From NCBI RefSeq assembly GCF_001887355.1, contig NZ_MPIN01000006.1:310001-374000 (forward strand): 64,000 nucleotides of DNA, given 5' to 3'. Made by a program: the position numbers and the translations under genes. The notes below the pieces were generated by a model. That model was not told where the DNA came from, made no database searches, and saw nothing but the letters and a program-made list of their open reading frames with translations. Below, piece by piece: positions 1 through 64,000 of the stretch. The number at the start of each line of letters is the position of its first letter. Position 1 is the first letter of the stretch. The stretch is from Cystobacter ferrugineus (GTDB lineage: Bacteria > Myxococcota > Myxococcia > Myxococcales > Myxococcaceae).

Positions 1-3000
1 CCCGCGCCATCTCCCGGAAGGCCTCGGACACCTGCGACACGGGGAAGGAGCGGTGCTGCACGGGCCGGAGCATGCCGGACGTCATGCGCTCCATCACCTC
101 GTGCAACAGGCGTGCGCACAGCGCGGGCCGTCGATCGCGCAGGCCGCCCAGGTCGATGGCGACGTACATGAGCCGGCGGCTGAACTGGGACAGCTCCAGC
201 GAGCGTCCGGCGTGGATGTCCCGGTTGCCCACCTCGAGGAAGCGGCCGTCCGGAGCCAGCACCTCCATGCTCCGGGTGATGGCGTCGCCGGAGAGGGAGT
301 TGAGCACCACGTCCACGCCCTCCCCGTCCGTCACGCGCATCACCTCGTCGGCGAAGGCGAGCGTGTGCGAGTCCATCACGTGGGTGATGCCCATGCCGCG
401 CAACAGCTCACGCTTCTCGGGCGTGCCCGCGGTGGCGAACACCTCCGCGCCCAGCGCCTGGGCGATCTGCACCGCCGCGAGCCCGAGCCCGCCCGCGGCC
501 GAGTGGATGAGGATGCGCTCGCCCGCGCCCAGGTGCGCCAGGTGGTGCAACGCGTACCAGGCCGTCATGAAGACGCTGGGGATGGAGCTGGCCTCCTCCA
601 CGCCCATGTCCTCGGGCCGGCGCGCCACGAAGCGCGCGTCCACGACGACGTGCGAGGCCATGGCCGAGCGCGCGAAGGCCACCACCGGGTCGCCCACCGC
701 GAGCCCCTCCACGCCCTCGCCCACCGCCACCACCCGGCCCGCGCAGTCCAGTCCGAGCGGCAGCCCCTCCAGGGGCACACCCGAGCGGCCCCCCTCCACG
801 TCCTTCATCACGTACAGGCCCATGGTCTTCATCACGTCGATGAAGTTGAGGGCCGAGGCCTCGACGGCGATCTCCACCTCTCCACGTCCGGGGCGGCGCC
901 GCTCGGCCATACGCACCACCACGCCGCCGAAGGAGGCCGCCGGCGCCGTCTCCACCTGGAAGCTCTTGCCAGCCGCGGGCAGCAGGGGCTCGTTGAGCAG
1001 ATCCTTGGCCGCCGAGCGCCGCACGAGCCGCGCCACCATGCGCGTTCCCCCGCGCAGGGCCACCTGCTCGTCATCCGCGCGCGCCGACAGCTCGCGGCCC
1101 AGCGACTCCACGTCCACCTGGGACGAGGAGGGATCCAGGTCCACGCACGTGCAGCGCAGCTCCGGGTGCTCCTGCCCCACCGTGCGGCCCAGGCCCCAGA
1201 GCGCCGCCTGGAGCGCACCCGACGCGGGCGAGCCCAGCACCGGCCACGCCCCGCGCGTCACCAGCCACAGGCGCGGCGGATCCCTCCACCCCCAGCGCAG
1301 CATCTCCTGCACGAGCCGGAGCGCACCGCCGCAGGCGCGCATCGCCGACTCGAGCGCCTGCTCACCCGGCGCGTCCGGCCCGGCCGCGTCCAGGCCCCAC
1401 AGGTACGCCACGCCCGCGCAGGAGTTCTCCTCGGGGAAGCACTGGCGCAGCACGGCGCTCAGGTCCTCGCGCGAGCCCGGGGCCACGGTGTAGTGCCGGG
1501 CGTGGATGCGGCGCAGGCCCGTGCCCGCCTCCACGCGGATGCACGCCGCGCCCCACGACTCCAGCATCTGCGCGAGCGCCTCGCCCACGCCGGAGGCATC
1601 CTGGAAGATGAGCCACGGCATGTCGGCGGAGCCCGGCTCGAACACGGCGGGCAGGCCCGCGCGGCGCCAGGCCACCTCGAAGAGCGAGCGATCCTGCTCG
1701 GCGCGCGCCTTGCCATAGCGCGTGGGCAGGGCCGCGAGCTCCAGGCCCTCCACCACGGCGAGCGCGGCGCCCTGCCCGTCCACCAGCACCACGTCGCCCT
1801 CCAGGGTGGAGCCCTTGCGCCAGGACTCACGGGGAGCGATGCGCGCGTGGGCCCACTGGGGCGAGCCCCGGCGCAGCAGCTCGAAGTGGCGCAGGCGCAC
1901 GGGCACGAAGGTCGTCTCGTCCGAGGGCAGGCACTCGAGCAACACCTGGAGCGCCGCGTCGAGCACGCCGGGGTGCAGGGCACCCGTGGCCCCGAGCGCG
2001 TCGGGCACGGCGATGCGGCCCAGGGCCTCGCCGTCCGTGCTCCACACCTCCTGCACGCCGCGGAAGGCGGGGCCGTACTGGAGTCCGCGCTGCTCCATCT
2101 CGTGGTAGTGCGCCTCGCCGATGAGCAGCCGGGACGACAGACGCCGCTGGAGTTCCTCCACCACGAGGGGAGCGGGCGCGCTCCGGGTGTGGCTGTCCGA
2201 GGCACGCACCCGGCCGCTCGCGTGCACCGTCCACATCTCCGCGCCGCTGCCACCCGGGGTGGGGATGAAGCTGGACACCTTGAAGGAGATGGCGCCCGTG
2301 GAGCTCACGTCCACGAGCAGCTCGGCCCGGCGCGCGCTGTCGCCGAGCAGCGCCAGGGCGTCGTCGATGCGCAACTCCTCGAGCACCCACGGCCCGGGGC
2401 CGAGCGCGGACTGCACCGCCGTCATCACCCAGTCCAGGTAGGCCGTGGTGGGCAGCAGCACGGAGCCCTGCACCTTGTGGTCCGCCAGCCAGGGAATGGA
2501 CTGGAGTCCCACGTCCACGTCCCAGAAGAAGGCCCCGGGGCGCAGGGAGGAGCGGCGGGGCTCGCCCAGCACCGAGGCCGGCGCGGCCTCACGCTGTCCG
2601 TGGGGCAGGGCCGGCTTGGCGCCGGGTTGGAACCAGCAGTCCTGGCGCTGCCAGGGGTAGTCCGGCAGCCGCACCTGGCGGCCCCCGTCCGGGTAGAGCG
2701 CCTTCCACTCCACCTCGTGGCCCACCACGTAGAGGCCGCCGAGCGTCTCCATCATCACCTCGCGCTCGTTCTGCTCGCGCCGCATCGACGGCAGCACCGT
2801 GCCCTCCAGGCGCAGGTGGGCGATGGTCTGCTCGATGGAGGGCAGCAGCACCGGGTGCGCGCTCACCTCCACGAAGAGCGTGTGTCCGCTGGTGGCCAGG
2901 CGCTCCACCACCGGCGAGAGCAGCACCGGCTCGCGCAGGTTGCGCACCCAGTAGGCCGGCTCCAGGTCCGAGCCGTCCATCACCTGGCCCGTCACCGTCG

Positions 3001-6000
3001 AGTACAGCGGCACCTCGCCGCGCCGGGGCGACAGGCCCTCCAGGGCTCGCAGCAGGTCCTCGCGCAGGGGCTCCATCTGCGGGCTGTGCGAGGCCACGTC
3101 CACCTTCACCCGGCGGCAGAACACCTCCTGGGCCTCCAGCTTCTCGAGCACCTGGTCGAGCGCGTGGGGATCCCCGGAGAGCACGGTGGAGCGGGGGCTG
3201 TTGCTGGCGGCCACGGACAGCCAGTCCTCCAGGCCCTGGATGGCGGCGCGGGCCTCCTCCAACGTCAGCTCCACCATGGCCATGCCGCCCTGGCCACTCA
3301 CGCGGCGCAACAGCAGGCTGCGGCGGCAGATGACGCGCGCCGCGTCGTCGAGGCTCAGCGCCCCGGCCACGTGCGCCGCGGCCACCTCGCCCATGCTGTG
3401 GCCCACCACGCCATCGGGCACCACGCCCCAGGAGCGCCACAGCCGCGCGAGCGCCACCTGCACGGAGAAGAGCGCGGGCTGCACCTGATCCACGCGCTCC
3501 ATCCACGCGGGCGAGTCCGAGCGCAACAGCTCCACGAGGGACCAGTCCACGTGGCGGCGCAGCGCCGCGTCGCACTGCTCGATGGCGGCGCGGAACACGG
3601 GCTCCTCGGCCATGAGGCGCCGGCCCATGCCGGCCCACTGCGAGCCCTGCCCCGGGAAGACGAACACCACGGGCTGGTGCCGGCCATCCGCGTGGCGGGT
3701 GGTGGACAGGCCGGGGCGGCTCTCCCCGCGCAGGAAGGCACCCAGGCCCGCCCGGGCCTCGGCGAGGGTACGGGCCTGGAGCGCCAGGCGGTAGTGCAGG
3801 TGGCCGCGGTGGACGGAGGCCGAGTAGCAGACGTCGTGCAGCGACAACGGGCGCTCCTCGAGCCGGGCGAGCAGCAGGTGCGCGGCCCGGGCGAGCGCCT
3901 CGGGCGTCTGCGCGGACAGGGGCAACAGCTCCACGCGCGTGGAGTCCCCGGAAAGCCGCGTCTGGGTGGGCAGCTCGCTCACGGGAGACTCCGGGGGAGG
4001 CAGCGCGCTCCAGCGCACCGCGACCCCCCGGGCGTGCAGGGCCCCGAGCGCCTCGAGCAGGGCGGCGCGGGGCTCGTCACGCCGCAACGAGCCCACCACC
4101 ACGCCCGCGCGCACGGCCTTGCGCAGGAGTTGCTCCACCGGACGGCACAGCACCGGGTGGGGGCTGAGCTCCACGAAGGTGTCGAAGCCCTCGGAGACGA
4201 GCCGCTCGGCGGCCTGGGCGAAGCGCACCGGCTGGCGCGGGTTGCGGCAGCGCGCGTCACCGATGCGGCCCTCCGGCCCCACCTCGCGCGCCAGGGTGGA
4301 CAGCCACATGGGGCCCCCCGCGCGATCCCACAGCCGTTCCTGGGCCGCCTCCAGCTCGTCGCGCAGGGGCTCCCACTGCCGCAGACGGCTCGCGCGGTAC
4401 ACCTTCCACACCGCGTCCACCTCGTCCATGCCGCCGGCGATGCACGCCGCGGCCACCTCGCCCACGCCATGGCCCACCACGGCCTCGGGCTCCACGCCCC
4501 AGGAGCGCCACAGCGCCGCGAGCCCCATCTGCACCGCGAACGTCAGCGGCTCCGCGGCGTCCTCGTCCGCCTCTCCCCGCGCGTGCGGCTCGCGCAGCCG
4601 CTCCACGAGGGACCAGCCCGCCAGCGGCATGAAGCTCGCGTCCAGCGCCTCCACGCGGGCGCGGAACACGGGCTCGGTGGCCAGGAGCTCCCGGCCCATG
4701 GCGGGCCACTCCGAGCCCTGGGGCGCGCACACGAAGGCCACGCGCGGGCGCTCGCCGGGCTCGCCGGTGAAGAGGCCCGAGCGGCGCTTGCCCTGGCGCA
4801 GGCTCTTGAGCAGCGCGGCCAGATCCGAGCGCGTGCGGAACACCATGGCCGCGCGGTGGCCGCCGGAGCCCGCGTACAGGGCCCAGGTGCGGCACAGGTC
4901 GCGCAAGGCCACCGGCGCCGCGCGGTCGAGCACCAGCTCCTCCGCCCGGGCCGCCCGGGCGAGCAGCTCCTCGGCGCTGTCGGCCGCCAGGGGCAAGAGC
5001 TCCTCGCCCCCCACGGGGGACTCCTCCATCACGACGTGGGCATTGGTGCCGCCCCAGCCGAACGCGCTCACGCCCGCGGTGGCCGGCCCGTCCTCTCCGG
5101 GCCAGGGCAGCGTGTGGCGAGGCAGGCTCAGACGCAGCTCGCCGAAGGGGATGCGGGGATTGGGCTCCCCGTGCAGCAGGTGCGGGGGCACGAGCCGGCG
5201 CGACAGCGCGAGCGCCACCTTGATGACACCCGCGATGCCCGCGGCGCCCTCCAGGTGGCCGACGTTCGCCTTGAGCGAGCCGATGAGCAGCGGCCGATCG
5301 ATGGCCCGGCCCTCGCCGAGCGCCGCGCCCAGGGCGCTCGCCTCGGTGGGGTCTCCCAGGGCGGTGCCCGTGCCGTGCGTCTCCACGTAGTGCACGCGAT
5401 TGGTGGGCACGCCCGCGCGCGCGTAGGCCTCGCGCAGGAGCGCCGCCTGACCGGGCACGCTCGGCGCGGTGAGCCCGTTGCCCAGGCCGTTGTTGTTCAC
5501 CGCGCTGCCGCGGATGATGCAGTAGATGCGCGCGCCCGCGGCGATCGCCGCCGACAGCGGCTGGAGCACCACGAGCCCCGCGCCCTCCCCTCGCCCGAAG
5601 CCATCCGCGCCCGCCGCGAACGCCTTGCTGCGCCCGTCCGGCGACAGCCCGCCGAACTTGGACAGGAGCACGTTCGCCTCGGGCGAGAACATCAGGTTGA
5701 CACCGCCCACCAGCGCCAGCCGGCTCTCCCCCGAGCGCAGGCTCTGGCAGGCCAGGTGCACCGCCACGAGCGACGAGGAGCACGCCGTGTCCACCGTGAG
5801 GCTCGGCCCCTTGAGCCCCAGCGTGTACGAGAGGCGGTTGGCCACGATGTTGAGCGACTGGCCCGTCGCGCTGTGCAGCGTCACCGCCGCGCGCTCGCTC
5901 AGGTGGCGGTCCGCGTAGTCGTGCCAGATGGAGCCCATGAACACACCCGTGCGCGAGCCCTTGAGGCTCGCGGGGGGCAGGCCCGCGTCCTCCAGCGCCT

Positions 6001-6397
6001 CCCACGCCACCTCCAGCATCAGCCGCTGCTGGGGATCCATCTCCGCCGCCTCGCGCGGGGAGATGCCGAAGAAGAGCGGATCGAACCCACTCACTCCCTC
6101 GAGGAAGTAGCCGTGGCGGGTGATCATCCGCCCCTCGGCCTGGGGGTCCGGATCGTACCAGGCATGCGCGTCCCAGCGATCCGCGGGAACCTCCTGGAGC
6201 AGCTCCTGGCCCTCGCACAACACGCGCCAGAACGCCTCCGCGTCCGGCGCCCCGGGAAAGCGGCACGCCAGGCCCACCACCGCGAGCGGCTCCAATGCAC
6301 CGGAGGCCGCCAGGGCTCCCGTCTCCGCTCCCTCGTCGTGCTCCGCCTTCGTGGCCGCGTGAGCGCCGGGCTTCAGGGGGTTCTCGCTCTCCGTCAT
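1..6397 (-). CDS. modular type I polyketide synthase, 5' part (KS-AT*-AT-DH-psiKR-ER...)
   Basis: About 2132 N-terminal residues are visible; the gene continues past the left edge, where KR and ACP would be expected. The ATG at 6397 follows an AGGAAGG site. Domains in order: a KS (about 36-460) with active Cys206 in TACSSS, His341 (THGTGT) and His381 (NVGH), so it should condense; a first AT (about 555-770) whose nucleophile motif is GHGVG with Gly644 in place of Ser; a complete second AT (about 910-1190) with Ser1001 (GHSMG) and His1104 (VASH); a DH (about 1275-1560) with His1307 in HxxxGxxxxP and Asp1480 (LDAALQ); a ketoreductase-like structural region; and an ER (about 1790-2132) with the GGLGLAAVQ cofactor loop. 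DH plus ER suggests full reduction of one extension. The short N terminus (about 35 residues) could be a docking segment. Product and extender unit cannot be told. A long open frame on the opposite strand is only a codon-bias shadow. Confidence 0.95.
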   Translation of the reverse strand, partial: MTESENPLKPGAHAATKAEHDEGAETGALAASGALEPLAVVGLACRFPGAPDAEAFWRVLCEGQELLQEVPADRWDAHAWYDPDPQAEGRMITRHGYFLEGVSGFDPLFFGISPREAAEMDPQQRLMLEVAWEALEDAGLPPASLKGSRTGVFMGSIWHDYADRHLSERAAVTLHSATGQSLNIVANRLSYTLGLKGPSLTVDTACSSSLVAVHLACQSLRSGESRLALVGGVNLMFSPEANVLLSKFGGLSPDGRSKAFAAGADGFGRGEGAGLVVLQPLSAAIAAGARIYCIIRGSAVNNNGLGNGLTAPSVPGQAALLREAYARAGVPTNRVHYVETHGTGTALGDPTEASALGAALGEGRAIDRPLLIGSLKANVGHLEGAAGIAGVIKVALALSRRLVPPHLLHGEPNPRIPFGELRLSLPRHTLPWPGEDGPATAGVSAFGWGGTNAHVVMEESPVGGEELLPLAADSAEELLARAARAEELVLDRAAPVALRDLCRTWALYAGSGGHRAAMVFRTRSDLAALLKSLRQGKRRSGLFTGEPGERPRVAFVCAPQGSEWPAMGRELLATEPVFRARVEALDASFMPLAGWSLVERLREPHARGEADEDAAEPLTFAVQMGLAALWRSWGVEPEAVVGHGVGEVAAACIAGGMDEVDAVWKVYRASRLRQWEPLRDELEAAQERLWDRAGGPMWLSTLAREVGPEGRIGDARCRNPRQPVRFAQAAERLVSEGFDTFVELSPHPVLCRPVEQLLRKAVRAGVVVGSLRRDEPRAALLEALGALHARGVAVRWSALPPPESPVSELPTQTRLSGDSTRVELLPLSAQTPEALARAAHLLLARLEERPLSLHDVCYSASVHRGHLHYRLALQARTLAEARAGLGAFLRGESRPGLSTTRHADGRHQPVVFVFPGQGSQWAGMGRRLMAEEPVFRAAIEQCDAALRRHVDWSLVELLRSDSPAWMERVDQVQPALFSVQVALARLWRSWGVVPDGVVGHSMGEVAAAHVAGALSLDDAARVICRRSLLLRRVSGQGGMAMVELTLEEARAAIQGLEDWLSVAASNSPRSTVLSGDPHALDQVLEKLEAQEVFCRRVKVDVASHSPQMEPLREDLLRALEGLSPRRGEVPLYSTVTGQVMDGSDLEPAYWVRNLREPVLLSPVVERLATSGHTLFVEVSAHPVLLPSIEQTIAHLRLEGTVLPSMRREQNEREVMMETLGGLYVVGHEVEWKALYPDGGRQVRLPDYPWQRQDCWFQPGAKPALPHGQREAAPASVLGEPRRSSLRPGAFFWDVDVGLQSIPWLADHKVQGSVLLPTTAYLDWVMTAVQSALGPGPWVLEELRIDDALALLGDSARRAELLVDVSSTGAISFKVSSFIPTPGGSGAEMWTVHASGRVRASDSHTRSAPAPLVVEELQRRLSSRLLIGEAHYHEMEQRGLQYGPAFRGVQEVWSTDGEALGRIAVPDALGATGALHPGVLDAALQVLLECLPSDETTFVPVRLRHFELLRRGSPQWAHARIAPRESWRKGSTLEGDVVLVDGQGAALAVVEGLELAALPTRYGKARAEQDRSLFEVAWRRAGLPAVFEPGSADMPWLIFQDASGVGEALAQMLESWGAACIRVEAGTGLRRIHARHYTVAPGSREDLSAVLRQCFPEENSCAGVAYLWGLDAAGPDAPGEQALESAMRACGGALRLVQEMLRWGWRDPPRLWLVTRGAWPVLGSPASGALQAALWGLGRTVGQEHPELRCTCVDLDPSSSQVDVESLGRELSARADDEQVALRGGTRMVARLVRRSAAKDLLNEPLLPAAGKSFQVETAPAASFGGVVVRMAERRRPGRGEVEIAVEASALNFIDVMKTMGLYVMKDVEGGRSGVPLEGLPLGLDCAGRVVAVGEGVEGLAVGDPVVAFARSAMASHVVVDARFVARRPEDMGVEEASSIPSVFMTAWYALHHLAHLGAGERILIHSAAGGLGLAAVQIAQALGAEVFATAGTPEKRELLRGMGITHVMDSHTLAFADEVMRVTDGEGVDVVLNSLSGDAITRSMEVLAPDGRFLEVGNRDIHAGRSLELSQFSRRLMYVAIDLGGLRDRRPALCARLLHEVMERMTSGMLRPVQHRSFPVSQVSEAFREMAR

Positions 6398-6496
6398 GTC
6401 TTGCCTTCCTGTGTCCCGCATCCAGCCGTCAAAGACTTGCGTCCCTTACGGACTTCACCCGTTTTCATGTGCCCGGCGCATGAAGGCTCGTCCACC

Positions 6497-6510
6497 CGGG
6501 GTACACCCCG
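6497..6510. promoter_or_regulatory. short inverted repeat upstream of the PKS gene
   Basis: The sequence CGGGGTACACCCCG has two 6-base arms separated by AC and lies about 100 bases upstream of the PKS start, in the 270-base interval between the PKS and the next gene. It could be an operator for the PKS promoter, but no matching repeat was found elsewhere in the window. Nothing else in 6398-6667 looks coding. Confidence 0.25.
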
Positions 6511-6667
6511 AGTGCCGTCTATTGTGACGCAGCGCATATGAGTGGGGCCCCATCCGAACCCCCTCAAAATCGCATGTCTTTTCTGGCTTGAGGAGCGGGT
6601 AGAGACAGACCCGCGCGGAAGCGGATAGAGCGGGGATTACGGGGCTGTAAAACAACCGGGAGGCGGG

Positions 6668-7864
6668 TCATCCAATTCCTGGCATGACCTGGATGCCCAG
6701 CTTTTCAATCTCTTCCAGGCTCAAGCCCGCCTCCTGGAGGATCTCCCGGGAGTGCTGTCCCAGAGAGGGAGGAGGACGCAGCGGCGTGTCGCCCAGGCGC
6801 AGCGGCGTGAGGAGGTGGGTCACCGCTCTCCCCCGTGGGGTATCCACGGACCGCGCGAACAGACCGCGGGCGCGTAGCTGGGCATCCGCGAGCACCTCGT
6901 CTCCTTCGAGTACGGGTTCGACACACACGTCCCGGCCGGTGAAGCGCTCCATCCAGTACGCCAGGGGATGCTCGGCGAACAGGCGCGTGAGCTCGGCCTT
7001 CACGCGCGCGCCCGCCTCGCCTGGGGAGTAGCCGTCGGCGAGCAACTCGGGGCGTCCGAGCACCTCGCACACGCCGGCGAAGAACTTGGGTTCGAGGGCG
7101 CCCACGGAGAGGTAGCGGCCATCCGAGGTGCGGTAGAGCCCGTAGCCGGCGAAGCCGCCATTGAGCACGTCGGTGCCGCGGCGCAGGGGCGGCGCCTCGT
7201 CGCCGAGGAAGAGCCGCGCGGCCAGGTGCATGTGGAGGAAGGCCAGGGCGCCGTCCGTCATGGACACGTCCACGAAGCGGCCCTGGCCGGTGCGCTCGCG
7301 CTCGTGGAGCGCCGCGAGCACGCCCACCAGCGCGAAGAGGCTGCCGCCGCCGATGTCGCCGATCTGCACGCCGGGAAAGGCGGGCGCGCCGTCCGTCTGT
7401 CCGCCGTAGCCGAGCACCCCCGCGCGCGCCACGTAGTTGAGATCATGTCCCGCCCGGAGCCGGTCCGGGCCCGTCTGGCCATAGCCGGAGATGGCGCAGT
7501 AGATGAGCCGCGGGTGGAGCGCGTGCAGCGCGTCCCAGCCCAGCCCCAGGCGCTCCATGACGCCCGGCCGGAAGCTCTCCACGAGCACGTCGTAGCCGCG
7601 CACCAGGCGCAGGAAGGCGTCGCGGCCCGCGGGGGACTTGAGATCGAGCACGAGCGAGCGCTTGTTGCGGTTGAGGCCGTAGAACAGCGCGCTCTCGCCG
7701 CTGTCGCTCAGGGGAGGCATCTGGCGCAGGGGATCGCCCCCGGCGGGGTCCTCCACCCGGTCCACCGTGGCGCCCAGATCGGCGAGCACCAGCGTGGCGT
7801 ACGGACCCGGCAGCAGCCGGGAGAGATCCAGGACCTTGAGGCCAGACAGGGGGAGCGTGTTCAT
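6668..7864 (-). CDS. CoA-transferase family III protein, alpha-methylacyl-CoA racemase-like
   Basis: 398 residues, usual length for the CaiB/BaiF (type III CoA-transferase) family. The N terminus has the family pattern LSGLKVLDLSRLLPGP. Three residues that form the catalytic set in alpha-methylacyl-CoA racemases appear in matching contexts: His140 (AGHDLNY), Asp170 (IGDIGGGS) and Glu258 (GALEPKFF). This favours racemisation of 2-methylacyl-CoA esters, a step in branched-chain fatty acid or sterol side-chain breakdown, over formyl- or carnitine-CoA transfer. The protein should be cytosolic. It sits on the same strand as the PKS but 270 bases away, so a link to polyketide supply is possible and unproven. 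The neighbouring SCP2 protein is in keeping with lipid-thioester metabolism. Confidence 0.85.
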   Translation of the reverse strand: MNTLPLSGLKVLDLSRLLPGPYATLVLADLGATVDRVEDPAGGDPLRQMPPLSDSGESALFYGLNRNKRSLVLDLKSPAGRDAFLRLVRGYDVLVESFRPGVMERLGLGWDALHALHPRLIYCAISGYGQTGPDRLRAGHDLNYVARAGVLGYGGQTDGAPAFPGVQIGDIGGGSLFALVGVLAALHERERTGQGRFVDVSMTDGALAFLHMHLAARLFLGDEAPPLRRGTDVLNGGFAGYGLYRTSDGRYLSVGALEPKFFAGVCEVLGRPELLADGYSPGEAGARVKAELTRLFAEHPLAYWMERFTGRDVCVEPVLEGDEVLADAQLRARGLFARSVDTPRGRAVTHLLTPLRLGDTPLRPPPSLGQHSREILQEAGLSLEEIEKLGIQVMPGIG

Positions 7865-8002
7865 GGGCGTGGGGGCGCGATCCCGCGAGGGGGGCGGGGT
7901 GGAGTCGAGGCGGAAAAAAAGAAGCGGCGCGGGCCCCCAGAGGAGCGCGCGCCGCCCGAGGAAACACGCGCCCCCGGAAGGGGGACGCGGCTTCCGGTGA
8001 GT

Positions 8003-8329
8003 CTAGCCCAGCAGCTTCGCCAGCTTCATGGCGAGGCCCATGTCCATGGGCTTGAACTTGATCTTCCCCTGCATGGCGGCCATCTGCGAGTTGAGCTTCT
8101 TCTCGGTGATCTTCACGAAGTCCTCGTTGCTCATGTAGACGGTCATCTTGGACGCACCGTTGATGCCCTCGGACACCCAGCCCTCGGGCTTGGTGCAGTC
8201 CAGCGTCCACTTGCCGCCATTGTCGCCGCTGATGTCGAAGTGGATGACCGCGTTGATGTCCTTGGCCAGCTCCGGCTTCTCCTTGAGGATGCTCGGGATG
8301 CGGCTCTCGATGATGTCCTTCGAGTTCAT
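8003..8329 (-). CDS. SCP2 sterol-binding domain protein
   Basis: 108 residues starting at MNSKDI; the ATG at 8329 is preceded by AAGGAG six bases upstream, which decides the start over an upstream in-frame Met. The whole protein is one SCP-2 fold: an alpha/beta N-terminal half with GKWTLDCT and a C-terminal stretch (MQGKIKFKPMDMGLAMKLAK) that lines the hydrophobic tunnel in this family. Such proteins bind fatty acyl-CoAs, sterols or other lipids without a known catalytic residue. The AMACR-like gene lies just downstream on the same strand (139 bases), which suggests a shared lipid theme, though a single transcript is not certain. Confidence 0.85.
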   Translation of the reverse strand: MNSKDIIESRIPSILKEKPELAKDINAVIHFDISGDNGGKWTLDCTKPEGWVSEGINGASKMTVYMSNEDFVKITEKKLNSQMAAMQGKIKFKPMDMGLAMKLAKLLG

Positions 8330-8415
8330 GCTTGCTCCTTGGGGATTGATTGATGAATCAACGCCGGCCAGGACCGTAATGATGGGTCCCGGGGAGGTCA
8401 AGCCAGCAAGCGGGC

Positions 8416-8868
8416 TCAACGAGCGGTGCCGCGCGTGCCGTTGGCCAGGGCACGGCGGACCATGTCGAGCAGATCACTCAATTCGAAGGGCTTGGCCAGG
8501 TGGCCCGTGGCACCGATGTCCGTGGCCTTCAGGCCCACGTTGCGATCGGCGCTCAGGACGATGATGGGGATGTGGGCCACGCTGGGCCGCTGGCGCATGC
8601 GCTGGGCGAACTCCCAACCGTCCATCACCGGCATCATCAGGTCCAAGAGGATGAGCTGGGGAGGATCGGGCTCGAGGCGTTCGAGGGCCTCCTTGCCATT
8701 GCGTGCCCGGCGGATCTCGAAGCCCTCGGCCTCGAGGATTTCCGACAGGGCCTCGAGGATGTCGGGGTCGTCATCGACCACCAGTACGACGTGGGAATCC
8801 TGGGGCTGAAGATTGGCGGAAGACAGATTCTTCTCCTCAAGTGATGCGCGGGCTCGATTTTCCCCCAA
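8416..8868 (-). CDS. single-domain response regulator (CheY-like)
   Basis: Up to 150 residues: a short variable N terminus and one receiver domain, with no output domain. The acidic pocket is 32-34 (DDD), the phospho-acceptor is Asp76 (ILLDLMMP), the switch residue is Ser106 and the conserved Lys is 126 (HLAKPF). The first 20 residues are not conserved-looking and a start nearer residue 25 is possible. It is divergent from the sensor-kinase-like gene beginning near 8966, and the two could form a two-component pair that works through protein-protein contact. Confidence 0.9.
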   Translation of the reverse strand: MGENRARASLEEKNLSSANLQPQDSHVVLVVDDDPDILEALSEILEAEGFEIRRARNGKEALERLEPDPPQLILLDLMMPVMDGWEFAQRMRQRPSVAHIPIIVLSADRNVGLKATDIGATGHLAKPFELSDLLDMVRRALANGTRGTAR

Positions 8869-8965
8869 GGCGCGTCAAGGTGCGGGGGAAATCAGCCGGT
8901 CCGTGGAGCGGCGCAGCAGGCTCGTTGCAAAAGTGACAGAGCCGACCCACTCTGTACATCAACCC

Positions 8966-9988
8966 ATGGACGAGGAGAGGGCAGGCGTGAGGTGCGAGCT
9001 GGAAGGACCCAGGGCGATGGGCGGCGACGAGCCTGGCTTCGCCATCCTGTCACGGCGCGGTCAGCTCCAGCCATTGGACGGGCGGCTGAGCGCCCTGCTG
9101 GGACTGGAGCGCCTGCCGGAGACCGTGGGGTCGGTGGCGGAGCTGATGGAGGGGGCGGGCTTCCTCCCCCGGGCCGGTGGAGAGCTGTGGGAGCGCGAGG
9201 ACCGGCTGCTGCGGGTGGGCGAGCGGCCCATGGGCGACGACGCGCGGCTGGTGTGGACCCAGCCCCTGGAGGACGACGCGACGCTCATCCACCGCCGCGT
9301 GCGCTACCTGGGCATGGCCTCGCATGATCTCCGGGGCGCGCTGGCCAACGTGCGCTCCTACGCGGCCCTGCTGCTCAACGGCCGCATCCCCCTGGAGGCC
9401 AAGGCCAGGCGCGGGCTGGAGACCATCCTGCGCAACACCGACAAGGCCCTGTCGTTCTCCCAGGACTTCTTCGACGCGAGCCGGGCGGACCTGGGCATGC
9501 TGGCGTGCGAGCGGGAGAGGCAGCCGCTCGAGCCCCTGCTCTCCGCCGCGGTGGAGCGCCACCTGGAGGCGGCGGGCACGGCCAGCGTGGCGCTCAGCCT
9601 GGAGCTGCCGGGCGGTCCCCTGCCCGAGGTGGACGTGGATGGAGGCCGCGTGCAGCACGCCGTGGAGGCCTTCATCCGCCACCACCTGCTGCGCGCCCAG
9701 GCCGGAGAACAACTCCGGGTGCGGGCTCAGCCCCAGGGGCCATGGCTGCGAGTGGAGGTCCGGCGGGATGGGGTCCCGGTGCCGGACGAGGAGCTCGCCC
9801 TGGTGTTCGCCCGGGAGGAGCGCGCCTTCCGCGAGAAGAAGCTGGAGGATCCGCTGCGCCTGGCGCTCGCCCAACAGGAAGTGGAGGCGCTGGGAGGTTC
9901 GGTGGGGGCGAGCAGCGACGCGGGCGGCACGACGCTCTACCTCACCCTGCCCGCCATGCTCGCCACCTCCGCGGGCGTCCAGGTTTAA
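8966..9988 (+). CDS. sensor histidine kinase-like protein with degenerate ATPase domain
   Basis: 340 residues from the ATG at 8966; an upstream in-frame Met would overlap the divergent response regulator gene, so the inner start is preferred although its RBS is weak. There is no membrane segment. Residues about 25-100 may be a PAS-like sensor. A HisKA dimerisation motif is clear (MASHDLRGALANVRSY), with the candidate phospho-accepting His. The ATP-binding half is eroded: the N-box region reads GRVQHAVEAFIRHH without the usual Asn, and the glycine-rich G2 box is replaced by EDPLRLALAQQEVEALGG. Autokinase activity is therefore doubtful; phosphatase or scaffold function is possible. A divergent partner is the CheY-like gene at 8416-8868. 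Confidence 0.75.
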   Translation: MDEERAGVRCELEGPRAMGGDEPGFAILSRRGQLQPLDGRLSALLGLERLPETVGSVAELMEGAGFLPRAGGELWEREDRLLRVGERPMGDDARLVWTQPLEDDATLIHRRVRYLGMASHDLRGALANVRSYAALLLNGRIPLEAKARRGLETILRNTDKALSFSQDFFDASRADLGMLACERERQPLEPLLSAAVERHLEAAGTASVALSLELPGGPLPEVDVDGGRVQHAVEAFIRHHLLRAQAGEQLRVRAQPQGPWLRVEVRRDGVPVPDEELALVFAREERAFREKKLEDPLRLALAQQEVEALGGSVGASSDAGGTTLYLTLPAMLATSAGVQV

Positions 9989-10074
9989 TCCAAGTGTAAA
10001 CTCCACGCGTCTTGCTGGCGACCCACCCCACGTGGGGCTATCCTGTGGCGCCGGTTTGTGCCAAGGAGGGCGCG

Positions 10075-10314
10075 ATGGGTCTGAAACCGATGGAAATTCT
10101 GTTGATCATGGGGGCGCTGCTGCTCCTCTTCGGAGGCTCGCGCCTGCCACAGCTGGGCTCGGCCCTGGGGAGCGCCATCCGCAACTTCAAGCGGGGCTTC
10201 AGCGGTGAGGAGTCCGCGCCCGAGGAGAAGAAGTCCACGCCGAGCTTCGCCGAGGGCTCCAATGGGGTGGACATGAAGGACGCCAACGCGCGCAGCGCCA
10301 GCCGTCAGGGCTGA
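10075..10314 (+). CDS. tatA: twin-arginine translocase subunit TatA/TatE
   Basis: 79 residues. The ATG at 10075 is preceded by AAGGAGG, six bases away. A single N-terminal membrane helix (about residues 6-21, ILLIMGALLLLFGG) is followed by the family's FGG hinge and an amphipathic helix (LPQLGSALGSAIRNFKRGF), then a short charged, disordered tail. This is the pore-forming component of the Tat pathway, which exports folded proteins across the inner membrane. No tatB or tatC is adjacent, as is common in myxobacteria. TatB is less likely because the tail is short. Confidence 0.92.
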   Translation: MGLKPMEILLIMGALLLLFGGSRLPQLGSALGSAIRNFKRGFSGEESAPEEKKSTPSFAEGSNGVDMKDANARSASRQG

Positions 10315-10340
10315 GTCCTCCCGCGAACGTCGTGCAGCTC

Positions 10341-10383
10341 ACGCCCGTGCGCTTCCCTCCAGGCGAGGGGGTGACACGGGCGT
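10341..10383. terminator. inverted repeat between convergent genes, possible bidirectional terminator
   Basis: Perfect 9-base arms (ACGCCCGTG at 10341-10349 and CACGGGCGT at 10375-10383) flank a 25-base loop in the gap between tatA and the convergent TPR gene. There is no T-tract, so intrinsic termination would be weak; the position is the main argument. Confidence 0.4.
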
Positions 10384-10401
10384 CGTCGTTGCTTCTCCGC
10401 C

Positions 10402-11142
10402 CTACTTGAGCTTCTCCTCGATGCGGGCCCGCACCGCCTTGGCCTGGGCCTGGACGCGCTGGCCCTCGGCGGGGTCATACGCCACGCTGCCCTCGAAGAC
10501 CTTGAGGATGGCCTCGTGCGCCTTCTTCTCCTCGCCCTTGGCGAGGAGGGTGTCGGCCAGGAACATCCACGCGCGCAGGTTGCCGGGGTGCGCCGCGAGC
10601 ACCTTCAGGTAGAGCGCGCCGGACTTCTGCAAGTCCCTCTTGGGCCAGGGCAGCTCGTAGTAGTAGCGCCCCTTGATGAGCAGCGGCGCGCCGAAGTCGT
10701 ACCCGGAATCGAGCTTGATCGCCGTGTCCAGGCGCTCGTTGTACTTGCCCTCCAGGCCCTCGCCCAGCGCCGTGAGGATGCCCACCGCCTGCGAGTAGGA
10801 GCCGATGCCCGCGGCGGAGAAGTAGTGGCCCTCGACACGCCCGGGCGCCGCCTTGCGCGCGCGATCTCCCATCTCCCAGGCCTGCTTGCCGAAGCTCTTC
10901 TTGGTCTTCGCGTCGGTGGCGCCATCCGCCTGCCACTGCAGGAGCCGGGCCGAGCGCCACAACAGCTCGAAGTCCTCGGGGGCCGCCTGGAGCGCCTTGT
11001 TCAACGTTTCGCCCAGTTGCTTCACCACGGCACCGTCCGCCCGCTTCGCGTACAGCGCGTCCATCGCGGACAGCTCATCGGGGGTGGCGGCCAGCCCGGG
11101 CAGGGCCATCAACAGGACGAGGGCGAGGGCAATCGAGCGCAT
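10402..11142 (-). CDS. exported TPR-like protein
   Basis: 246 residues with a cleavable signal peptide (hydrophobic core about 3-17, cut after GLAA). The mature protein is nearly all helical, with repeat-like blocks (ALQAAPEDFELLWRSARLLQ, VLAAHPGNLRAWMFLADTLL) that match TPR spacing. It resembles periplasmic TPR proteins of the TRAP-transporter T-component type, but I cannot assign a partner. It stands alone between tatA (convergent) and the sigma factor gene. Confidence 0.7.
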   Translation of the reverse strand: MRSIALALVLLMALPGLAATPDELSAMDALYAKRADGAVVKQLGETLNKALQAAPEDFELLWRSARLLQWQADGATDAKTKKSFGKQAWEMGDRARKAAPGRVEGHYFSAAGIGSYSQAVGILTALGEGLEGKYNERLDTAIKLDSGYDFGAPLLIKGRYYYELPWPKRDLQKSGALYLKVLAAHPGNLRAWMFLADTLLAKGEEKKAHEAILKVFEGSVAYDPAEGQRVQAQAKAVRARIEEKLK

Positions 11143-11255
11143 TCCCGTCGTGTTAGCACGCGATTTTCAAACGAGGAAGGCGGCCCCCGCGGTGCTTCTT
11201 CAGGCACCTCGAGGACCGCCTCGGTGAGCTGTGGACATGGGACCTGTCCTCGCGG

Positions 11256-12005
11256 TCAGGCGGCGTCGGCCGGGTTGACGGCGTCGAACTCCTCGTCCTG
11301 GTTGAAGGCCGCCAGGTAGCGCTCGAGGAAGTTCTTCGTCTTGAGCTCCACCTGCCGCACGCGCTCGCGCGACACACCCCAGCGCTGGCCCAGCTCCTCC
11401 AGCGTGCGCGGTTTGTCCTGCGTGAGCCGCTCCTGGAGGATGTCCCAGCCCAGATCGCCAATGCGTTTGCGCACCTTGGCCAGGGCCTCCTGAACCTCCC
11501 CATCCTGCTCGCGCGACAGGAAGATGGCCTGGGGCGACGGCCCCGAATCCTCCAGCCGATCCAGGAAGGTCGTCTCGCCTTCCTCGTCGATGCTCGCGTC
11601 GAGCGAGAAGTCCATCATGCTGCCGCGCTCGGCCTCGCCGCCGCGCACCTGGCTGCGGTTGTCCTTGAGGTAGCGGGTGATGTAGGCGCGGATCCACCAC
11701 ACCGCGTAGGTGGCGAAACGCACGTTCTTCTTCGGGTCGAAGTGCTCGATGGCCTTCATCAAGCCCACGTTGCCCTCCTGGATGAGGTCATCCAGACGAG
11801 CCCCACGGTTGGCGAACTTCTTGGCGACCGCCACCACGAACGCCAGGTTGCTCGTGGCGAGCGTCTGCCGCGCCGCCTCATCGCCCTTGCGGGCACGACC
11901 GGCCAGTTCGTACTCCTGCTCCCGGGTCAACTGCGAGTGATCCCCGAGGTGACGCAGATAGTGCGAAAGGCCCTCGGCTCCGTACTTCATCGTCCTGGTT
12001 GCCAT
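11256..12005 (-). CDS. RNA polymerase sigma factor, sigma-70 family (RpoH/SigB-SigC-like)
   Basis: 249 residues, with regions 2, 3 (short) and 4 but no region 1.1, the size of alternative heat-shock-type sigma factors. Region 2 is typical (DDLIQEGNVGLMKAIEHFDP, then RFATYAVWWIRAYI, the -10 melting and recognition helix). Region 4 ends in an HTH (RTLEELGQRWGVSRERVRQVE). Myxobacteria carry several such factors (SigB, SigC, SigE) active in stress and development, and this most resembles that group; the exact orthologue cannot be told. GGAGG lies about ten bases before the ATG at 12005. The 206-base upstream gap should carry its promoter. Confidence 0.9.
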   Translation of the reverse strand: MATRTMKYGAEGLSHYLRHLGDHSQLTREQEYELAGRARKGDEAARQTLATSNLAFVVAVAKKFANRGARLDDLIQEGNVGLMKAIEHFDPKKNVRFATYAVWWIRAYITRYLKDNRSQVRGGEAERGSMMDFSLDASIDEEGETTFLDRLEDSGPSPQAIFLSREQDGEVQEALAKVRKRIGDLGWDILQERLTQDKPRTLEELGQRWGVSRERVRQVELKTKNFLERYLAAFNQDEEFDAVNPADAA

Positions 12006-12211
12006 GATTTCGCGTCCTCCGTTGTCTTCACGATTCGGACGCGCCCACCCCCATCTCCGCGTCCACTCTTGGAGTTAAGACGCATGACGGGCCGGAGGGT
12101 TTCTCGGTTCCACGACAGGGAAGTATTTGTTCTGCTTACCCCGTCCACAAGTCGCACCCCAATGTCCGGTTCAAGGACGTGGAGTGAAACGAACCCACTC
12201 TTTCCATAGCG

Positions 12212-13642
12212 TCACGGCCACTTGGGCGCTGGAAAGATCTTCTCCGGATTCAGCAGCCCTGAAGGGTCGAAGAATTCCTTCAGCCGGCGTTGCAGGGCGA
12301 GGACACCTTCGGCTTGTTCCATCGCCAGATATTCCCGCTTGGCATGTCCCACACCATGCTCGCCTGTGATGGTTCCTCCCATGGCGACGGTGAGCTCCAA
12401 CATCCGTTGAATGCCCTTCTCCACGAGCGCGCGCTGGTGCGGACCGTCGTAGAGGAGGTTGGCGTGCAGGTTGCCGTCTCCCGCGTGGCCGTAGGTGGCG
12501 ACGAGCAGGCCAAGCTCCTCGCCCATGTCCTTGAGCGCCCGGATGATGTCGGGAATGCGGGAGCGGGGAACGGCGATGTCCTCGGAAATCTTGTGCGGCT
12601 TCAAGGCCCGGAGAGCCGGGGAGACCAGGCGGCGCGCCGTCCACAGCCTCTCTCGTTGGGACTCGTCCTGGGCCACGAGCACCTCCCGCGCCCCCTCCCG
12701 CTCGCAGATCTCCCCGAGTTGCGTGAGCTCCGCGAACAAGCCCTCCTCCACGTTGCCATCCACCTCGGCGATGACGGCCGCCCCGGCTCCCTCCGGGAAG
12801 GGAAAGCCGCGATGACGCACGGCGTGAAGGGCCGTGTCATCGAGGAGCTCCAACGTTCGGGGGAGGATCCCCGCCGTCAGGACGGCGGTGATGGCGTGCG
12901 CGGCGGCGTACACCGAGTCGAAGACGACGAGGGCCGTCTTCACGTACCGGGGCCGGGGCACGAGCTGGACGGTGATCTCCGTGGCCACCCCCAGCGTGCC
13001 CTCCGAGCCCACGAACAGGCCCACCAGATCGTAGCCCGCCACCCCCTTGAGCGTGCGGCGGCCCACCCGCAGCACCTCGCCCGAGGGCAGCACCCACTCC
13101 AGGCCGATGATGTAGTCCCGGGTGACGCCGTACTTGAGCGCCCTCGGGCCTCCGGCGTTCTCCGCCACGTTGCCGCCCAGCGTGCAGAACTCCCAGGAGT
13201 TCGGGTCCGGTGGATAGAAGAGCCCCTGGGCCTCCACCGCCTTCATGAAATCGCCGGTGATGACGCCCGGCTGCGCCACCGCCGTCAGGTCCTCCACCGA
13301 CACCGAGAGGATGCGGTTCATCCGCTCCAGACTCACCGCCACGCCGCCTCGCAGGGGCAGCGAGCCGCCGCTCTTGCCACTGCGCGCCCCACAGGGAGTG
13401 AAGGGCACACCGAGCGCCTGACAGGTCCGGAAGACCGCGGACACCTGGGCCGTATCCTCGGGAAACACCACGAGATCCGGGGGATAGACGCCCGAGTCGG
13501 ACTCGTCCCGGGCGTAGCTCTCCAGGGTGGGCGCGTCGCGGCGCACCTGACCCGCGGACAGCACCGCCACCAGCGCCGTGTGGGCTCGCTCCATCAGCGA
13601 GGGATCGGGTCTCGGAAAGGTACGCTCCGAGGGCAAGCTCAT
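12212..13642 (-). CDS. FAD-linked oxidase (GlcD / D-lactate dehydrogenase family)
   Basis: 476 residues from the ATG at 13642, chosen because AAGGAG precedes it; a longer open frame runs upstream into the neighbour. Residues about 50-230 form the PCMH-type FAD domain (GARSGKSGGSLPLRGGVAVSL and LGGNVAENAGGPRALKYG). The C-terminal half has the family's metal and substrate signature (YGHAGDGNLHANLL, GEHGVGHAKREYL). Enzymes of this type oxidise glycolate, D-lactate or D-2-hydroxy acids and pass electrons to the respiratory chain or an Fe-S partner. No glcE or glcF is adjacent, so a stand-alone D-lactate or D-2-hydroxyacid dehydrogenase is more likely than the three-subunit glycolate oxidase. Confidence 0.9.
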   Translation of the reverse strand: MSLPSERTFPRPDPSLMERAHTALVAVLSAGQVRRDAPTLESYARDESDSGVYPPDLVVFPEDTAQVSAVFRTCQALGVPFTPCGARSGKSGGSLPLRGGVAVSLERMNRILSVSVEDLTAVAQPGVITGDFMKAVEAQGLFYPPDPNSWEFCTLGGNVAENAGGPRALKYGVTRDYIIGLEWVLPSGEVLRVGRRTLKGVAGYDLVGLFVGSEGTLGVATEITVQLVPRPRYVKTALVVFDSVYAAAHAITAVLTAGILPRTLELLDDTALHAVRHRGFPFPEGAGAAVIAEVDGNVEEGLFAELTQLGEICEREGAREVLVAQDESQRERLWTARRLVSPALRALKPHKISEDIAVPRSRIPDIIRALKDMGEELGLLVATYGHAGDGNLHANLLYDGPHQRALVEKGIQRMLELTVAMGGTITGEHGVGHAKREYLAMEQAEGVLALQRRLKEFFDPSGLLNPEKIFPAPKWP

Positions 13643-13655
13643 GCCGCTCTCTCCT

Positions 13656-14279
13656 TCATCGGCGCGGGAGCGCCAGGCGCGTCCACAACTCCCGGCGCAT
13701 GGCTCCGTCCCGTCGCAACAAACCTTCATAGGCCTCCGCGTGCGTGCGCGCATCACGCTGCCGGGGCCCACGGATGCGCAGGCACGCCTGCTCCGCCTCG
13801 ATGATGCAGGCGGTGGCGGGGCTGCCGAGCACGCGCGACAACGACGCGGCCACCTCGCGTGCCATGTCCTCCTGGAGGATGAGCCGGTGCGCGAAGCAGT
13901 CCACCAGCGTGCCCAGCCGCCCGAAGCCCACCACCCACTTCGCCGGGACATAGGCCACATGGGCCCGCCCCTCCACGGGCAGCAGGTGGTGCGGACACAT
14001 GGACTGGAAGCGCAGGTCCGTCACCACCACCAGCTCTCCGGACGAGCCCCGCGGCGCGCGAATCAACTCTCCCAGCGCCTCCTCGGGCGTCTGGGCATAG
14101 CCATCGAGGAACTCCGTCGCCCACGCCTCCGCCACCCGCTCCGGGGTCTCGTGCAGGTTGGGATCCGCCTCCTGGGAGAGGCCCGCCGCGCGCAGGAAGT
14201 CCTGGATGGCCACGGCCATGGCGGCCCGATCCGGCTTCACGGCCCGCGCCCCCTCCTTCGTGACTCGGCGATTTCCCAT
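13656..14279 (-). CDS. folE: GTP cyclohydrolase I
   Basis: 207 residues from MGNRR; AGGAGG sits at the right distance from this ATG and too close to an upstream Met. The catalytic zinc site is present: Cys95 and His98 in SMCPHHLLP, Cys166 in EQACLRIRG. The enzyme opens GTP to dihydroneopterin triphosphate, the first step of folate and tetrahydrobiopterin synthesis. The stretch before the second zinc Cys has Gln where a His is common, and the C-terminal tail after RIRG is unusual, so this is a somewhat divergent member. It is 13 bases upstream of the FAD oxidase gene and probably shares a transcript with it. Confidence 0.92.
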   Translation of the reverse strand: MGNRRVTKEGARAVKPDRAAMAVAIQDFLRAAGLSQEADPNLHETPERVAEAWATEFLDGYAQTPEEALGELIRAPRGSSGELVVVTDLRFQSMCPHHLLPVEGRAHVAYVPAKWVVGFGRLGTLVDCFAHRLILQEDMAREVAASLSRVLGSPATACIIEAEQACLRIRGPRQRDARTHAEAYEGLLRRDGAMRRELWTRLALPRR

Positions 14280-14412
14280 TGGCATACCTCCTGGTCGTCC
14301 CTTGGACCCCAACACGAAAAGGGGTGCAACCTACAGCGAAGCCCGCGTGGGATCTCCCAGGAAGACCCGCCCCCGGAATGAAGAGCGCGTCCCGCCGTTC
14401 ACCCTCCCACCC

Positions 14413-14441
14413 TTGACACGCTTCGGGCGCGTCAGTAGAGC
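14413..14441 (+). promoter_or_regulatory. candidate sigma-70 promoter for the metal-uptake operon
   Basis: TTGACA at 14413-14418, a 17-base spacer and TAGAGC at 14436-14441, only about 19 bases before the ATG at 14460. The -35 is perfect, the -10 is poor. It is the only good candidate in the gap between folE and the zinc operon. Confidence 0.4.
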
Positions 14442-14459
14442 CCTCTGATCCCCTGGCCC

Positions 14460-14879
14460 ATGCGCTCCCGAGTCCATACTGCTGGACCCCTCATCGCCCC
14501 CCTGCTGGTGGTGCTCTGGGTGATCCAGTCGGTGCTCGCCCTCGCGCACTTCCAGGAACACTCGCACCGCTACTGCGCCGTGCATGGCTCCTTCGAGGAG
14601 GCCTCTTCCAGCGGGGGAGCCGCACGTTGGGTGCGATTCCAGGAAGAACGGGCCGTGGAGCGGCAGCCGGCCGCGTCCGAGGGCGCACTGCGCCATGAGG
14701 CGTGCGACTTCCTCGCCTCCAGCGAGCGCCCCCAATGGACCGGGAGCCCCCCGCCAGCGACGTCCCTCGTCGCGACCTGCCTCGAGGTGAACCCGCCCGT
14801 CACCGAGTCGCCCCGGGCGCTGTCCTCGCTGTCCGTCCTCGACCTGGCTCCCAAGGTGTCTCCTCCGGCGCGTGCCTGA
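14460..14879 (+). CDS. small membrane-anchored protein, first gene of the metal-uptake locus
   Basis: 139 residues, no recognised family. One hydrophobic segment (about 9-29, IAPLLVVLWVIQSVLALAHF) anchors a Ser/Pro-rich, mostly polar exported part. Just after the helix is an AHFxxHSHRYCAVHG stretch rich in His and Cys, and the C terminus ends in LAPKVSPP. The protein encoded at 24541-24975 has the same plan (AHF...H...CLEHG after one helix; LAPKASPP at the end), so the two are paralogues. Position just ahead of a porin-like protein and a zinc ABC transporter suggests a part in metal sensing or handling, by association only. Confidence 0.6.
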   Translation: MRSRVHTAGPLIAPLLVVLWVIQSVLALAHFQEHSHRYCAVHGSFEEASSSGGAARWVRFQEERAVERQPAASEGALRHEACDFLASSERPQWTGSPPPATSLVATCLEVNPPVTESPRALSSLSVLDLAPKVSPPARA

Positions 14880-14904
14880 CCGCGTCGAAGCGAGGTCTTG
14901 GGTC

Positions 14905-14927
14905 GACGTCCGCCCCCGGGCGACGTC
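14905..14927. promoter_or_regulatory. inverted repeat just upstream of the porin-like gene
   Basis: GACGTC-c-GCCC-cc-GGGC-GACGTC, a 10-base pairing with one bulged base, ends 19 bases before the GTG start at 14947. It could be an operator or a translation-controlling hairpin; the loop is too short for a simple stem unless the inner pairs open. Confidence 0.3.
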
Positions 14928-14946
14928 CTGGTTCGAGGAGTAGCAC

Positions 14947-16275
14947 GTGTCCCTTCCTTCATGCCGGCTCGCCGGCATCATCGCCTGTCTGTCATTGTCC
15001 CTCCCGCTGTCCGCGTCCGCGCAGGACCCGGCCGCGCCTCCCTCCTCTTCCCCGGAGACCCCCGCCTCCTCCGAGGACGCGGGGCTGTCCGCCGACGATT
15101 TGAAGGACATCGAGTCGGCACTCGGCCAGGACGCCGCCGCCGCCCAGGCGGGCACGCCCCCCGCCGCGACCACGCCCCCCGCCAGCTCCAATCCCAGTGG
15201 GGTGGTGATCAGCCCGAGCAACATCAACTTCCGCGGACTGGAGCTGTCCTTCATCCTCGACGTGGCGGGGGCCGCCTTCAGCTCGAAGGAACCCCTGCAG
15301 TCGGGCGGGCATGATCCCACCGCCAACGGCTTCAACCTCCAGCAGTTGGAGATGTCGCTGAACACGGCGGTGGACCCCTACTTCCGATTCACCGGCAACA
15401 TCGTCTTCAGCCAGTTCGGCGTCGAAGTGGAGGAGGCGTACGCCGCCACCACCGCCCTGCCCGCCAACCTCCAGCTCCGCGCCGGCCAGTTCCTCACCCT
15501 CTTCGGCCGGCTCAACTCCACCCACCCGCATAGCTGGGACTTCGTGGACCAGCCCTTCGCGCTCGGCCGCGTCTTCGGCGGTGAGGGCAACCGCGGACTG
15601 GGCGTGGAGGCCTCCTGGCTCTCGCCGCTGCCCTGGTACCTGGAGGTCGTCGGCTCCGTCACCGATGCCAGCGGCGGGAGCACCGCGCGCAGCTTCCTCG
15701 GCGCGGGAGGCGGAGGGGTCAGCTCACCGCTCGACTTCCAGTTCACCGGCGCGGTGAAGCAGTTCTTCCCGCTGACGGATGAGCTGTCGCTCGTCTGGGG
15801 CCTGTCCGCCGCCGATGGGCCCACCCCCACCGGCTACCGCAACCGCGCCGACGTGTTCGGCACCGACGTGTACCTCAAGTACCGGCCCCTCGCCGGAGGC
15901 AGCACCACCATCGTGGCCCTCCAGGGCGAGCTGTTCTACCGGCGCCGGCAGGTGCCCCAGGACGTGCTCTCGGATGTCAGCGGGTACGGCCAGGTCCTCT
16001 GGCGCTTCTCCCAGCGGTGGGCCGCCGCCGGCCGCTACGAGTTCGGCACGCCCGCGCGCGACCTCGAGGGCGCCATCGCCAACGACGCGCTCGACCCCGA
16101 CTGGACGGCCAACCGCCAGCGCATCTCGGCCAACGTCACCTTCTGGCCCACCGAGTTCTCCCGCCTGCGCCTGCAAGCCGCCACGGACCTCGTCGGCTGG
16201 CGGGAGGAGCCGGACACCTCGGTCTTCCTCGCACTCGAAGTGGTGATGGGCGCGCACGGCGCTCACTCCTTCTGA
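14947..16275 (+). CDS. outer-membrane porin-like protein of the metal-uptake operon
   Basis: 442 residues from a GTG preceded by GAGGAG. A signal peptide (about 1-25, cut after ASAQ) is followed by a long Ala/Pro/Ser-rich linker (about 26-80) and then a region of alternating short amphipathic strands to the end, typical of a monomeric beta-barrel. The protein resembles the outer-membrane proteins encoded beside zinc ABC transporters in proteobacteria, which pass metal into the periplasm, but it has no TonB plug domain. Its place immediately before the ZnuA-like gene supports that role. Operon spacing to the next gene is 26 bases. Confidence 0.7.
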   Translation: MSLPSCRLAGIIACLSLSLPLSASAQDPAAPPSSSPETPASSEDAGLSADDLKDIESALGQDAAAAQAGTPPAATTPPASSNPSGVVISPSNINFRGLELSFILDVAGAAFSSKEPLQSGGHDPTANGFNLQQLEMSLNTAVDPYFRFTGNIVFSQFGVEVEEAYAATTALPANLQLRAGQFLTLFGRLNSTHPHSWDFVDQPFALGRVFGGEGNRGLGVEASWLSPLPWYLEVVGSVTDASGGSTARSFLGAGGGGVSSPLDFQFTGAVKQFFPLTDELSLVWGLSAADGPTPTGYRNRADVFGTDVYLKYRPLAGGSTTIVALQGELFYRRRQVPQDVLSDVSGYGQVLWRFSQRWAAAGRYEFGTPARDLEGAIANDALDPDWTANRQRISANVTFWPTEFSRLRLQAATDLVGWREEPDTSVFLALEVVMGAHGAHSF

Positions 16276-16301
16276 CTCCCCTTCCCGCACTGGAGCCCTC
16301 G

Positions 16302-17228
16302 ATGAACCCCTTCCGATTCCTCGCGGCCCTGAGCGCCGCCCTCTGCTGCCTGCTGTCCCTCCCCGCCCACGCCGACCTGAAGGTGGTCGCCTCGTTGCCC
16401 GACCTCGCCGCGCTCGCCAAGGCCGTGGGCGGCGAGCACGTCCAGGTCACCGCCATGGCGCTGTCCACCCAGGATCCCCACTTCGTGGACGCCCGGCCCA
16501 ACCTGGCGCTCGAGCTCAACCGCGCCGATCTGCTGCTCTCCGTCGGCCTGGAACTGGAGATCGGCTGGTTGCCCACGCTCCAGAATGGCGCGCGCAATCA
16601 GCGCATCCTCTCCAGTGGCCCCGGCTTCCTGGACGTGTCCCAGTTCGTCGTCAACAAGCGCGAGGTGCCCCAGACGCCCACGGACCGCAGCAATGGGGAC
16701 GTGCACCCGGGCGGCAACCCGCACTACCTCTATGATCCGAACATCGGCCTCACGGTCGCCCAGGGCATCGCCGAGAAGATGATCGCCCTGGACGCGAAGA
16801 ACGCGGAGGCCTACCGCGCCAACCTGGCGAAGTTCACCGATGAGCTGAAGAAGGCCATCCCCGCCTGGGAGCAGCGTCTGGCCGGCCTCAAGGGCACGCC
16901 CGTCGTCGCCTACCACCGGACCACGGCCTACCTGTCCGGGTGGCTGGGCTTCGACACCATCGCCTACCTCGAGCCCAAGCCCGGCATTCCCCCCACGCCC
17001 GCCCACGTGGCCCAGGTGCTCGCGCAGGCCCGCCAGCGCAAGGCGCGGATGGTGTTGCGCGAGGAGTACTACCCCGCCAGCACCTCCAAGCTGGTGGCGG
17101 ACAAGATCCCCGCCCCCCTCGTCGTGCTCCCGGGCGGCACCAACTTCCGGGGAGGAGAGACGTACCTCCGGCACATCGAGGACGTGGTGAGCCGGCTGGA
17201 GAAGGGCCTGAAGGGCCAGGGGACCTGA
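16302..17228 (+). CDS. znuA: metal ABC transporter substrate-binding protein (ZnuA-like)
   Basis: 308 residues; signal peptide about 1-24 (AHA|DLK). The protein is a cluster A-I periplasmic binding protein with two lobes joined by a long helix (about 150-185). Likely metal ligands are His60 (QDPHF), His135 and/or His141 (VHPGGNPHYLYD) and the His of AYHRT. It lacks the long His-rich loop of many ZnuA proteins; a short GDVHPGGNPH loop is in its place, so manganese as substrate is not excluded. The ZnuC- and ZnuB-like genes follow in the same operon. Confidence 0.88.
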   Translation: MNPFRFLAALSAALCCLLSLPAHADLKVVASLPDLAALAKAVGGEHVQVTAMALSTQDPHFVDARPNLALELNRADLLLSVGLELEIGWLPTLQNGARNQRILSSGPGFLDVSQFVVNKREVPQTPTDRSNGDVHPGGNPHYLYDPNIGLTVAQGIAEKMIALDAKNAEAYRANLAKFTDELKKAIPAWEQRLAGLKGTPVVAYHRTTAYLSGWLGFDTIAYLEPKPGIPPTPAHVAQVLAQARQRKARMVLREEYYPASTSKLVADKIPAPLVVLPGGTNFRGGETYLRHIEDVVSRLEKGLKGQGT

Positions 17229-17231
17229 GCC

Positions 17232-18062
17232 ATGCGCCGCTCCCTCTTCCTCGTATGGGGTCTCGCCCTGGGGGGCTGCGCCTGGCAGCCCGGTCAGGGC
17301 TTCGCCGTCGTCGAGCCCTCCGTGCGCGTCGCCTACGAGCCCCTCGCCTCCCGCGCCGCGAGCGATGGCTACCAGCGCTTGAGCTCGGACTACCAGGTGC
17401 GCCTGGAGTCGGCCTCCCTGCGGCTGTCCGGCATCGAGCTGCTCGCCAGCGCCTCGGGTTCGGGCTCGGGCACGACGTTCGACCCGTCCCGTCCACCCCC
17501 GGGTTACTCGCTGTGCCACGGTGGCCACTGCCACCGCGATGACGGCGCCCTCGTTCCCTATGAGCAGGTGGCCGCGGAGATGGGAGGCGGAGGCGGCTCG
17601 AGTGCCGTGGTGACGCTCGCCGCGGACGGGCCGTTGGATCTGCTCGTTCCCGAGACGCGCGCGATGGCGTGCGAGCCCGAGTGCGCGCTGCCCCAGACCC
17701 AGGTGACCCAGGGCCGCTGGTCCGTCGCGTCCCTGCGGCTCGTGGGCACCGTGCGCGACGCCCGCGTCCCCGCGCGCTTCCAGGGCGAGCGCTCCTTCGA
17801 GCTGGTGCTCCCCACCGACACGACCACGGAGGCCCCCGTGGCGATCCTCACCGGCGCGGTGGACCTGCCCTCGGACCGCACGCACCCGCCCGAGGCGAAG
17901 CTGCGCCTGGACCTGGTGCTGACGGCCGCGCTGTTCGACCCGGTGGACTGGGGCACGCTCGTGCGGGACGACCGGGTGCTGTTCGATGAGAACGCGCGCA
18001 AGGCCCTGGTGGAGCGGCTGTCCCAGCTCGAGCCCCGAGCGGAGGTGTCCCGTGGACAATGA
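17232..18062 (+). CDS. lipoprotein with CHGGHCH motif inside the metal-uptake operon
   Basis: 276 residues. A lipobox (LGGC, Cys16) marks it as a lipoprotein. Around residues 94-100 is CHGGHCH, a compact set of Cys and His able to bind a metal, followed by HRDDGALVPYEQVAAEM; two more Cys lie in a CEPEC pair. The rest looks like beta-rich extracytoplasmic domain. It starts three bases after znuA and overlaps znuC by 11 bases, so it is an integral part of the operon. I do not recognise a named family; an accessory metal chaperone or carrier between the outer membrane and ZnuA is the natural guess. Confidence 0.7.
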   Translation: MRRSLFLVWGLALGGCAWQPGQGFAVVEPSVRVAYEPLASRAASDGYQRLSSDYQVRLESASLRLSGIELLASASGSGSGTTFDPSRPPPGYSLCHGGHCHRDDGALVPYEQVAAEMGGGGGSSAVVTLAADGPLDLLVPETRAMACEPECALPQTQVTQGRWSVASLRLVGTVRDARVPARFQGERSFELVLPTDTTTEAPVAILTGAVDLPSDRTHPPEAKLRLDLVLTAALFDPVDWGTLVRDDRVLFDENARKALVERLSQLEPRAEVSRGQ

Positions 18063-18867
18063 GCCCGTGGTGACGGAAGCGGAGCACAAGCACTCGCACG
18101 AGCACACGAAGGACGTGCTGCTGTGCTGCGAGGATCTGGTGATCGGCTACGACGGCAAGCCGATGCTGCCGCCGGTGGATTTCCAGGTGCGCCGAGGCAC
18201 CTTCCTGGCGGTCATCGGCCGCAACGGCTCGGGCAAGAGCACGTGGTTCAAGACGTTGCTGGGCCTCTTGCCGCCGGTGTCTGGCCGGGTGTTCCGCTCC
18301 AGCCCGCACGTGAAGAGCGCGTACGTGCCGCAGACCACGGGCATCGACGCGCTGCTGCCCGTGCGCGCGGGGGAGCTGGTGCGCTGGGGGCGGATGTCCG
18401 GGTGGAACTTCATGTGGCCTTTCGGCGCGCGCGGGGATCGGCGCGCGGTGGAGCGGGCGCTGGACACCGCCGGGGCCCTGTCCATCGCCCATCGCCCCTA
18501 CCGCGAGCTGTCCGAGGGACAGAAGCAGCGTGCCCTGCTCGCGCGTGTGCTCGCCACCGAGGCGGACCTGGTGCTGCTCGACGAGCCCACGGCCGCCATG
18601 GACGCGGTGGCCGAGCGCGAGACGATGAAGCGTCTGGCGGAGCTGGCGCATGGACAGGGGCTCGCGGTGGTGGTGGTGAGCCACGACCTGCGCGTGGCCG
18701 CCGAGTCCGCCGATCAGCTCCTCTTCGTGGATCGGGAGACCAAGTCCGTGGTCCTGGGCGACGCGGACACGGTCTTCTGCCATCCTGCCTTCCGCCGCCA
18801 GTACGGCGACGAGTACTGCCCCCGTCATCCGCCCTCAGGACATCCTCGTGGACCCACAGCCGGTTAG
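18052..18867 (+). CDS. znuC: metal ABC transporter ATP-binding protein (ZnuC-like)
   Basis: About 271 residues from the GTG at 18052, which overlaps the lipoprotein gene and follows GGAGG; an upstream ATG in frame would add 22 unlikely residues. Walker A GRNGSGKS is at about 56-63, the signature reads LSEGQKQRALLARVLA, Walker B LVLLDEPTAAMD, and the switch His is in VVVSHD. The N terminus carries an extra His-rich stretch (EHKHSHEH) and the C terminus a Cys/His stretch (EYCPRHPPSGHP), unusual for an ATPase and suggestive of metal feedback. It energises uptake through the following membrane protein. Confidence 0.92.
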   Translation: MDNEPVVTEAEHKHSHEHTKDVLLCCEDLVIGYDGKPMLPPVDFQVRRGTFLAVIGRNGSGKSTWFKTLLGLLPPVSGRVFRSSPHVKSAYVPQTTGIDALLPVRAGELVRWGRMSGWNFMWPFGARGDRRAVERALDTAGALSIAHRPYRELSEGQKQRALLARVLATEADLVLLDEPTAAMDAVAERETMKRLAELAHGQGLAVVVVSHDLRVAAESADQLLFVDRETKSVVLGDADTVFCHPAFRRQYGDEYCPRHPPSGHPRGPTAG

Positions 18868-19723
18868 TACCTCCTCCTGGGCCCAGTTCTGGGACGCCTA
18901 CGAGCTGTTCCGCGACCCCATGCTGTGCGCGCTCGTCGCCGGCAGCGTGCTGGGCTTCCTGGGCGTCTACGTGGTGCTGCGGCGCATGGTGTTCGTCAGC
19001 GCCGCGGTGACGCAGTCGGCGGGCCTGGGCGTGGCGCTCGCCTTCTACGCGGAGATCCACCTGGGCATGCACGTGGACCCCACGGTGGGCGCGGTGGCGC
19101 TCGCGCTGGTGGCCACGATGCTGTTGATGATGGACCCCGCGCGGCTGCGGCTCACGCGGGAAAGCCTGCTCGGCCTGGCCTATGCGTTCACGGGCGGCGC
19201 GGCCATCCTCGTGGGCGACCGCATCTCCCAGGAGGCCCATGACATCCAGGGCATCCTCTTCGGCACGGCGGTGCTCGTGGAGCGCCCCCAACTGCTCGCG
19301 GTCACGTGGGCGGGCGCCCTCATCCTCTTCATCCACCTGTGGTGGTTCCGCGGCCTCACCTTCGCCAGCTTCGATCGCATCGGCGCGCACGTGCAGGGGC
19401 TGCCGGTGCGCATGCTCGACGCGGTGTTGATGATCTCCATCGGCCTGATGGTGGGCGTGTCGGCGCGAGCCCTCGGCGCGCTGCCGGTGTTCGCCTTCTC
19501 CATCCTCTCGGCGCTCGCCGCGCTGATGTTGGATCTGCGCCTGCCGTGGACCTTCCTGTTGTCCACGCTCGCGGGCGCCATCTCGGGCCTGGGCGGCTAC
19601 CTCTTCGCCTACTTCTACAACTTCCCCGTGGGTGGCTCGCAGACGGTGCTCGCCACCGCGATCGTGGCGCTGGCCTTCGGGGTGCGCGGCGTGAAGCAGT
19701 TCGTCACCCGCGCGCGGGCCTGA
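18848..19723 (+). CDS. znuB: metal ABC transporter permease (ZnuB-like)
   Basis: 291 residues from a GTG that overlaps znuC by 20 bases. Eight or nine hydrophobic helices and the ABC-3 family pattern (GSVLGFLGVYVVLRRMVFVS near the start; GVSARALGALPVFAFSIL in the middle). It forms the inner-membrane channel for zinc or manganese uptake with the two preceding transporter genes. It is the last gene of the operon; the next gene is convergent, 12 bases away, and no clear terminator was seen. Confidence 0.92.
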   Translation: MDPQPVSTSSWAQFWDAYELFRDPMLCALVAGSVLGFLGVYVVLRRMVFVSAAVTQSAGLGVALAFYAEIHLGMHVDPTVGAVALALVATMLLMMDPARLRLTRESLLGLAYAFTGGAAILVGDRISQEAHDIQGILFGTAVLVERPQLLAVTWAGALILFIHLWWFRGLTFASFDRIGAHVQGLPVRMLDAVLMISIGLMVGVSARALGALPVFAFSILSALAALMLDLRLPWTFLLSTLAGAISGLGGYLFAYFYNFPVGGSQTVLATAIVALAFGVRGVKQFVTRARA

Positions 19724-19735
19724 ACCTCGGGGGGC

Positions 19736-20284
19736 TCAGCGCACCGCGGCGGAGATCTTCTTGAACTCGGGGGCGTCCGCGCTCCCGAGCAGATCGAAGA
19801 GCGCCAGTTCCACCGTGATGAGGCGAGCGCCCACGTCACGGCAGGCCTCCAGGCCCGCGCGCCGATCCTCGGGGTGGCGCGAGAGCACCGCGTCCGAGCA
19901 GACGAACGGCGTGAAGCCCCGCTCCACCAGCGTGCGCACCGTCTGGAAGACACACACGTGGGTCTCCATGCCCACGACCAGCACCTGCTCGCGGGCGCCG
20001 AGCCCCGTCACCACCTCGGGCACGCAGGCGCTGAACTCCCGCTTCTCCACGGCGGAGACGTTCCCCAGACGCGCCTTCACCAGGGAGTGCGTGGGCCCCA
20101 GGCCCTTGGGGTACTGCTCGGTGACGAACACGGGCAGTTCCAGCGCCCGGGCGCCCTCGATGGCGGCGTTGACGCGGTTGAGCATCCGCTCGAGCGCGTC
20201 CTGGGCCATGGCACCGCACAGCCGCTCCTGGACATCGACGACGAGCAGCGAGATCCGATCCCTCTGGAGCCGGAAGGTAGGCAT
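19736..20284 (-). CDS. isochorismatase-family cysteine hydrolase
   Basis: 182 residues from MPTFRL; a longer frame starts upstream, but the fold begins here. The catalytic triad of the family is present: Asp17 (VVDVQERL), Lys81 (EKREFSAC) and Cys111 (METHVCVFQT). Short members like this, with the GMETHVCV motif, are often of the nicotinamidase or ycaC-like type and lack the aryl-carrier domain of siderophore isochorismatases. The substrate cannot be told. It is convergent with znuB. Confidence 0.88.
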   Translation of the reverse strand: MPTFRLQRDRISLLVVDVQERLCGAMAQDALERMLNRVNAAIEGARALELPVFVTEQYPKGLGPTHSLVKARLGNVSAVEKREFSACVPEVVTGLGAREQVLVVGMETHVCVFQTVRTLVERGFTPFVCSDAVLSRHPEDRRAGLEACRDVGARLITVELALFDLLGSADAPEFKKISAAVR

Positions 20285-20376
20285 GGACCGTGTCTCTCCG
20301 AGCCCCTCCCAATCGTCAAGCATCCCGAGATTCAAGGGCCGGGTGATTGACGACCCCCGGACGCGTGACCAATGTC

Positions 20377-20784
20377 ATGGGGATGAAGGGACACGCTCGC
20401 CAACTGATGACCGCGCCCGTGAAGTCCGTCTCCCTGGACACTCCTCTCTCGGAGATCGCCCTGCTGCTGGCCGATGCCCACATCGCCGGCACACCGGTGA
20501 CGGACGACGAGGGACGCGTGCTGGGCATCATCAGCGAGCCCGACATCCTCAATGCCCTCCTGGCGGACCAGCCGCTGGACACCACGGCGCGCGAGCTGAT
20601 GACCTCGCCCGTACACACGGTGAACGAATTCGAGACCACCGACGAGGTGATGGCACTCTTTCGCAAGCACGGCGTCCACCACCTGCCCGTGGTGCGTGAG
20701 GAGCAGTTGCTGGGCATCATCACCCCCGCGGACGTCATCCGCTACCTCGCCAGGGATCTCGACGAGCCACCCCGGGTGGGTTGA
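20377..20784 (+). CDS. CBS-domain pair protein
   Basis: 135 residues from MGMKGH (a second Met two codons on is equally possible). Two CBS motifs: about 8-62 (MTAPVKSVSLDTPLSEIALL ... GIISEPDILNALL) and about 73-128 (MTSPVHTVNEFETTDEVMAL ... GIITPADVIRYLA). Stand-alone CBS pairs bind adenosine nucleotides and regulate partner proteins. The gene is divergent from the isochorismatase gene with a gap of about 90 bases. The reading frame past its stop holds a hydrolase remnant (next entry). Confidence 0.88.
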   Translation: MGMKGHARQLMTAPVKSVSLDTPLSEIALLLADAHIAGTPVTDDEGRVLGIISEPDILNALLADQPLDTTARELMTSPVHTVNEFETTDEVMALFRKHGVHHLPVVREEQLLGIITPADVIRYLARDLDEPPRVG

Positions 20785-20973
20785 GGGCGAGGCAAGTTCC
20801 TCCAGACCCTCACGCCCCGCACGCACGTGCTCACCCAACAAAGCCACTGGCTCGTGCCGGGCATGCATCCCCGGATACCCGGCACCCACCTCTTCCCGCT
20901 GGAACGACCCGAGGCGTGTGGCCAGCGCCTCCAGGCCTTCCTCGACAAGGTGGGAGTGCCCGCCCCGGCCTGA
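20785..20973 (+). pseudogene. C-terminal remnant of an alpha/beta-hydrolase-like gene
   Basis: Directly after the CBS stop, and in the same frame, about 62 codons read as the end of an alpha/beta hydrolase: HVLTQQSHWLVPGMHPRIPG, then GTHLFPLERPEACG and a final helix QRLQAFLDKVG. The GxHxxPLERPE segment is where the catalytic His of that fold would be. There is no start codon or N-terminal part, so this is most likely decay of a longer gene. It could also be chance, as it is short. Confidence 0.4.
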
Positions 20974-20982
20974 GCACGCGGC

Positions 20983-22665
20983 TCAGCACGAGGCGTTGGC
21001 CGCTTCTCCCCCACCGAGCTCCACCCGCTCGGCGCGGAAGAGCCGGGCGCGTTGGATCTCCGACAGGTGGGCATCCGCGCTCCGCCAGCACTCCAGGCAC
21101 GAGGCGAGGGCCCTGGCCGCCGCTTCCCGATCGCCCCGGGCGACGTGCACCTCGGCCAGCAGGAGCCAGGCATGCCCGCTGCCGGGCCGCTCCCTCACGA
21201 GCGACTCGGCCAGGTCGACCGCCTTGTCCGCGCGGCCGGCGCGGATCCGGGCGCGGGCGAGCGTCTCGCGGGCCTGTCGGGAGAAGGGAGTGGGGCCCGC
21301 GCCGCGCAGCCGGCGCTCCAGGCGCATGGAGCGGATGAGCGTGGCCTCGGCCCGGGCGGGATCTCCCTGCCGGGACTCCAGGGCGCCGCGCAGCTCGCAC
21401 CCGGCCAGCTCCACCACCCGGGCGACGTCGCGCGGGCACAGCAGGCGGCCATCCCCCTTGCGCTCCTCCGCGAGCGACAGGCTCAGCGCGTCGAGCGCCT
21501 CGCATGCGCGCTCCGCCTCGGTGAGCTTGCCCATCTCCAGGGCGCGCAGGCCGCGGGCATAGGTCTCCATGCCGCGCAGCAGCACCTGTTCGGCCGGGCG
21601 CGAGCCCTCGGGCAGCTCCACGCGCATCTCCGCCGCCGCGCGCCAGAAACCAAAGCGCAGGTGCAGGCCGGAGAGCGCGCCCGCGGCGAACACGAGCGAC
21701 TGGCCGAGCTGCGGCGTCACGTCCTCCACCCGGGCCCGCAGGCGTCGCGCCCACCCCTGGGCCTCGCCGTAGCGCCCCGCGTCGGCGCACGCCTGGACGA
21801 GCAGGCGCAGCGCCTGGCCCGCCACGGACGCGCCGGCGCCGGGGATGCCCTCCTGCTGGAGCCAGGCGTCCTCCACCGCCACCGCCGCCTCCAGCGTCTC
21901 GCGGGCGTCGTGGGTGTGGCCGGTGCGCAGCAGGAGCCGGCCGGCGCTCAACAGGGCCGTGCCCACCTGGGGAACGAGCAGGCGCAGGCGGCGCGCGCTC
22001 TCCACCGCCTCACCGGGACGCGCACTGTCCTCCATCAACTGCACCCAGGCATGGTGCACCCCTTCGTGGTGCGGGTGCGTGCGCAGCAGCTCGCGCACGA
22101 GCGCCTGCGCATAGGGCTGGCCCGGCCCGGGGCGCCCATCCGACTCGTACCCGTCCGCGAGGAAGCCCGCGAGCAGCAGCCGGGCCTCGGCGTCCTCGGG
22201 GAAACGATCGATGAGGCCCTCCATCTCGCGCACGAAACCATGGCGGCCGTTGGCGGGGCCCTTGTCGGCCAGGAAGGTGGCCGCGACGATGTAGCGCTGC
22301 TCCGCGTCCGTCACGCCCTCGCTGAGCGCGAGTGCCCGATGGATGGCCTCCGCGCGCGCCGTGGCGCACCGGGCGCCGGCGCCTCGCGTCAGGGCCAGAC
22401 CCCACCAGGCCATGGCCAGCTCCGGATCCCTCCGCGCGGCCTCCGCGAAGGCCCGCCGCGACTCGCTCCGCCAGCCCAGGTGCAGCAGGCGCAGCCCTTG
22501 ATCGAACCAGGCCTGGGCCAGGGGCTCGCGGGTGCTCACCGGGATGTGCGCGCGCCCCAGGCCCTCGCGAAGGCGGGGGGTGGGCAGCTCCAGATCCGGA
22601 GTCTCGTCCCAGGGAGAGATGGGGAAGAGAGCGGGTTCCTCGGCTCGAAGGTATCGCGCCAACAT
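20983..22665 (-). CDS. TPR-type helical repeat protein
   Basis: 560 residues from MLARYLRAEE; the ATG at 22665 follows GAGGAGG, while an open frame further upstream overlaps the neighbour and is rejected. The sequence is Ala/Leu/Arg-rich with helical pairs of TPR spacing throughout (AWFDQGLRLLHLGWRSESRR near the start, SGHAWLLLAEVHVARGDREA near the end). No signal peptide or membrane helix. Soluble TPR proteins of this size bind protein partners. It ends close to the hydrolase remnant, and the next gene upstream (12 bases) is probably in the same operon. Confidence 0.75.
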   Translation of the reverse strand: MLARYLRAEEPALFPISPWDETPDLELPTPRLREGLGRAHIPVSTREPLAQAWFDQGLRLLHLGWRSESRRAFAEAARRDPELAMAWWGLALTRGAGARCATARAEAIHRALALSEGVTDAEQRYIVAATFLADKGPANGRHGFVREMEGLIDRFPEDAEARLLLAGFLADGYESDGRPGPGQPYAQALVRELLRTHPHHEGVHHAWVQLMEDSARPGEAVESARRLRLLVPQVGTALLSAGRLLLRTGHTHDARETLEAAVAVEDAWLQQEGIPGAGASVAGQALRLLVQACADAGRYGEAQGWARRLRARVEDVTPQLGQSLVFAAGALSGLHLRFGFWRAAAEMRVELPEGSRPAEQVLLRGMETYARGLRALEMGKLTEAERACEALDALSLSLAEERKGDGRLLCPRDVARVVELAGCELRGALESRQGDPARAEATLIRSMRLERRLRGAGPTPFSRQARETLARARIRAGRADKAVDLAESLVRERPGSGHAWLLLAEVHVARGDREAAARALASCLECWRSADAHLSEIQRARLFRAERVELGGGEAANASC

Positions 22666-22676
22666 GGTGTTCCTCC

Positions 22677-23282
22677 TCACACCCCGACGAGCGGGGTCAA
22701 CGATGCGTTCACGACCGGGCACTCCAGCCCGTCCACCCTCGCGGCGAACCGCCGCCACGCCGCCGCCAACCCCTCCCCGGGCACCGGCGGCGCCTTGCGC
22801 AGCGCCGCGATGCACTCCCGCCGCCACTCGGGGCCCAGCAAGGCCCCCACCCACTCCTCGTGTCCGGCCAGCCACCGCGCGACCGCCACCACCGCGGCGC
22901 GCGCGCGGGAGCACTCCTCCGGAGTGCCCGGCACACGGGGGACACCGAGGTCCATCGAATTGAAGAGCGGCCGCTCCAGCCGCCGCTCATCCACCAGGAC
23001 GGGGGTGAAGCCGGAGCGCGGGACATAGACGCAGCCCCCGGCGCTCCGGCACAGCACACCAAAGCCCCACAACGTGAGGGTCCCTCCCCCCTCCAGCGCG
23101 GTGGCGTAGGCGCTGGTGCCCTGCTGTCCCGCCGGGAGGCGCTCGCGGGTGAGGCCCCGGCGCAGCAGCAGGTTGTCCGGGTGGAGCACGTCCCGCCCGA
23201 GGCACCACATGGAGAGGTCGAACAACCGCTCGCCCTCGCGCCGCACGTCGTGCGGCAGTGCGCAGAGAGAAGAGGAGCCCAT
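22677..23282 (-). CDS. hypothetical protein of a three-gene group
   Basis: 201 residues, not recognised. It begins with a Cys-containing segment (SSLCALPHDVRREGERLFDL) and has a conserved-looking core (WCLGRDVLHPDNLLLRRGLT, then YATALEGGGTLTLWGFGVLC). No signal peptide, no membrane helix. It lies 11 bases before the TPR gene and 11 bases after the small basic protein gene, all on the minus strand, so the three are probably co-transcribed. Confidence 0.6.
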   Translation of the reverse strand: MGSSSLCALPHDVRREGERLFDLSMWCLGRDVLHPDNLLLRRGLTRERLPAGQQGTSAYATALEGGGTLTLWGFGVLCRSAGGCVYVPRSGFTPVLVDERRLERPLFNSMDLGVPRVPGTPEECSRARAAVVAVARWLAGHEEWVGALLGPEWRRECIAALRKAPPVPGEGLAAAWRRFAARVDGLECPVVNASLTPLVGV

Positions 23283-23293
23283 GGTGCGTGTCC

Positions 23294-23677
23294 TCAGCCC
23301 GCCTTGGCCTTGGCCGCCGCGCCCTTCTGGGCGGCGACCTCACCGAACAGCGCCTGGAACGTCACCGCCGAGCCGCCCTTCTTGCCCAGCACGGCGTTCA
23401 CGGCGCGCACCAGCTTGCCGCGCACCTTGGGCGGCAGGGGCCGGTCCTCGATGGCGGCGCTCACCTGCTGCTCGCTCACGCCGCGGCCGCTCTTCGGCTT
23501 GCCGATGCCCAGCTCCGCGTACGGCTTGGCCTGCTTCTCCTTGTCACGACGCTTGTCGGAGCGCTGCCTGGCCAGCTTGCGATCCTCGTCCGAGCGCGCC
23601 TCGAGCTGCGAGGACAGCCGCACCAACGTCCGGGGCTCGAGCTGCTGCGCATCCAGGAATTGCTTGAAGGTACCCAT
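23294..23677 (-). CDS. small basic hypothetical protein
   Basis: 127 residues from MGTFKQ; AGGAG lies six bases before this ATG, whereas an ATG two codons earlier would abut it. The middle is strongly charged (SDEDRKLARQRSDKRRDKEK) and the C terminus is Lys/Ala-rich (AAQKGAAAKAKAG), in keeping with a nucleic-acid-binding or ribosome-associated protein, but no family was recognised. First gene of the group that continues at 22677-23282. Confidence 0.6.
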   Translation of the reverse strand: MGTFKQFLDAQQLEPRTLVRLSSQLEARSDEDRKLARQRSDKRRDKEKQAKPYAELGIGKPKSGRGVSEQQVSAAIEDRPLPPKVRGKLVRAVNAVLGKKGGSAVTFQALFGEVAAQKGAAAKAKAG

Positions 23678-23754
23678 CGTCATCTCCTGCGGTTGAATCG
23701 GGTGGAAGAAGAGAGGAGCGGGAGACAGGCCCCCGCTCCGGGAGTCACGAACGC

Positions 23755-24237
23755 TCAGTGCTCGTGCTCGTGGCCGGACTCCTCGATGACGAGCGAGACC
23801 GAGCTCACGCTGGAAGGACCGAAGGTGAGGGTGTAGGTGCCCACCTCCAGCGGCGCCACGTAGCGGCCCTTGATGGTGTCGCAGGACGCCGAGTTCTTCA
23901 CGGACGACTCGAACTCCACCGTCTGCCCGCTGGAGCTGGTGATCGTCAGGGACGCATCCGCGCTCAGGAAGAAGGTGAAGTCCGTGGCCTCGTCCGCTTC
24001 GAACGACACCGAGCCGGTATTGCCGCCCGTGCCCGCGGGCAGCGAGATGTCATAGCGCTTGTGATCGGCGCCCACCTCGGGCGCGCCCGCCGACGAGGCG
24101 CTCGCGGTGACGGCGACCGCGGGCCCTTCCTGCAGGTGCTCGCAGCCCTCGGCGTCGGCGTCTTCGGCGGGCTCACCGCCGCATCCCACGAGCAGGGCGC
24201 TCGACAACAGGCAGGCGGACAACAGCTTCTTCATCAT
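23755..24237 (-). CDS. lipoprotein with His-rich tail
   Basis: 160 residues. Lipobox LVGC (Cys19) after a short basic start (MMKK). The mature protein is rich in Ser/Thr/Gly, beta-like, and ends in GHEHEH. An EGCEHLQEG segment follows the acidic linker. The His tail suggests metal binding. It is probably linked to the paralogue of the zinc-operon leader gene, 303 bases upstream on the same strand. Substrate unknown; no similarity recognised beyond the general lipoprotein pattern. Confidence 0.65.
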   Translation of the reverse strand: MMKKLLSACLLSSALLVGCGGEPAEDADAEGCEHLQEGPAVAVTASASSAGAPEVGADHKRYDISLPAGTGGNTGSVSFEADEATDFTFFLSADASLTITSSSGQTVEFESSVKNSASCDTIKGRYVAPLEVGTYTLTFGPSSVSSVSLVIEESGHEHEH

Positions 24238-24540
24238 GGTGTGACACTCCGGGTGATGGGACATCGGGGAACGACGAAGCCCCCCGCGCCCGGGCCCCGG
24301 GAAGAACCGGGACACGGGAGACGGGGAACGTCACGCGTGCGCGGACGCACGGCGACAGGAGGGCATCACCTGGACGCGGGAGGACCCGCGAGACCGGGCT
24401 CCGGCGCGGAGGCACGGGACACACGTCTCCCGAGAGCGCCTCACGCGAGGCACGGGGACACGCATCCGGCTCCGCGAAGGAGTCTTCGCGCGACGGGCGA
24501 GGTCAGGGATGCACGAACGGAGGGGAACGCGCGGACGCGC
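24238..24540. other. intergenic stretch without recognisable gene
   Basis: About 300 bases between the His-tailed lipoprotein and the small membrane protein. It is very GC-rich and purine-biased (repeated gggac/ggcac words). No convincing ORF, promoter or terminator was found. Confidence 0.5.
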
Positions 24541-24975
24541 TCAGACCCGAGGAGGAGAGGCCTTGGGTGCCAGACGCAGCCAGGCCACGGGCGGCTCCAC
24601 GCTCTCGCGCTCCGCCACGACTTCTGGAGCTTCGGGAGCGGGCGCCTGGAGCGTGGGCATCACCTCCGACGGAGGAGGCATGGCCCGGCGGAGGAAGGCA
24701 TGGGCGCAGTGCGCGTCCACACCATGCGCGGAGGCCGGGACCTCATCGGAGGCGGTGAACCGCTCGTCCGCGAAGGACTCCGGCGCCTTGGCGGAACGCT
24801 CCGCCCGGCCGACACCGTCCTCGTGCACCAACTCGCCGTGCTCCAGGCACGTGCCGTGCTGCACCAGGACGAAGTGCGCCGCGCTTCCCAGATACGCCAG
24901 CAGGCACAGCACGACCCAGGGCAGCGCCAGGGGGCGCGGCCGTCGGGACATCGCTGGCTCATGGCGGGAATTCAC
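24541..24975 (-). CDS. small membrane-anchored protein, paralogue of the zinc-operon leader
   Basis: 144 residues if the ATG at 24975 is used; an ATG at 24951 (MSRRPR) gives a neater signal-anchor protein of 136. One hydrophobic segment (LALPWVVLCLLAYLGSAAHF) is followed by VLVQHGTCLEHGELVHEDG, then a Pro/Glu-rich exported part and the ending LAPKASPPRV. The same order of features is found in the protein at 14460-14879. Neither belongs to a family I recognise. A 15-base palindrome sits just upstream. Confidence 0.6.
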   Translation of the reverse strand: MNSRHEPAMSRRPRPLALPWVVLCLLAYLGSAAHFVLVQHGTCLEHGELVHEDGVGRAERSAKAPESFADERFTASDEVPASAHGVDAHCAHAFLRRAMPPPSEVMPTLQAPAPEAPEVVAERESVEPPVAWLRLAPKASPPRV

Positions 24976-24992
24976 GAAGACACGGCTCCAAG

Positions 24993-25007
24993 CGCAACTC
25001 AGTTGCG
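24993..25007. promoter_or_regulatory. perfect 7-1-7 palindrome, possible Fur/Zur-family operator
   Basis: CGCAACTCAGTTGCG: two 7-base arms around one C, the layout of Fur-family boxes, although the bases differ from the enterobacterial consensus. It lies 18 bases upstream of the ATG at 24975. A second, looser repeat (TGCAAGTCATTGCA at 25039-25052) lies 32 bases further on, between this gene and the divergent gene at 25198. The metal-related neighbours make a metal-responsive repressor the natural guess. Confidence 0.5.
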
Positions 25008-25197
25008 TCTACATCTTTACGACAGCCTCCGCGCGGGTGCAAGTCATTGCAGGACTTCTTCCCGATTCTTCCTGATTCCCTGGAAGACCGGAGGGGAGAT
25101 CCGTCCTCCACGTGGGCACGGGTGAGGCCCGGTGTGTCGAAGTCCCTCCCGGCGGACGCGGGGCCGGGATAGGAAGGGCCGCGACAGAGCAGAAGGA

Positions 25198-26706
25198 ATG
25201 AACCCCGTGCAAGAGTTCCTGGAAGTCCTGCGGCGAGAGGCGGTCCATTTCGGACCGGAGCTGGCGCGCACCGCGTACGCGCGAGGCCTGGCCGTGACCC
25301 TCAAGGACGGAGCCACCCGGCCCATCCCCGTCACCGCCACGCCCGTCATCCTCGACGCCGCGGAGATCCGCCGCCGCGCCACCCTCTCCGCGCTATTGGC
25401 CTCCGCCACCCTGAAGGTGACGCGCACGGTGCTCGCCAGCGAGCAGCGCGAGCTGTTGCTCGGAGGACTCTCGCCCCTGGAGCGCGTGCTCACCGAGCGC
25501 ACCTTCGCGAACGTGACGCGGCTGGCCACCACGCGGGTGGACTACTTCGTGGACACGCGGCCGCGCGCCCTGGAGGTCAACGCCACCATTCCGGCCATGC
25601 AGGGCTACTCGGACATCGCCGCCCGCACCTTCATCAAGGGGGTGGCCCGGCACGTGCGCTATCCCGAGGCACGGCTGCCCGCGCTCCTGGAGGCCAATGG
25701 CAGCAACGCGCGCGCCCTCTACGACGCCCTGCTGGAGGGCTTCGCCGCCGAGCGCGATGGCCGCGAGCCCCGCACCCTCGCCCTGCTCTGCCGCCGCCAC
25801 GACGCCCAGCTCTCCGAGCAGCGCTACCTGTGCGAGCGCTTCCGTGAGTTCGGCATGGACGCGGACGTCGTCCACCCGGACGAGGTCTCCGGAGAGGAGC
25901 ACTTCGAGGTGCGCGGCAAGCGCTACGAGCTGGTGTACCGGCACCTCTTCACGCGGCGGTTGGAGGAGACCCCCTCGCCCTGGGTGGAGGACTTCTTCTC
26001 CACGGTGCCGGGCCGCAAGGCGGTGCTCCTCAACCCGCCCGTCTCGCCCGTGGAGGTGAAGACGACCTTCGCCCTCGTCTCGCGCGCGCTCATGGATGCC
26101 GCGTTCGCCGCCGCCGCCGGACTCACCCCCGAGGAGCTGGAGGCGATCCGCGTCTCGGTGCCCTGGACGAGGCCCTTCCGCCACGGCCCCGAGCAGGGCC
26201 CCGGGGGAGAGCCGGTGGCGGATCTCGTGGCGCGTGTGGTGGCCGAGCCCTCCCGCTTCGTCCTCAAGCGGGCGTGGGACTATGGAGGCCGGGCCGTCTA
26301 TCTTGGCCGCTCGGTGGGCACTCCGGCGTTCGAGGAGCGCTCCCGCGCCGCTTATGGCGACGTGCTCTCCTGGGCCGAGCTGTGCGAGCGGGCCGCCACC
26401 GACTCCCGGGGTGGGGGCTTCGTGGTGCAGGAGGTGGTGGAGAGTCCGCCCGAGGAGCACCTGCTGTGCGAGGAGCGCGGCCTCACCTCCCTGCGGCTCC
26501 ATGTGGACTACTCCGCGTATGCCTCGGTGGGACTCGAGCGGCAGCCCGCCTGGGGAGGGGTCTGCCGGGGCTCCACTTCGGAGATCGTCAATATTGTAGG
26601 GGGAGGAGGCGTGCTGCCCCTCATCACCACCGAGGTCGCCCAGGCGCTGCTGGACGCGTGGCGGGCGCGTGAATTCCCGACAACGGACACCTTCGGGAAG
26701 GGATGA
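25198..26706 (+). CDS. ATP-grasp-like protein of unknown substrate
   Basis: 502 residues from the ATG at 25198; AAGGA directly abuts that ATG, so the GTG three codons later (25207) may be the real start. Residues about 120-135 read ALEVNATIPAMQGYSDIAA, and about 350-370 FVLKRAWDYGGRAVYLGRSV, a pattern seen in glutathionylspermidine-synthase-like and circularly permuted ATP-grasp proteins, where Lys and Arg bind ATP. The C-terminal part (GGVCRGSTSEIVNIVGGGG) is glycine-rich. It is a probable carboxylate-amine ligase or a relative; substrate unknown. Soluble. Confidence 0.55.
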   Translation: MNPVQEFLEVLRREAVHFGPELARTAYARGLAVTLKDGATRPIPVTATPVILDAAEIRRRATLSALLASATLKVTRTVLASEQRELLLGGLSPLERVLTERTFANVTRLATTRVDYFVDTRPRALEVNATIPAMQGYSDIAARTFIKGVARHVRYPEARLPALLEANGSNARALYDALLEGFAAERDGREPRTLALLCRRHDAQLSEQRYLCERFREFGMDADVVHPDEVSGEEHFEVRGKRYELVYRHLFTRRLEETPSPWVEDFFSTVPGRKAVLLNPPVSPVEVKTTFALVSRALMDAAFAAAAGLTPEELEAIRVSVPWTRPFRHGPEQGPGGEPVADLVARVVAEPSRFVLKRAWDYGGRAVYLGRSVGTPAFEERSRAAYGDVLSWAELCERAATDSRGGGFVVQEVVESPPEEHLLCEERGLTSLRLHVDYSAYASVGLERQPAWGGVCRGSTSEIVNIVGGGGVLPLITTEVAQALLDAWRAREFPTTDTFGKG

Positions 26707-26789
26707 GCGGCACGCGGGTTGTTGGAGCGCTATATAAGGCGCCGTCGGGTGGGACTCCCGCCCGTTCGGAGCGAAAGGACACGGAATTC

Positions 26790-27503
26790 ATGGCTTGGGA
26801 AACACAGGGGTGGCAGCCAGCGCGCGCTGACGTCACGGACGTCCTGATGCAGGAGTCCCAGCGCACCTTCATGTCGCGCGTGTACGGGTGGATGTTCGCG
26901 GGACTGATGACGACGGGCGTCGTGGCGCTGTTGGCCGCGTCGAGCCAGCAGGCGGTGATGATGGTCGCCCAGTTCCGGTGGGTGTTCCTCATCGCGCAGC
27001 TCGGCCTGGTGTTCGCCCTCTCGGGGCTGGCGCCCCGGATGTCGGCCCCGGTGGCCGGTGCCCTCTTCCTGGTGTACTCGGTCCTCACCGGGCTCACCTT
27101 CTCGGTGCTCTTCTACGTCTACACGGGCGGCTCCATCGCCAACGCCTTCCTCATGGCCGCGGGCACCTTCGGCGCGATGAGTGTCTACGGCGCGGTCACC
27201 AAGAAGGACCTGAGCGGCTGGGGCACCTTCCTCTTCATGGGCCTCATCGGCGTGGTCATCGCCAGCGTGGTGCAGATCTTCGTGCAGAACTCCATGCTCA
27301 ACTTCGTGCTGGGCTGCGCGGGCGTGGTGCTCTTCGCGGGACTCGCCGCGTACGACACGCAGAAGCTGCGCGAGATGCACGCCGCCGTGGGTTACAAGTC
27401 GGCCACCTCGGCGAGCATCAATGGCGCCCTGGTGCTCTACCTGGACTTCATCAACCTCTTCATCTCCCTGCTGCGCCTCTTCGGCGACCGCCGCGACGAT
27501 TAG
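26790..27503 (+). CDS. Bax inhibitor-1 / YccA-family membrane protein
   Basis: 237 residues from MAWETQ, with AAGGA ten bases upstream; a longer frame starts at 26703 but has no coding look. Seven hydrophobic helices and the family's C-terminal pattern (AAYDTQKLREMH ... LYLDFINLFISLLRLFGDRRDD). The conserved Asp residues near the last helices form the pH-sensing pair in bacterial BsYetJ-type calcium leak channels. Inner membrane. A strong terminator follows. Confidence 0.9.
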   Translation: MAWETQGWQPARADVTDVLMQESQRTFMSRVYGWMFAGLMTTGVVALLAASSQQAVMMVAQFRWVFLIAQLGLVFALSGLAPRMSAPVAGALFLVYSVLTGLTFSVLFYVYTGGSIANAFLMAAGTFGAMSVYGAVTKKDLSGWGTFLFMGLIGVVIASVVQIFVQNSMLNFVLGCAGVVLFAGLAAYDTQKLREMHAAVGYKSATSASINGALVLYLDFINLFISLLRLFGDRRDD

Positions 27504-27537
27504 TCATCCCCCAGTCATCGTCGCGTGACGACGTCCA

Positions 27538-27571
27538 GGCGGTGGGCTCCTCGCGGGTCCACCGCCTTTTT
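27538..27571 (+). terminator. intrinsic terminator after the Bax-inhibitor-type gene
   Basis: Arms GGCGGTGG (27538-27545) and CCACCGCC (27559-27566) followed by TTTTT, 35 bases after the stop codon. Confidence 0.85.
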
Positions 27572-27625
27572 CATGTCCGGAGGGACCTTCCTGACGCCAA
27601 AACATCCGCGTTAGCGTGAGCCGCC

Positions 27626-28435
27626 ATGAGCCGATCGCCGAAGAAGACCCCGGAGGACAGCGGCCTGGAGCTGGATTGGAAGGGACGCACGGCGCCGGAG
27701 GAGCGTGGCCAGGAAGCGGCGCGGAGCGAGGGGGAGGCCGGCCGGGGCGCGCCGGGGGATCCGCGCTACATGGGCCCCGGAGTGCGGCTCGCGCTCGCGT
27801 CCCTGTTGGAGGGGCCAGGCCTGACCGTGCGCCAGTTGCGCGAGTGGGGCGAGTCCCTCACCGGCTGGGAGACGCGCAACCGCTACGAGGCCATCGATCA
27901 CAATGGCCACTTCATGCTCTTCATCGGCGAGACGGGCTCCGGCCTGGGCCAGTCCCTGCTGCGCAACTTCCTGCCCTTCCGCTCGCTGGAGCTGGAGTGC
28001 ATGACGAAGGACGGCATCCTGGCGCTGAGCCTCGAGCGCGCCGTGACGCTCTTCTTCACGCACGTGGAGGTGACGGCCTGGGACGGGCGCCCACTGGGCT
28101 ACATCCAGCAGCGCTGGGGGCTGGTGCGGCGCCACTTTGATTTGTGCACCCCCGCGGGCGTGGTGATGGCCACGATGACGGGGCCGCTGTGGCGGCCGTG
28201 GACCTTCACGGTTCAGCAGCGAGACGAGGAGGTGGCCGTCATCCGCAAGCAGTGGAGCGGATTCGTCTCGGAGTCCTTCACCGACGCGGACACCTTCGGC
28301 GTGGAGTTCCGCCCCGGGCTCACCGACGGGCGGCTGCGGCAGATGGTGCTCGCCGCCACCCTGATGGTGGACCTCTGCTACTTCGAGGCGCGCGACAACT
28401 CCCAGGGCACCCTGCTCGGCGCCCTGAGCGACTGA
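27626..28435 (+). CDS. phospholipid scramblase-related protein
   Basis: 269 residues. A polar, Glu-rich N terminus (1-60) precedes a scramblase-type tubby-like beta-barrel domain: WETRNRYEAIDHNGHFMLFI, then a run of beta strands, then VIRKQWSGFVSESFTDADTF, which matches the family's second half where calcium binds in eukaryotic scramblases. Bacterial members are of unknown function and probably peripheral to the membrane. The gene is convergent with the ferredoxin gene, 6 bases apart. Confidence 0.8.
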   Translation: MSRSPKKTPEDSGLELDWKGRTAPEERGQEAARSEGEAGRGAPGDPRYMGPGVRLALASLLEGPGLTVRQLREWGESLTGWETRNRYEAIDHNGHFMLFIGETGSGLGQSLLRNFLPFRSLELECMTKDGILALSLERAVTLFFTHVEVTAWDGRPLGYIQQRWGLVRRHFDLCTPAGVVMATMTGPLWRPWTFTVQQRDEEVAVIRKQWSGFVSESFTDADTFGVEFRPGLTDGRLRQMVLAATLMVDLCYFEARDNSQGTLLGALSD

Positions 28436-28441
28436 AGCGCC

Positions 28442-28777
28442 CTACTCCTGGGCCTTGCCCCGGGAGAACGGCATGAGGAGCCGCTCCACGGGGCGGCCTC
28501 CCACCAGGTGCTCGTCGACGATGGTGGGCACGTCCTCGGGCTTCACCCCGCCGTACCAGACGCCCTCGGGGTAGACGACGACCGACACGCCGAAGGAGCA
28601 GGTATCCACGCACCCGGCGGCGTTGGCGCGCATCTGCCCCTTGAGGCCGCGCTTCTCCAGCTCCTCCTTGAAACGGGCGCGCACTTCCTCGCCCCCCTTC
28701 GTGGCACAACACCCCTTGGGGTGGCCGTCGGGACGCCGGTTGGTACAGACAAACACATGACGTTGGAACGGAGGCAT
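28442..28777 (-). CDS. thioredoxin-like [2Fe-2S] ferredoxin
   Basis: 111 residues. Cys11 (VCTNRR), Cys23 or Cys24 (KGCCATKGG), Cys56 (AAGCVDTC) and Cys60 match the ligands of the thioredoxin-fold [2Fe-2S] ferredoxins (NuoE-like, Azotobacter FeS protein I type). HPKGCC and GVWYGGVKPEDVPTIVDEHL are typical of this family. Electron-transfer role with unknown partners; cytosolic. Confidence 0.9.
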   Translation of the reverse strand: MPPFQRHVFVCTNRRPDGHPKGCCATKGGEEVRARFKEELEKRGLKGQMRANAAGCVDTCSFGVSVVVYPEGVWYGGVKPEDVPTIVDEHLVGGRPVERLLMPFSRGKAQE

Positions 28778-28960
28778 GTCGTCCTCCTAACGCAGCTTCC
28801 GTTCAAAAGCGACGCTGTGCCCCCCTCCCCTCCCTCCCGTTTCTTGCTCCCACCCCTGGCCGGGCGGAGCATTCGTGCACAGACTCCCAGCAAACATCCG
28901 CTTTTGATCAACGCCCTCCGATTCTCGGAGTGACCATACATGACTCGTCACCCAACGACA

Positions 28961-28975
28961 TGCCCCCTGAACAGG
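28961..28975. repeat. 15-base direct repeat in the nrdJ leader, copy 1
   Basis: TGCCCCCTGAACAGG. The 572-base gap between the ferredoxin gene and nrdJ holds two exact copies 210 bases apart; the second is at 29171-29185. Between them is a long stem (TGCTGGAG at 29015-29022 with CTCCAGCA at 29047-29054). No convincing short gene is present in the gap. The reverse complement contains GTTCAG, the conserved half of the LexA box reported for Myxococcus, but the other half does not fit well. Confidence 0.55.
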
Positions 28976-29128
28976 GAGTTGATCCCCGAGCCGGAGAGCT
29001 TTAGATCGCCCACCTGCTGGAGCCCCGCCCGGCCCCGGAGCGACGCCTCCAGCAAGCGCTCGTCCGGTAGGACCCCCCTAGGGGTAGTTGGTGTGAGAAT
29101 GACGTGCACAAGCTCTAGGGGTGAAGCC

Positions 29129-29158
29129 TTGACGAATCCGGATCGAGGATCGTACCTT
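29129..29158 (+). promoter_or_regulatory. candidate promoter for nrdJ
   Basis: TTGACG at 29129-29134, an 18-base spacer and TACCTT at 29153-29158. It lies between the two 15-base repeats, so the second repeat would be just downstream of the start of transcription, a position suited to repression. Confidence 0.35.
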
Positions 29159-29170
29159 TGCTTACCTGAC

Positions 29171-29185
29171 TGCCCCCTGAACAGG
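29171..29185. repeat. 15-base direct repeat in the nrdJ leader, copy 2
   Basis: TGCCCCCTGAACAGG, identical to copy 1 at 28961-28975. Each copy extends by chance into a short inverted end (here TGCC...GGCA). Probable protein-binding site in the nrdJ control region. Confidence 0.55.
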
Positions 29186-29349
29186 CAGACACGACGTCGA
29201 CGATTCCGGCCCTGATCCAAGGTCCCCCCACCGTCTCTCCAGGGAGCGGCGAGGGTTTCCACCGAGTTGGCTCGATCCCGAGCGATCTCGCGGACTTGGC
29301 CTTTTGCAAAATTCGCAGTCACACCCAGAGTGAAACACGGCGAGGGACC

Positions 29350-32133
<2,784 letters not shown>

Positions 32134-32155
32134 GACGGCAAGCCTTGAAGTCTCG

Positions 32156-32189
32156 AGCCCCGGTGGGAGTCTCCCCACCGGGGCTTTTT
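32156..32189 (+). terminator. intrinsic terminator of nrdJ
   Basis: AGCCCCGGTGGG (32156-32167) pairs perfectly with CCCACCGGGGCT (32174-32185) around a 6-base loop and is followed by T-rich sequence. 22 bases after the nrdJ stop. Confidence 0.92.
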
Positions 32190-32643
32190 CATTCAGGCAT
32201 GGTGCCATCCAGACACGAGGCGCCGCAGGCAAGACACCATCTCACGCCAGGCCTTCTCCCTCCCCTCTCGGCAGCTCGAGCAGGTTCCGGTCCAGCGAGT
32301 GGCGAGTCCGAGACTGGAGATGGGTGGCTCGCGGTCTTCACTGCCTGTTGAAGGCGTGCTCGCTCGACCGGACTCTCGCCATGGAGCCAACGGCCCGCGC
32401 TGAGGACAGGGCATCGAGCAGTCGCGTGTAGCGGACACGTCGCTCCGAAAGGGGGACAGGCTTCAGCCGAGCGCCCGTGCACGCCAGTCCACCAGCGAGG
32501 GGACACGCGAGAGCACCAGTCGTTGGCGGACAAGACAAAGCCCGTGAAGCGGACTTGCAACCGACTGATGGGGAGGGCTGGGGGCCGAGTCACCCGGCGG
32601 GCTCCTCGGGATTTCTCCGAGGAGCGCCACCGGGTTCCATCAG
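32190..32643. other. intergenic stretch, no convincing gene
   Basis: About 450 bases between the nrdJ terminator and the tRNA. Minus-strand open frames exist but have poor codon usage and no RBS. No mobile-element signature was recognised. Confidence 0.5.
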
Positions 32644-32717
<74 letters not shown>

Positions 32718-33114
32718 AAACGCCACCGGCGAGCGGGTAACTAGCCGACTTCTTCCGCCGACGCAAGCACGCTTTCTGGCAACAGCCCACCAGCAGCGAA
32801 CACTCCTTGGAAGAGGCGTGCGGGCGTCAGAGGAGTGTCCGCTGGTTCACCAGGCGGAGCTACACGTCCACGCCATGCCGCGAGCACATCGCCTCGAGCA
32901 TGGAGCTGCGAATGCACGAGCCGGGGATCGAACCCTGGGCAGGGCGGTAGGAAACCTCAAGCAGGACGCGCAGTTACCCGCTACCGCCTTGATTTTCCTC
33001 GGGTCGTCATCCCGTCTCGTGCCGTGCAGTCCCCCCTGGTACCCCCTGAATCCGCGCTGGAGGGGCACATACGGGGCACATGAGCGAGCCCCACGGAATA
33101 CAGAGACTACTGCT
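32718..33114. other. decayed intergenic DNA with a tRNA-like T-arm fragment
   Basis: No gene. At about 32918-32940 the minus strand reads GCCCAGGGTTCGATCCCCGG, which looks like the T arm and 3' end of a tRNA, without an acceptor or anticodon arm. Beside it are perfect 8-base arms (GGCGGTAG at 32943-32950, CTACCGCC at 32981-32988). This is the sort of fragment left at the end of an integrated element, but no integrase is left to confirm it. Confidence 0.3.
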
Positions 33115-33389
33115 CCTCGCCGCACCAATTTCTGGTCCACCGAGGGCTGTGCCTTGAAGTCGAAGTCCTCCAGCGTCTTCACCGCCGGGAAGTGCGCGAT
33201 GGTGATGATTCCCATGCTCACCCGCTTGCTCTGCTTGGCCCCATCTCCTCGCGCAGCAGCGCATCGAGGAAGTCCAGGTAGGTGGACTCGCCACGTGGCC
33301 TCCACCAGCAGCGCATCCAGCCGCTCGGCTAGGTGTCGCAGCCGCTCCAGGTGCTCGAGCAAGCGTGCATGTACCAACTCATGGCTCAT
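33115..33389 (-). pseudogene. IS21-family istB (ATPase) N-terminal fragment, frameshifted
   Basis: Starts at MSHELVHARL (33389), continues as RLRHLAERLDALLVEAT, then loses frame: STYLDFLDALLREE is found in another frame, followed by KQSKRVSMG and HFPAVKTLEDFDFKAQPSVD. These are the N-terminal words of IstB, the ATP-dependent helper of IS21 transposition. The ATPase core is missing, so the copy is dead. Confidence 0.75.
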
Positions 33390-33596
33390 GCGCACCTCGC
33401 TGTCTTCTCCCACCTGCACCTTGACGCTCTCGCGTACCAGCCGGTGCGGCACGCTGTAGCGCACCGTGTCCACGTCCACGAGCGCGTCGTTGGCCACCTT
33501 GCGCTTGAGCCGTTGCTGACGACGCGGCAGCGGACGCGAGGGCAGCGGGCACAGCGCGGCCTTCTCCTCACGCTCAAACCTGTCGATGGGCCGCTC
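33389..33596 (-). pseudogene. IS21-family istA (transposase) C-terminal fragment
   Basis: About 69 codons: FEREEKAALCPLPSRPLPRR, then RKVANDALVDVDTVRYSVPH and VQVGEDSEVR, the C terminus of IstA transposases. It runs straight into the istB fragment in the order expected for IS21. The catalytic DDE part has been replaced by the IS66 fragment. Confidence 0.75.
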
Positions 33597-33601
33597 GTGC
33601 G

Positions 33602-33766
33602 TGGAAGACGAGCTTCGGGACACAGTCGCCTGAGGGGAGCCGTTTCGTGGAGCGGATTCTGACCGCCGTGACGACACTCGACCTGCAACAACGCAACGTG
33701 TTGGAGTACCTCACCGAACTCCTCCGCACCCATCGGCGAGAGCTGCCAATACCTTCCCTCCCCCCA
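33602..33766 (+). pseudogene. IS66-family transposase (TnpC) C-terminal fragment
   Basis: The frame reads [20 protein letters not shown], then [20 protein letters not shown] and LPIPSLPP, the conserved end of IS66 TnpC (FGTQSxxGSRFVERxLT). Everything before this is gone. The word TGAACGGTTAC at 34593-34603, just across the group II intron, looks like the terminal end of such an element, so the intron seems to have landed in the IS66 tail. Confidence 0.75.
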
Positions 33767-33807
33767 TTCACGACCAGAACTCAGACTGTGCTCTCTGCCT
33801 GCGTCGG

Positions 33808-34592
33808 GTCGGGTGGCCCCGGGAGATTGCTCTCCCGGGGCTCCCACGGATCCGGACGTGCGGGACTACCGCATCCGGCTCTTCGTCGCATGGCTTCGCC
33901 GTGAGCAGACGCACTCACGCCTCCACGGGCTGCGCACCCATGCCGCTATCCGTCGAAGTCAGGTTGACACGGTACTTGGGGCTCGGTGTCCCCGCCGTGT
34001 TTCCCTCCCACGGTTCCATGCTCCGGCGCCCCCTTCCCTCCACAGGGTCCGCTCGGGTGCGTTCCCCTGCTTCCGCGGTACTACGAGGCGCTCCGACTCC
34101 CTGACGACCCTTCCTCCCGGCTTCGTTTCCTTCGCCGCGGCGGTACCACCGCTTCCCGTTTTTCGCTCTCGCAGGTGCCGGGCGCCCACCTCCCACGAGC
34201 CAGGGTTGTTGACCGGCTTCCCCAACCGGATTGTGACGTGGAGTCGTCAGGGTCTCCCAGGTTCCTGGGAAACCCTCTATGCACGTGCCCCGCTCTTCGA
34301 CCCCGGCGAGACCCAGGAGCCAGGCCTTCGCGGCCCTTGGGTACTGCCTTCCGCATCGTTCAACTGCGTCGGCTCTCGCGAGAGAGTAACTTTCGAGGCT
34401 CAATCACGCGGCCCGCACACTCGCTGTCTACGCTTCGCGGTTCGGGTTGCCCCGACACCACGCAAGACTCGCTTCCGGCTGGTGGCCTCCTTTACCGGGC
34501 AGGGGTTGAACCTGCTGGGTTCCTCGTGAGGTTTCTACTCCGCTTTCCGCTACTGCATCGTTTCCTCCTCACCCAAGCTTTGCCTGGCGCAC
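33808..34592 (-). mobile_element. ORF-less bacterial group II intron
   Basis: The RNA strand is minus. It begins with GTGCG at 34592 (the group II 5' consensus GUGYG) and carries a long domain I-like region. Domain V is at about 33849-33881 (GAGCCGGATGCGG ... CCGCACGTCCGG, loop AGTC), followed by a domain VI hairpin (GCCCCGGGAGA-gcaa-TCTCCCGGGGC), and it ends CCACCCGAC near 33808. Translated, 33915-34403 gives the usual run of words seen before intron reverse transcriptases (PGTWETLTTPRHNPVGEAGQ), but then passes directly to domain V, so the reverse transcriptase/maturase is deleted. Length about 785 bases. Splicing would need a maturase in trans. Confidence 0.8.
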
Positions 34593-34752
34593 TGAACGGT
34601 TACTTCTAAAGAATTCCGAGGGTTTCACACACTTTCCCCGCTGGGCGCGGTATGCCATGGGATCGGCAGAGAATAGAACTCGTTGCGGTGGCGTCGTCCA
34701 AGACGTCTTTGGCACGCGCTCTTCTGGCCAGCGGGGAACTCCTCGGTGGCTG

Positions 34753-35439
34753 CTACCGGGCTGCATGCGGCTCGGGAAACCAGGAAGCAAGGTCGAGCTG
34801 GCCCACGTAGACGTACCGCCATTCCCTCGCCTCTTGGACAGGCGCGAAGATCGTTCGAAACTCGTTCACGTAGAAGCGGCCACCCGCATACCCCTTCACC
34901 GATCGAATGCGTGAGGTGATGGCCCGGGCTGCATCCCATCCTATCACCTTACTAAGCTTGAGTTCCTTCTTCACGTTGGGCCGCGGCTGGACCGCATACT
35001 TGATGTCATCCCCTCCTGTTGACAGTAGGTACGGAATACCAGGATGCGGTCCGGACCAAGTGTCGCCCGGCGTCAGTGGATTCCCTTGGAGGTCGATCGC
35101 TTCGCCGCTCAGGATCTTCCCTTCAAATTCGAACCGCAATGGTTGCTCGTACTTCCCGGCGAGGAAGTAGTCATCTGACCCTGTGGTGGGAACGATGACC
35201 TGCTTGTACTCGTTGATGTAGAAGGCACCATTCGGCGGAAGCCCTAGCGAGAGCTTCACGGCGTTGACCATCCGAACGAGCTCCGGATGCTTTTCTGTCG
35301 TTGCATACCAGCGCTCGTCCTCCGGGGCGCGATAGGTGAGGGCGACCACTGGTCCCTCATCGCCAGTTCGCACGCTATATTTCGCGTCCTTTGAGACATT
35401 TCGAGGGCAGTTGCCTTCAAAGCGAGGAAACGTCGCCAT
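34753..35439 (-). CDS. small protein related to the helicase C-terminal module (last gene of the island operon)
   Basis: 228 residues from MATFPR; AGGAG lies at a good distance from this ATG and too close to the one two codons before. Not a known family. Its middle reads GAFYINEYKQVIVPTTGSDD, then LTPGDTWSGPHPGIPYLLS, and near the end GGRFYVNEFRTIFAPV. The gene upstream (35442-36146) has the same order of words, and the C terminus of the SF2 helicase (36162-38381) has a third version. It starts three bases after the previous stop. Probably a small beta-rich binding module of the defence operon. No catalytic motif seen. Confidence 0.65.
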   Translation of the reverse strand: MATFPRFEGNCPRNVSKDAKYSVRTGDEGPVVALTYRAPEDERWYATTEKHPELVRMVNAVKLSLGLPPNGAFYINEYKQVIVPTTGSDDYFLAGKYEQPLRFEFEGKILSGEAIDLQGNPLTPGDTWSGPHPGIPYLLSTGGDDIKYAVQPRPNVKKELKLSKVIGWDAARAITSRIRSVKGYAGGRFYVNEFRTIFAPVQEAREWRYVYVGQLDLASWFPEPHAAR

Positions 35440-35441
35440 GA

Positions 35442-36146
35442 TCATGACTCCTTGTCGAACCAGCAGTTCGGTTTGATACGTCCCACGAAGACAGGCTCCC
35501 ATTGCTCTTCAGCACTCCACTCGCCGTCCGGTGGTCGCTTGGTCAGTACGACACCGGCGTGGTTCACGACGAACCTGACGGCGCCGAAGCGGCGGATCGT
35601 ACGAAGAGCACGAACGAGATCTGTGTCTTGAGCGCGCGGGTACTCGGAGCTCCCTCCCTCGTCGTCCATGTTGTAGAAGTAGATCTGGCTCCGCTTGCTC
35701 AGGTTGTAGGGGAAGCCGACGTAGGGTTTCGGCCAAGAGTCGCCACACCGCAGACCTGCAGTGTCGCTCAAGTCGATGATGCGGTTGTCGTCGAAGGGAT
35801 TGTTGAAGAAGATCGGTCCATTGACTTCACCCACCAACAAGCGGCGTCCGCTAGCGTCACTGGCCGGAACGAGGACTTGGCCGAACTCGTTGATTTGGAA
35901 CGATCCACCCCCCGTGCCACCGAGCTGCCGCTTCGCAGCGGTGACCGCATCGGTCAGCTGCCGGATCGCTGGAGCATCGATGGCGGCGCATGTTCCGACG
36001 CCGTCATCGCGGTGCCAAAAAACCACGGGGCACCATCGACTGCCGCAACTCTGGATGTGGAATACCGATCGGTCGCCGGGAATTCGAGCGTAGCGCCCCT
36101 CCCAGGTCTGAGCGTGGCACGCGGTAAAGGTCAGGTTCTTGGACAT
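35442..36146 (-). CDS. second small protein related to the helicase C-terminal module
   Basis: 234 residues. Words shared with its neighbour: GGSFQINEFGQVLVPASDAS, then RCGDSWPKPYVGFPYNLSKR and AVRFVVNHAGVVLTKR. The N terminus has a Cys/His-containing segment (FTACHAQTWEGRY ... SCGSRWCPV) absent in the neighbour. Unknown function. It is 15 bases downstream of the helicase stop and 2 bases upstream of the following gene, clearly in the same operon. A role as target-binding partner of the helicase is inferred from the shared module. Confidence 0.65.
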   Translation of the reverse strand: MSKNLTFTACHAQTWEGRYARIPGDRSVFHIQSCGSRWCPVVFWHRDDGVGTCAAIDAPAIRQLTDAVTAAKRQLGGTGGGSFQINEFGQVLVPASDASGRRLLVGEVNGPIFFNNPFDDNRIIDLSDTAGLRCGDSWPKPYVGFPYNLSKRSQIYFYNMDDEGGSSEYPRAQDTDLVRALRTIRRFGAVRFVVNHAGVVLTKRPPDGEWSAEEQWEPVFVGRIKPNCWFDKES

Positions 36147-36161
36147 GCGCCTCCTCGACCG

Positions 36162-38381
36162 CTAGTTCGGAAATTCAAGGCCCTTGGCAAGTGCGCAGAC
36201 GAAGAACAGCTTCCCCTCCGCGCGATGAATGACGTGGTTCTTCGCGTTCACCTCAAGCTGCGAGACCTGTTCGCCCTTTGCGTGCAGTTCCTTCACTGCT
36301 GCAATCAAACGAGACGCATCCGCGCCACAAGCCGGATCCTGAGCACGCTCCCCGACTCGAGCGAACACCTCGCCGCCAAGCACGCGCTTGCTAATAACAC
36401 CCCCGGCCTTCTTCTTGAATCGTAAGCCCTCAATCGTCGTTGGGACGGAGCTAGAAGGATACTGAACACCTGGCACGGCCGTCTTGACCCACTCATCAAG
36501 TTGCGCGGCATCGCCGGGCTCTGCAGCATCGGCAGTCATCTGAAACCGGAGCGGTTCCGCAAGGCGGGTCACGAACCTTGTCGTCCAGTCTTCAGCCTCG
36601 GCGACCCGAACGAGCACAAACTGGCACCGAGGGGTGATCCGGAACCGCCCAGTTCCACCCTTGACCGCCCGAACGAGTTCCGCAAGCTGGCCAGGGTTCA
36701 CGGCAAACCGGCCCTGCACATCGCGCACATTGCCTCGGGTATCGCAGCTCAGTTCCATTCCCTCATAGGCACCTGGATAGACGGCTCCCTGGGTGAGAGC
36801 GCTTGCGTCTACCTCCAACTCGGAAGGAAGCGGCGCCCGAGGAGGCCCTGCCTGGGGCTGTGGTTCGGTCCTTGGCTCCCAGAAGTAGTAGAGATTGCGC
36901 TCGACCCCCGTGGTCTTGTCCCAATCGAGCTTACCGTAGATAAAATCGTCGACGGTATCGCGTGCATACAAGACATGAATGCAGGAGGTCTTTTCCTCCC
37001 CTGCCGGTCCTCGGTGCCTTCGAAGCACGCGACCGAGGCTCTGGATCCGCTGGCGCACTGAGGTCGATGACGCGACAATGATGCCGATGTCCACGGCCGG
37101 AACATTGAAGCCTTCAATGAGCGATCGGGCCGAGACGATGACCTTGGCGATTCCTCTTCTGAAGATGTCGAGACCGGCCTCCCTGACCGACGTCGGCAGC
37201 TCGCTGTGCTCGGCAATCGCCGGTAAACCGGCGTTACGCAGCCGGACGAAGAGACGCATCACCTCATCAATGCTCTCGTGAAACAGGATCGCACGCGCGT
37301 CAGGATTGAGTTGGAACTCCCTCATGAGGAGCAGCTCAACGGCATCCGATCGAGCAGCCATCGAGTGGAGGAGTTCCTTGCGCCTGCTGATGTCGCCCAT
37401 CAGCTTGTTGGCCAGCGTGCCTACTTCGCTCCCACCTCGGCTCGACATCATCCGCGCCCACTGGAAGAAGGCTGATCCGGACGAACGCTCGCTTGGAGCA
37501 CGGTTCCTTAGCTCCGACTGCGAGTCCGAGATCGAGCGCGAAAGTCTCTCGTACCTGCCGCGCTCCTCTTCGGTGAGCGGGAGCCCATAGTGGTGAATCG
37601 TGAAGGTCGGGACGATCCCAAGCTTCAGCGCATCGGCTAGCGTGAAGTCGTAGATGATTGGTCCAAGGGCTTGGCCGAGAATCGAGCCCTCATAGCCCGC
37701 CTCCTCCTCGGTTGGTTCGTCATCATCGCGCTCGGGAGTCGCCGAGAGGCCTAGGCTGAACGCACGCTCGGTCTCGAAGACCTGGGACATCTCCTTTGAG
37801 CCGAGCCTGTGGCACTCGTCGGCTACCAGCAGGAGTCGCTTGCCGATGCGCTCCTTGCGTACCATCCGAGGTAGGAGCTTGTGAGCCGATGACAGCACCG
37901 CGATGAGCACCCGCCGGCCCTCGGTGAAATCGTCCTTGTAGCCCCCCCCGAGGCGACCGATCGCCGTGCGCGGCAGGTTCCCATGTGTGAGAAGCTCCTC
38001 GTACCACTGGTGCATGAGGACGATGGTCGGAACGACCACCGCCACGCGGAGATCCGGCACGCGCTCGTTCTGGAGCTTCTCGGCGAGCGCGAGTGCGAGG
38101 AGGGTCTTGCCTGCGCCAGTGACGACCTTGACAGTTCCCCGGCCGTTCGCCTTGAACCAGCGCTCGATGCACTCCCTCTGCCATTCGTAGAGATCGACAC
38201 CTTGGGCCAAGCGCCACTCGTCTGGAACGGTAGCAGGGACCCCAACTGGTGCCTCCGAGGCCTGGTCGACGCCGACCCCTCGGCCGTCGCGAATATCCAG
38301 CCACTCCAGCAGGCGAAGCTGGTGCAGCATCAGTCGCTCGGCATCGCCCAAATGCGCCGCGTCTTCGCGCTCATTGCTCAT
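36162..38381 (-). CDS. SF2 DNA helicase (XPB/type III res-like) with C-terminal accessory module
   Basis: 739 residues. Q-like motif DLYEWQRECIERWF (63-76); Walker A VTGAGKT (87-93); DECH box (188-191); motif III SAT (213-215); motif VI QSLGRVLRRHRG at about 450. This layout is that of XPB/Rad25-like and restriction-type helicases that translocate on duplex DNA. No nuclease motif is seen. Residues about 545-739 are an extension that resembles the two small proteins downstream (GRFRITPRCQFVLVRVAEAE; VKTAVPGVQYPSSS). The start codon overlaps the kinase stop (ATGA). In the island it is the likely motor acting on incoming DNA. Confidence 0.88.
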   Translation of the reverse strand: MSNEREDAAHLGDAERLMLHQLRLLEWLDIRDGRGVGVDQASEAPVGVPATVPDEWRLAQGVDLYEWQRECIERWFKANGRGTVKVVTGAGKTLLALALAEKLQNERVPDLRVAVVVPTIVLMHQWYEELLTHGNLPRTAIGRLGGGYKDDFTEGRRVLIAVLSSAHKLLPRMVRKERIGKRLLLVADECHRLGSKEMSQVFETERAFSLGLSATPERDDDEPTEEEAGYEGSILGQALGPIIYDFTLADALKLGIVPTFTIHHYGLPLTEEERGRYERLSRSISDSQSELRNRAPSERSSGSAFFQWARMMSSRGGSEVGTLANKLMGDISRRKELLHSMAARSDAVELLLMREFQLNPDARAILFHESIDEVMRLFVRLRNAGLPAIAEHSELPTSVREAGLDIFRRGIAKVIVSARSLIEGFNVPAVDIGIIVASSTSVRQRIQSLGRVLRRHRGPAGEEKTSCIHVLYARDTVDDFIYGKLDWDKTTGVERNLYYFWEPRTEPQPQAGPPRAPLPSELEVDASALTQGAVYPGAYEGMELSCDTRGNVRDVQGRFAVNPGQLAELVRAVKGGTGRFRITPRCQFVLVRVAEAEDWTTRFVTRLAEPLRFQMTADAAEPGDAAQLDEWVKTAVPGVQYPSSSVPTTIEGLRFKKKAGGVISKRVLGGEVFARVGERAQDPACGADASRLIAAVKELHAKGEQVSQLEVNAKNHVIHRAEGKLFFVCALAKGLEFPN

Positions 38382-39979
38382 CGACCATCCTCGTTCGTGT
38401 CGCTCTCTCGTCCGAGAAGCCGTGCAAGTTTCTGGGCTTGCTCCCCGGCGCCCTCGACCTCCTGAAGGCGCTGCAGGTACCGCTCCGCGCGATCCCGATT
38501 ACCCTGGATGGCGCGAACGCGGGCCATCTGGAAGAGGGCGGTTGGCTCGAACTCGTCGAGCATCAACGCCTCGTTGAAGTACTGGCACGCGAGCTCCACC
38601 TGATTCTGCTGCAAGTAGGCCAAGCCCAGCTTTGCGCACACTAGTGCGGACGGCGGGCCCTCCGACAGAAGCTGCTTGAGCACCTCGACGGATGCCCGGA
38701 ATCGACCTGCGAGACCGAGCGCCACGCCGTGCCGGTACCGATACCAGCGCTTATCGGGCCACCGCTCAGCCAACCACGCGAACCCCTCCGCGGCGGGCTC
38801 GTACTTCTTCAGTTGGACATCAAGCTCGGCCATGCCCTCGACGGGATCTCTAAGTTCGTGATCCTGGGCGCCGTTGCTCCTGAGCCAACTGATCGCTCGC
38901 TGGTAAACAGCCCGCGCGGCATCGAGCCGACCGACCCGCTTGGCGGCTTGCGCATAGACGAGCAGGACCTGCGGCGAGGTCGACATGCGCCGCATGGCCT
39001 TCTCCAGCTGCGCGATGGCGTCGTCGATCTGACCCTTCTCCATGAGCTCGCGCGCCAGCTGCGCAAGTTCGTCGACGGGGCGCTGGATCACCGGCTCGAC
39101 CGCAACCGGAGCATTGATCGGCGTCGACGCCTTCCCCTCCAGATCGGAGCGCAGCTGATCGATCGCGGCAAGGAGTGCTGCGCCGGTCGGGTAGCGTCTG
39201 TCTGGCCGCTTATCGAGGCACTTCCAGACGACCGCGTCGAGTGCTGGCGGGACGGAAGGATTCAACTCGATGGGGCGCGGAAACGTCGCCAGGTTGATGG
39301 CTTCAGAGATTGTTCGGCGGGGGAACCGTCCAGTCAGGAATCGATAGGCGATCACTCCGAAGGCGTAGATGTCACTCGAGACAAAACGCTGACCGCGGCC
39401 GTCTGTGCTCCGTCCCATGACCTCAGGCGCGAGATATGGCCACGCCCCCACGCCATTGGTCTCAACAAACCGATCCTCGATGGTCCGACTCTGGCCGAAA
39501 TCAACGAGACGGACGTTGTCACCCTCAAGCAGGACGTTATCGAGTTTCAGGTCGCCATGAACGCATGGAGGGTCCTGGACGTGCAGATAGGCGAGCGCAT
39601 CCGCGATGTCGCGGAGCCACTTCAGGACCTCGTCCAGGGAGACCGGATGAGGAGAGTCGTCGTCTCCCACTCGCTGGAGCAGCGTCTTACCCGGCACGTA
39701 CTCCATCCACATCACGACCAAACCATCGATGCGGGATGCGCCGAAGACCTGGACCAAGCGGGCATGCTTGAAGGCGCTCGCAATCGTCGCCTCCTCAAGC
39801 AGCTTCCGAGTCGCGCGGTCCTGGTGGTGGTAGATCTTCACCGCTACCTGCGGCGGAAGCATCTCGTCGCCGATGACGTCTGCAAGCCAGACGTCCCCGT
39901 AGCTGCCGCGCCCTAGAATCTCGACCATGCGGAACTTCCCGCCAAGGACGACGCCAGCTGCGAGATCGGCCAGTCTCAT
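38378..39979 (-). CDS. Ser/Thr protein kinase with C-terminal TPR repeats
   Basis: 533 residues. Kinase domain 1-275: glycine loop GRGSYGDVW (23-31), Lys48 (VAVKIY), catalytic loop HGDLKLDN with Asp143 and Asn148 (HGD in place of HRD), DFG at 160-162 and APE in LAPEVMG. All catalytic residues are present, so it should be active. Residues about 305-520 are TPR-like helical pairs (AELMEKGQIDDAIAQLEKAM region, CAKLGLAYLQQNQVELACQY). No membrane helix, unlike PknB-type sensors, so it is a cytosolic kinase. It overlaps both neighbours by 4 bases. Kinases occur in several phage-defence systems, where they inactivate host or phage proteins. Confidence 0.92.
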   Translation of the reverse strand: MRLADLAAGVVLGGKFRMVEILGRGSYGDVWLADVIGDEMLPPQVAVKIYHHQDRATRKLLEEATIASAFKHARLVQVFGASRIDGLVVMWMEYVPGKTLLQRVGDDDSPHPVSLDEVLKWLRDIADALAYLHVQDPPCVHGDLKLDNVLLEGDNVRLVDFGQSRTIEDRFVETNGVGAWPYLAPEVMGRSTDGRGQRFVSSDIYAFGVIAYRFLTGRFPRRTISEAINLATFPRPIELNPSVPPALDAVVWKCLDKRPDRRYPTGAALLAAIDQLRSDLEGKASTPINAPVAVEPVIQRPVDELAQLARELMEKGQIDDAIAQLEKAMRRMSTSPQVLLVYAQAAKRVGRLDAARAVYQRAISWLRSNGAQDHELRDPVEGMAELDVQLKKYEPAAEGFAWLAERWPDKRWYRYRHGVALGLAGRFRASVEVLKQLLSEGPPSALVCAKLGLAYLQQNQVELACQYFNEALMLDEFEPTALFQMARVRAIQGNRDRAERYLQRLQEVEGAGEQAQKLARLLGRESDTNEDGR

Positions 39980-40554
39980 GCCTGCACCGCCTGGAGACGA
40001 CGCCGCTCCTCGGGGCCGCCGAACACGGCGGTGACGAGTACGAACCTCGACTCAGTTCCAAGGCCCGGAACCACCAGTCCATCGCTCGTCCGGAAGCCGT
40101 CATGCGAAACGGCGCGGACTTCGTCCAGCCCGCGGAGGTCGGTTCCTGCAATGGCCCAAGCCATCAGGAGCAGCACGCGCGGTTCCTCGCCGAGTTCGTG
40201 GTGAGTTCTGAGGAGATTCCGCGCCTTCCCGATAAGATTCCGCTGTCCAGGCTCGAATCGCTCGAACTCGCCAAGCAGGGCTACCGCTGGCGTCGGACGG
40301 GACCACCAAGCCACATCCGGCCTGACCGAGTAGCCAGTGCCACCTAGCGATACCCGAACCGGATACTCGGACATCGCCCAGCAGCCCACCTTCCGCCCGA
40401 GCGCAGAGAGGTAGTTGCAGCCAAGGGAATGGATCGTGACGCTGAAGTCCTCGACGCCCCAATCCGTGAGCATGGGGAAGTCGCTCTTGGCGAATGCCAA
40501 GGTCTCGAACTCGGCGCGAAGGGCGCGCTCGATTTCGCGGACGTTCGTTGTCAC
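39976..40554 (-). CDS. hypothetical protein, possible PD-(D/E)xK-type fold
   Basis: 192 residues from a GTG at 40554 (preceded by GGGAGG and overlapping the HerA stop as GTGA). No clear family. Residues 78-100 read VRPDVAWWSRPTPAVALLGEFERF: an Asp (80) after an RP pair, then a strand ending in Glu96-Phe-Glu98, followed by Lys110 and Asn113 in a helix. This spacing is like the PD...(D/E)x(K/E) core of restriction-type nucleases, with the last residue changed. If right, it is the nuclease that partners HerA; if wrong, it is an orphan. It overlaps the kinase gene by 4 bases. Confidence 0.5.
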   Translation of the reverse strand: MTTNVREIERALRAEFETLAFAKSDFPMLTDWGVEDFSVTIHSLGCNYLSALGRKVGCWAMSEYPVRVSLGGTGYSVRPDVAWWSRPTPAVALLGEFERFEPGQRNLIGKARNLLRTHHELGEEPRVLLLMAWAIAGTDLRGLDEVRAVSHDGFRTSDGLVVPGLGTESRFVLVTAVFGGPEERRRLQAVQA

Positions 40555-42251
40555 GGCAGCCTCCCAGGCCCCCACTCCTCGAGGATCTTCGGCGATTCTC
40601 CACCGTGCTTTAGCGCCTTGTACCCGACGCGCACCAGGAGCGGTGCCGGAATGGAGCGACCGGAGATCAGCGCCTCTCCGGTCGACAGCGCGGGAAGCTC
40701 ATCGACGTCGGCCTTGCTGAGCTGCTCGGTCGACTTGACGATGAACTTCTGATCGTCCGGGTTCTTGATCCGCATCGTGATCAGCGTGTTGCACTGGCTG
40801 GTGACGTCAGGATCGAGCTTCGAGGGACGCTGACTCACGATGGCGAATCCAACGCCAAACTTGCGGCCCTCGGCGGCGATCCTCTTGATGATGTTGCGGC
40901 TCAGTGACTGCCCGCCGGCGGGGGCAAAATTGTGGCCTTCCTCATAGACGATGAAGCAGGGGCGGAGCGGATCCGTCTTGCTTGAGGCTGCATCCATTAT
41001 TTCCGCTGACATCAGCGCGACGATGATCTGCCTCGCGTCGTCCGAGAGGCCCTGGAGGTCGACGATCACCAAGCGCCCAAGCCCGCGGCCACGACGCCCA
41101 ATGAGGTCACGGATGTCCGTGGCCTGCTTACATCCTGCTCTGTAGAAGGACTTCGCCTCGGCGAGAACAGCACGGAGTCGCATGCCGGCGATGGCAGCGC
41201 TCCGGGCCCCGAGGGCCTTCTGCTCCTCCGGCGTGAGGTTCAGGTCCGGGTCGTTTCGGACGTCGTCCAAGCGCCGACTCAGGAGGTCCAAGAGCGTCTG
41301 GACATCCCGCGGCTTGTTTGGCTCGTCCTTCTCCCACTTCCGCAGAGCGACATCGAGCACGCGCATTTGCGGCTCGGTGATGCCCGGTAGGATACCGCCG
41401 AGCGCGTCCAGGTCGTAGTTGTCGAACTGGAGGGCGAGACGGACGTTGGCGCTCGAGTACTTCAGGTCGAAGCTCTCGTCCTGGGGCGTGCAGACGATGA
41501 TTCCGGCGTTCGAGTTCTGCAGCTTGCGGAAGTTCTCCAGGATCTTGGGCAGCACCGGCCGATCGCGCGGGTCCTGGACCGTCTCAATGTCGGGGTTCGT
41601 GCGTATCTGGCCGCCCTCGAAGGCACGGCCGTACTCGCCATGCGGGTCGAAGACGACCACCGTTCCGTTCATCTGCGCGACGAGCCGCTCAATGATCCGA
41701 CCAACGGTGTAGGACTTTCCCGAGCCGGTCATCGCGAGCACGGCGAGGTGCTCGGTCGCCAGCGTGTTGACGTCGAGGTAGATTGGCACCGTGCCCTCGC
41801 CGACCTCGTAGCCGACGAGGTTGCCGATGTGGATCGACGAGTCCTCGCTAAACTCGTAGAACCGGCGGAGGAAGTCGTAGTCCACCCCGTACACCTTCGA
41901 CCCGGGGTCAAGCGGTCGACGAGGCATTCGGATTTCACCGGACCGTGGATCCTTGAACCCAACGAGCTCGACAATCGCGTAGAGGGTCTCGCCGCTTACC
42001 ATCGACCCCGGCAGAACGTTGACCTCGCCGATGCCCTCACCAAGCGCCTCCGAGAAAAGAACATTAGTTCTTGAGAGGCTGACGATGCGCCCCATGCAAT
42101 CGGTCTCGGGATCGCCTTTGCGCTCCACATGCGGAATGCGCACGAACTCGCCGCGCCGGGCGGCAAAGGACCCAAGAAGTGCGACATGCAACTCCGTGGG
42201 GTTCCCTGTGTTCCCGATTAGTTTGCCGAGATGGTCCGTTGGTGTGCGCAT
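40551..42251 (-). CDS. HerA/FtsK-type DNA-translocating ATPase
   Basis: 566 residues from MRTPTDHL (GGAGAA upstream); a longer frame runs back across the HsdS gap and is rejected. N-terminal HAS-barrel-like domain (about 10-150, beta-rich), then Walker A AMTGSGKSYTVG (173-184), a long insert, Walker B FIVYEEGHNFAP (433-444, Glu437-Glu438) and an SQRPSKLDPDVTSQCNTLI motif with the arginine and sensor residues. This is the archaeo-eubacterial HerA family, hexameric DNA pumps that work with a nuclease (NurA, Sir2 or others). In bacteria such ATPases are often part of anti-phage systems. It lies between the HsdS gene and the small protein at 39976-40554. Confidence 0.9.
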   Translation of the reverse strand: MRTPTDHLGKLIGNTGNPTELHVALLGSFAARRGEFVRIPHVERKGDPETDCMGRIVSLSRTNVLFSEALGEGIGEVNVLPGSMVSGETLYAIVELVGFKDPRSGEIRMPRRPLDPGSKVYGVDYDFLRRFYEFSEDSSIHIGNLVGYEVGEGTVPIYLDVNTLATEHLAVLAMTGSGKSYTVGRIIERLVAQMNGTVVVFDPHGEYGRAFEGGQIRTNPDIETVQDPRDRPVLPKILENFRKLQNSNAGIIVCTPQDESFDLKYSSANVRLALQFDNYDLDALGGILPGITEPQMRVLDVALRKWEKDEPNKPRDVQTLLDLLSRRLDDVRNDPDLNLTPEEQKALGARSAAIAGMRLRAVLAEAKSFYRAGCKQATDIRDLIGRRGRGLGRLVIVDLQGLSDDARQIIVALMSAEIMDAASSKTDPLRPCFIVYEEGHNFAPAGGQSLSRNIIKRIAAEGRKFGVGFAIVSQRPSKLDPDVTSQCNTLITMRIKNPDDQKFIVKSTEQLSKADVDELPALSTGEALISGRSIPAPLLVRVGYKALKHGGESPKILEEWGPGRLP

Positions 42252-42282
42252 TCTTGAGTTCTCCAATCGATGCGACGCATCG

Positions 42283-43725
42283 CTAGCCGTTCGCCTTGAG
42301 CCACCGGTCAATCTCTTCGCCGCGAGACAAAAGCGCTTTAGTATCAAGGGTTCCGGATATCAGCTCATCGACGTTCTTCTTCGCCTCCAGCACCAATGAG
42401 CTAGCTTCATGGGCGTAGGAGTTGGCACGCAGCAAGACCTCGCCCATTTCCTGAACCACTTCACTCCCGGGATCAGGGATCCAGACATTGAGTGGTACAG
42501 CTCGCTCGATCGCCGGGTAGATGCCCCCAGAGTTCCATCTCATGAGCTGATGGGTAGCAATGTCGTGCACGAGGCAGGCTCGGACATAAGCGCCAGCAGC
42601 TCCTGTCTTTGCTCGCAAGACACAGAACCCCGAGGACGCGACAGCTTGTTCCTGTTCGATATGCACTTGAGCTATCGCCTTCAGATTGGGTCTGACGGTC
42701 GATACAAGGATGTCCCCAGGGCCAACGAGGTACTTTGCTCGTGATGGCGCTTGGTCGCAGCGAATGATCTCCGGCACGGCTTCACCGGTAATCGGATTGA
42801 GGCCACCGATTTCGTAATAGGGGAACGTCGGTTGTCCCCATGCCTCAATGTCCGCCCCCCTAGTAACATGCTGGCACAGCGACCTGACTCTCACGAGGCC
42901 AGGGCGATTCCGGCACGCATAGTCGAGATCCATAAATGACAAGCGATGGAACCACGAATCGAGGCGACTGGTGCTTATCTCGCTTGCTGAGATCCAACCT
43001 GGGGGGTCGCTCTCCGGAACTGCGAAGTCGCCGAACAGACGGTCGATTTCTGCGGCGGCTTTCACCCGAATCTGCTTTGCGAGTTCGCAGAGCCGTTGCG
43101 CCTTCCGCACCTTCCGTCCGATACCGGCCTGCACGTCTAGGCTCGGCAAGAGTACATGAAACGCGGCGACCTCGGGAGTGATGATGGTCCCTTGCACCGC
43201 GCCGGCTTGACGATGCTCTGTTTGAACTCGGCCAGCATCCGAGGAGAGCCATGCCACCAGATAACCAGGGTCGACGCGCTTGGTATTCGGGGCAATACGG
43301 AAGACGTGGCGACTGGCGACGGCAGGCAGCACCTCTCTCGAAACGAGCGCGCAGTTTCCAAGCGTTCCGTCTTTGGTGAAGACAACATCCCCCTCCCGGA
43401 GTTGATGGCGAGGCAGGGCGGCGAATCCCTCAATGCTGATTCGCTTCCAGGAGGAGCCGTCAATCAGGACGTCGCCTACGTTGTTCGCCTCGACGACCTT
43501 TACGCCGTCTTCGGCTTCACAAAACTCCATGTGCTTCGATGACTCATAGCCCGTCACATGGGCTATGTGGGTGACGATGTCCTTCACGCGAGCTACCTGG
43601 TGCTTGCTGGTTCGCAAGCGGGCCAAGAGCGACACGTGAGCGGGCCCGTAGAAGCGAGCATCGATCCGGCTAGGTTCCAGCAGGTCGACTGAGGTCCAGC
43701 TCGCAAACGTCGCATCGGGTCTCAT
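42283..43725 (-). CDS. hsdS: type I restriction-modification specificity subunit (HsdS)
   Basis: 480 residues with two target-recognition halves, the full-length type I form. First half: about 1-225, with FTKDGTLGNCALV and AFHVLLPSLDVQAGI followed by a long helix (KVRKAQRLCELAKQIRVKAA). Second half: about 235-480, with KYLVGPGDILVSTVRP and PLNVWIPDPGSEVVQEMGEV and a second helix. The two halves read out a split DNA site for the methylase encoded at 52626-54518. There is no HsdR in the window, so the pair is expected to mark self DNA for another effector. Confidence 0.88.
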   Translation of the reverse strand: MRPDATFASWTSVDLLEPSRIDARFYGPAHVSLLARLRTSKHQVARVKDIVTHIAHVTGYESSKHMEFCEAEDGVKVVEANNVGDVLIDGSSWKRISIEGFAALPRHQLREGDVVFTKDGTLGNCALVSREVLPAVASRHVFRIAPNTKRVDPGYLVAWLSSDAGRVQTEHRQAGAVQGTIITPEVAAFHVLLPSLDVQAGIGRKVRKAQRLCELAKQIRVKAAAEIDRLFGDFAVPESDPPGWISASEISTSRLDSWFHRLSFMDLDYACRNRPGLVRVRSLCQHVTRGADIEAWGQPTFPYYEIGGLNPITGEAVPEIIRCDQAPSRAKYLVGPGDILVSTVRPNLKAIAQVHIEQEQAVASSGFCVLRAKTGAAGAYVRACLVHDIATHQLMRWNSGGIYPAIERAVPLNVWIPDPGSEVVQEMGEVLLRANSYAHEASSLVLEAKKNVDELISGTLDTKALLSRGEEIDRWLKANG

Positions 43726-43759
43726 CGAGAAGCTCCGCTGTGTAGCTCAACCGGCAAGC

Positions 43760-44914
43760 TCATTCTTCCTCCCAACCTGCGAGCCAAGCCTGATCGACCT
43801 GTTCCTCGCGCATCGCACGCAGCGTCTCGCGTTTGTAGAATTCGAGCAGGCCGGGCTTCTTCACTACCTCGACGCCTTGCCGCGCGTACCACAGGGGCAA
43901 GGGCAGCGACCTCCGGTGATCGAAGTAGGTGAGGGCGACCAAGTCCGCGGCAAGGCGATCAAGAGCATCCGGGCCCCCACGCTCATGCCAGATCGCCGCA
44001 GAACCCAGCGTCGCCACCTGGACGGCTTGTCCACGCAGTCCCGTCAGGTAGTGGAAGCCGATGCTCCCCTTGCGGATTAGCGCCTGAGGGAACGCGGCCT
44101 TGTCCAGAAGGTCCTGATCACGATCGAAGGCGGCCGTCCGATGCTCGGGAAGGAGGATGCCCTGCAAGACCCGGTCGATGCCGACCGAGAGCACCTGGAC
44201 CCATTCCGTTTTAATGAGCCGCTCCACCTCGCCGTCGATCGGGTCCGGCGACACCTCCTGCCCTTTCTTCTCGAGGAGTCGCAAGAGGCTGCCGAAGCGC
44301 GCGCGGACAAGGGAGACGATTCGAGGTCCCTTGGGGTCAAACGGATAGCAGCGGTCGATGTGGCGAGACCAGAAGCTCTCAAGCCGGTCCTTCAGCGAAC
44401 CGACTTCGGATTTGAGGAGGCTGTCCGTCTCCGAGTCATCGAGAGCCTGCGCGTACTCCGCTTTCCCGAGTACGAGCGGCACATCGAGGAGTACAAGGTC
44501 GGGAAGTGGATCGGTGGCGAACACCTCATCGAGCAGGTCGTATACGAGGCCATAAGTCTTCCAGCCAAGCCTGCGCTCGTACTCAAGGAGGCTCATATCC
44601 CCCACATCAAGTCGGCTCTGCTGCCCGGAATGGCGGATGTCAGCGCCGGAGGCCACGAGCTCGTGGGCCAGAGCACCGATGCCATACAGGAGGCCGCTGA
44701 ATGCGTGGATCTTACGATGAGCCGCCGCGATTCCGACGGCGCGGCGCTTGATGTTGCGATCGATAACGAGCTTCCGAACGAGTCCCCCCTCCTTGAGACG
44801 AGGTGCGATCCGGTCGATGGCTCGAAGCTGTCGGGCGAGCTTTCCAACAGTCCCAAAAAGCCCCAGCTGGATCTGGGCTGTCATCTCCTGGGCGAGCGGG
44901 TTGTTCTCCTTCAT
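43760..44914 (-). CDS. hypothetical protein, possibly NurA-like
   Basis: 384 residues from MKENNP, whose ATG overlaps the previous stop by 4 bases. No firm family. Residues 59-83 (AVGIAAAHRKIHAFSGLLYG) and 139-150 (DLVLLDVPLVLG) lie where NurA nucleases have their VDGS and LDG-type strands. The second Asp is there (Asp144), but the first motif has Ala instead of Asp, so if related it may be inactive or have a shifted site. The C-terminal third has ERLIKTEWVQVLSV and a Tyr/Trp-rich end. NurA is the usual HerA partner and the HerA gene is two genes away, which is the main reason to suggest it. Confidence 0.4.
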   Translation of the reverse strand: MKENNPLAQEMTAQIQLGLFGTVGKLARQLRAIDRIAPRLKEGGLVRKLVIDRNIKRRAVGIAAAHRKIHAFSGLLYGIGALAHELVASGADIRHSGQQSRLDVGDMSLLEYERRLGWKTYGLVYDLLDEVFATDPLPDLVLLDVPLVLGKAEYAQALDDSETDSLLKSEVGSLKDRLESFWSRHIDRCYPFDPKGPRIVSLVRARFGSLLRLLEKKGQEVSPDPIDGEVERLIKTEWVQVLSVGIDRVLQGILLPEHRTAAFDRDQDLLDKAAFPQALIRKGSIGFHYLTGLRGQAVQVATLGSAAIWHERGGPDALDRLAADLVALTYFDHRRSLPLPLWYARQGVEVVKKPGLLEFYKRETLRAMREEQVDQAWLAGWEEE

Positions 44915-45777
44915 GGTTTCTCCGTCGCGGCCATTGCTTGCTCGACCCGCCGCAGGTGGGCTCCCCAACCGGAGGCCTTGAGCGCAGCTGCTATCTCAGG
45001 AGTCGAAGTCTCGGGCAACCTGTTGAGCACGCGCTGCAGTTCGACGGGCTTGAGTGCAATTCCGAGGTGCGCCTTGGCGCTACTGGCGAGATCAGCGGCC
45101 TTGTTCCCCTTGCAGGCGATCAGCGCGAGAAGTAGCGCCGCACCTACTGGCCCCTCATCACGAAGATAAGTTGCGAGGTCAGGTGCCGGCTCGGTAGGGC
45201 GCGTTTCCGGCTTCTTCGGGTGGTCGGAAGGACCTGTGAGCTTCTCTGCCTCCATGAGGATTCTCATGAGCAGCCGACGTTGTGCCTCGACCTGCACCCC
45301 GGACGGCCTGCCGGCCACTGACGCCGTGCAGATAACGATCGGCCCCGCGGTCATGTGCGGACGGAAGCAGAGAAGAACCGTGCCCACTCCGGTCGCAACT
45401 GCCCACCTGCCGACATGCAGCACGGTACGGAGCGAAGAGACTCCAGAAACGTCGTACTGCTGACCGTCTTCCCAGGCGACTCCATCGAAATTGCTCGCGC
45501 GTACTTCGATCGAGGAGGACGCTCCGACCAGTGGCGCGATGTCGCCGGCCCTCCATCGCGGTACAAGCAGCGATACGCGACCGGCCGCACTTCTGCGCCG
45601 CAGCATCTCTCTGCTGCGGTCGGGGTTGTCAGATACCCATAAGCCCGAGAGGATGAGGGGCTGCATGACGTCTGCTGCGGCAGAGTCGGCAATCCAGTCG
45701 ACCTGGTCCGCGAGTTCTTCAAGCTGCGCGAGGTCGCGACCGAACTGCTGGTTCTGGAGTGCTGCGCATCGCACCAT
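44911..45777 (-). CDS. hypothetical protein of the island operon
   Basis: 288 residues, not recognised. The N-terminal half is a beta/alpha region that reads like a phospholipase-D-type or receptor-like domain (SGLWVSDNPDRSREMLRRR, a block that could recognise a surface); the C-terminal part from about 205 is a small helical domain (GAALLLALIACKGNKAADLA). No membrane helix. Two bases separate it from the giant ATPase gene and it overlaps the next gene by 4 bases. A structural or adapter role beside the ATPase is possible. Confidence 0.55.
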   Translation of the reverse strand: MVRCAALQNQQFGRDLAQLEELADQVDWIADSAAADVMQPLILSGLWVSDNPDRSREMLRRRSAAGRVSLLVPRWRAGDIAPLVGASSSIEVRASNFDGVAWEDGQQYDVSGVSSLRTVLHVGRWAVATGVGTVLLCFRPHMTAGPIVICTASVAGRPSGVQVEAQRRLLMRILMEAEKLTGPSDHPKKPETRPTEPAPDLATYLRDEGPVGAALLLALIACKGNKAADLASSAKAHLGIALKPVELQRVLNRLPETSTPEIAAALKASGWGAHLRRVEQAMAATEKP

Positions 45778-45779
45778 GG

Positions 45780-48700
45780 CTACACCAACCTCAGCTCAAG
45801 CAAGCCCTTCTCCATGAGTACAGAGACGTGGCGCTTGTGCTCGCTCGCGTTCCAATCGATGGGCAAGTTAGCATTCGCCAGGTCGCAGAATCCGACAAAG
45901 ACCGCGAACGTCGTAGCCCCGCAGCCCTTGAAGAAGGCCTCCCCCTCTGCATCGATCTGGCGCACGACCTCGTCGAAGAGCGCCACCGTGGCTGCATAGG
46001 TCGCTCCCTTTCTGTCGGGCCACGTCGGCAGGTCCTTCCCTTGCGCTTTGCGGATTCGGGTCAGGGCCGCGAGGCGACCGCCATATTTTCGTTGGTACTG
46101 CTCGCCCAAGGAGGGGACAACCTGCTGTTCCACCTCGACGAGCCGCTCCCGAAGCTGCCGGGGGAGATCACGCAGCTTTGCGATGTCATCCTCCAGTCCA
46201 TCCACAAGCTGGAGAACGGGCGTCCCGGCCACCTCGCGGCTGTCGGTACCATCCCGTATCCCCCCCTCCTCGACAGCTGACTGCAGCTCGCTCGCCGAGC
46301 GCCGGATGGAGGCCAAGTCGATGTTGGCGATCACCGAGGGTGGCGCGTCTGCGAAGAACATCTCAATAGCCTTGAGCTGGTCTCGAATCTTACGAACGTC
46401 CTCACGGAGTCCTTCCCAGACCTTGAGGATCTCGAGGAAGCTCGCGACGAGCTTGCCGGGCGCCACGAGTTCGCTCTCGATGACGTCGACGCGCTCCAGA
46501 GCCTCAAGGTAGCGAGCGCTCGCGATCTTGAAGCCTACGGTCGTGATCCCGAGGGTTGTGCCACCCGCCGCGACCGTTGCCTGGGGGTTGCTCGCGTTGA
46601 AATTGAGTTCCTTCCGGTACAGCTCCAAAGGCAGGGACAGGGCTTGAGTAGGGAACGCCTGCTGCCCAGCTTCTGGACCACTGGCCAGCACTGGAACGCG
46701 ACGACCGACTTCTGCGACCGTGTCGTCGATCCGCTTTGTCAGCTCTCGGCGCCGCTTCTCCATCGTCTCGTAGAAGCCTTTTAGGACGGCTATCCGCTTC
46801 CACAGTGGATAGGAGGGCGATTTCTCGTGGGCGTCGAACTCACGCAGGGCGTCGCTGCTGTACCGGAAGTCCCCAAGGGGCCCCGGGTCGTAGACCCACT
46901 GCACGGTGGCGCGCACAGATCGCACTACCTGGATCACCGAGCGAAGGCGTTGCTCGTAGAAGAGCACTCCATCCGCGGTGTTCTTGTTGAGCTCTGCCCA
47001 GGGCCTTCCAATGAAGTCGAGCGACAGCTCTTCGAGTCGATTCTTGGCCGCCTTTAGACGATGTCGGGCATCCTTGGCCCTGACGTTGAGAAGGTTCTCG
47101 CCAGCGTCGTCGTGGACCGCCTTGATCGCGCGCCCGTCCTTCTCGAACGCGCCGTCGAGCCACTCCTCTGCCGCCTTGACCCGAATTTCCAGCTGGTGGC
47201 CAGAAACACGGATGAGCTTGTCTCCGTCCGCTTCAAGCAGCCCTAGGTTGACAAGAAAGTCTGTGTAGTGGCGAACGACATCCCTGGGGTTGGCCACCAA
47301 GCCGTTGTCCCTGTCGCGAAGGGCAAAGAGGAACCGCCGCTCGAGGTCGGCGCGCTGCACGGCTACGGGTCCACAGGCTTCAAGGATCGCGTACATGTTC
47401 CGCGGAACGTTGGGACTGAAGTCGTCGCCCTCAAGAAGCTCGGTCCGAGGGCACCCAGCGAACTTCGGCCCCGGCTCGGTGTGCCGCGACGCCATCTTCT
47501 TGAAGACGTCGAGCTCTGCTTCGTCCGCGAAGATGCCATTGCTGGTCTGGAGGACGTCATGCTTCGTCTTGCCTTCCAGCAGCGCCGCGTAGCCTTTGGC
47601 GAAGGCCCGCATGTCGTCGTCGTTGATCTTGCTGCCGTAGAACAGCGGCTTGATGAGAAGACCCTGCCGCTCAACCTGTTCTTCTAGCCAACCGTCGAGG
47701 CTGCGCTTGATATGCTCCTTGGCGACACCGACGACCGCATGGAAGTGGCTCGTGCGGAGGTCCTCTGCAGTGAAGGCGGTGCCCATCAGCCCGAGCCGCA
47801 GAAGGTGCCCTGCCGTCTGTCGCGCCAAGTTGTGGAGAATGACGAACGGGGCGATCTTCGGAAGGCTCCGCTCGATCTTCGCGCGCAGCGCCGCGAGGCG
47901 CTGCTCTTGATCTTCGAGAATCACCAGCACCGGTGCAGCCGCCCCCTGGGCGAGCCGCATGAGGTCGTGCTCAAGGTCCGATTCAGAAGCTGAGGCTGCG
48001 TAGAGGACGATGACCTCACCGCCCTTGCCAAGATTCAGCGGCGGGTGTGACGACGACCACTTCGCCGAAGGCAGCTTCAGATTGGAGATCAATTCGACAG
48101 CAATGGGCGCGTGTTCGGTGTCCCAAGCATTCGCAATGCCCCGCAAGAGTAGGGCACTCCTCTGCTCCGGGCTTGCCGATGCCTTGCGGAAGGCCTCCTC
48201 AAGCGCCGAGTTCTTCGCACTGTCGCGCAGGTAGCCTTCCTCGGCCTGCCGCACGCGATTCAACCGGTTGAAGTCGAGCAGGAACGAGAATGCCGGTGCG
48301 ACGAACTCGAGGTCCTTTCCTTGCTCGTCCTTCACGCGATACGCAGGGTCCGTGAGCATCCCGTGGAGGAACGGTGCAAACTGGGCCGCCTGCTCGGTAT
48401 ACGGCGAAAGCCCGCTCACCTGATGGGTGAACTCGCTCTCCTCTGTACAGATCAGGAGATGCTCTTCCCGACGGGCTTCATCGGGAAGACCGATCGTGTA
48501 CGCACGGAGGCTTTCCCAGACGACCTCCAGGTCGAAGCGCGCTTCGCCTGGAAGAATCAACTCGGTCCCGGTTGCACCAGGTTTGAAGCCGCAGTTGATT
48601 AGATGAGCCATCACGCGATGCTTGGGTGGCGGCTTGATCTCCACTACGGGCGTGAACAGCGGCTTCTGCTTTCCACCGTGGTCGCGCTTGCTGAAAAGGC

Positions 48701-49946
48701 GATCCGCGAGGGCTCTGGTCACGCCTTCCGAGGAACCAATGGGCCGTGGGAGCAGCCCGAAGATCGAGCGAACGACCTCATCGTAGTCCTTGTCCTTCGG
48801 CACGCGATAGTCGCTGATGGCGCCCAAGTCGAAGACGGAACTCTTGTCGCCTTTCCCTGGCACATCTGCAAACATCCGAAGCAGCGCGGGGGTCTCGACC
48901 GTCCCGCCGCGGTGGTTCTCGTGAGCGTGATGCATGATCACGTTAAACCAACCGAAGTTCCGGTTAGCGGCAAAGAAGGCTGCTTCCTTGAGGCCGCTCG
49001 GATACTTCGCGATCGCCTGCCCAACCGCTGGGCGGTGAGCCTTCAGGTACGTGAAGAAGGCCTCGACGTCCGCGAACGTGTTTGTCGTTAGCTCGTGCCA
49101 GCCGGTCCGTCGCTCAATGGCGCGGATCTGCTTCAGGAGGTCGCCAACCGCGAGAGAACAGAGCAGCAAGAAATTCACTTCCGGGAACTCTTGCCTGGAC
49201 TCCTCTGCCTTGATGACGCGCGGGATGACGGTGAGCAGTCCCTGATCTATTCCTTCGCGCTCGCTCGAAGGAAGACCGTCGCGCTCCACGTCCGTGATGT
49301 CTTCTATCTCGTCGACGACAATCCACAGGTGGTTTACACCTATGTCCTTTAGAACGACAAGGGCTGTCCGCGCAGCCTCGTGCGGGTCGCGCTTCTGCAA
49401 GGCCTGCTGCAGCCGGGAAAGTTCACGGTCCCAGCCCTTGGGGCTGAGAGCCGTTCGTGCGAGTTCGAGCAGTCGGTCCTGGTTGCGGACAAGCCTGTTG
49501 CCGCTCCCGCTCGTCCGCAGTTTTGCGAGCTGGGACAGAACCTCCACGGTGACCCGGGGGATCCAGCTGTCCGCTTCGATGTTCGCGCCGAGTGGCCCCT
49601 TTGTGACCTGGATGTATCTGAGGAAGAGCGGAAGGATTCCTTGCTTCAGGCTCGACTCGAGGATGCGGTGACGGGCGCCATCCAGGATCCAGTGGACCTC
49701 GTCGGAGCATGCTTCGAGGCAGATCTCGTGACCCACGCGGCTCTTGCCTACACCCCAGCCTCCGATCACCATGAAGAAGCCGGCGAGATCCTGCCCCGCG
49801 GGGCTAATGATGTCATTCCGAAAGCGCTCGAGCCGTTTGAACAGCTTCTGCTGCCCCACGATCGGCATCAGGTCGGCCAGATCACCCGGCAGGATCGACA
49901 CGCCCTCTCTCTGCCATGGGTTCTGACTCTGGCTCTTTGTACTCAC
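45780..49946 (-). CDS. 1388-residue P-loop ATPase
   Basis: Starts with a GTG (GGAGGG upstream, overlapping the previous stop). Residues 1-330 are an AAA/STAND-like ATPase: a lead-in LMPIVGQQKLFKRLERF (26-42), Walker A GGWGVGKS (62-69), Walker B IVVDEIED (209-216). The middle (about 400-950) is mixed; the last 450 residues are largely coiled coil (RAKDARHRLKAAKNRLEELS; long helices at 1180-1300). The overall plan, an N-terminal P-loop and a very long tail, is like BrxC/PglY of BREX and other large defence ATPases, but I see no specific match. It is the biggest gene of the island and probably its scaffold or DNA-dependent switch. Confidence 0.8.
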   Translation of the reverse strand: MSTKSQSQNPWQREGVSILPGDLADLMPIVGQQKLFKRLERFRNDIISPAGQDLAGFFMVIGGWGVGKSRVGHEICLEACSDEVHWILDGARHRILESSLKQGILPLFLRYIQVTKGPLGANIEADSWIPRVTVEVLSQLAKLRTSGSGNRLVRNQDRLLELARTALSPKGWDRELSRLQQALQKRDPHEAARTALVVLKDIGVNHLWIVVDEIEDITDVERDGLPSSEREGIDQGLLTVIPRVIKAEESRQEFPEVNFLLLCSLAVGDLLKQIRAIERRTGWHELTTNTFADVEAFFTYLKAHRPAVGQAIAKYPSGLKEAAFFAANRNFGWFNVIMHHAHENHRGGTVETPALLRMFADVPGKGDKSSVFDLGAISDYRVPKDKDYDEVVRSIFGLLPRPIGSSEGVTRALADRLFSKRDHGGKQKPLFTPVVEIKPPPKHRVMAHLINCGFKPGATGTELILPGEARFDLEVVWESLRAYTIGLPDEARREEHLLICTEESEFTHQVSGLSPYTEQAAQFAPFLHGMLTDPAYRVKDEQGKDLEFVAPAFSFLLDFNRLNRVRQAEEGYLRDSAKNSALEEAFRKASASPEQRSALLLRGIANAWDTEHAPIAVELISNLKLPSAKWSSSHPPLNLGKGGEVIVLYAASASESDLEHDLMRLAQGAAAPVLVILEDQEQRLAALRAKIERSLPKIAPFVILHNLARQTAGHLLRLGLMGTAFTAEDLRTSHFHAVVGVAKEHIKRSLDGWLEEQVERQGLLIKPLFYGSKINDDDMRAFAKGYAALLEGKTKHDVLQTSNGIFADEAELDVFKKMASRHTEPGPKFAGCPRTELLEGDDFSPNVPRNMYAILEACGPVAVQRADLERRFLFALRDRDNGLVANPRDVVRHYTDFLVNLGLLEADGDKLIRVSGHQLEIRVKAAEEWLDGAFEKDGRAIKAVHDDAGENLLNVRAKDARHRLKAAKNRLEELSLDFIGRPWAELNKNTADGVLFYEQRLRSVIQVVRSVRATVQWVYDPGPLGDFRYSSDALREFDAHEKSPSYPLWKRIAVLKGFYETMEKRRRELTKRIDDTVAEVGRRVPVLASGPEAGQQAFPTQALSLPLELYRKELNFNASNPQATVAAGGTTLGITTVGFKIASARYLEALERVDVIESELVAPGKLVASFLEILKVWEGLREDVRKIRDQLKAIEMFFADAPPSVIANIDLASIRRSASELQSAVEEGGIRDGTDSREVAGTPVLQLVDGLEDDIAKLRDLPRQLRERLVEVEQQVVPSLGEQYQRKYGGRLAALTRIRKAQGKDLPTWPDRKGATYAATVALFDEVVRQIDAEGEAFFKGCGATTFAVFVGFCDLANANLPIDWNASEHKRHVSVLMEKGLLELRLV

Positions 49947-51028
49947 AGCGGATGCCCTCCAGAAACGACGCGAATCTTGATGAGCTGCTTGCGTGGGTCG
50001 GAGTACAGGCCGATGCCGTGACGTCGCTGGCCGTAGTCTTCGGCTTCAATTCGGACCAGCCCCGCCGCCTCAAGTTTGGCGATCTCCCGGTCCGGATTCT
50101 CAACCCCGCGGCGGTGGAGTTCGTCCCTGAGCTCAGAGGCGATTACGTAGCCCGTGTCAGACCGGAGCGTCTCGATTACGGAGCCGAGGAGCTTCGGGAG
50201 TGATTCGACCTGCGGCGTACGTCGCTCGATGCCGAAATCCGCTTCGAGTTCCGCGCCGAGCTTGCCCGCTATAACATCGTGATCGGCCCAGCACTGGCCA
50301 CCATTAGCACGAAGCGCGCCGAGGTGGAGCAGCACCTCGAAAGCTGCGCGAAGCGCGAGACCGATATCGTGCAGCGAGAAGTCGTCGCCCAGCAGTCCGA
50401 CGTACTGACAGTCTGTGGCTCCCCGCAGGAGAGCGTGGCCACGCCAGTCCCCGAGCGCCCACCAAGCACGCTCATTGATCGCTGCACGAAGCGAGCTGCC
50501 ATGGCTTTTCGTTGAGAAGGGCGCGACAGGCGCCATGCCAGGAGCTTCAATTCGTGCCTTCTGGAGGCTGCCGCTGAACCAGGAGTCCCCTGCGAAGGTC
50601 AGCCCTGCTCCTGGTTGAGCCAGCAACCAGAAGATGACCCGAGTCCGCGGCTCGCGCGTTATCAGCAGCTTGGCGAGCTGCCCGACCCAAGTGCCTTCGC
50701 TCTTGTTGGCGGCGTAGGTATCCGCCAAGCGTCTGCCCGCCCCGCTGACTCTATAGGATCCATCCTCGCGCTCGAGCAAACCCACGCCGCGAAGGATGAG
50801 CTTCCCATTGCTCTCCTCGAGGCCCGGCAAGTTGCGGGTGATCTTCTCGGCCGCAGCATGCCTGTCGTCGGTCATGCGCTTCGTGGCGAACTGCCGCCCG
50901 AAGTCGGTCGGCGACTTCAAGGATGTGTCTGGCGGCACATCGGCGAGAAAGGCTGGCCACGTCTGAATTCGGGTCGCGTCGTACCAAAGCACCAGCTGCG
51001 TCAGCGCGACCCGTACCGGCTCACCCAT
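49943..51028 (-). CDS. hypothetical protein with winged-helix-like ends
   Basis: 361 residues from MGEPVRV (AGGAGG seven bases upstream). Family not recognised. The region GKLILRGVGLLEREDGSYRV (near 75-95) and the C terminus (IASELRDELHRRGVENPDRE ... LEAAGLVRIEAEDYG) look like winged helix-turn-helix units, so DNA or partner binding is likely. Phage-defence genes often have a 'DUF4007'-like protein of this size, helix-rich with wHTH ends, beside the methylase; this could be one. It overlaps both neighbours. Confidence 0.5.
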   Translation of the reverse strand: MGEPVRVALTQLVLWYDATRIQTWPAFLADVPPDTSLKSPTDFGRQFATKRMTDDRHAAAEKITRNLPGLEESNGKLILRGVGLLEREDGSYRVSGAGRRLADTYAANKSEGTWVGQLAKLLITREPRTRVIFWLLAQPGAGLTFAGDSWFSGSLQKARIEAPGMAPVAPFSTKSHGSSLRAAINERAWWALGDWRGHALLRGATDCQYVGLLGDDFSLHDIGLALRAAFEVLLHLGALRANGGQCWADHDVIAGKLGAELEADFGIERRTPQVESLPKLLGSVIETLRSDTGYVIASELRDELHRRGVENPDREIAKLEAAGLVRIEAEDYGQRRHGIGLYSDPRKQLIKIRVVSGGHPL

Positions 51029-52619
51029 GTTGCACCTCCTGCGTCTGGGCGGCATTGCGTCTGCCCGTCCACATCAGATGCAGTTCGGAATGCAGGCGCT
51101 CGCGGAACTGGCGCCCGCGACGGATGACCGTGGTCATCATGCCACCGCCATGAAGTCGGTCGAGAACATGTGGAGCGATGGACCAACGGTCGTACAGCCC
51201 AACCACGAGTTCGGCAGATCGCATGATTCGGAGGGCTCTGGACCAGGGGCCGAGATCGGTTCCGCGGTATGCGTAGGCGATGCTCCGAATCCCTACCGAC
51301 TTCGCGAGTTCCCCGAACACGGAGTCGAGCGTTCCCAGATCATAGGAGTCTTGTCGGAGCGAGGCGCCTTCCGCACTGGTCACTCCCCTCGGGCGATAGA
51401 AGACGTGCGTCGCGCCCTCAATGTCGTCGACGCGCCGGTCGGTAGGAGGAGCCAACACCAGCGTTTCTTCTCCTAGTTCACGGTCGAGAGCCTCGACAAG
51501 CAGCAACTGAAGAACAAAGCCAAAGAGCAGGTGGTTCGCGAGCGCCAGAAGGGCCTCGTCGACTTCGGGCGACTCACGACGGGCGCGGGCCATGCCGCGC
51601 AGGCTCGCCGCCACCGGCAACTGGCCCCAGGGTGGAGCCTCGGCTCGCTGTTCTGGCCACGTCCTAAGCTGGTCGTCGACGGAGAGGAATCCGACGGCAT
51701 CCTGGCCAGACGACTCTGCCCATTCCCAGAATCTTGCGGTCGCTTTCGCGTGCTGTGCTGAATCCCAGGCACAGCTGCGAAGGGCGTGCTCTGGGAGCGC
51801 GAATGCGAACGAGCGTGACCCTTGGAGTTCAAGATCTGGCTCCGTCTTCGCCGAAATCGAGACGGCACCTACCAGAGCTGCCGTCACCTGCGCGCCGACG
51901 GCATAGAGTCGTAGCGGCACGCCGGCTCTCAGGAGCACGTCTATCGTGCCCTGTTGGCTCACCGTGGTGCCCACGCCTTCGCCTCGTCGAGCCGCCTCGA
52001 CGAGTGAACGCAGGAGTGTCTCTGCTTTCTGATCGAGCTGAAGTGCATCCAGGCTGAAGTGGACCGGATGTTCGAGGAGCGGCACGTACTGGTCCTGAAG
52101 CAAGGGGAACAGGGTTGCGGTGTTGCCTCCGGCTCCCCAGAGCTTCTGATCCCACGCCGCGAATGTCTTGCCGTCGCCACCGGCGACCAGTTCCTCGGCA
52201 TCCTGCCATACCGAAGCATCGAACATGCGGCATCGTTGACCGCGCCAGCGCTCCAGCCACTCAAGAAGCTGCACGAACCGTGGAGCGAACGGAAGGAGCG
52301 GCCCCTGGATGAGTTCCTCGAATCGCTTCCATCGCTCAGCGCTGCCAATGGTCGAGAGAACCGACGCGAGCGATAGATCCAGATGAGCGCGGTAGCCGGG
52401 GTCTCGAATGGCGGTCCGTCGAAGAACATCAAGGCGGTCACGAGCCGGCGCGACCGCTTCGAGCCAAACGATGGACGGCAACGTCCAGGCGGTTGGGTCT
52501 TCGACCGCGGCTCCAACGTCGCGCAGCCACGAGATATGCTCGCTCGCCGGCCGGCCCCCCCCATAGGTGGCCAGTGTCTCAAGTGTCGGAGCCAGTTGTT
52601 CGATGTCCGCCGGACGCAT
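51021..52619 (-). CDS. hypothetical protein of the island operon
   Basis: 532 residues, not recognised. The N-terminal 320 residues are helix-rich, with many Trp and Leu (WRGQRCRMFDASVWQDAEEL). The C-terminal 150 residues are alpha/beta and read like a phospholipase-D or Sir2-type end (FGFVLQLLLVEALDRELGEE, then VVGLYDRWSIAPHVLDRLHG), but no catalytic pair is clear. It starts six bases after hsdM and overlaps the next gene by 8 bases. Confidence 0.5.
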   Translation of the reverse strand: MRPADIEQLAPTLETLATYGGGRPASEHISWLRDVGAAVEDPTAWTLPSIVWLEAVAPARDRLDVLRRTAIRDPGYRAHLDLSLASVLSTIGSAERWKRFEELIQGPLLPFAPRFVQLLEWLERWRGQRCRMFDASVWQDAEELVAGGDGKTFAAWDQKLWGAGGNTATLFPLLQDQYVPLLEHPVHFSLDALQLDQKAETLLRSLVEAARRGEGVGTTVSQQGTIDVLLRAGVPLRLYAVGAQVTAALVGAVSISAKTEPDLELQGSRSFAFALPEHALRSCAWDSAQHAKATARFWEWAESSGQDAVGFLSVDDQLRTWPEQRAEAPPWGQLPVAASLRGMARARRESPEVDEALLALANHLLFGFVLQLLLVEALDRELGEETLVLAPPTDRRVDDIEGATHVFYRPRGVTSAEGASLRQDSYDLGTLDSVFGELAKSVGIRSIAYAYRGTDLGPWSRALRIMRSAELVVGLYDRWSIAPHVLDRLHGGGMMTTVIRRGRQFRERLHSELHLMWTGRRNAAQTQEVQHG

Positions 52620-52625
52620 GGGTTC

Positions 52626-54518
52626 CTATCCTGTGGGCCGTTGAGCCCCGCTGGTTGGGCCGGCCTTGTATGCCTCGACAATCTTGATGAGGTCGTTCTC
52701 CCCGGTAAGGACTTCCTTGTTTTGCTTCACGTCGAAGCCGACGTTGTTGGCCACCGCCATGAACACTGGACCCTGCTCATCCCCCGGCCGCTTCTTCTGC
52801 AGGTACAGGAAGCTCGTCTTAGCACCCGCGCCGGAGAGTCGGAACGTCACGGCTGGAAGGCTCACCACCGCGCGCACGACCGCCTTGCCTCCGATGAACT
52901 TGCCTGTCCGTTCATTCTTCTTGCCCATCAAGTACTCGCGCACGTAGCGATCCTGCGAATTACAGAGGACGCCATCGGGAACGACGATGAGCAGGCGACC
53001 ACCTGGCTTGAGCAACTGCAGGCAGCGATCGATGAAGAGAATCGCTGGATCGACGGAGTTGACGGGCTTCCAGACGCCTTTCCCGTCAGGCTTCGCTCCG
53101 AGCGCCAGCCCCGAGCCCTTCATAGCTGGAGTGCCGTTGCTGATGTCGCTGCGAAAGCTCTCCAACAACTTGGCATGGTCCTTGTCTGTGATTCCGCCCT
53201 TCTTGAACGGCGGATTCGTCAGGATCAGGTCGAACGACTCGGGCGTGAAGATATCAGTCGAGAGAGAGTTCGCGACGCGAAACACGCGGGCCTTGGGGTC
53301 GCCGTGCAAGGCCATATTGATCCGGCCCATGAGGACCATGTTCGGCGAGCTATCTGCACCCTCGAATCCTTGCGCAAACACCTCGCTCAGAAGCTCCAGT
53401 CGCTGGCGGGCCGACAGCCCCAGCAGTTTGTCGATCTGCTTGCGCACCTCGCGCATTGCGGTGATCAGAAAACCCGCCGATCCGCAGCACGGGTCGCACA
53501 CGCGGAACTGGGTCTTTCCCGACTTGGCATTACGACGTGTCACCAGTCCCGAGTCCTCGTTGAGGATATCGTGGAAGACCATCTGGACCATGGCATCGCG
53601 GACCTGTTGTGGCGTCAGGTAGATTCCCATGCCGCCCTTGCTCTCGAACTTCGCACGGAGCATGACGTCGAAGGCCCGACCGATGATGTCGTCTTCCACC
53701 CCCGTTTCCTCCGGGGTGGTCAGTTGGTGACCGCCGAGCATCTCAGCGATGCGGGCGTAGGTCTCCGGCTTCTGGAACTTGATGAAGTCGTCAGGGTCGA
53801 AGATCCGGAAGTCTCTGCCCTGGTCATCCTTGAGGCAGTACTCCGGGAGCGCACGGGCGACCTCAAAGGCCTTCTTGATCTGCTCGACGGCCTTCTCGCC
53901 ATTCTTCCTGATGTAGTTAGGGTGGAAGATCTCCTCGAACAGCGGGCCGCGTGCTACCGGGCGAAAGTCTGGATGCCGCTCAAGGTGCATCTTGAGGAAA
54001 ATGCACTTACAGAGTTGAGCCGTGAGATCGTTTGAACCATCGATCGGCTCGCGTGAGGCATAGACCTGTTCGTGAAGCTGATCGAACTCATGCTGCAGCT
54101 CCTTGAACCGCACCGGATCAGCTACAGGGCGGGCGCGCGCTCCAGCTGAGCTGTTGCGTCCAAGCTCGGATGCGGCCGGAATGCTGCTGACTTGGCATTC
54201 CTTGTCAGGCAACCAGGAGTAAATGAAGCCGTCTCCCAACTTGCCAGTGGCCGTCGCCCACACGTAGTCCGCAGGACCACCCTCCACGATGGCGCCGAGT
54301 TGAATTGCAAGCTCTTGCGTCGCCGGTGCAATCGGACCTTGTTCTTCCGGAACGAAAATCAAGACGACTGGTCGACCACGCCTTCGCGCGACCGCACAGG
54401 TTTCACCCTCGATGACTACTTCTTCGACCCCATCGTACTTCAACGATTCCTCAAGGGTCGTCTTTGCCGCAGCCAAGATGTCTTCACGTCTGGCTGCAGC
54501 TTTCTCTGGCTTGGCCAT
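52626..54518 (-). CDS. hsdM: type I-like N6-adenine DNA methyltransferase (HsdM)
   Basis: 630 residues. After an N-terminal domain with restriction-like words (about 25-105: VVIEGETCAVARRRGRPVVL), a helical HsdM_N region (135-290) leads to the SAM-binding motif I DPCCGSAGF (342-350) and the catalytic motif IV NPPF (435-438). It should methylate adenine with an HsdS partner; two candidates are encoded in the same operon (42283-43725 and the half-domain at 55899-58109). The extra N terminus is longer than in classical HsdM and may be a decayed or regulatory nuclease-like domain. Confidence 0.93.
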   Translation of the reverse strand: MAKPEKAAARREDILAAAKTTLEESLKYDGVEEVVIEGETCAVARRRGRPVVLIFVPEEQGPIAPATQELAIQLGAIVEGGPADYVWATATGKLGDGFIYSWLPDKECQVSSIPAASELGRNSSAGARARPVADPVRFKELQHEFDQLHEQVYASREPIDGSNDLTAQLCKCIFLKMHLERHPDFRPVARGPLFEEIFHPNYIRKNGEKAVEQIKKAFEVARALPEYCLKDDQGRDFRIFDPDDFIKFQKPETYARIAEMLGGHQLTTPEETGVEDDIIGRAFDVMLRAKFESKGGMGIYLTPQQVRDAMVQMVFHDILNEDSGLVTRRNAKSGKTQFRVCDPCCGSAGFLITAMREVRKQIDKLLGLSARQRLELLSEVFAQGFEGADSSPNMVLMGRINMALHGDPKARVFRVANSLSTDIFTPESFDLILTNPPFKKGGITDKDHAKLLESFRSDISNGTPAMKGSGLALGAKPDGKGVWKPVNSVDPAILFIDRCLQLLKPGGRLLIVVPDGVLCNSQDRYVREYLMGKKNERTGKFIGGKAVVRAVVSLPAVTFRLSGAGAKTSFLYLQKKRPGDEQGPVFMAVANNVGFDVKQNKEVLTGENDLIKIVEAYKAGPTSGAQRPTG

Positions 54519-54521
54519 GGA

Positions 54522-54902
54522 CTATTGGTTCCTCTTGATCATCGCGTTCGGAAGGAGGACGAGCCGACCGTTTGAAGACGCCAGAACATCGCGCAGTTCC
54601 TCCTCCGTTGGGAATTCCGACGCCGGAAGGCTGGATAGCGCCGCGGCCAACCGGAAGATCTTCTTGCCGGACGTGTCGGCATAGTTCTCGATAGCTGCCA
54701 GAAGTTGCGCCGCCCGTCCTTTCACCATGAGCTTCCAGAGATCGCCCTCTTTGCTGACCTCAGGCGAGAGGAGCAGCGTTGCCTCCATCGCAGCTAGGCT
54801 GCTCGGAGTAGCCTGCACGTCAACGCGCTCGGCAATGGCTCCGGTCGTGAGCCCACCGGGAGTCACCGAGAGGGCAGACAGGAGGCGCTCGTGAAGCATC
54901 AT
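54522..54902 (-). CDS. small helical protein, possible winged helix
   Basis: 126 residues from MMLHERLL; the ATG at 54902 overlaps the previous stop (ATGA). Residues 5-55 (LLSALSVTPGGLTTGAIAER ... ATLLLSPEVSKEG) look like a winged helix with a wing near 55-65 (GDLWKLMVKG). The rest is helical. No known family. It lies between the response regulator and the methylase. Confidence 0.55.
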   Translation of the reverse strand: MMLHERLLSALSVTPGGLTTGAIAERVDVQATPSSLAAMEATLLLSPEVSKEGDLWKLMVKGRAAQLLAAIENYADTSGKKIFRLAAALSSLPASEFPTEEELRDVLASSNGRLVLLPNAMIKRNQ

Positions 54903-55906
54903 CGCTGCCCTCTTCTCTGGGCCTTCGCCCAAGGCAGGTAGACCTTCTCATGCCAAGGCAGGTACCAATCGAGGAGGTCCTTCACCGTGAGTTCGATAAG
55001 CTTGCCAACTGCTTCTCCGACCTCGACCGAGCGCAGAACCTCCGGAGGGATCTCCCAGCCTTGTATTTGCTGACTCCCACAGCGGTAGGGCTGCTCTTCG
55101 ATGTGCTCGAAGACGTTGCGGTAGCCATTGATGGCGTAAAGGTGGTGCAGCATTGCGCCGCGCCACAAGAACAAGCCCCACCTGCCTGGCGCCGTAATCG
55201 CAGAGGCCTTCACGCGGCGCTTTCTGTTGGCGTCCTCGTCGAATCGCGACTCGATGCACTCCTTGATGAGGCGATGCAGATCATCCGCATATCTCTCGCA
55301 GGACCCCAGCCTACCGTTGTGGTGGTCGACTTCGTTCTGGACGAGCTTGATCGCTAGCGCCTTGGCGCTCTTGAGCCTCTCCTTAACGGGCTTACCCGGG
55401 TCAGTGACGGAGTCATAGAGGTCGAGGATCTCGAGCTCAAGTCGCCGGATCAACGAGCGCCGCGGGTCCTTCTTCAGCCGTCGGACGCTGGCCTTGAGCA
55501 TCCGCGGCAGCTCGGCCTTCTGCGCGATGCCGACAAGAGTGTCCTTGTAGAAGTCGAGGAAGAGTTGGTCCTGCACTCCATCCTGGAGATCCTCTCCGGA
55601 CACGACGATGACGCGTATGTCGTTGCCGGGGCGTCGATTCAGGTCGGTGTGGATGATATCAAGAATCGCCTTACCGTGGCTCTTCTCCGGACGGCCGTCG
55701 CGGGCATCCCGAGGGATGTTCAAGTCGAGGAACATAACATCCACATTTGCCGCGTGTTCCTCGAGGAGCGCCTTCGCGTCCTGATAGGTTTCGGCGGCGC
55801 CGAGCTTGTTGTCGGGGAGGAAGCCGACGTCCGCAAGCTGAGAGAGCACCTCGTTTCGATCCTCGGCCTTGTCTTCAACGATCACGAACTTGAGGGTCTC
55901 AAGCAT
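54899..55906 (-). CDS. response regulator with novel C-terminal domain
   Basis: 335 residues. Receiver domain 1-145: Glu11/Asp12 (VIVEDKAEDR), phospho-acceptor Asp61 (MFLDLNIPRD), Ser in VIVVSGED. The receiver has an insert (RDGRPEKSHGKAILDIIHTD) and its last helix is long. The C-terminal 190 residues are helix-rich with conserved-looking aromatic and Cys residues (LGSCERYADDLHRLIKECIE; GRWGLFLWRGAMLHHLYAIN) and are not one of the usual HTH, GGDEF or AAA+ outputs. The gene overlaps that for the kinase fusion by 8 bases, so the two form a cognate pair. The output is probably protein-protein. Confidence 0.82.
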   Translation of the reverse strand: MLETLKFVIVEDKAEDRNEVLSQLADVGFLPDNKLGAAETYQDAKALLEEHAANVDVMFLDLNIPRDARDGRPEKSHGKAILDIIHTDLNRRPGNDIRVIVVSGEDLQDGVQDQLFLDFYKDTLVGIAQKAELPRMLKASVRRLKKDPRRSLIRRLELEILDLYDSVTDPGKPVKERLKSAKALAIKLVQNEVDHHNGRLGSCERYADDLHRLIKECIESRFDEDANRKRRVKASAITAPGRWGLFLWRGAMLHHLYAINGYRNVFEHIEEQPYRCGSQQIQGWEIPPEVLRSVEVGEAVGKLIELTVKDLLDWYLPWHEKVYLPWAKAQRRGQR

Positions 55907-58109
55907 CGGGTTCCTCCCACATTACGTCCAGTGTGAAAAGGGGCAGCGAAGCGCCGAAGGTGACGCCCGCCAGCCGCGCCCCATTGTCGTCGCGGTTTTC
56001 GAGCAGCTGACACGATCCGCCATGCGTGCGGAAGGTCTCACGCACAATCGCCAGGCCGAGACCGGAGCCTCGTCCCTGCTTCGCGTATGTACTCGCGTCC
56101 TCGTCGAATGGGTTCGAGATTAGCTGACGGTCGACGGGCAATGCGTTGTCGCTGATTGTGATCTTCGCGCTACCGTCGTCAGCCCAGACTCGAATTAGGA
56201 TCGTGGGCTGGGCGATCTCCTGCTCCTTCAACTCGCGGCAGGCATTGTTGAGGACTTCGGAGAAGGCCTCGTTCAGGACGTCGGCGTTGCCCAACGCGAA
56301 GACCGAGGGATTCTCCGCATCGATCCGCAAGCCGTGGACCTGCTTTGCGCACTCCGTCGCCTTAACGCGAAGGAGTTCGGCCAAGTCGCACTTCTGCTTC
56401 TGGAGGTCCCCCTGCGCGCGCCTGAGCTGGCGGATCTGGTAGGTCAGTCTGCGGATGTCGCCGATAGCCTTGGTAAGCTCGCCGAGCCGCGTTGCGAAAG
56501 TGAACTGCTGGATGTCCTCACCGCGCATGGCTGCGCGTGCCTTGGCCTTCGCCTCGCTGGGCACTAAGCGCGATGCGATCTCTGGCGCACTCTTAAGGAA
56601 AGCGTCCAGATCCTCGGCGGCATTTGTCGCTCGGCCGATGGGACCATTCAGCTGATGCATCACCCAGGAGAGCCGTCGGAGAGATTCGCGTCGAGCGGCG
56701 TCATCGATCACATCTGAGGGCTGGCCAAGCACCTCTCCGAGCCGCTCACCGTACCCGCTGAGTGCTGCACGAGCGTCAGCGGGATCTTCAAGCTGGTCAG
56801 GGCCGAACAGGACGTAGGCGCCGGCCACTGCGCCGTGGCGGTGAACCTTGAGAGCGACCGCTGGACGAAAGACGTACCGCAGCCACTCGAAGAGGTGGTC
56901 GGCGAACTCCTCATCCTTCTCCGCGGCGGTTCCTGCAGTAGGGAGCTCGGCTGCACCCAACCGGCCGCGCTGGAGGGCGAACCAACTGCTGGCCAGCAAC
57001 TGCTTGGCCGCCGCCTCATCCCAGTCGTCGTCCCGGTGAACCTCGATGGCTTGCCGGAAGAAATCGAAACCAGGGAGGATCCGAGCGCGGAGGTCCGCCG
57101 CAGCTGTGGGTGTGATGCGCGCGGTCATCCGCGCCAGAAGGTGAGACGGCAGCGCCGCCGAAGTACCGAGAGCGTTGAAGATGGTGAACTTCTCCGCGGA
57201 ACTCGGTTCCCAGTACCAGTCACGCCAATCGCCGTTAACGTGGCGGTCTTCCTGTGGCTGCAGCTGCACGCGTTGGCGACTAACAGAGTCGTCGCGGATT
57301 CCGCGCAACGGGCGTACGACGAACAGATCAGAGGAGTGATCGGTCGTCGATGCTTCGACGAAGAAGCCACTCTGCGCGTCGACGATGCGCTGCTCGAGCA
57401 AGTAGCTCTCGAACTGTTCGAGTCGTTCCTCGAAGGTTGCCGCGGTCAGGACGAACGGCTTCACCCCCTTCTTTGCCGACACGAGTAGGGCATGTGCCCG
57501 CTCGAAGGCAGCCTTGTTCCGGTGTCGCTCGCGTACAACCTCCGACAGCCGCCGCTTCTCCTCGGCAGTCGGGACTCGCACCTGAATATCGAGAAGGGAG
57601 CTGACTTCGATCCGAGGAAGCGTGGAGCCGATAACCGAACGACGCAACTGAAGCTGGACCAAGTTGGAGGCGAGTTCGTACGCGAGCCAGTCAATCGATT
57701 CGGACCCACGTGGGCGCAGAACGATCATTCCCAGCTGCGTCAGGCCCCCTCCCGGAAACAACGTTTCGTCCCAATGAGTGAGAGGGACGCTGGCACTGAA
57801 GTGGCTTGCGATGACGATGGCCTCGGGGGGCAGCGGAACCAGAGGTCCAGGAGGCGGCTCCTCTCCCAGTTCTTCAACCTCAAGGCCTCCGCGGCGGAGG
57901 CGAACCAGCCACCGACCAGTCAGGTCCGCCTTGTCATCCGACCTCGCAGGCTTCGTGAGCTGAACCAACGTCCCGAGCGGCGCGTATTGTTGGTGGTCTT
58001 GGAGACGGCGATCCAACTCTCGGTACTCGGGCGCGTGAAAGGCCGGGTGCCAGTTCCGTTCGAAATCGACTGGGTCTATCCAGGTTATGTGGGGCACCAG
58101 ATCGTCCAA
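55899..58109 (-). CDS. fusion of a type I specificity-like half domain to a GHKL histidine kinase
   Basis: 736 residues from a TTG (58109) with GAGGAG six bases upstream. Residues 1-215 end in RIEVSSLLDIQVRVPTAEEK followed by a helix, the pattern that closes a target-recognition half in HsdS. Residues about 225-480 are a mixed sensor region. Residues about 480-730 are a histidine kinase: WVMHQLNGPIGRA (candidate His), N-box FSEVLNNACREL, G1-like ISDNALPVD and G2 GRGSGLGLAIVRE. N and G2 are intact, so ATP should bind. I know of no characterised protein with this join. The likely role is a DNA-reading sensor that signals to the response regulator encoded next. First gene of the sigma54-driven operon. 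Confidence 0.75.
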   Translation of the reverse strand: MDDLVPHITWIDPVDFERNWHPAFHAPEYRELDRRLQDHQQYAPLGTLVQLTKPARSDDKADLTGRWLVRLRRGGLEVEELGEEPPPGPLVPLPPEAIVIASHFSASVPLTHWDETLFPGGGLTQLGMIVLRPRGSESIDWLAYELASNLVQLQLRRSVIGSTLPRIEVSSLLDIQVRVPTAEEKRRLSEVVRERHRNKAAFERAHALLVSAKKGVKPFVLTAATFEERLEQFESYLLEQRIVDAQSGFFVEASTTDHSSDLFVVRPLRGIRDDSVSRQRVQLQPQEDRHVNGDWRDWYWEPSSAEKFTIFNALGTSAALPSHLLARMTARITPTAAADLRARILPGFDFFRQAIEVHRDDDWDEAAAKQLLASSWFALQRGRLGAAELPTAGTAAEKDEEFADHLFEWLRYVFRPAVALKVHRHGAVAGAYVLFGPDQLEDPADARAALSGYGERLGEVLGQPSDVIDDAARRESLRRLSWVMHQLNGPIGRATNAAEDLDAFLKSAPEIASRLVPSEAKAKARAAMRGEDIQQFTFATRLGELTKAIGDIRRLTYQIRQLRRAQGDLQKQKCDLAELLRVKATECAKQVHGLRIDAENPSVFALGNADVLNEAFSEVLNNACRELKEQEIAQPTILIRVWADDGSAKITISDNALPVDRQLISNPFDEDASTYAKQGRGSGLGLAIVRETFRTHGGSCQLLENRDDNGARLAGVTFGASLPLFTLDVMWEEPDA

Positions 58110-58167
58110 CTACGTCTCCTCGCCTCGTTCGAAGTGCCGCGGCCCTCAAGCACTCCCGAGGCCCTTA

Positions 58168-58183
58168 TTCAACAGCCGTGCCA
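58168..58183 (-). promoter_or_regulatory. sigma54-type promoter for the island operon
   Basis: On the minus strand TGGCACG-GCTG-TTGAA, with the -24 element perfect and the -12 one base off the TTGCW consensus. It starts immediately after the activator's stop codon and lies 59 bases before the TTG start of the kinase fusion. A second, better copy of the same -24 word is found at 59804-59819. Confidence 0.6.
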
Positions 58184-59689
58184 TCACGACTCGACGCCGT
58201 ACCGCTGGAGCCAGTTGCTCAGCGTTTGGTAACTCGGAAGACCGACGAGCTGCGCCGCCTGGGTCTTGTTCCCGTGGGCTTGGTCGAGGGCTCGACGTAG
58301 GTAGTGGCGCGCTACGGAAGCCAGTAATTCCGGTAGGTTCAGCCCATCGCCGAGCGGCCGGTTCAGAATGTCGGAGGATCGCTCGTGTCCCACCGGAAGA
58401 AGTGCTTCGCGAACGTCCTCGCTACGAATGGTGTCACCGTCCGACCAGATTGCCGCTCGCCTGAGCGTGTTGACCAGCTCCCGAATGTTCCCGGGCCACG
58501 AGTGCGAGAGCAAAAGATTTCTTGCGCCAACAGAAAGGTTCTTGCGCTTGTAGCCGGGTTCTGCAGCACTCTCTCGGTTGATCTGATCCAGTAGGTGGTC
58601 GATTAACAGGTTCAGATCACCCGGGCGTTCTCGAAGGGGCGGCAGATGCAAAACCGCCACCGCCAAGCGATAAAAGAGATCCTCCCTGAACCGCCCTTCC
58701 GCGATCTCGCGGGCCAGCGTGCGATTCGTAGCCGCGATGATGCGAACATCCACCCTCAGAGGCTTGGTAGCTCCCACACGGACTAGTTCCCCCTCCTGAA
58801 GGACGCGCAGGAGTTTGACCTGCGCGGGACCAGGCAGTTCTCCAACCTCGTCGAGGAATAAGGTGCCGCCATGAGCCGCCTCGAACATGCCTTGTTGCTG
58901 CTTAGTGGCACCAGTAAAGGCGCCCTTCTCGTACCCGAACAACTGCGACTCCACAAGATCGCTTGGAATCGCTCCGCAGTTCACCGCGATGAACTCCTTA
59001 TCGCGACGCGTACTGGAGCGATGGATCGCGCGCGCCAAGAGTTCCTTCCCAGTTCCCGATTCGCCTTCGAGCAGCACGGGAACCGATCGAGGGGCAGCAC
59101 GGCGCGCCTTCGCTACGACCCGCTTCATCACATGACTTTGGTGGATGATGCTGGTGAACTCGGGTGATTCAGGCGGAAGCCCGGCGCTGAGTCTCCCGAG
59201 ATCCTCGTCGGGACGCCGGAGCAGATCGGGAATGAAGTCGGCGAAGATGTCGAAAGGCACTGAGGCCGTGCGGACACCATGGTCCCTGGACGACTCGATC
59301 AGTTCTGCTGGGAAGCGCGTCTTGCCGAGGAGGATCCAGACAGCCGCCATGGCTGGAGTGCCCGGGCTCAGGTGGAAGGCGAGCGCAACATCGCGGGGAC
59401 GTTCGCCAAGGGCACGCTGCACTCCACGCACTGCGGCCTCATAAATCTCTCCGAACTCCGTCGGGCCGCTGAGCCGCTCGTGGACGACCTCGATCCGCGT
59501 CTTCGTCCTCGTTCGAAGCCACTTCACGTAGGGCGTGATGACCCGCTCCTCGTAGTCCGACAGGACGAAGACCTCGTCGAACGCACGAGCATCGAGCGCC
59601 TGTGCAATAGGGCCAGCGCCCACCACTTCGCTTTCGGTGGGCGCCCGAAGGTCGGTCTTGCCGACCCAGGCTACGAGGACCTTACGCAC
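58184..59689 (-). CDS. RtcR-like sigma54 activator with CARF-like sensor domain
   Basis: 501 residues from a GTG. Residues 1-165 are a CARF-like domain as in RtcR (FHLSPGTPAMAAVWILLGKT at 105-124 aligns with the RtcR sensor; VLVAWVGKTDL at the start). Residues 180-420 are the AAA+ domain: Walker A GESGTGKE (209-216), GAFTGA loop for sigma54 contact (256-261), Walker B LFLDE (277-281). The end has a Fis-type HTH (NKTQAAQLVGLPSYQTLSNW). CARF domains bind cyclic or linear oligoadenylate-like nucleotides, and RtcR answers to RNA damage. It should switch on two sigma54 promoters, one 3' of itself and one divergent. Confidence 0.9.
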   Translation of the reverse strand: MRKVLVAWVGKTDLRAPTESEVVGAGPIAQALDARAFDEVFVLSDYEERVITPYVKWLRTRTKTRIEVVHERLSGPTEFGEIYEAAVRGVQRALGERPRDVALAFHLSPGTPAMAAVWILLGKTRFPAELIESSRDHGVRTASVPFDIFADFIPDLLRRPDEDLGRLSAGLPPESPEFTSIIHQSHVMKRVVAKARRAAPRSVPVLLEGESGTGKELLARAIHRSSTRRDKEFIAVNCGAIPSDLVESQLFGYEKGAFTGATKQQQGMFEAAHGGTLFLDEVGELPGPAQVKLLRVLQEGELVRVGATKPLRVDVRIIAATNRTLAREIAEGRFREDLFYRLAVAVLHLPPLRERPGDLNLLIDHLLDQINRESAAEPGYKRKNLSVGARNLLLSHSWPGNIRELVNTLRRAAIWSDGDTIRSEDVREALLPVGHERSSDILNRPLGDGLNLPELLASVARHYLRRALDQAHGNKTQAAQLVGLPSYQTLSNWLQRYGVES

Positions 59690-59723
59690 GGCGCCAAGGC
59701 TACAAAACTACTTACCCCCACAC

Positions 59724-59733
59724 AAGATATCTT
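59724..59733. promoter_or_regulatory. 10-base palindrome in the activator's promoter region
   Basis: AAGATATCTT, about 35 bases upstream of the activator's GTG start, in an AT-rich 115-base divergent intergenic gap. It could be a -10 region or an autoregulatory site. Confidence 0.25.
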
Positions 59734-59803
59734 ACTCATTACGTCAGCCCCTAAACCATTGGGATCACAAGCCGCTTGGCCTGCTGAATGGGCGGCCTGT
59801 CGC

Positions 59804-59819
59804 TGGCACGGAAGATGCA
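59804..59819 (+). promoter_or_regulatory. divergent sigma54 promoter
   Basis: TGGCACG-GAAG-ATGCA, with GG and GC at the required ten-base spacing. It points away from the activator gene toward the broken gene at 59846-60190. The strongest sigma54 match in the window. Confidence 0.65.
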
Positions 59820-59845
59820 ATGGCGACGCACCATGACGAACATGA

Positions 59846-60190
59846 TTCCATGATTGCACCGCTCAATTCGAAGTCTCCCTTGTCTACTCGGCCGACGAGG
59901 TCGCCGCGGACGTACGCGACTGACGCCTCGACAGCGTCGCCCTCTTTGGAACCCTCGACGAAGCACAACGAGAGCAACTCGTCCTCGATGCGTGGAGCAC
60001 TGGGCTGCGTGCGCTTCACAATGCACACGTCGCGGCGCAGGACTCGAAGCTGAAGGACGTGGGCGAGGCCCTCGTCTCGGACGTCGACCGGCAGCTGCAT
60101 GCCCATGTCGAGCAGCAGCAGCCGACGATCGCCACTGTGCTCGCGCGCATCTCCGATCCGAAGGACGGGCAAGTAACTTCAAGAAACTGA
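59846..60190 (+). pseudogene. small broken gene downstream of the divergent sigma54 promoter
   Basis: The frame ending at the TGA 60188-60190 has coding character (DSVALFGTLDEAQREQLVLD, then EALVSDVDRQLHAHVEQQQ), as does the same frame before an internal TGA at 59921-59923 (AQFEVSLVYSADEVAADVRD). There is no start codon in this frame; an ATG in another frame at 59820 (MATHHDEHDS) could be the original start after a frameshift. So the gene would need one frameshift and one stop to be repaired. It has no known family. It may be a true pseudogene, or an assembly error. Confidence 0.5.
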
Positions 60191-60397
60191 GTCCCTCCGA
60201 CGGTTAGGGACGAGGTGGGCACGAAGCATGAGCACCCCGCTGTGCGCGTAGCGAAGAACAAGCGCACATCCCGGTTGGACTGGGCCGACCTACTACGGCG
60301 AACCTTTGCGTTCGACGTCCGTTCCGAAATCCGAGGGCACCAGCGGGTATCAGTTCCTGAGCCCGGGAATTCGTCCCGGCCACACCCGGAGTCCCAC

Positions 60398-61012
60398 ATG
60401 GTCTTCCTCCCCATTATCGCCAACAACCTCGGCAAGATCGCCGCCGCAGCTGCAACCACCTTGGGCATCGTGGGCTACACCAACCGAGAGCGCATCCGGA
60501 ACTGGTTCGCGGACGAGGAGCCCGACGCCAAGGAGCGGAACCAGGAGCGCACCCAGGACTTGACGGGGGTGCTCGAGACGGCCGAGTCGATCAAGAACCT
60601 CCATGGCCAGCTGGCCCCGGACGAGCTGGACAGGAAGCACACGGAGCTCTTGGAGAAGCTCACCGCGATGAACACCAAGACGATGAGCGACTTCAGGGTG
60701 CTCATCAACGAGGCGCAGTCGGAGGTCATCACCTCCATGGCCGAGCTCGAGGGCCAGCTCGACGCCCAGCGCAGCGAGACGCGGGCGCTCGGCGAGGAGC
60801 TGCGCGAGGCCGTGGCGGACCTGGCGCGCCGCCAGGACGCGGTGGAGCAATTTCTCCACGGGAAGGACCGGGGAGAGGTCTTCGCCGTGCCCGGGCGCCA
60901 GCGCACCGCCGCCGAGACTCCGCGCCGGCAGGAGGAGTCGGGCAAGAAGCCCTCCCCGAACAGCAGGCGGAAGGGCAACGGGAGCACCGCGCCCGAGACG
61001 CGCGCCCCCTGA
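60398..61012 (+). CDS. coiled-coil protein with N-terminal hydrophobic segment
   Basis: 204 residues from MVFLPI (CGGAGT upstream). A hydrophobic start (LGKIAAAAATTLGIVGY, 11-27) is followed by an acidic stretch and a long coiled coil (about 60-165, TSMAELEGQLDAQRSETRAL and neighbours), then a basic, Pro/Lys-rich tail. It could be membrane-tethered. No recognised family. Confidence 0.6.
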   Translation: MVFLPIIANNLGKIAAAAATTLGIVGYTNRERIRNWFADEEPDAKERNQERTQDLTGVLETAESIKNLHGQLAPDELDRKHTELLEKLTAMNTKTMSDFRVLINEAQSEVITSMAELEGQLDAQRSETRALGEELREAVADLARRQDAVEQFLHGKDRGEVFAVPGRQRTAAETPRRQEESGKKPSPNSRRKGNGSTAPETRAP

Positions 61013-61040
61013 CGCTCTGCCCGCGCACTCGCAGCTGCAT

Positions 61041-61074
61041 GCCGGTCGTGGCCCATGAGCCCCCCGGCTTTTTT
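61041..61074 (+). terminator. possible intrinsic terminator
   Basis: GCCGG (61041-61045) and CCGGC (61064-61068) followed by TTTTTT, 28 bases after the stop of the coiled-coil gene. The stem is short. The rest of the gap to 61333 holds no gene. Confidence 0.45.
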
Positions 61075-61333
61075 GGCCTCAAGGTGCTCTCGCGCGAGGT
61101 CAGTGGCTGTACGGAGTGTCAGCGAGCCTCCGGGCCGGAGCTGCGGAGGGGCCAGAAGGAGCGAGGGGCATGCGCTCCTCTTCTGCACCGGGGGTGCATC
61201 GAGCTGCTCCAGGCGACCCGTGCGGTTGGGTTGCGGACCCTACGACACGAGGCGCCTTTTGCCCGCGCTGTCCAGTCTGTCCGGATTTGTCAGGGCCACC
61301 CGATAGAGTGGGCGTCATCCATCGGAGGCGCTG

Positions 61334-62653
61334 ATGACATCCACGCTGCTGGTGCTACTGCTCCTCGCGAAGGCGGAAGGGCCAGCCGATGGGGCAATGG
61401 AGCCACCGCTATCGGCTTCTTCGGCTGGGCGCCTGCACTACCTGGCGCGCCTGGAGTCCACCGGGTTTGCGCTGCTGCCGGGTGGCGGGACGGGCGGCGT
61501 GGAGCGCTATGTCCAACTGACCCCCATGCTGGTGCTGGACGGCGGCAAGGAGCTCGGCGTCAACCTGGGCGCTCCGGTGCGGCTGCGGCTGGGTGGCGGA
61601 GTTCCGGGCGTCGGGTGGGTGCGCCGCGAGGACTGGGACAGCCTCTCGGACTGGGGCCAGCTGGTGCGTGCCCTCAAGCTGGGCTCGGACGCCTCCCCGG
61701 TGGGGCTGTGGGCTGGCGCCCTCGACAGCTACAGCCTCCTTTCCGGGCACCTGGTACGGCGGTACTCGAACCGCACCAATCCGGACTACCACCCGGCTGG
61801 AGCCTTTCTCACCGGCACTCTGGGGCCCCTCTACGCGGAGGCGTTTTCCTCGGACGTACTGGGCGCGCGCCTCATGGGCGCGGAGGTGGCGCTCGACCTG
61901 GCACACCTCTTCACGGGCCCGCAGGAGCAGCCGGGGCGCTACACGCTAGCACTGTCCGCGGTGCACGACTGGGGGCGGGCCGGAGGCCACTCTCCCCAGG
62001 TGACGCTGGCGCACCTGGATGGAACGGCGGTGCTGGTGGTGCGCCCGGGCTACGAGCTGCATGTGCTTGCGGGCTGGGGTGGGCGTCCGGGCGTGGGCGG
62101 GGCCTGGGGCGCGGTAGCCGGCGTGGGTGCGGATGCGGTGACGCCCACGTTGGACGCACGACTGCGGCTGGAGGGTCGAGGGCAGCATGGAGGCTTTCGC
62201 CAGGGCCTCTTCGGCCCGGACTACGAGCTGGCGCGCTTCCGCGCGGCGGGCCCTTCCGGATTGCCCGTCGTGGAGGCGCCTTTCCCCGACGGTTTCTCGG
62301 TGTACGGCGAGGCAGTGGTGGGGTGGGATGCGGTGCGGCTTGGCGGGTTGCGGCAACGACACCTGCACCTCTCCCTGGCGGTGGAGGCGTTCACCTGGGG
62401 ACGTGTGGACGTGGACTGGCGACTCGCTGTGCAACTGGCCGAGCGGCGCGTGGAGGTGGCCGTCAGCGCGCTCGCCGCCGGAGTGGGTAGGCCGGAGGCG
62501 CGCTACCTATATTCGGGCGAGGTGCGTTGGCGCTTTGGCGGGTGGCTGTACGCGGTGGGCCAGGGCGGCACGTTGCTGTTCCCGACACCGGACGGGACGC
62601 TGCGCCCGGGCGCCTTCGCGTCCCTGGGCCTGGGGGTGGACCATGCCCGCTGA
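61334..62653 (+). CDS. outer-membrane beta-barrel-like protein
   Basis: 439 residues; the ATG at 61334 follows GGAGG. A short hydrophobic start (TSTLLVLLLLAKA) acts as signal peptide. The rest is a series of amphipathic strands rich in Gly, Trp and Tyr (GELGVNLGAPVRLRLGG-like turns; YSGEVRWRFGGWLYAVGQGG at the end), typical of a barrel. Not recognised as a family. It overlaps the next gene by 11 bases, so the two belong together, perhaps as an export pair or immunity and toxin delivery. Confidence 0.6.
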   Translation: MTSTLLVLLLLAKAEGPADGAMEPPLSASSAGRLHYLARLESTGFALLPGGGTGGVERYVQLTPMLVLDGGKELGVNLGAPVRLRLGGGVPGVGWVRREDWDSLSDWGQLVRALKLGSDASPVGLWAGALDSYSLLSGHLVRRYSNRTNPDYHPAGAFLTGTLGPLYAEAFSSDVLGARLMGAEVALDLAHLFTGPQEQPGRYTLALSAVHDWGRAGGHSPQVTLAHLDGTAVLVVRPGYELHVLAGWGGRPGVGGAWGAVAGVGADAVTPTLDARLRLEGRGQHGGFRQGLFGPDYELARFRAAGPSGLPVVEAPFPDGFSVYGEAVVGWDAVRLGGLRQRHLHLSLAVEAFTWGRVDVDWRLAVQLAERRVEVAVSALAAGVGRPEARYLYSGEVRWRFGGWLYAVGQGGTLLFPTPDGTLRPGAFASLGLGVDHAR

Positions 62654-64000
62654 GCTGGCGCGGAAGTGGGTGGCCCTCGTGCTCGGGGCCGTCGTGCTGT
62701 CCACCGGATGCATCACGGTGACTCCATCCGCGGGACGCGGCACGCTCCTGGATCGCAACCCGCGTGCCTCACCCGGGTTGGCGGGCGAGGTGCGTGGTGG
62801 CGCCCAGTACGCGGTCACGGGCACGAATGCACCCGCTCGGCTACTCCGTCGACGGGATGAGCGAGTGCAGGGCACGGAGGTGGCCATGGTGAGCCCGGCC
62901 GAGATGGCCGTGCGCGCGGTGGCCAGTGGCGCCGTGCAGGTGGACGCCTTCGAGCACCTCCTGGCACTCGCGGGTCTGGACAACTTCAACGACTTGCCCC
63001 CGCGAGGCGCGCCCCTCTCGTCCCAGGAGGCGGCCCGGGTGCTGACGGTACTGATGAACAAGCCCGTGACGCTGGGCTCGTTCCCACCGCGCATGGCCGT
63101 CTGCCACCTGCTGAGGGAGGTGCTGGAGGGAGGGGACGTCTCCCGCGAGGAGCTGCTGCGCCGGGTGGAACGCTTCAAGACGGTGGCCGTGCTGCGACCG
63201 GACGGCTACCTGGCCTGGACGCTCAACGGACGCACGCAGCAGAAGGTTGGCCCGGTGGAGTGGAAGGAGGACGCCTTTCGCGCGAGCTCCTTCGAACTCG
63301 GGCGCTTCTACACCGTTAGCGGGTGGGTCTTCCGGCAGGCGGATGCGCAACTGCGCCCCGTCATGGAAGGGCCCCCGCTGGCCGAGGTGTACGACGACGC
63401 GGACTACATCGGCCGCTCGCTGGATGGCGCGGAGGAGGCTTTTGTCGGGCTGTACCATGCCATGGGCCAGTTGCTCACGCGCCCGCTGGACAGCATCGCG
63501 GCGCTGCAACACCTCCCCGAGGGAGTCGCGGCCCTCATCGCCTCTTCGCCCGAGTACCTCGAGCGTTTCCGGTACATGACTCGTGGCGAGCAGGTGAAGG
63601 CCACCTCCAAGCTACTGACCCACCTCATCGTCACGTTTGGCACGGCTGGGGGCACGACGAGCACGCTGACACGGGCGGTGGGCGGGCTGGAGGCCACCGT
63701 GCCGGTGCTGTCCCTCTCGGCCAAGGGCTTGCTGGTGGTAGAACGCGTGGTGGTGCCGGTGGGCAAGGCGGCCACGGTGTTGAGCGGCGGGCCAGGGGCG
63801 GCAATCATCCTCCAGCGGGCCAGAACGGGGACAGATGAAGCACGACCATCTGCTAGAGACTACCCGCAGGACTACGCGTCAGCTCGAACGCAGAACCACT
63901 CAGCCAGGTTCTCATCAGAGCGGGAAGCGAGGTCCTTGGCGAGGCAGAAGATCGGGAAAGATCCAGTTGAGCTCGAGCCTGGAAAGTTCCGGAGCCGAGA
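62643..64000 (+). CDS. lipoprotein with polymorphic-toxin-like C terminus (cut by window edge)
   Basis: At least 452 residues from the ATG at 62643; no stop before the edge. Lipobox LSTGC near residue 23. A helical central region (about 75-260) is followed by a hydrophobic, Gly-rich stretch (about 330-395, LSLSAKGLLVVERVVVPVGK). The visible end reads SARFSSEREARSLARQKIGK, then ELEPGKFRSRD, a start common in small C-terminal toxin domains of myxobacterial secreted proteins. The toxin proper and any immunity gene lie beyond the window. Confidence 0.6.
   Translation, partial: MPAELARKWVALVLGAVVLSTGCITVTPSAGRGTLLDRNPRASPGLAGEVRGGAQYAVTGTNAPARLLRRRDERVQGTEVAMVSPAEMAVRAVASGAVQVDAFEHLLALAGLDNFNDLPPRGAPLSSQEAARVLTVLMNKPVTLGSFPPRMAVCHLLREVLEGGDVSREELLRRVERFKTVAVLRPDGYLAWTLNGRTQQKVGPVEWKEDAFRASSFELGRFYTVSGWVFRQADAQLRPVMEGPPLAEVYDDADYIGRSLDGAEEAFVGLYHAMGQLLTRPLDSIAALQHLPEGVAALIASSPEYLERFRYMTRGEQVKATSKLLTHLIVTFGTAGGTTSTLTRAVGGLEATVPVLSLSAKGLLVVERVVVPVGKAATVLSGGPGAAIILQRARTGTDEARPSARDYPQDYASARTQNHSARFSSEREARSLARQKIGKDPVELEPGKFRSR

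Follow-up and report, generated by a model that had tools for sequence, protein, structure and literature searches.

A candidate soluble histidine kinase with half of a type I S subunit as its input domain, in a methyltransferase cluster of Cystobacter ferrugineus

The DNA analysed here (the window) is a stretch of 64,000 nt from Cystobacter ferrugineus (GCF_001887355.1, NZ_MPIN01000006.1, positions 310,001-374,000, forward strand). It contains an open reading frame, termed TRD-HK, which on our best reading of the sequence encodes a soluble sensor histidine kinase in which one half of an S subunit, of the type I R-M kind, serves as the input domain. The domain anatomy of this protein is well supported. 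We tentatively favour, at slightly less than an even chance, the view that the surrounding cluster is an inducible, distant relative of MADS with HerA which has gained a TRD-sensing two-component module working in a Detocs-like manner. All coordinates below are window positions.

55899..58109 (-), TRD-HK fusion, 736 aa, one ORF
57420..58109 (-), residues 1-230, half S subunit by profile comparisons: TRD and first part of the helix after it
56700..57404 (-), residues 236-470, middle domain, kind not assigned
56655..56657 (-), H-box His485, invariant in four homologues
55941..56309 (-), residues 601-723, GHKL catalytic ATPase domain (HATPase_c and conserved boxes)

The frame has a TTG start codon preceded by a GAGGAG-type ribosome site, and overlaps a response regulator ORF (54899-55906) by 8 bases. 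A preliminary description of this DNA had given exactly the same coordinates, and the overlap with a response regulator gene. The protein is without transmembrane segments, the maximum 19-residue hydropathy being 1.27-1.35 in the three homologues tested.

That description had also proposed an HsdS-type half-domain at the N-terminus, which profile-profile comparison (97-98% probability), PADLOC S-subunit profiles and PDB matches bear out. Residues 10-198 aligned with HsdS at 97.0% probability (hhalign; 41 HsdS proteins), rising to 97.9% when four TRD-HK homologues were used, and controls of ten column shuffles and one reversed profile gave 0.2% or less. The alignment spans the whole TRD, extends into the start of the helix after it, and can be made with either half of HsdS. 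TRD-HK differs from HsdS in having a single TRD, the second half being replaced by kinase domains. PADLOC type I S-subunit profiles matched residues 122-207 (best E 1.9e-7), and residues 60-228 of the homologue at locus L043 (best E 1.6e-5). The homologue at locus L042 alone gave no PADLOC S-subunit match, and Pfam gave none in the three homologues tested. The top two PDB matches of the TRD-HK profile were the HsdS subunits 5ybb and 3okg (E 0.002), covering profile positions 131-217 only. Three homologues compared over their TRD parts are only 27-29% alike, and an AlphaFold model of the kinase from a 3-sequence alignment had a mean pLDDT of 42, with residues 1-219 below 50. For the middle domain (236-470), family searches gave no convincing match; its profile-profile scores against the TRD alignment were 14-16%, 1.6% and 96% in different comparisons and were disregarded because the cut pieces share ends.

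TRD-HK lies in a cluster of genes which is likely to be anti-virus. Its other features are as follows.

58184..59689 (-), CARF-AAA-HTH sigma54 activator, RtcR/PspF2 type (bEBP), at the cluster head (PADLOC, Pfam)
58169..58183 (-), sigma54 -24/-12-like site with one mismatch, just before the TRD-HK gene
54899..55906 (-), response regulator: receiver and C-terminal domain, the latter helical in a low-confidence model
55103..55120 (-), RNxxxH motif R263-H268, HEPN-like, invariant in 3/3 regulators
54522..54932 (-), small protein, 136 aa, homologues before the methyltransferase in L041, L042 and L043
52626..54518 (-), type I-like adenine methyltransferase (MTase), HsdM type (Pfam, PADLOC, NCBIfam)
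51021..52619 (-), 532-aa protein, no assigned family, also in L041, L042 and L043
49943..51055 (-), 370-aa protein, no assigned family, also in L041, L042 and L043
45780..49946 (-), large protein of 1388 aa, ATPase-like (GGWGVGKS, P-loop-like by eye), no family matched
44911..45777 (-), 288-aa protein, no assigned family, also in L041, L042 and L043
43760..44968 (-), 402-aa protein, no assigned family, with a homologue ahead of HerA in many of the sister loci
42283..43725 (-), separate HsdS-type S subunit, 480 aa (PADLOC Specificity_I E 8e-27, mad5 E 3e-24)
40551..42347 (-), HerA translocase (profile matches)
38378..39979 (-), Ser/Thr kinase with TPR repeats, mad6-like (profile matches)
36162..38381 (-), superfamily-2 helicase, PbeA / Dnd-restriction-like (profile matches)

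The presence of a full HsdS for target recognition elsewhere in the cluster would fit another role for the half-S. Instead of a DNA reader, it could be a docking or bait module for the MTase or for phage anti-restriction DNA mimics, with the kinase reporting whether the restriction machine is assembled or has been attacked. Such mimics normally bind HsdM/HsdS complexes, and in type I enzymes the helix after the TRD contacts the M subunit; the HsdS match of TRD-HK runs into the start of this helix, and the gene lies near that of the MTase. A bait of this kind is nevertheless unlikely in our view, and the retention of the whole TRD, not of the helix alone, speaks against it.

The receiver of the response regulator has the residues D61, E11/D12, S103 and K130. 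Its predicted structure, the only reliable part of the AlphaFold model, matched the receiver fold (Z 15.5, rmsd 2.3 over 124 residues), and Pfam detected it only at E 0.007. E11, D12, D61 and K130, together with R263, N264 and H268, are invariant in 3/3 regulators. For the C-terminal domain we obtained no relevant match in Pfam, PADLOC or PDB sequences, and no DNA-binding domain was recognised in the regulator; its nearest PADLOC match, PDC-M60C (E 6.5e-6), covers the receiver part only. HEPN domains have an Rx4-6H motif, located after a helix, in which the residue following the R is polar, according to PMC3710099. The RNxxxH of the regulator has this pattern and sits just after the predicted helix 242-259, where the pLDDT of the model is below 50. 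The motif alone is unspecific: among eleven cluster proteins tested, two others also have an invariant R-x4-6-H, and the regulator has a second copy. Judged by this motif, the C-terminal domain is perhaps a HEPN-type RNase output.

It is also improbable, to about the same degree as the bait, that the phosphorelay is purely regulatory, such that the regulator switches the large ATPase-like protein, the activator or the Ser/Thr kinase and is not a toxic effector. The weakness of the HEPN assignment, the many candidate targets in the cluster and the sigma54 activator at its head would all fit a regulatory relay, but not so easily an RNxxxH motif that has N after R, is invariant in 3/3 regulators and follows a low-confidence predicted helix just as in HEPN domains (PMC3710099).

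The C-terminal part of TRD-HK proved to be a histidine kinase ATPase with intact N and G2 boxes, as had been claimed. HATPase_c covers residues 608-712 (Pfam, E 2.2e-12), the N, G1 and G2 boxes are present, and N622, D654, N655, G679, G681 and G683 are invariant in 4/4 homologues. His485, likewise invariant in 4/4, has an H-box-like setting and falls in a helix that AlphaFold predicts at low confidence; the usual H-box proline is absent from L042. The conserved residues suggest that TRD-HK is kinase-competent. GHKL ATPases of the clamp type exist (MutL, Hsp90), and Pfam recognises the ATPase part of TRD-HK only, with no match to HisKA. That the GHKL part clamps a DNA-bound complex, driven by nucleotide and without phosphotransfer, is nonetheless very unlikely given the invariant His485 in its H-box-like setting and a neighbouring receiver with intact phosphorylation residues.

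The same fusion, in open frame, was found in four separate assemblies (the window, L042, L043 and L102, the last being the TRD-HK locus in the genome of L041), and because it recurs in other genomes we dismiss almost entirely the idea that the gene is decayed or that the fusion is an artefact of assembly or annotation. The MTase clusters of the three other TRD-HK genomes match that of the window, one genome having its cluster on another contig. In the L041 genome we did not find the regulator; a contig break lies at the place where it would be expected.

Every TRD-HK locus stands behind a CARF/RtcR-type sigma54 activator, which in the window matched PADLOC RtcR_PspF2--CARF_AAA_HTH at E 3e-204 and Sigma54_activat at E 4e-71, with homologues at the equivalent place in L042, L043 and L102. 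An exact sigma54 consensus was seen at nearly the same place in L102 and a weaker site in L042, and there was no convincing site before the kinase gene in L043. Two of the four loci, and perhaps a third, thus have a sigma54-type site ahead of the kinase gene. Sigma54-like sites in the whole window numbered 4 as against 4.2 expected by chance, so that the place of the site, not its frequency, is informative. RtcR-like CARF activators unlinked to rtc are often associated with R-M systems, according to PMC4012209. The cluster is probably inducible.

We looked upstream of the MTase in 43 related loci, namely those with at least 2.5 kb upstream of it. L087-L089 (no MTase profile match) and L041, L058 and L062 (too little upstream sequence) were left out. 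A second S-like protein was present in 22 loci, TRD-HK in 2, both in none and neither in 19; the first count is somewhat circular, because the profile used for it came from 24 ORFs found by the HsdS profile. These counts suggest, on the basis of two loci and the window, that TRD-HK and the second S-like protein are mutually exclusive. Sister clusters (e.g. L045, L051, L067 and G131) contain the second S-like protein, MTase, HsdS, large ATPase-like, 402-aa-like and HerA proteins. They share the backbone of the window, with an MTase 38-45% identical (34% in L083) and a HerA 55-62% identical, but the module of activator, TRD-HK and regulator was not found in them. The preliminary description was silent on these second S-like proteins, as it was on His485, the HEPN-like motif in the regulator's C-terminal domain and the separate HsdS (42283-43725).

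By its position alone TRD-HK could descend from the second S-like protein. In profile-profile comparisons its N-terminus matched HsdS at 95.9-98.1% and the second S-like protein at an alignment-dependent 17-70%. Because it is closer in sequence to HsdS, the TRD of TRD-HK may come from HsdS.

Genome searches scored a limited number of candidates per genome, such that distant relatives may be missed. The full-length kinase matched 184 of 195 genomes of the window's phylum, the matches listed outside its own locus covering the kinase part only, and this search was dropped. With residues 1-480 only the window's own genome was matched (1/195), and the regulator and its C-terminal domain likewise gave 1/195 each. 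A regulator profile, run on 396 genomes of L042's phylum, matched L042's genome over its full length and five others in the receiver only. In 297 genomes of L041's phylum, the kinase N-terminal profile matched only L041's genome. Residues 1-600 gave no match in genome and viral scans, nor did kinase and regulator alignments in viral scans, nor a plasmid tblastn with the kinase, regulator, large ATPase-like, 532-aa and 402-aa proteins.

How the module might work is suggested by comparison with known systems. Detocs consists of the DtcA kinase, the DtcB phosphate buffer and the DtcC response regulator; its sensors are TPR-like, and DtcC carries an effector domain. In the window, by contrast, the sensor is a half-S/TRD, no known effector was matched by the C-terminal domain of the regulator, and the two genes lie within a methyltransferase cluster. 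Common to both is a histidine kinase and response regulator as a defence pair, Detocs being a two-component defence module according to PMC11728103, and as in Detocs the kinase gene adjoins that of a receiver protein that has an additional C-terminal domain. A second, stand-alone receiver of the DtcB kind was not recognised by Pfam in 14 cluster proteins, a search in which the known receiver itself scored only E 0.007.

As regards MADS, MAD2 (MTase), MAD5 (S subunit), MAD6 (kinase) and mad8 (HerA-like; PADLOC) have distant relatives in the window, and the L043 TRD-HK weakly matches the MAD5 model. Membership was rejected because the NCBIfam equivalog cut-offs are not reached (bits scored/cut-off: MAD2 131/720, MAD5 91/400, MAD6 129/460). 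The regulator, large ATPase-like, 532-, 370-, 288- and 402-aa proteins gave no MADS match, and neither did the activator among the matches listed. BREX-related and other HerA/FtsK capture systems combine, like the window, a HerA translocase with a large ATPase or ATPase-like protein (PMC12839542, PMC10853773). Pfam recognised no PglZ, DUF4007 or TGT in 14 cluster proteins, and assignment to a BREX-related system was rejected on the absence of PglZ.

In the Detocs-like mechanism that we favour, the CARF-type activator would turn on the operon by way of sigma54. A kinase dimer would pair two TRDs in the manner of a pseudo-S subunit, and these would read DNA target sites, either alone or docked on the cluster MTase. 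A foreign-looking target would lead to autophosphorylation of His485, from which the phosphate would pass to Asp61 of the overlapping regulator, whose C-terminal domain would be the output, perhaps a HEPN-type RNase. Such a Detocs-like alarm with a DNA-reading sensor would form a second layer on a methylation-guided system. A more specific version, in which the pseudo-S TRD pair senses the methylation state and unmodified DNA triggers a phosphorelay to a receiver-HEPN RNase and abortive RNA cleavage, is rather unlikely. The preliminary description had seen here a recognition domain feeding a phosphorelay to sense unmethylated or foreign DNA. Of this, the half-S joined to a kinase with catalytic boxes, the adjoining regulator, the restriction-type cluster and the recurrence in four genomes stand; DNA sensing, phosphotransfer and RNase output by the pair are what we infer.

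To our knowledge, the triggers of defence two-component systems are mostly unknown. A recognisable DNA-reading sensor on a kinase makes the trigger directly testable and defines the class of ligand, the candidates being DNA with or without methylation and the methyltransferase of the cluster itself. We found no description of a TRD-histidine kinase fusion in the open-licence PMC literature, as represented mainly by the openings of abstracts. Two-component signalling in defence is already known. If the reading is true, an S subunit would have been reused as a receptor, linking R-M to signalling, and this would be a possible new route by which foreign and self DNA are discriminated through a phosphate relay.

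The cluster is headed by a sigma54 activator, directly behind which lies TRD-HK, a half type I S subunit (one TRD) fused to a histidine kinase. The genes of concern are, in window positions:

58184-59689 (-), CARF/RtcR-type sigma54 activator
55899-58109 (-), TRD-HK
54899-55906 (-), response regulator
52626-54518 (-), type I-like (HsdM-type) methyltransferase (MTase)

The TRD-HK ORF is 736 codons long and begins with TTG, preceded by a GAGGAG-type ribosome site. The response regulator gene overlaps it, as the preliminary description had stated; the overlap is 8 bases. Genes on the same strand continue after the regulator down to 36162, abutting or overlapping, apart from one 571-base gap that separates HerA from a Ser/Thr kinase. 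The 14 proteins of the cluster (families assigned with Pfam/PADLOC) are the activator, TRD-HK, the regulator and a small protein; the MTase, HsdS, HerA and a superfamily-2 helicase; and unassigned proteins of 532, 370, 288 and 402 aa, a 1388-aa (large ATPase-like) protein and the Ser/Thr kinase, which has TPR repeats. The 402-aa protein (43760-44968 (-)), whose homologue precedes HerA (window 40551-42347 (-)) in many related loci, matched no model in Pfam, PADLOC or NCBIfam; a guess by eye is that it might be a NurA-like partner nuclease. Beyond the helicase, the motif F-x-[IV]-N-[EH] recurs, by eye, in both of two adjoining ORFs of 249 and 234 aa (34753-36146 (-)). A tRNA-Arg(ccg) at 32643-32717 (-), ~3.4 kb past the helicase end, is a possible integration site; no integrase was recognised by eye among the ORFs between the two.

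The N-terminal ~215 residues of TRD-HK had been described as HsdS-type, and profile comparisons bear this out. Residues 122-207 match the S-subunit profiles of PADLOC (best E 1.9e-7), as do residues 60-228 of the homologue in the related locus L043 (best E 1.6e-5); the L042 homologue did not match these profiles, and Pfam gave no S-subunit match to the N-terminus at a threshold which also misses the cluster's own HsdS. The top PDB matches of a three-homologue profile were the HsdS subunits 5ybb and 3okg (E 0.002; profile positions 131-217). In profile-profile comparison, residues 1-235 matched 41 HsdS proteins of related loci at 97.0% (window residues 10-198 aligned), and the N-terminal and C-terminal HsdS halves at 97.4% and 95.9%; with four homologues these values were 97.9%, and 98.1% and 97.3% for the halves. 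Four unrelated cluster families reached at most 0.4%, and ten column shuffles and one reversal at most 0.2%. Since the HsdS matches are high and the controls near zero, the N-terminus is, judged from sequence, one TRD plus the beginning of the following helix. An AlphaFold model of TRD-HK (three sequences) had a mean pLDDT of 42.

The histidine-kinase boxes are intact (the N and G2 boxes as described): the protein matches HATPase_c (E 2.2e-12), and His485, N622, D654, N655 and glycines 679, 681 and 683 are invariant in four homologues. The window's protein has HQLNGP as its H-box; the L102, L043 and L042 homologues have HQINGP, HRLNHP and HTLARV, respectively. The three homologues tested gave no sign of a transmembrane segment, and the middle domain (about residues 236-470) gave no convincing family match.

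An MTase-alignment scan of 84,980 species, one genome per species, yielded 49 loci, in three of which the MTase is 57-72% identical to that of the window: L041 (Desulfobacteraceae MAG), L042 (Acidobacteriaceae MAG) and L043 (MAG). L042 and L043 have the gene order of the window, namely activator, TRD-HK, regulator, small protein, MTase, 532-aa, 370-aa, large ATPase-like, 288-aa and 402-aa proteins and HsdS. L041 ends immediately ahead of the small gene, and in its genome TRD-HK lies on another contig (L102), behind the same kind of activator. This contig ends 147 bases past the kinase gene, so that the regulator, not found in this genome, would fall in the break. Genomes with a close MTase carry the activator and TRD-HK in four of four cases and the regulator in three of four; outside them TRD-HK is rare. 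In searches that scored a limited number of candidates per genome, one genome out of 195 in the window's phylum gave TRD-HK and the regulator; a second phylum (396 genomes) gave one genome with the regulator, and a third (297 genomes) one with TRD-HK. By tblastn the activator was found only in L042 and L043 among 53 loci; it is also present in L102.

Between the activator and the kinase gene, the coding strand carries a sigma54 -24/-12-like site with one mismatch, matched in quality by 0.2% of equally long window stretches. The whole window has 4 such sites against 4.2 expected by chance, and the evidence is therefore the place of the site, not the number. L102 has an exact consensus 53 bases from the start codon, compared with 58 in the window (1.1% of stretches of its locus; an exact consensus of this type is present in 4 of 102 loci). 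The site in L042 is weaker (3.4% of stretches), and none was found before the kinase gene of L043, where the best is equalled in 15% of stretches. RtcR-like CARF activators without rtc linkage are often associated with R-M systems, according to an excerpt of PMC4012209. At L042:4686-4700 (-) an exact consensus points away from the activator, toward a divergent gene, and the activator may therefore also control genes on that side.

The receiver of the regulator is well modelled (Z 15.5 against CheY3, rmsd 2.3 over 124 residues), and E11, D12, D61, S103 and K130 are invariant in three homologues. The C-terminal 185 residues are helical in a low-confidence model, and searches of Pfam, PADLOC and PDB sequences yielded nothing relevant for them. 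After a predicted helix (242-259) lies RNxxxH (263-268), invariant in regulator homologues; in HEPN RNases such a motif ends helix 3, with N, D or H following R (excerpt of PMC3710099). Eleven cluster proteins were aligned between the window and its counterparts in L042 and L043; three of them, the regulator (twice), the MTase and the 532-aa protein, contain an invariant R-x4-6-H, and in two of the eleven the R is followed by N, D or H. By itself the motif is weak evidence, and the chances that this domain is a HEPN domain appear, from sequence, about even.

In most other loci the MTase is 38-45% identical to the window's, and the large ATPase-like protein, a 402-aa-like protein and HerA are present in most where the stretch is long enough. 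Of the 49 genome loci, 46 have the MTase by profile, and 43 of these at least 2.5 kb of sequence upstream of it. There, 22 carry a second, divergent S-like protein, two (L042, L043) TRD-HK, none both and 19 neither; by these counts the TRD-HK module occupies the position of the second S-like protein in other loci. The latter mostly has two TRD-like stretches, and the TRD of TRD-HK is closer in sequence to HsdS. In many sister clusters, then, the MTase is followed by a normal HsdS and preceded by the divergent S-like protein. G131, a genome from the family to which the window's genome belongs, has the second S-like protein too (L039:12341-13756 (+)). Directly upstream of the G131 cluster, a serine recombinase-like gene recognised by eye (L039:10320-11870 (+)) suggests mobility. 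Four contigs classed viral in IMG/VR (L090-L093) contain parts of a sister cluster and are perhaps prophages or misclassified genomic islands.

No description of an S-subunit/kinase fusion was found in the open-licence literature searched. The cluster is distantly related to MADS, and was not filed there because its scores lie far under the cut-offs that NCBIfam sets for MAD2, MAD5 and MAD6. BREX-related HerA capture systems, as an excerpt of PMC12839542 presents them, are made of other parts. We propose that TRD-HK and the regulator may work like Detocs (excerpt of PMC11728103), although the sensor differs and a separate buffer receiver was not recognised in the window cluster by a weak test.

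To the anatomy, recurrence, neighbourhood and promoter-like site observed in this analysis we would fit the following mechanism. Histidine kinases are dimers, and two TRDs are paired within HsdS, or when truncated S subunits dimerise. Going by these families, kinase dimerisation would therefore bring two half-S units together, and the pair could recognise a DNA site, either by itself or when docked on the MTase; that the half-S is itself a bait or dock and no DNA reader seems less likely to us. With the half-S as reader, an unmodified site would stimulate the kinase, and phosphate would pass to Asp61 of the regulator. It is likewise a less probable alternative that the regulator just switches another cluster protein. 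We favour its C-terminal domain as the output, which would perhaps cleave RNA as a last line of defence.
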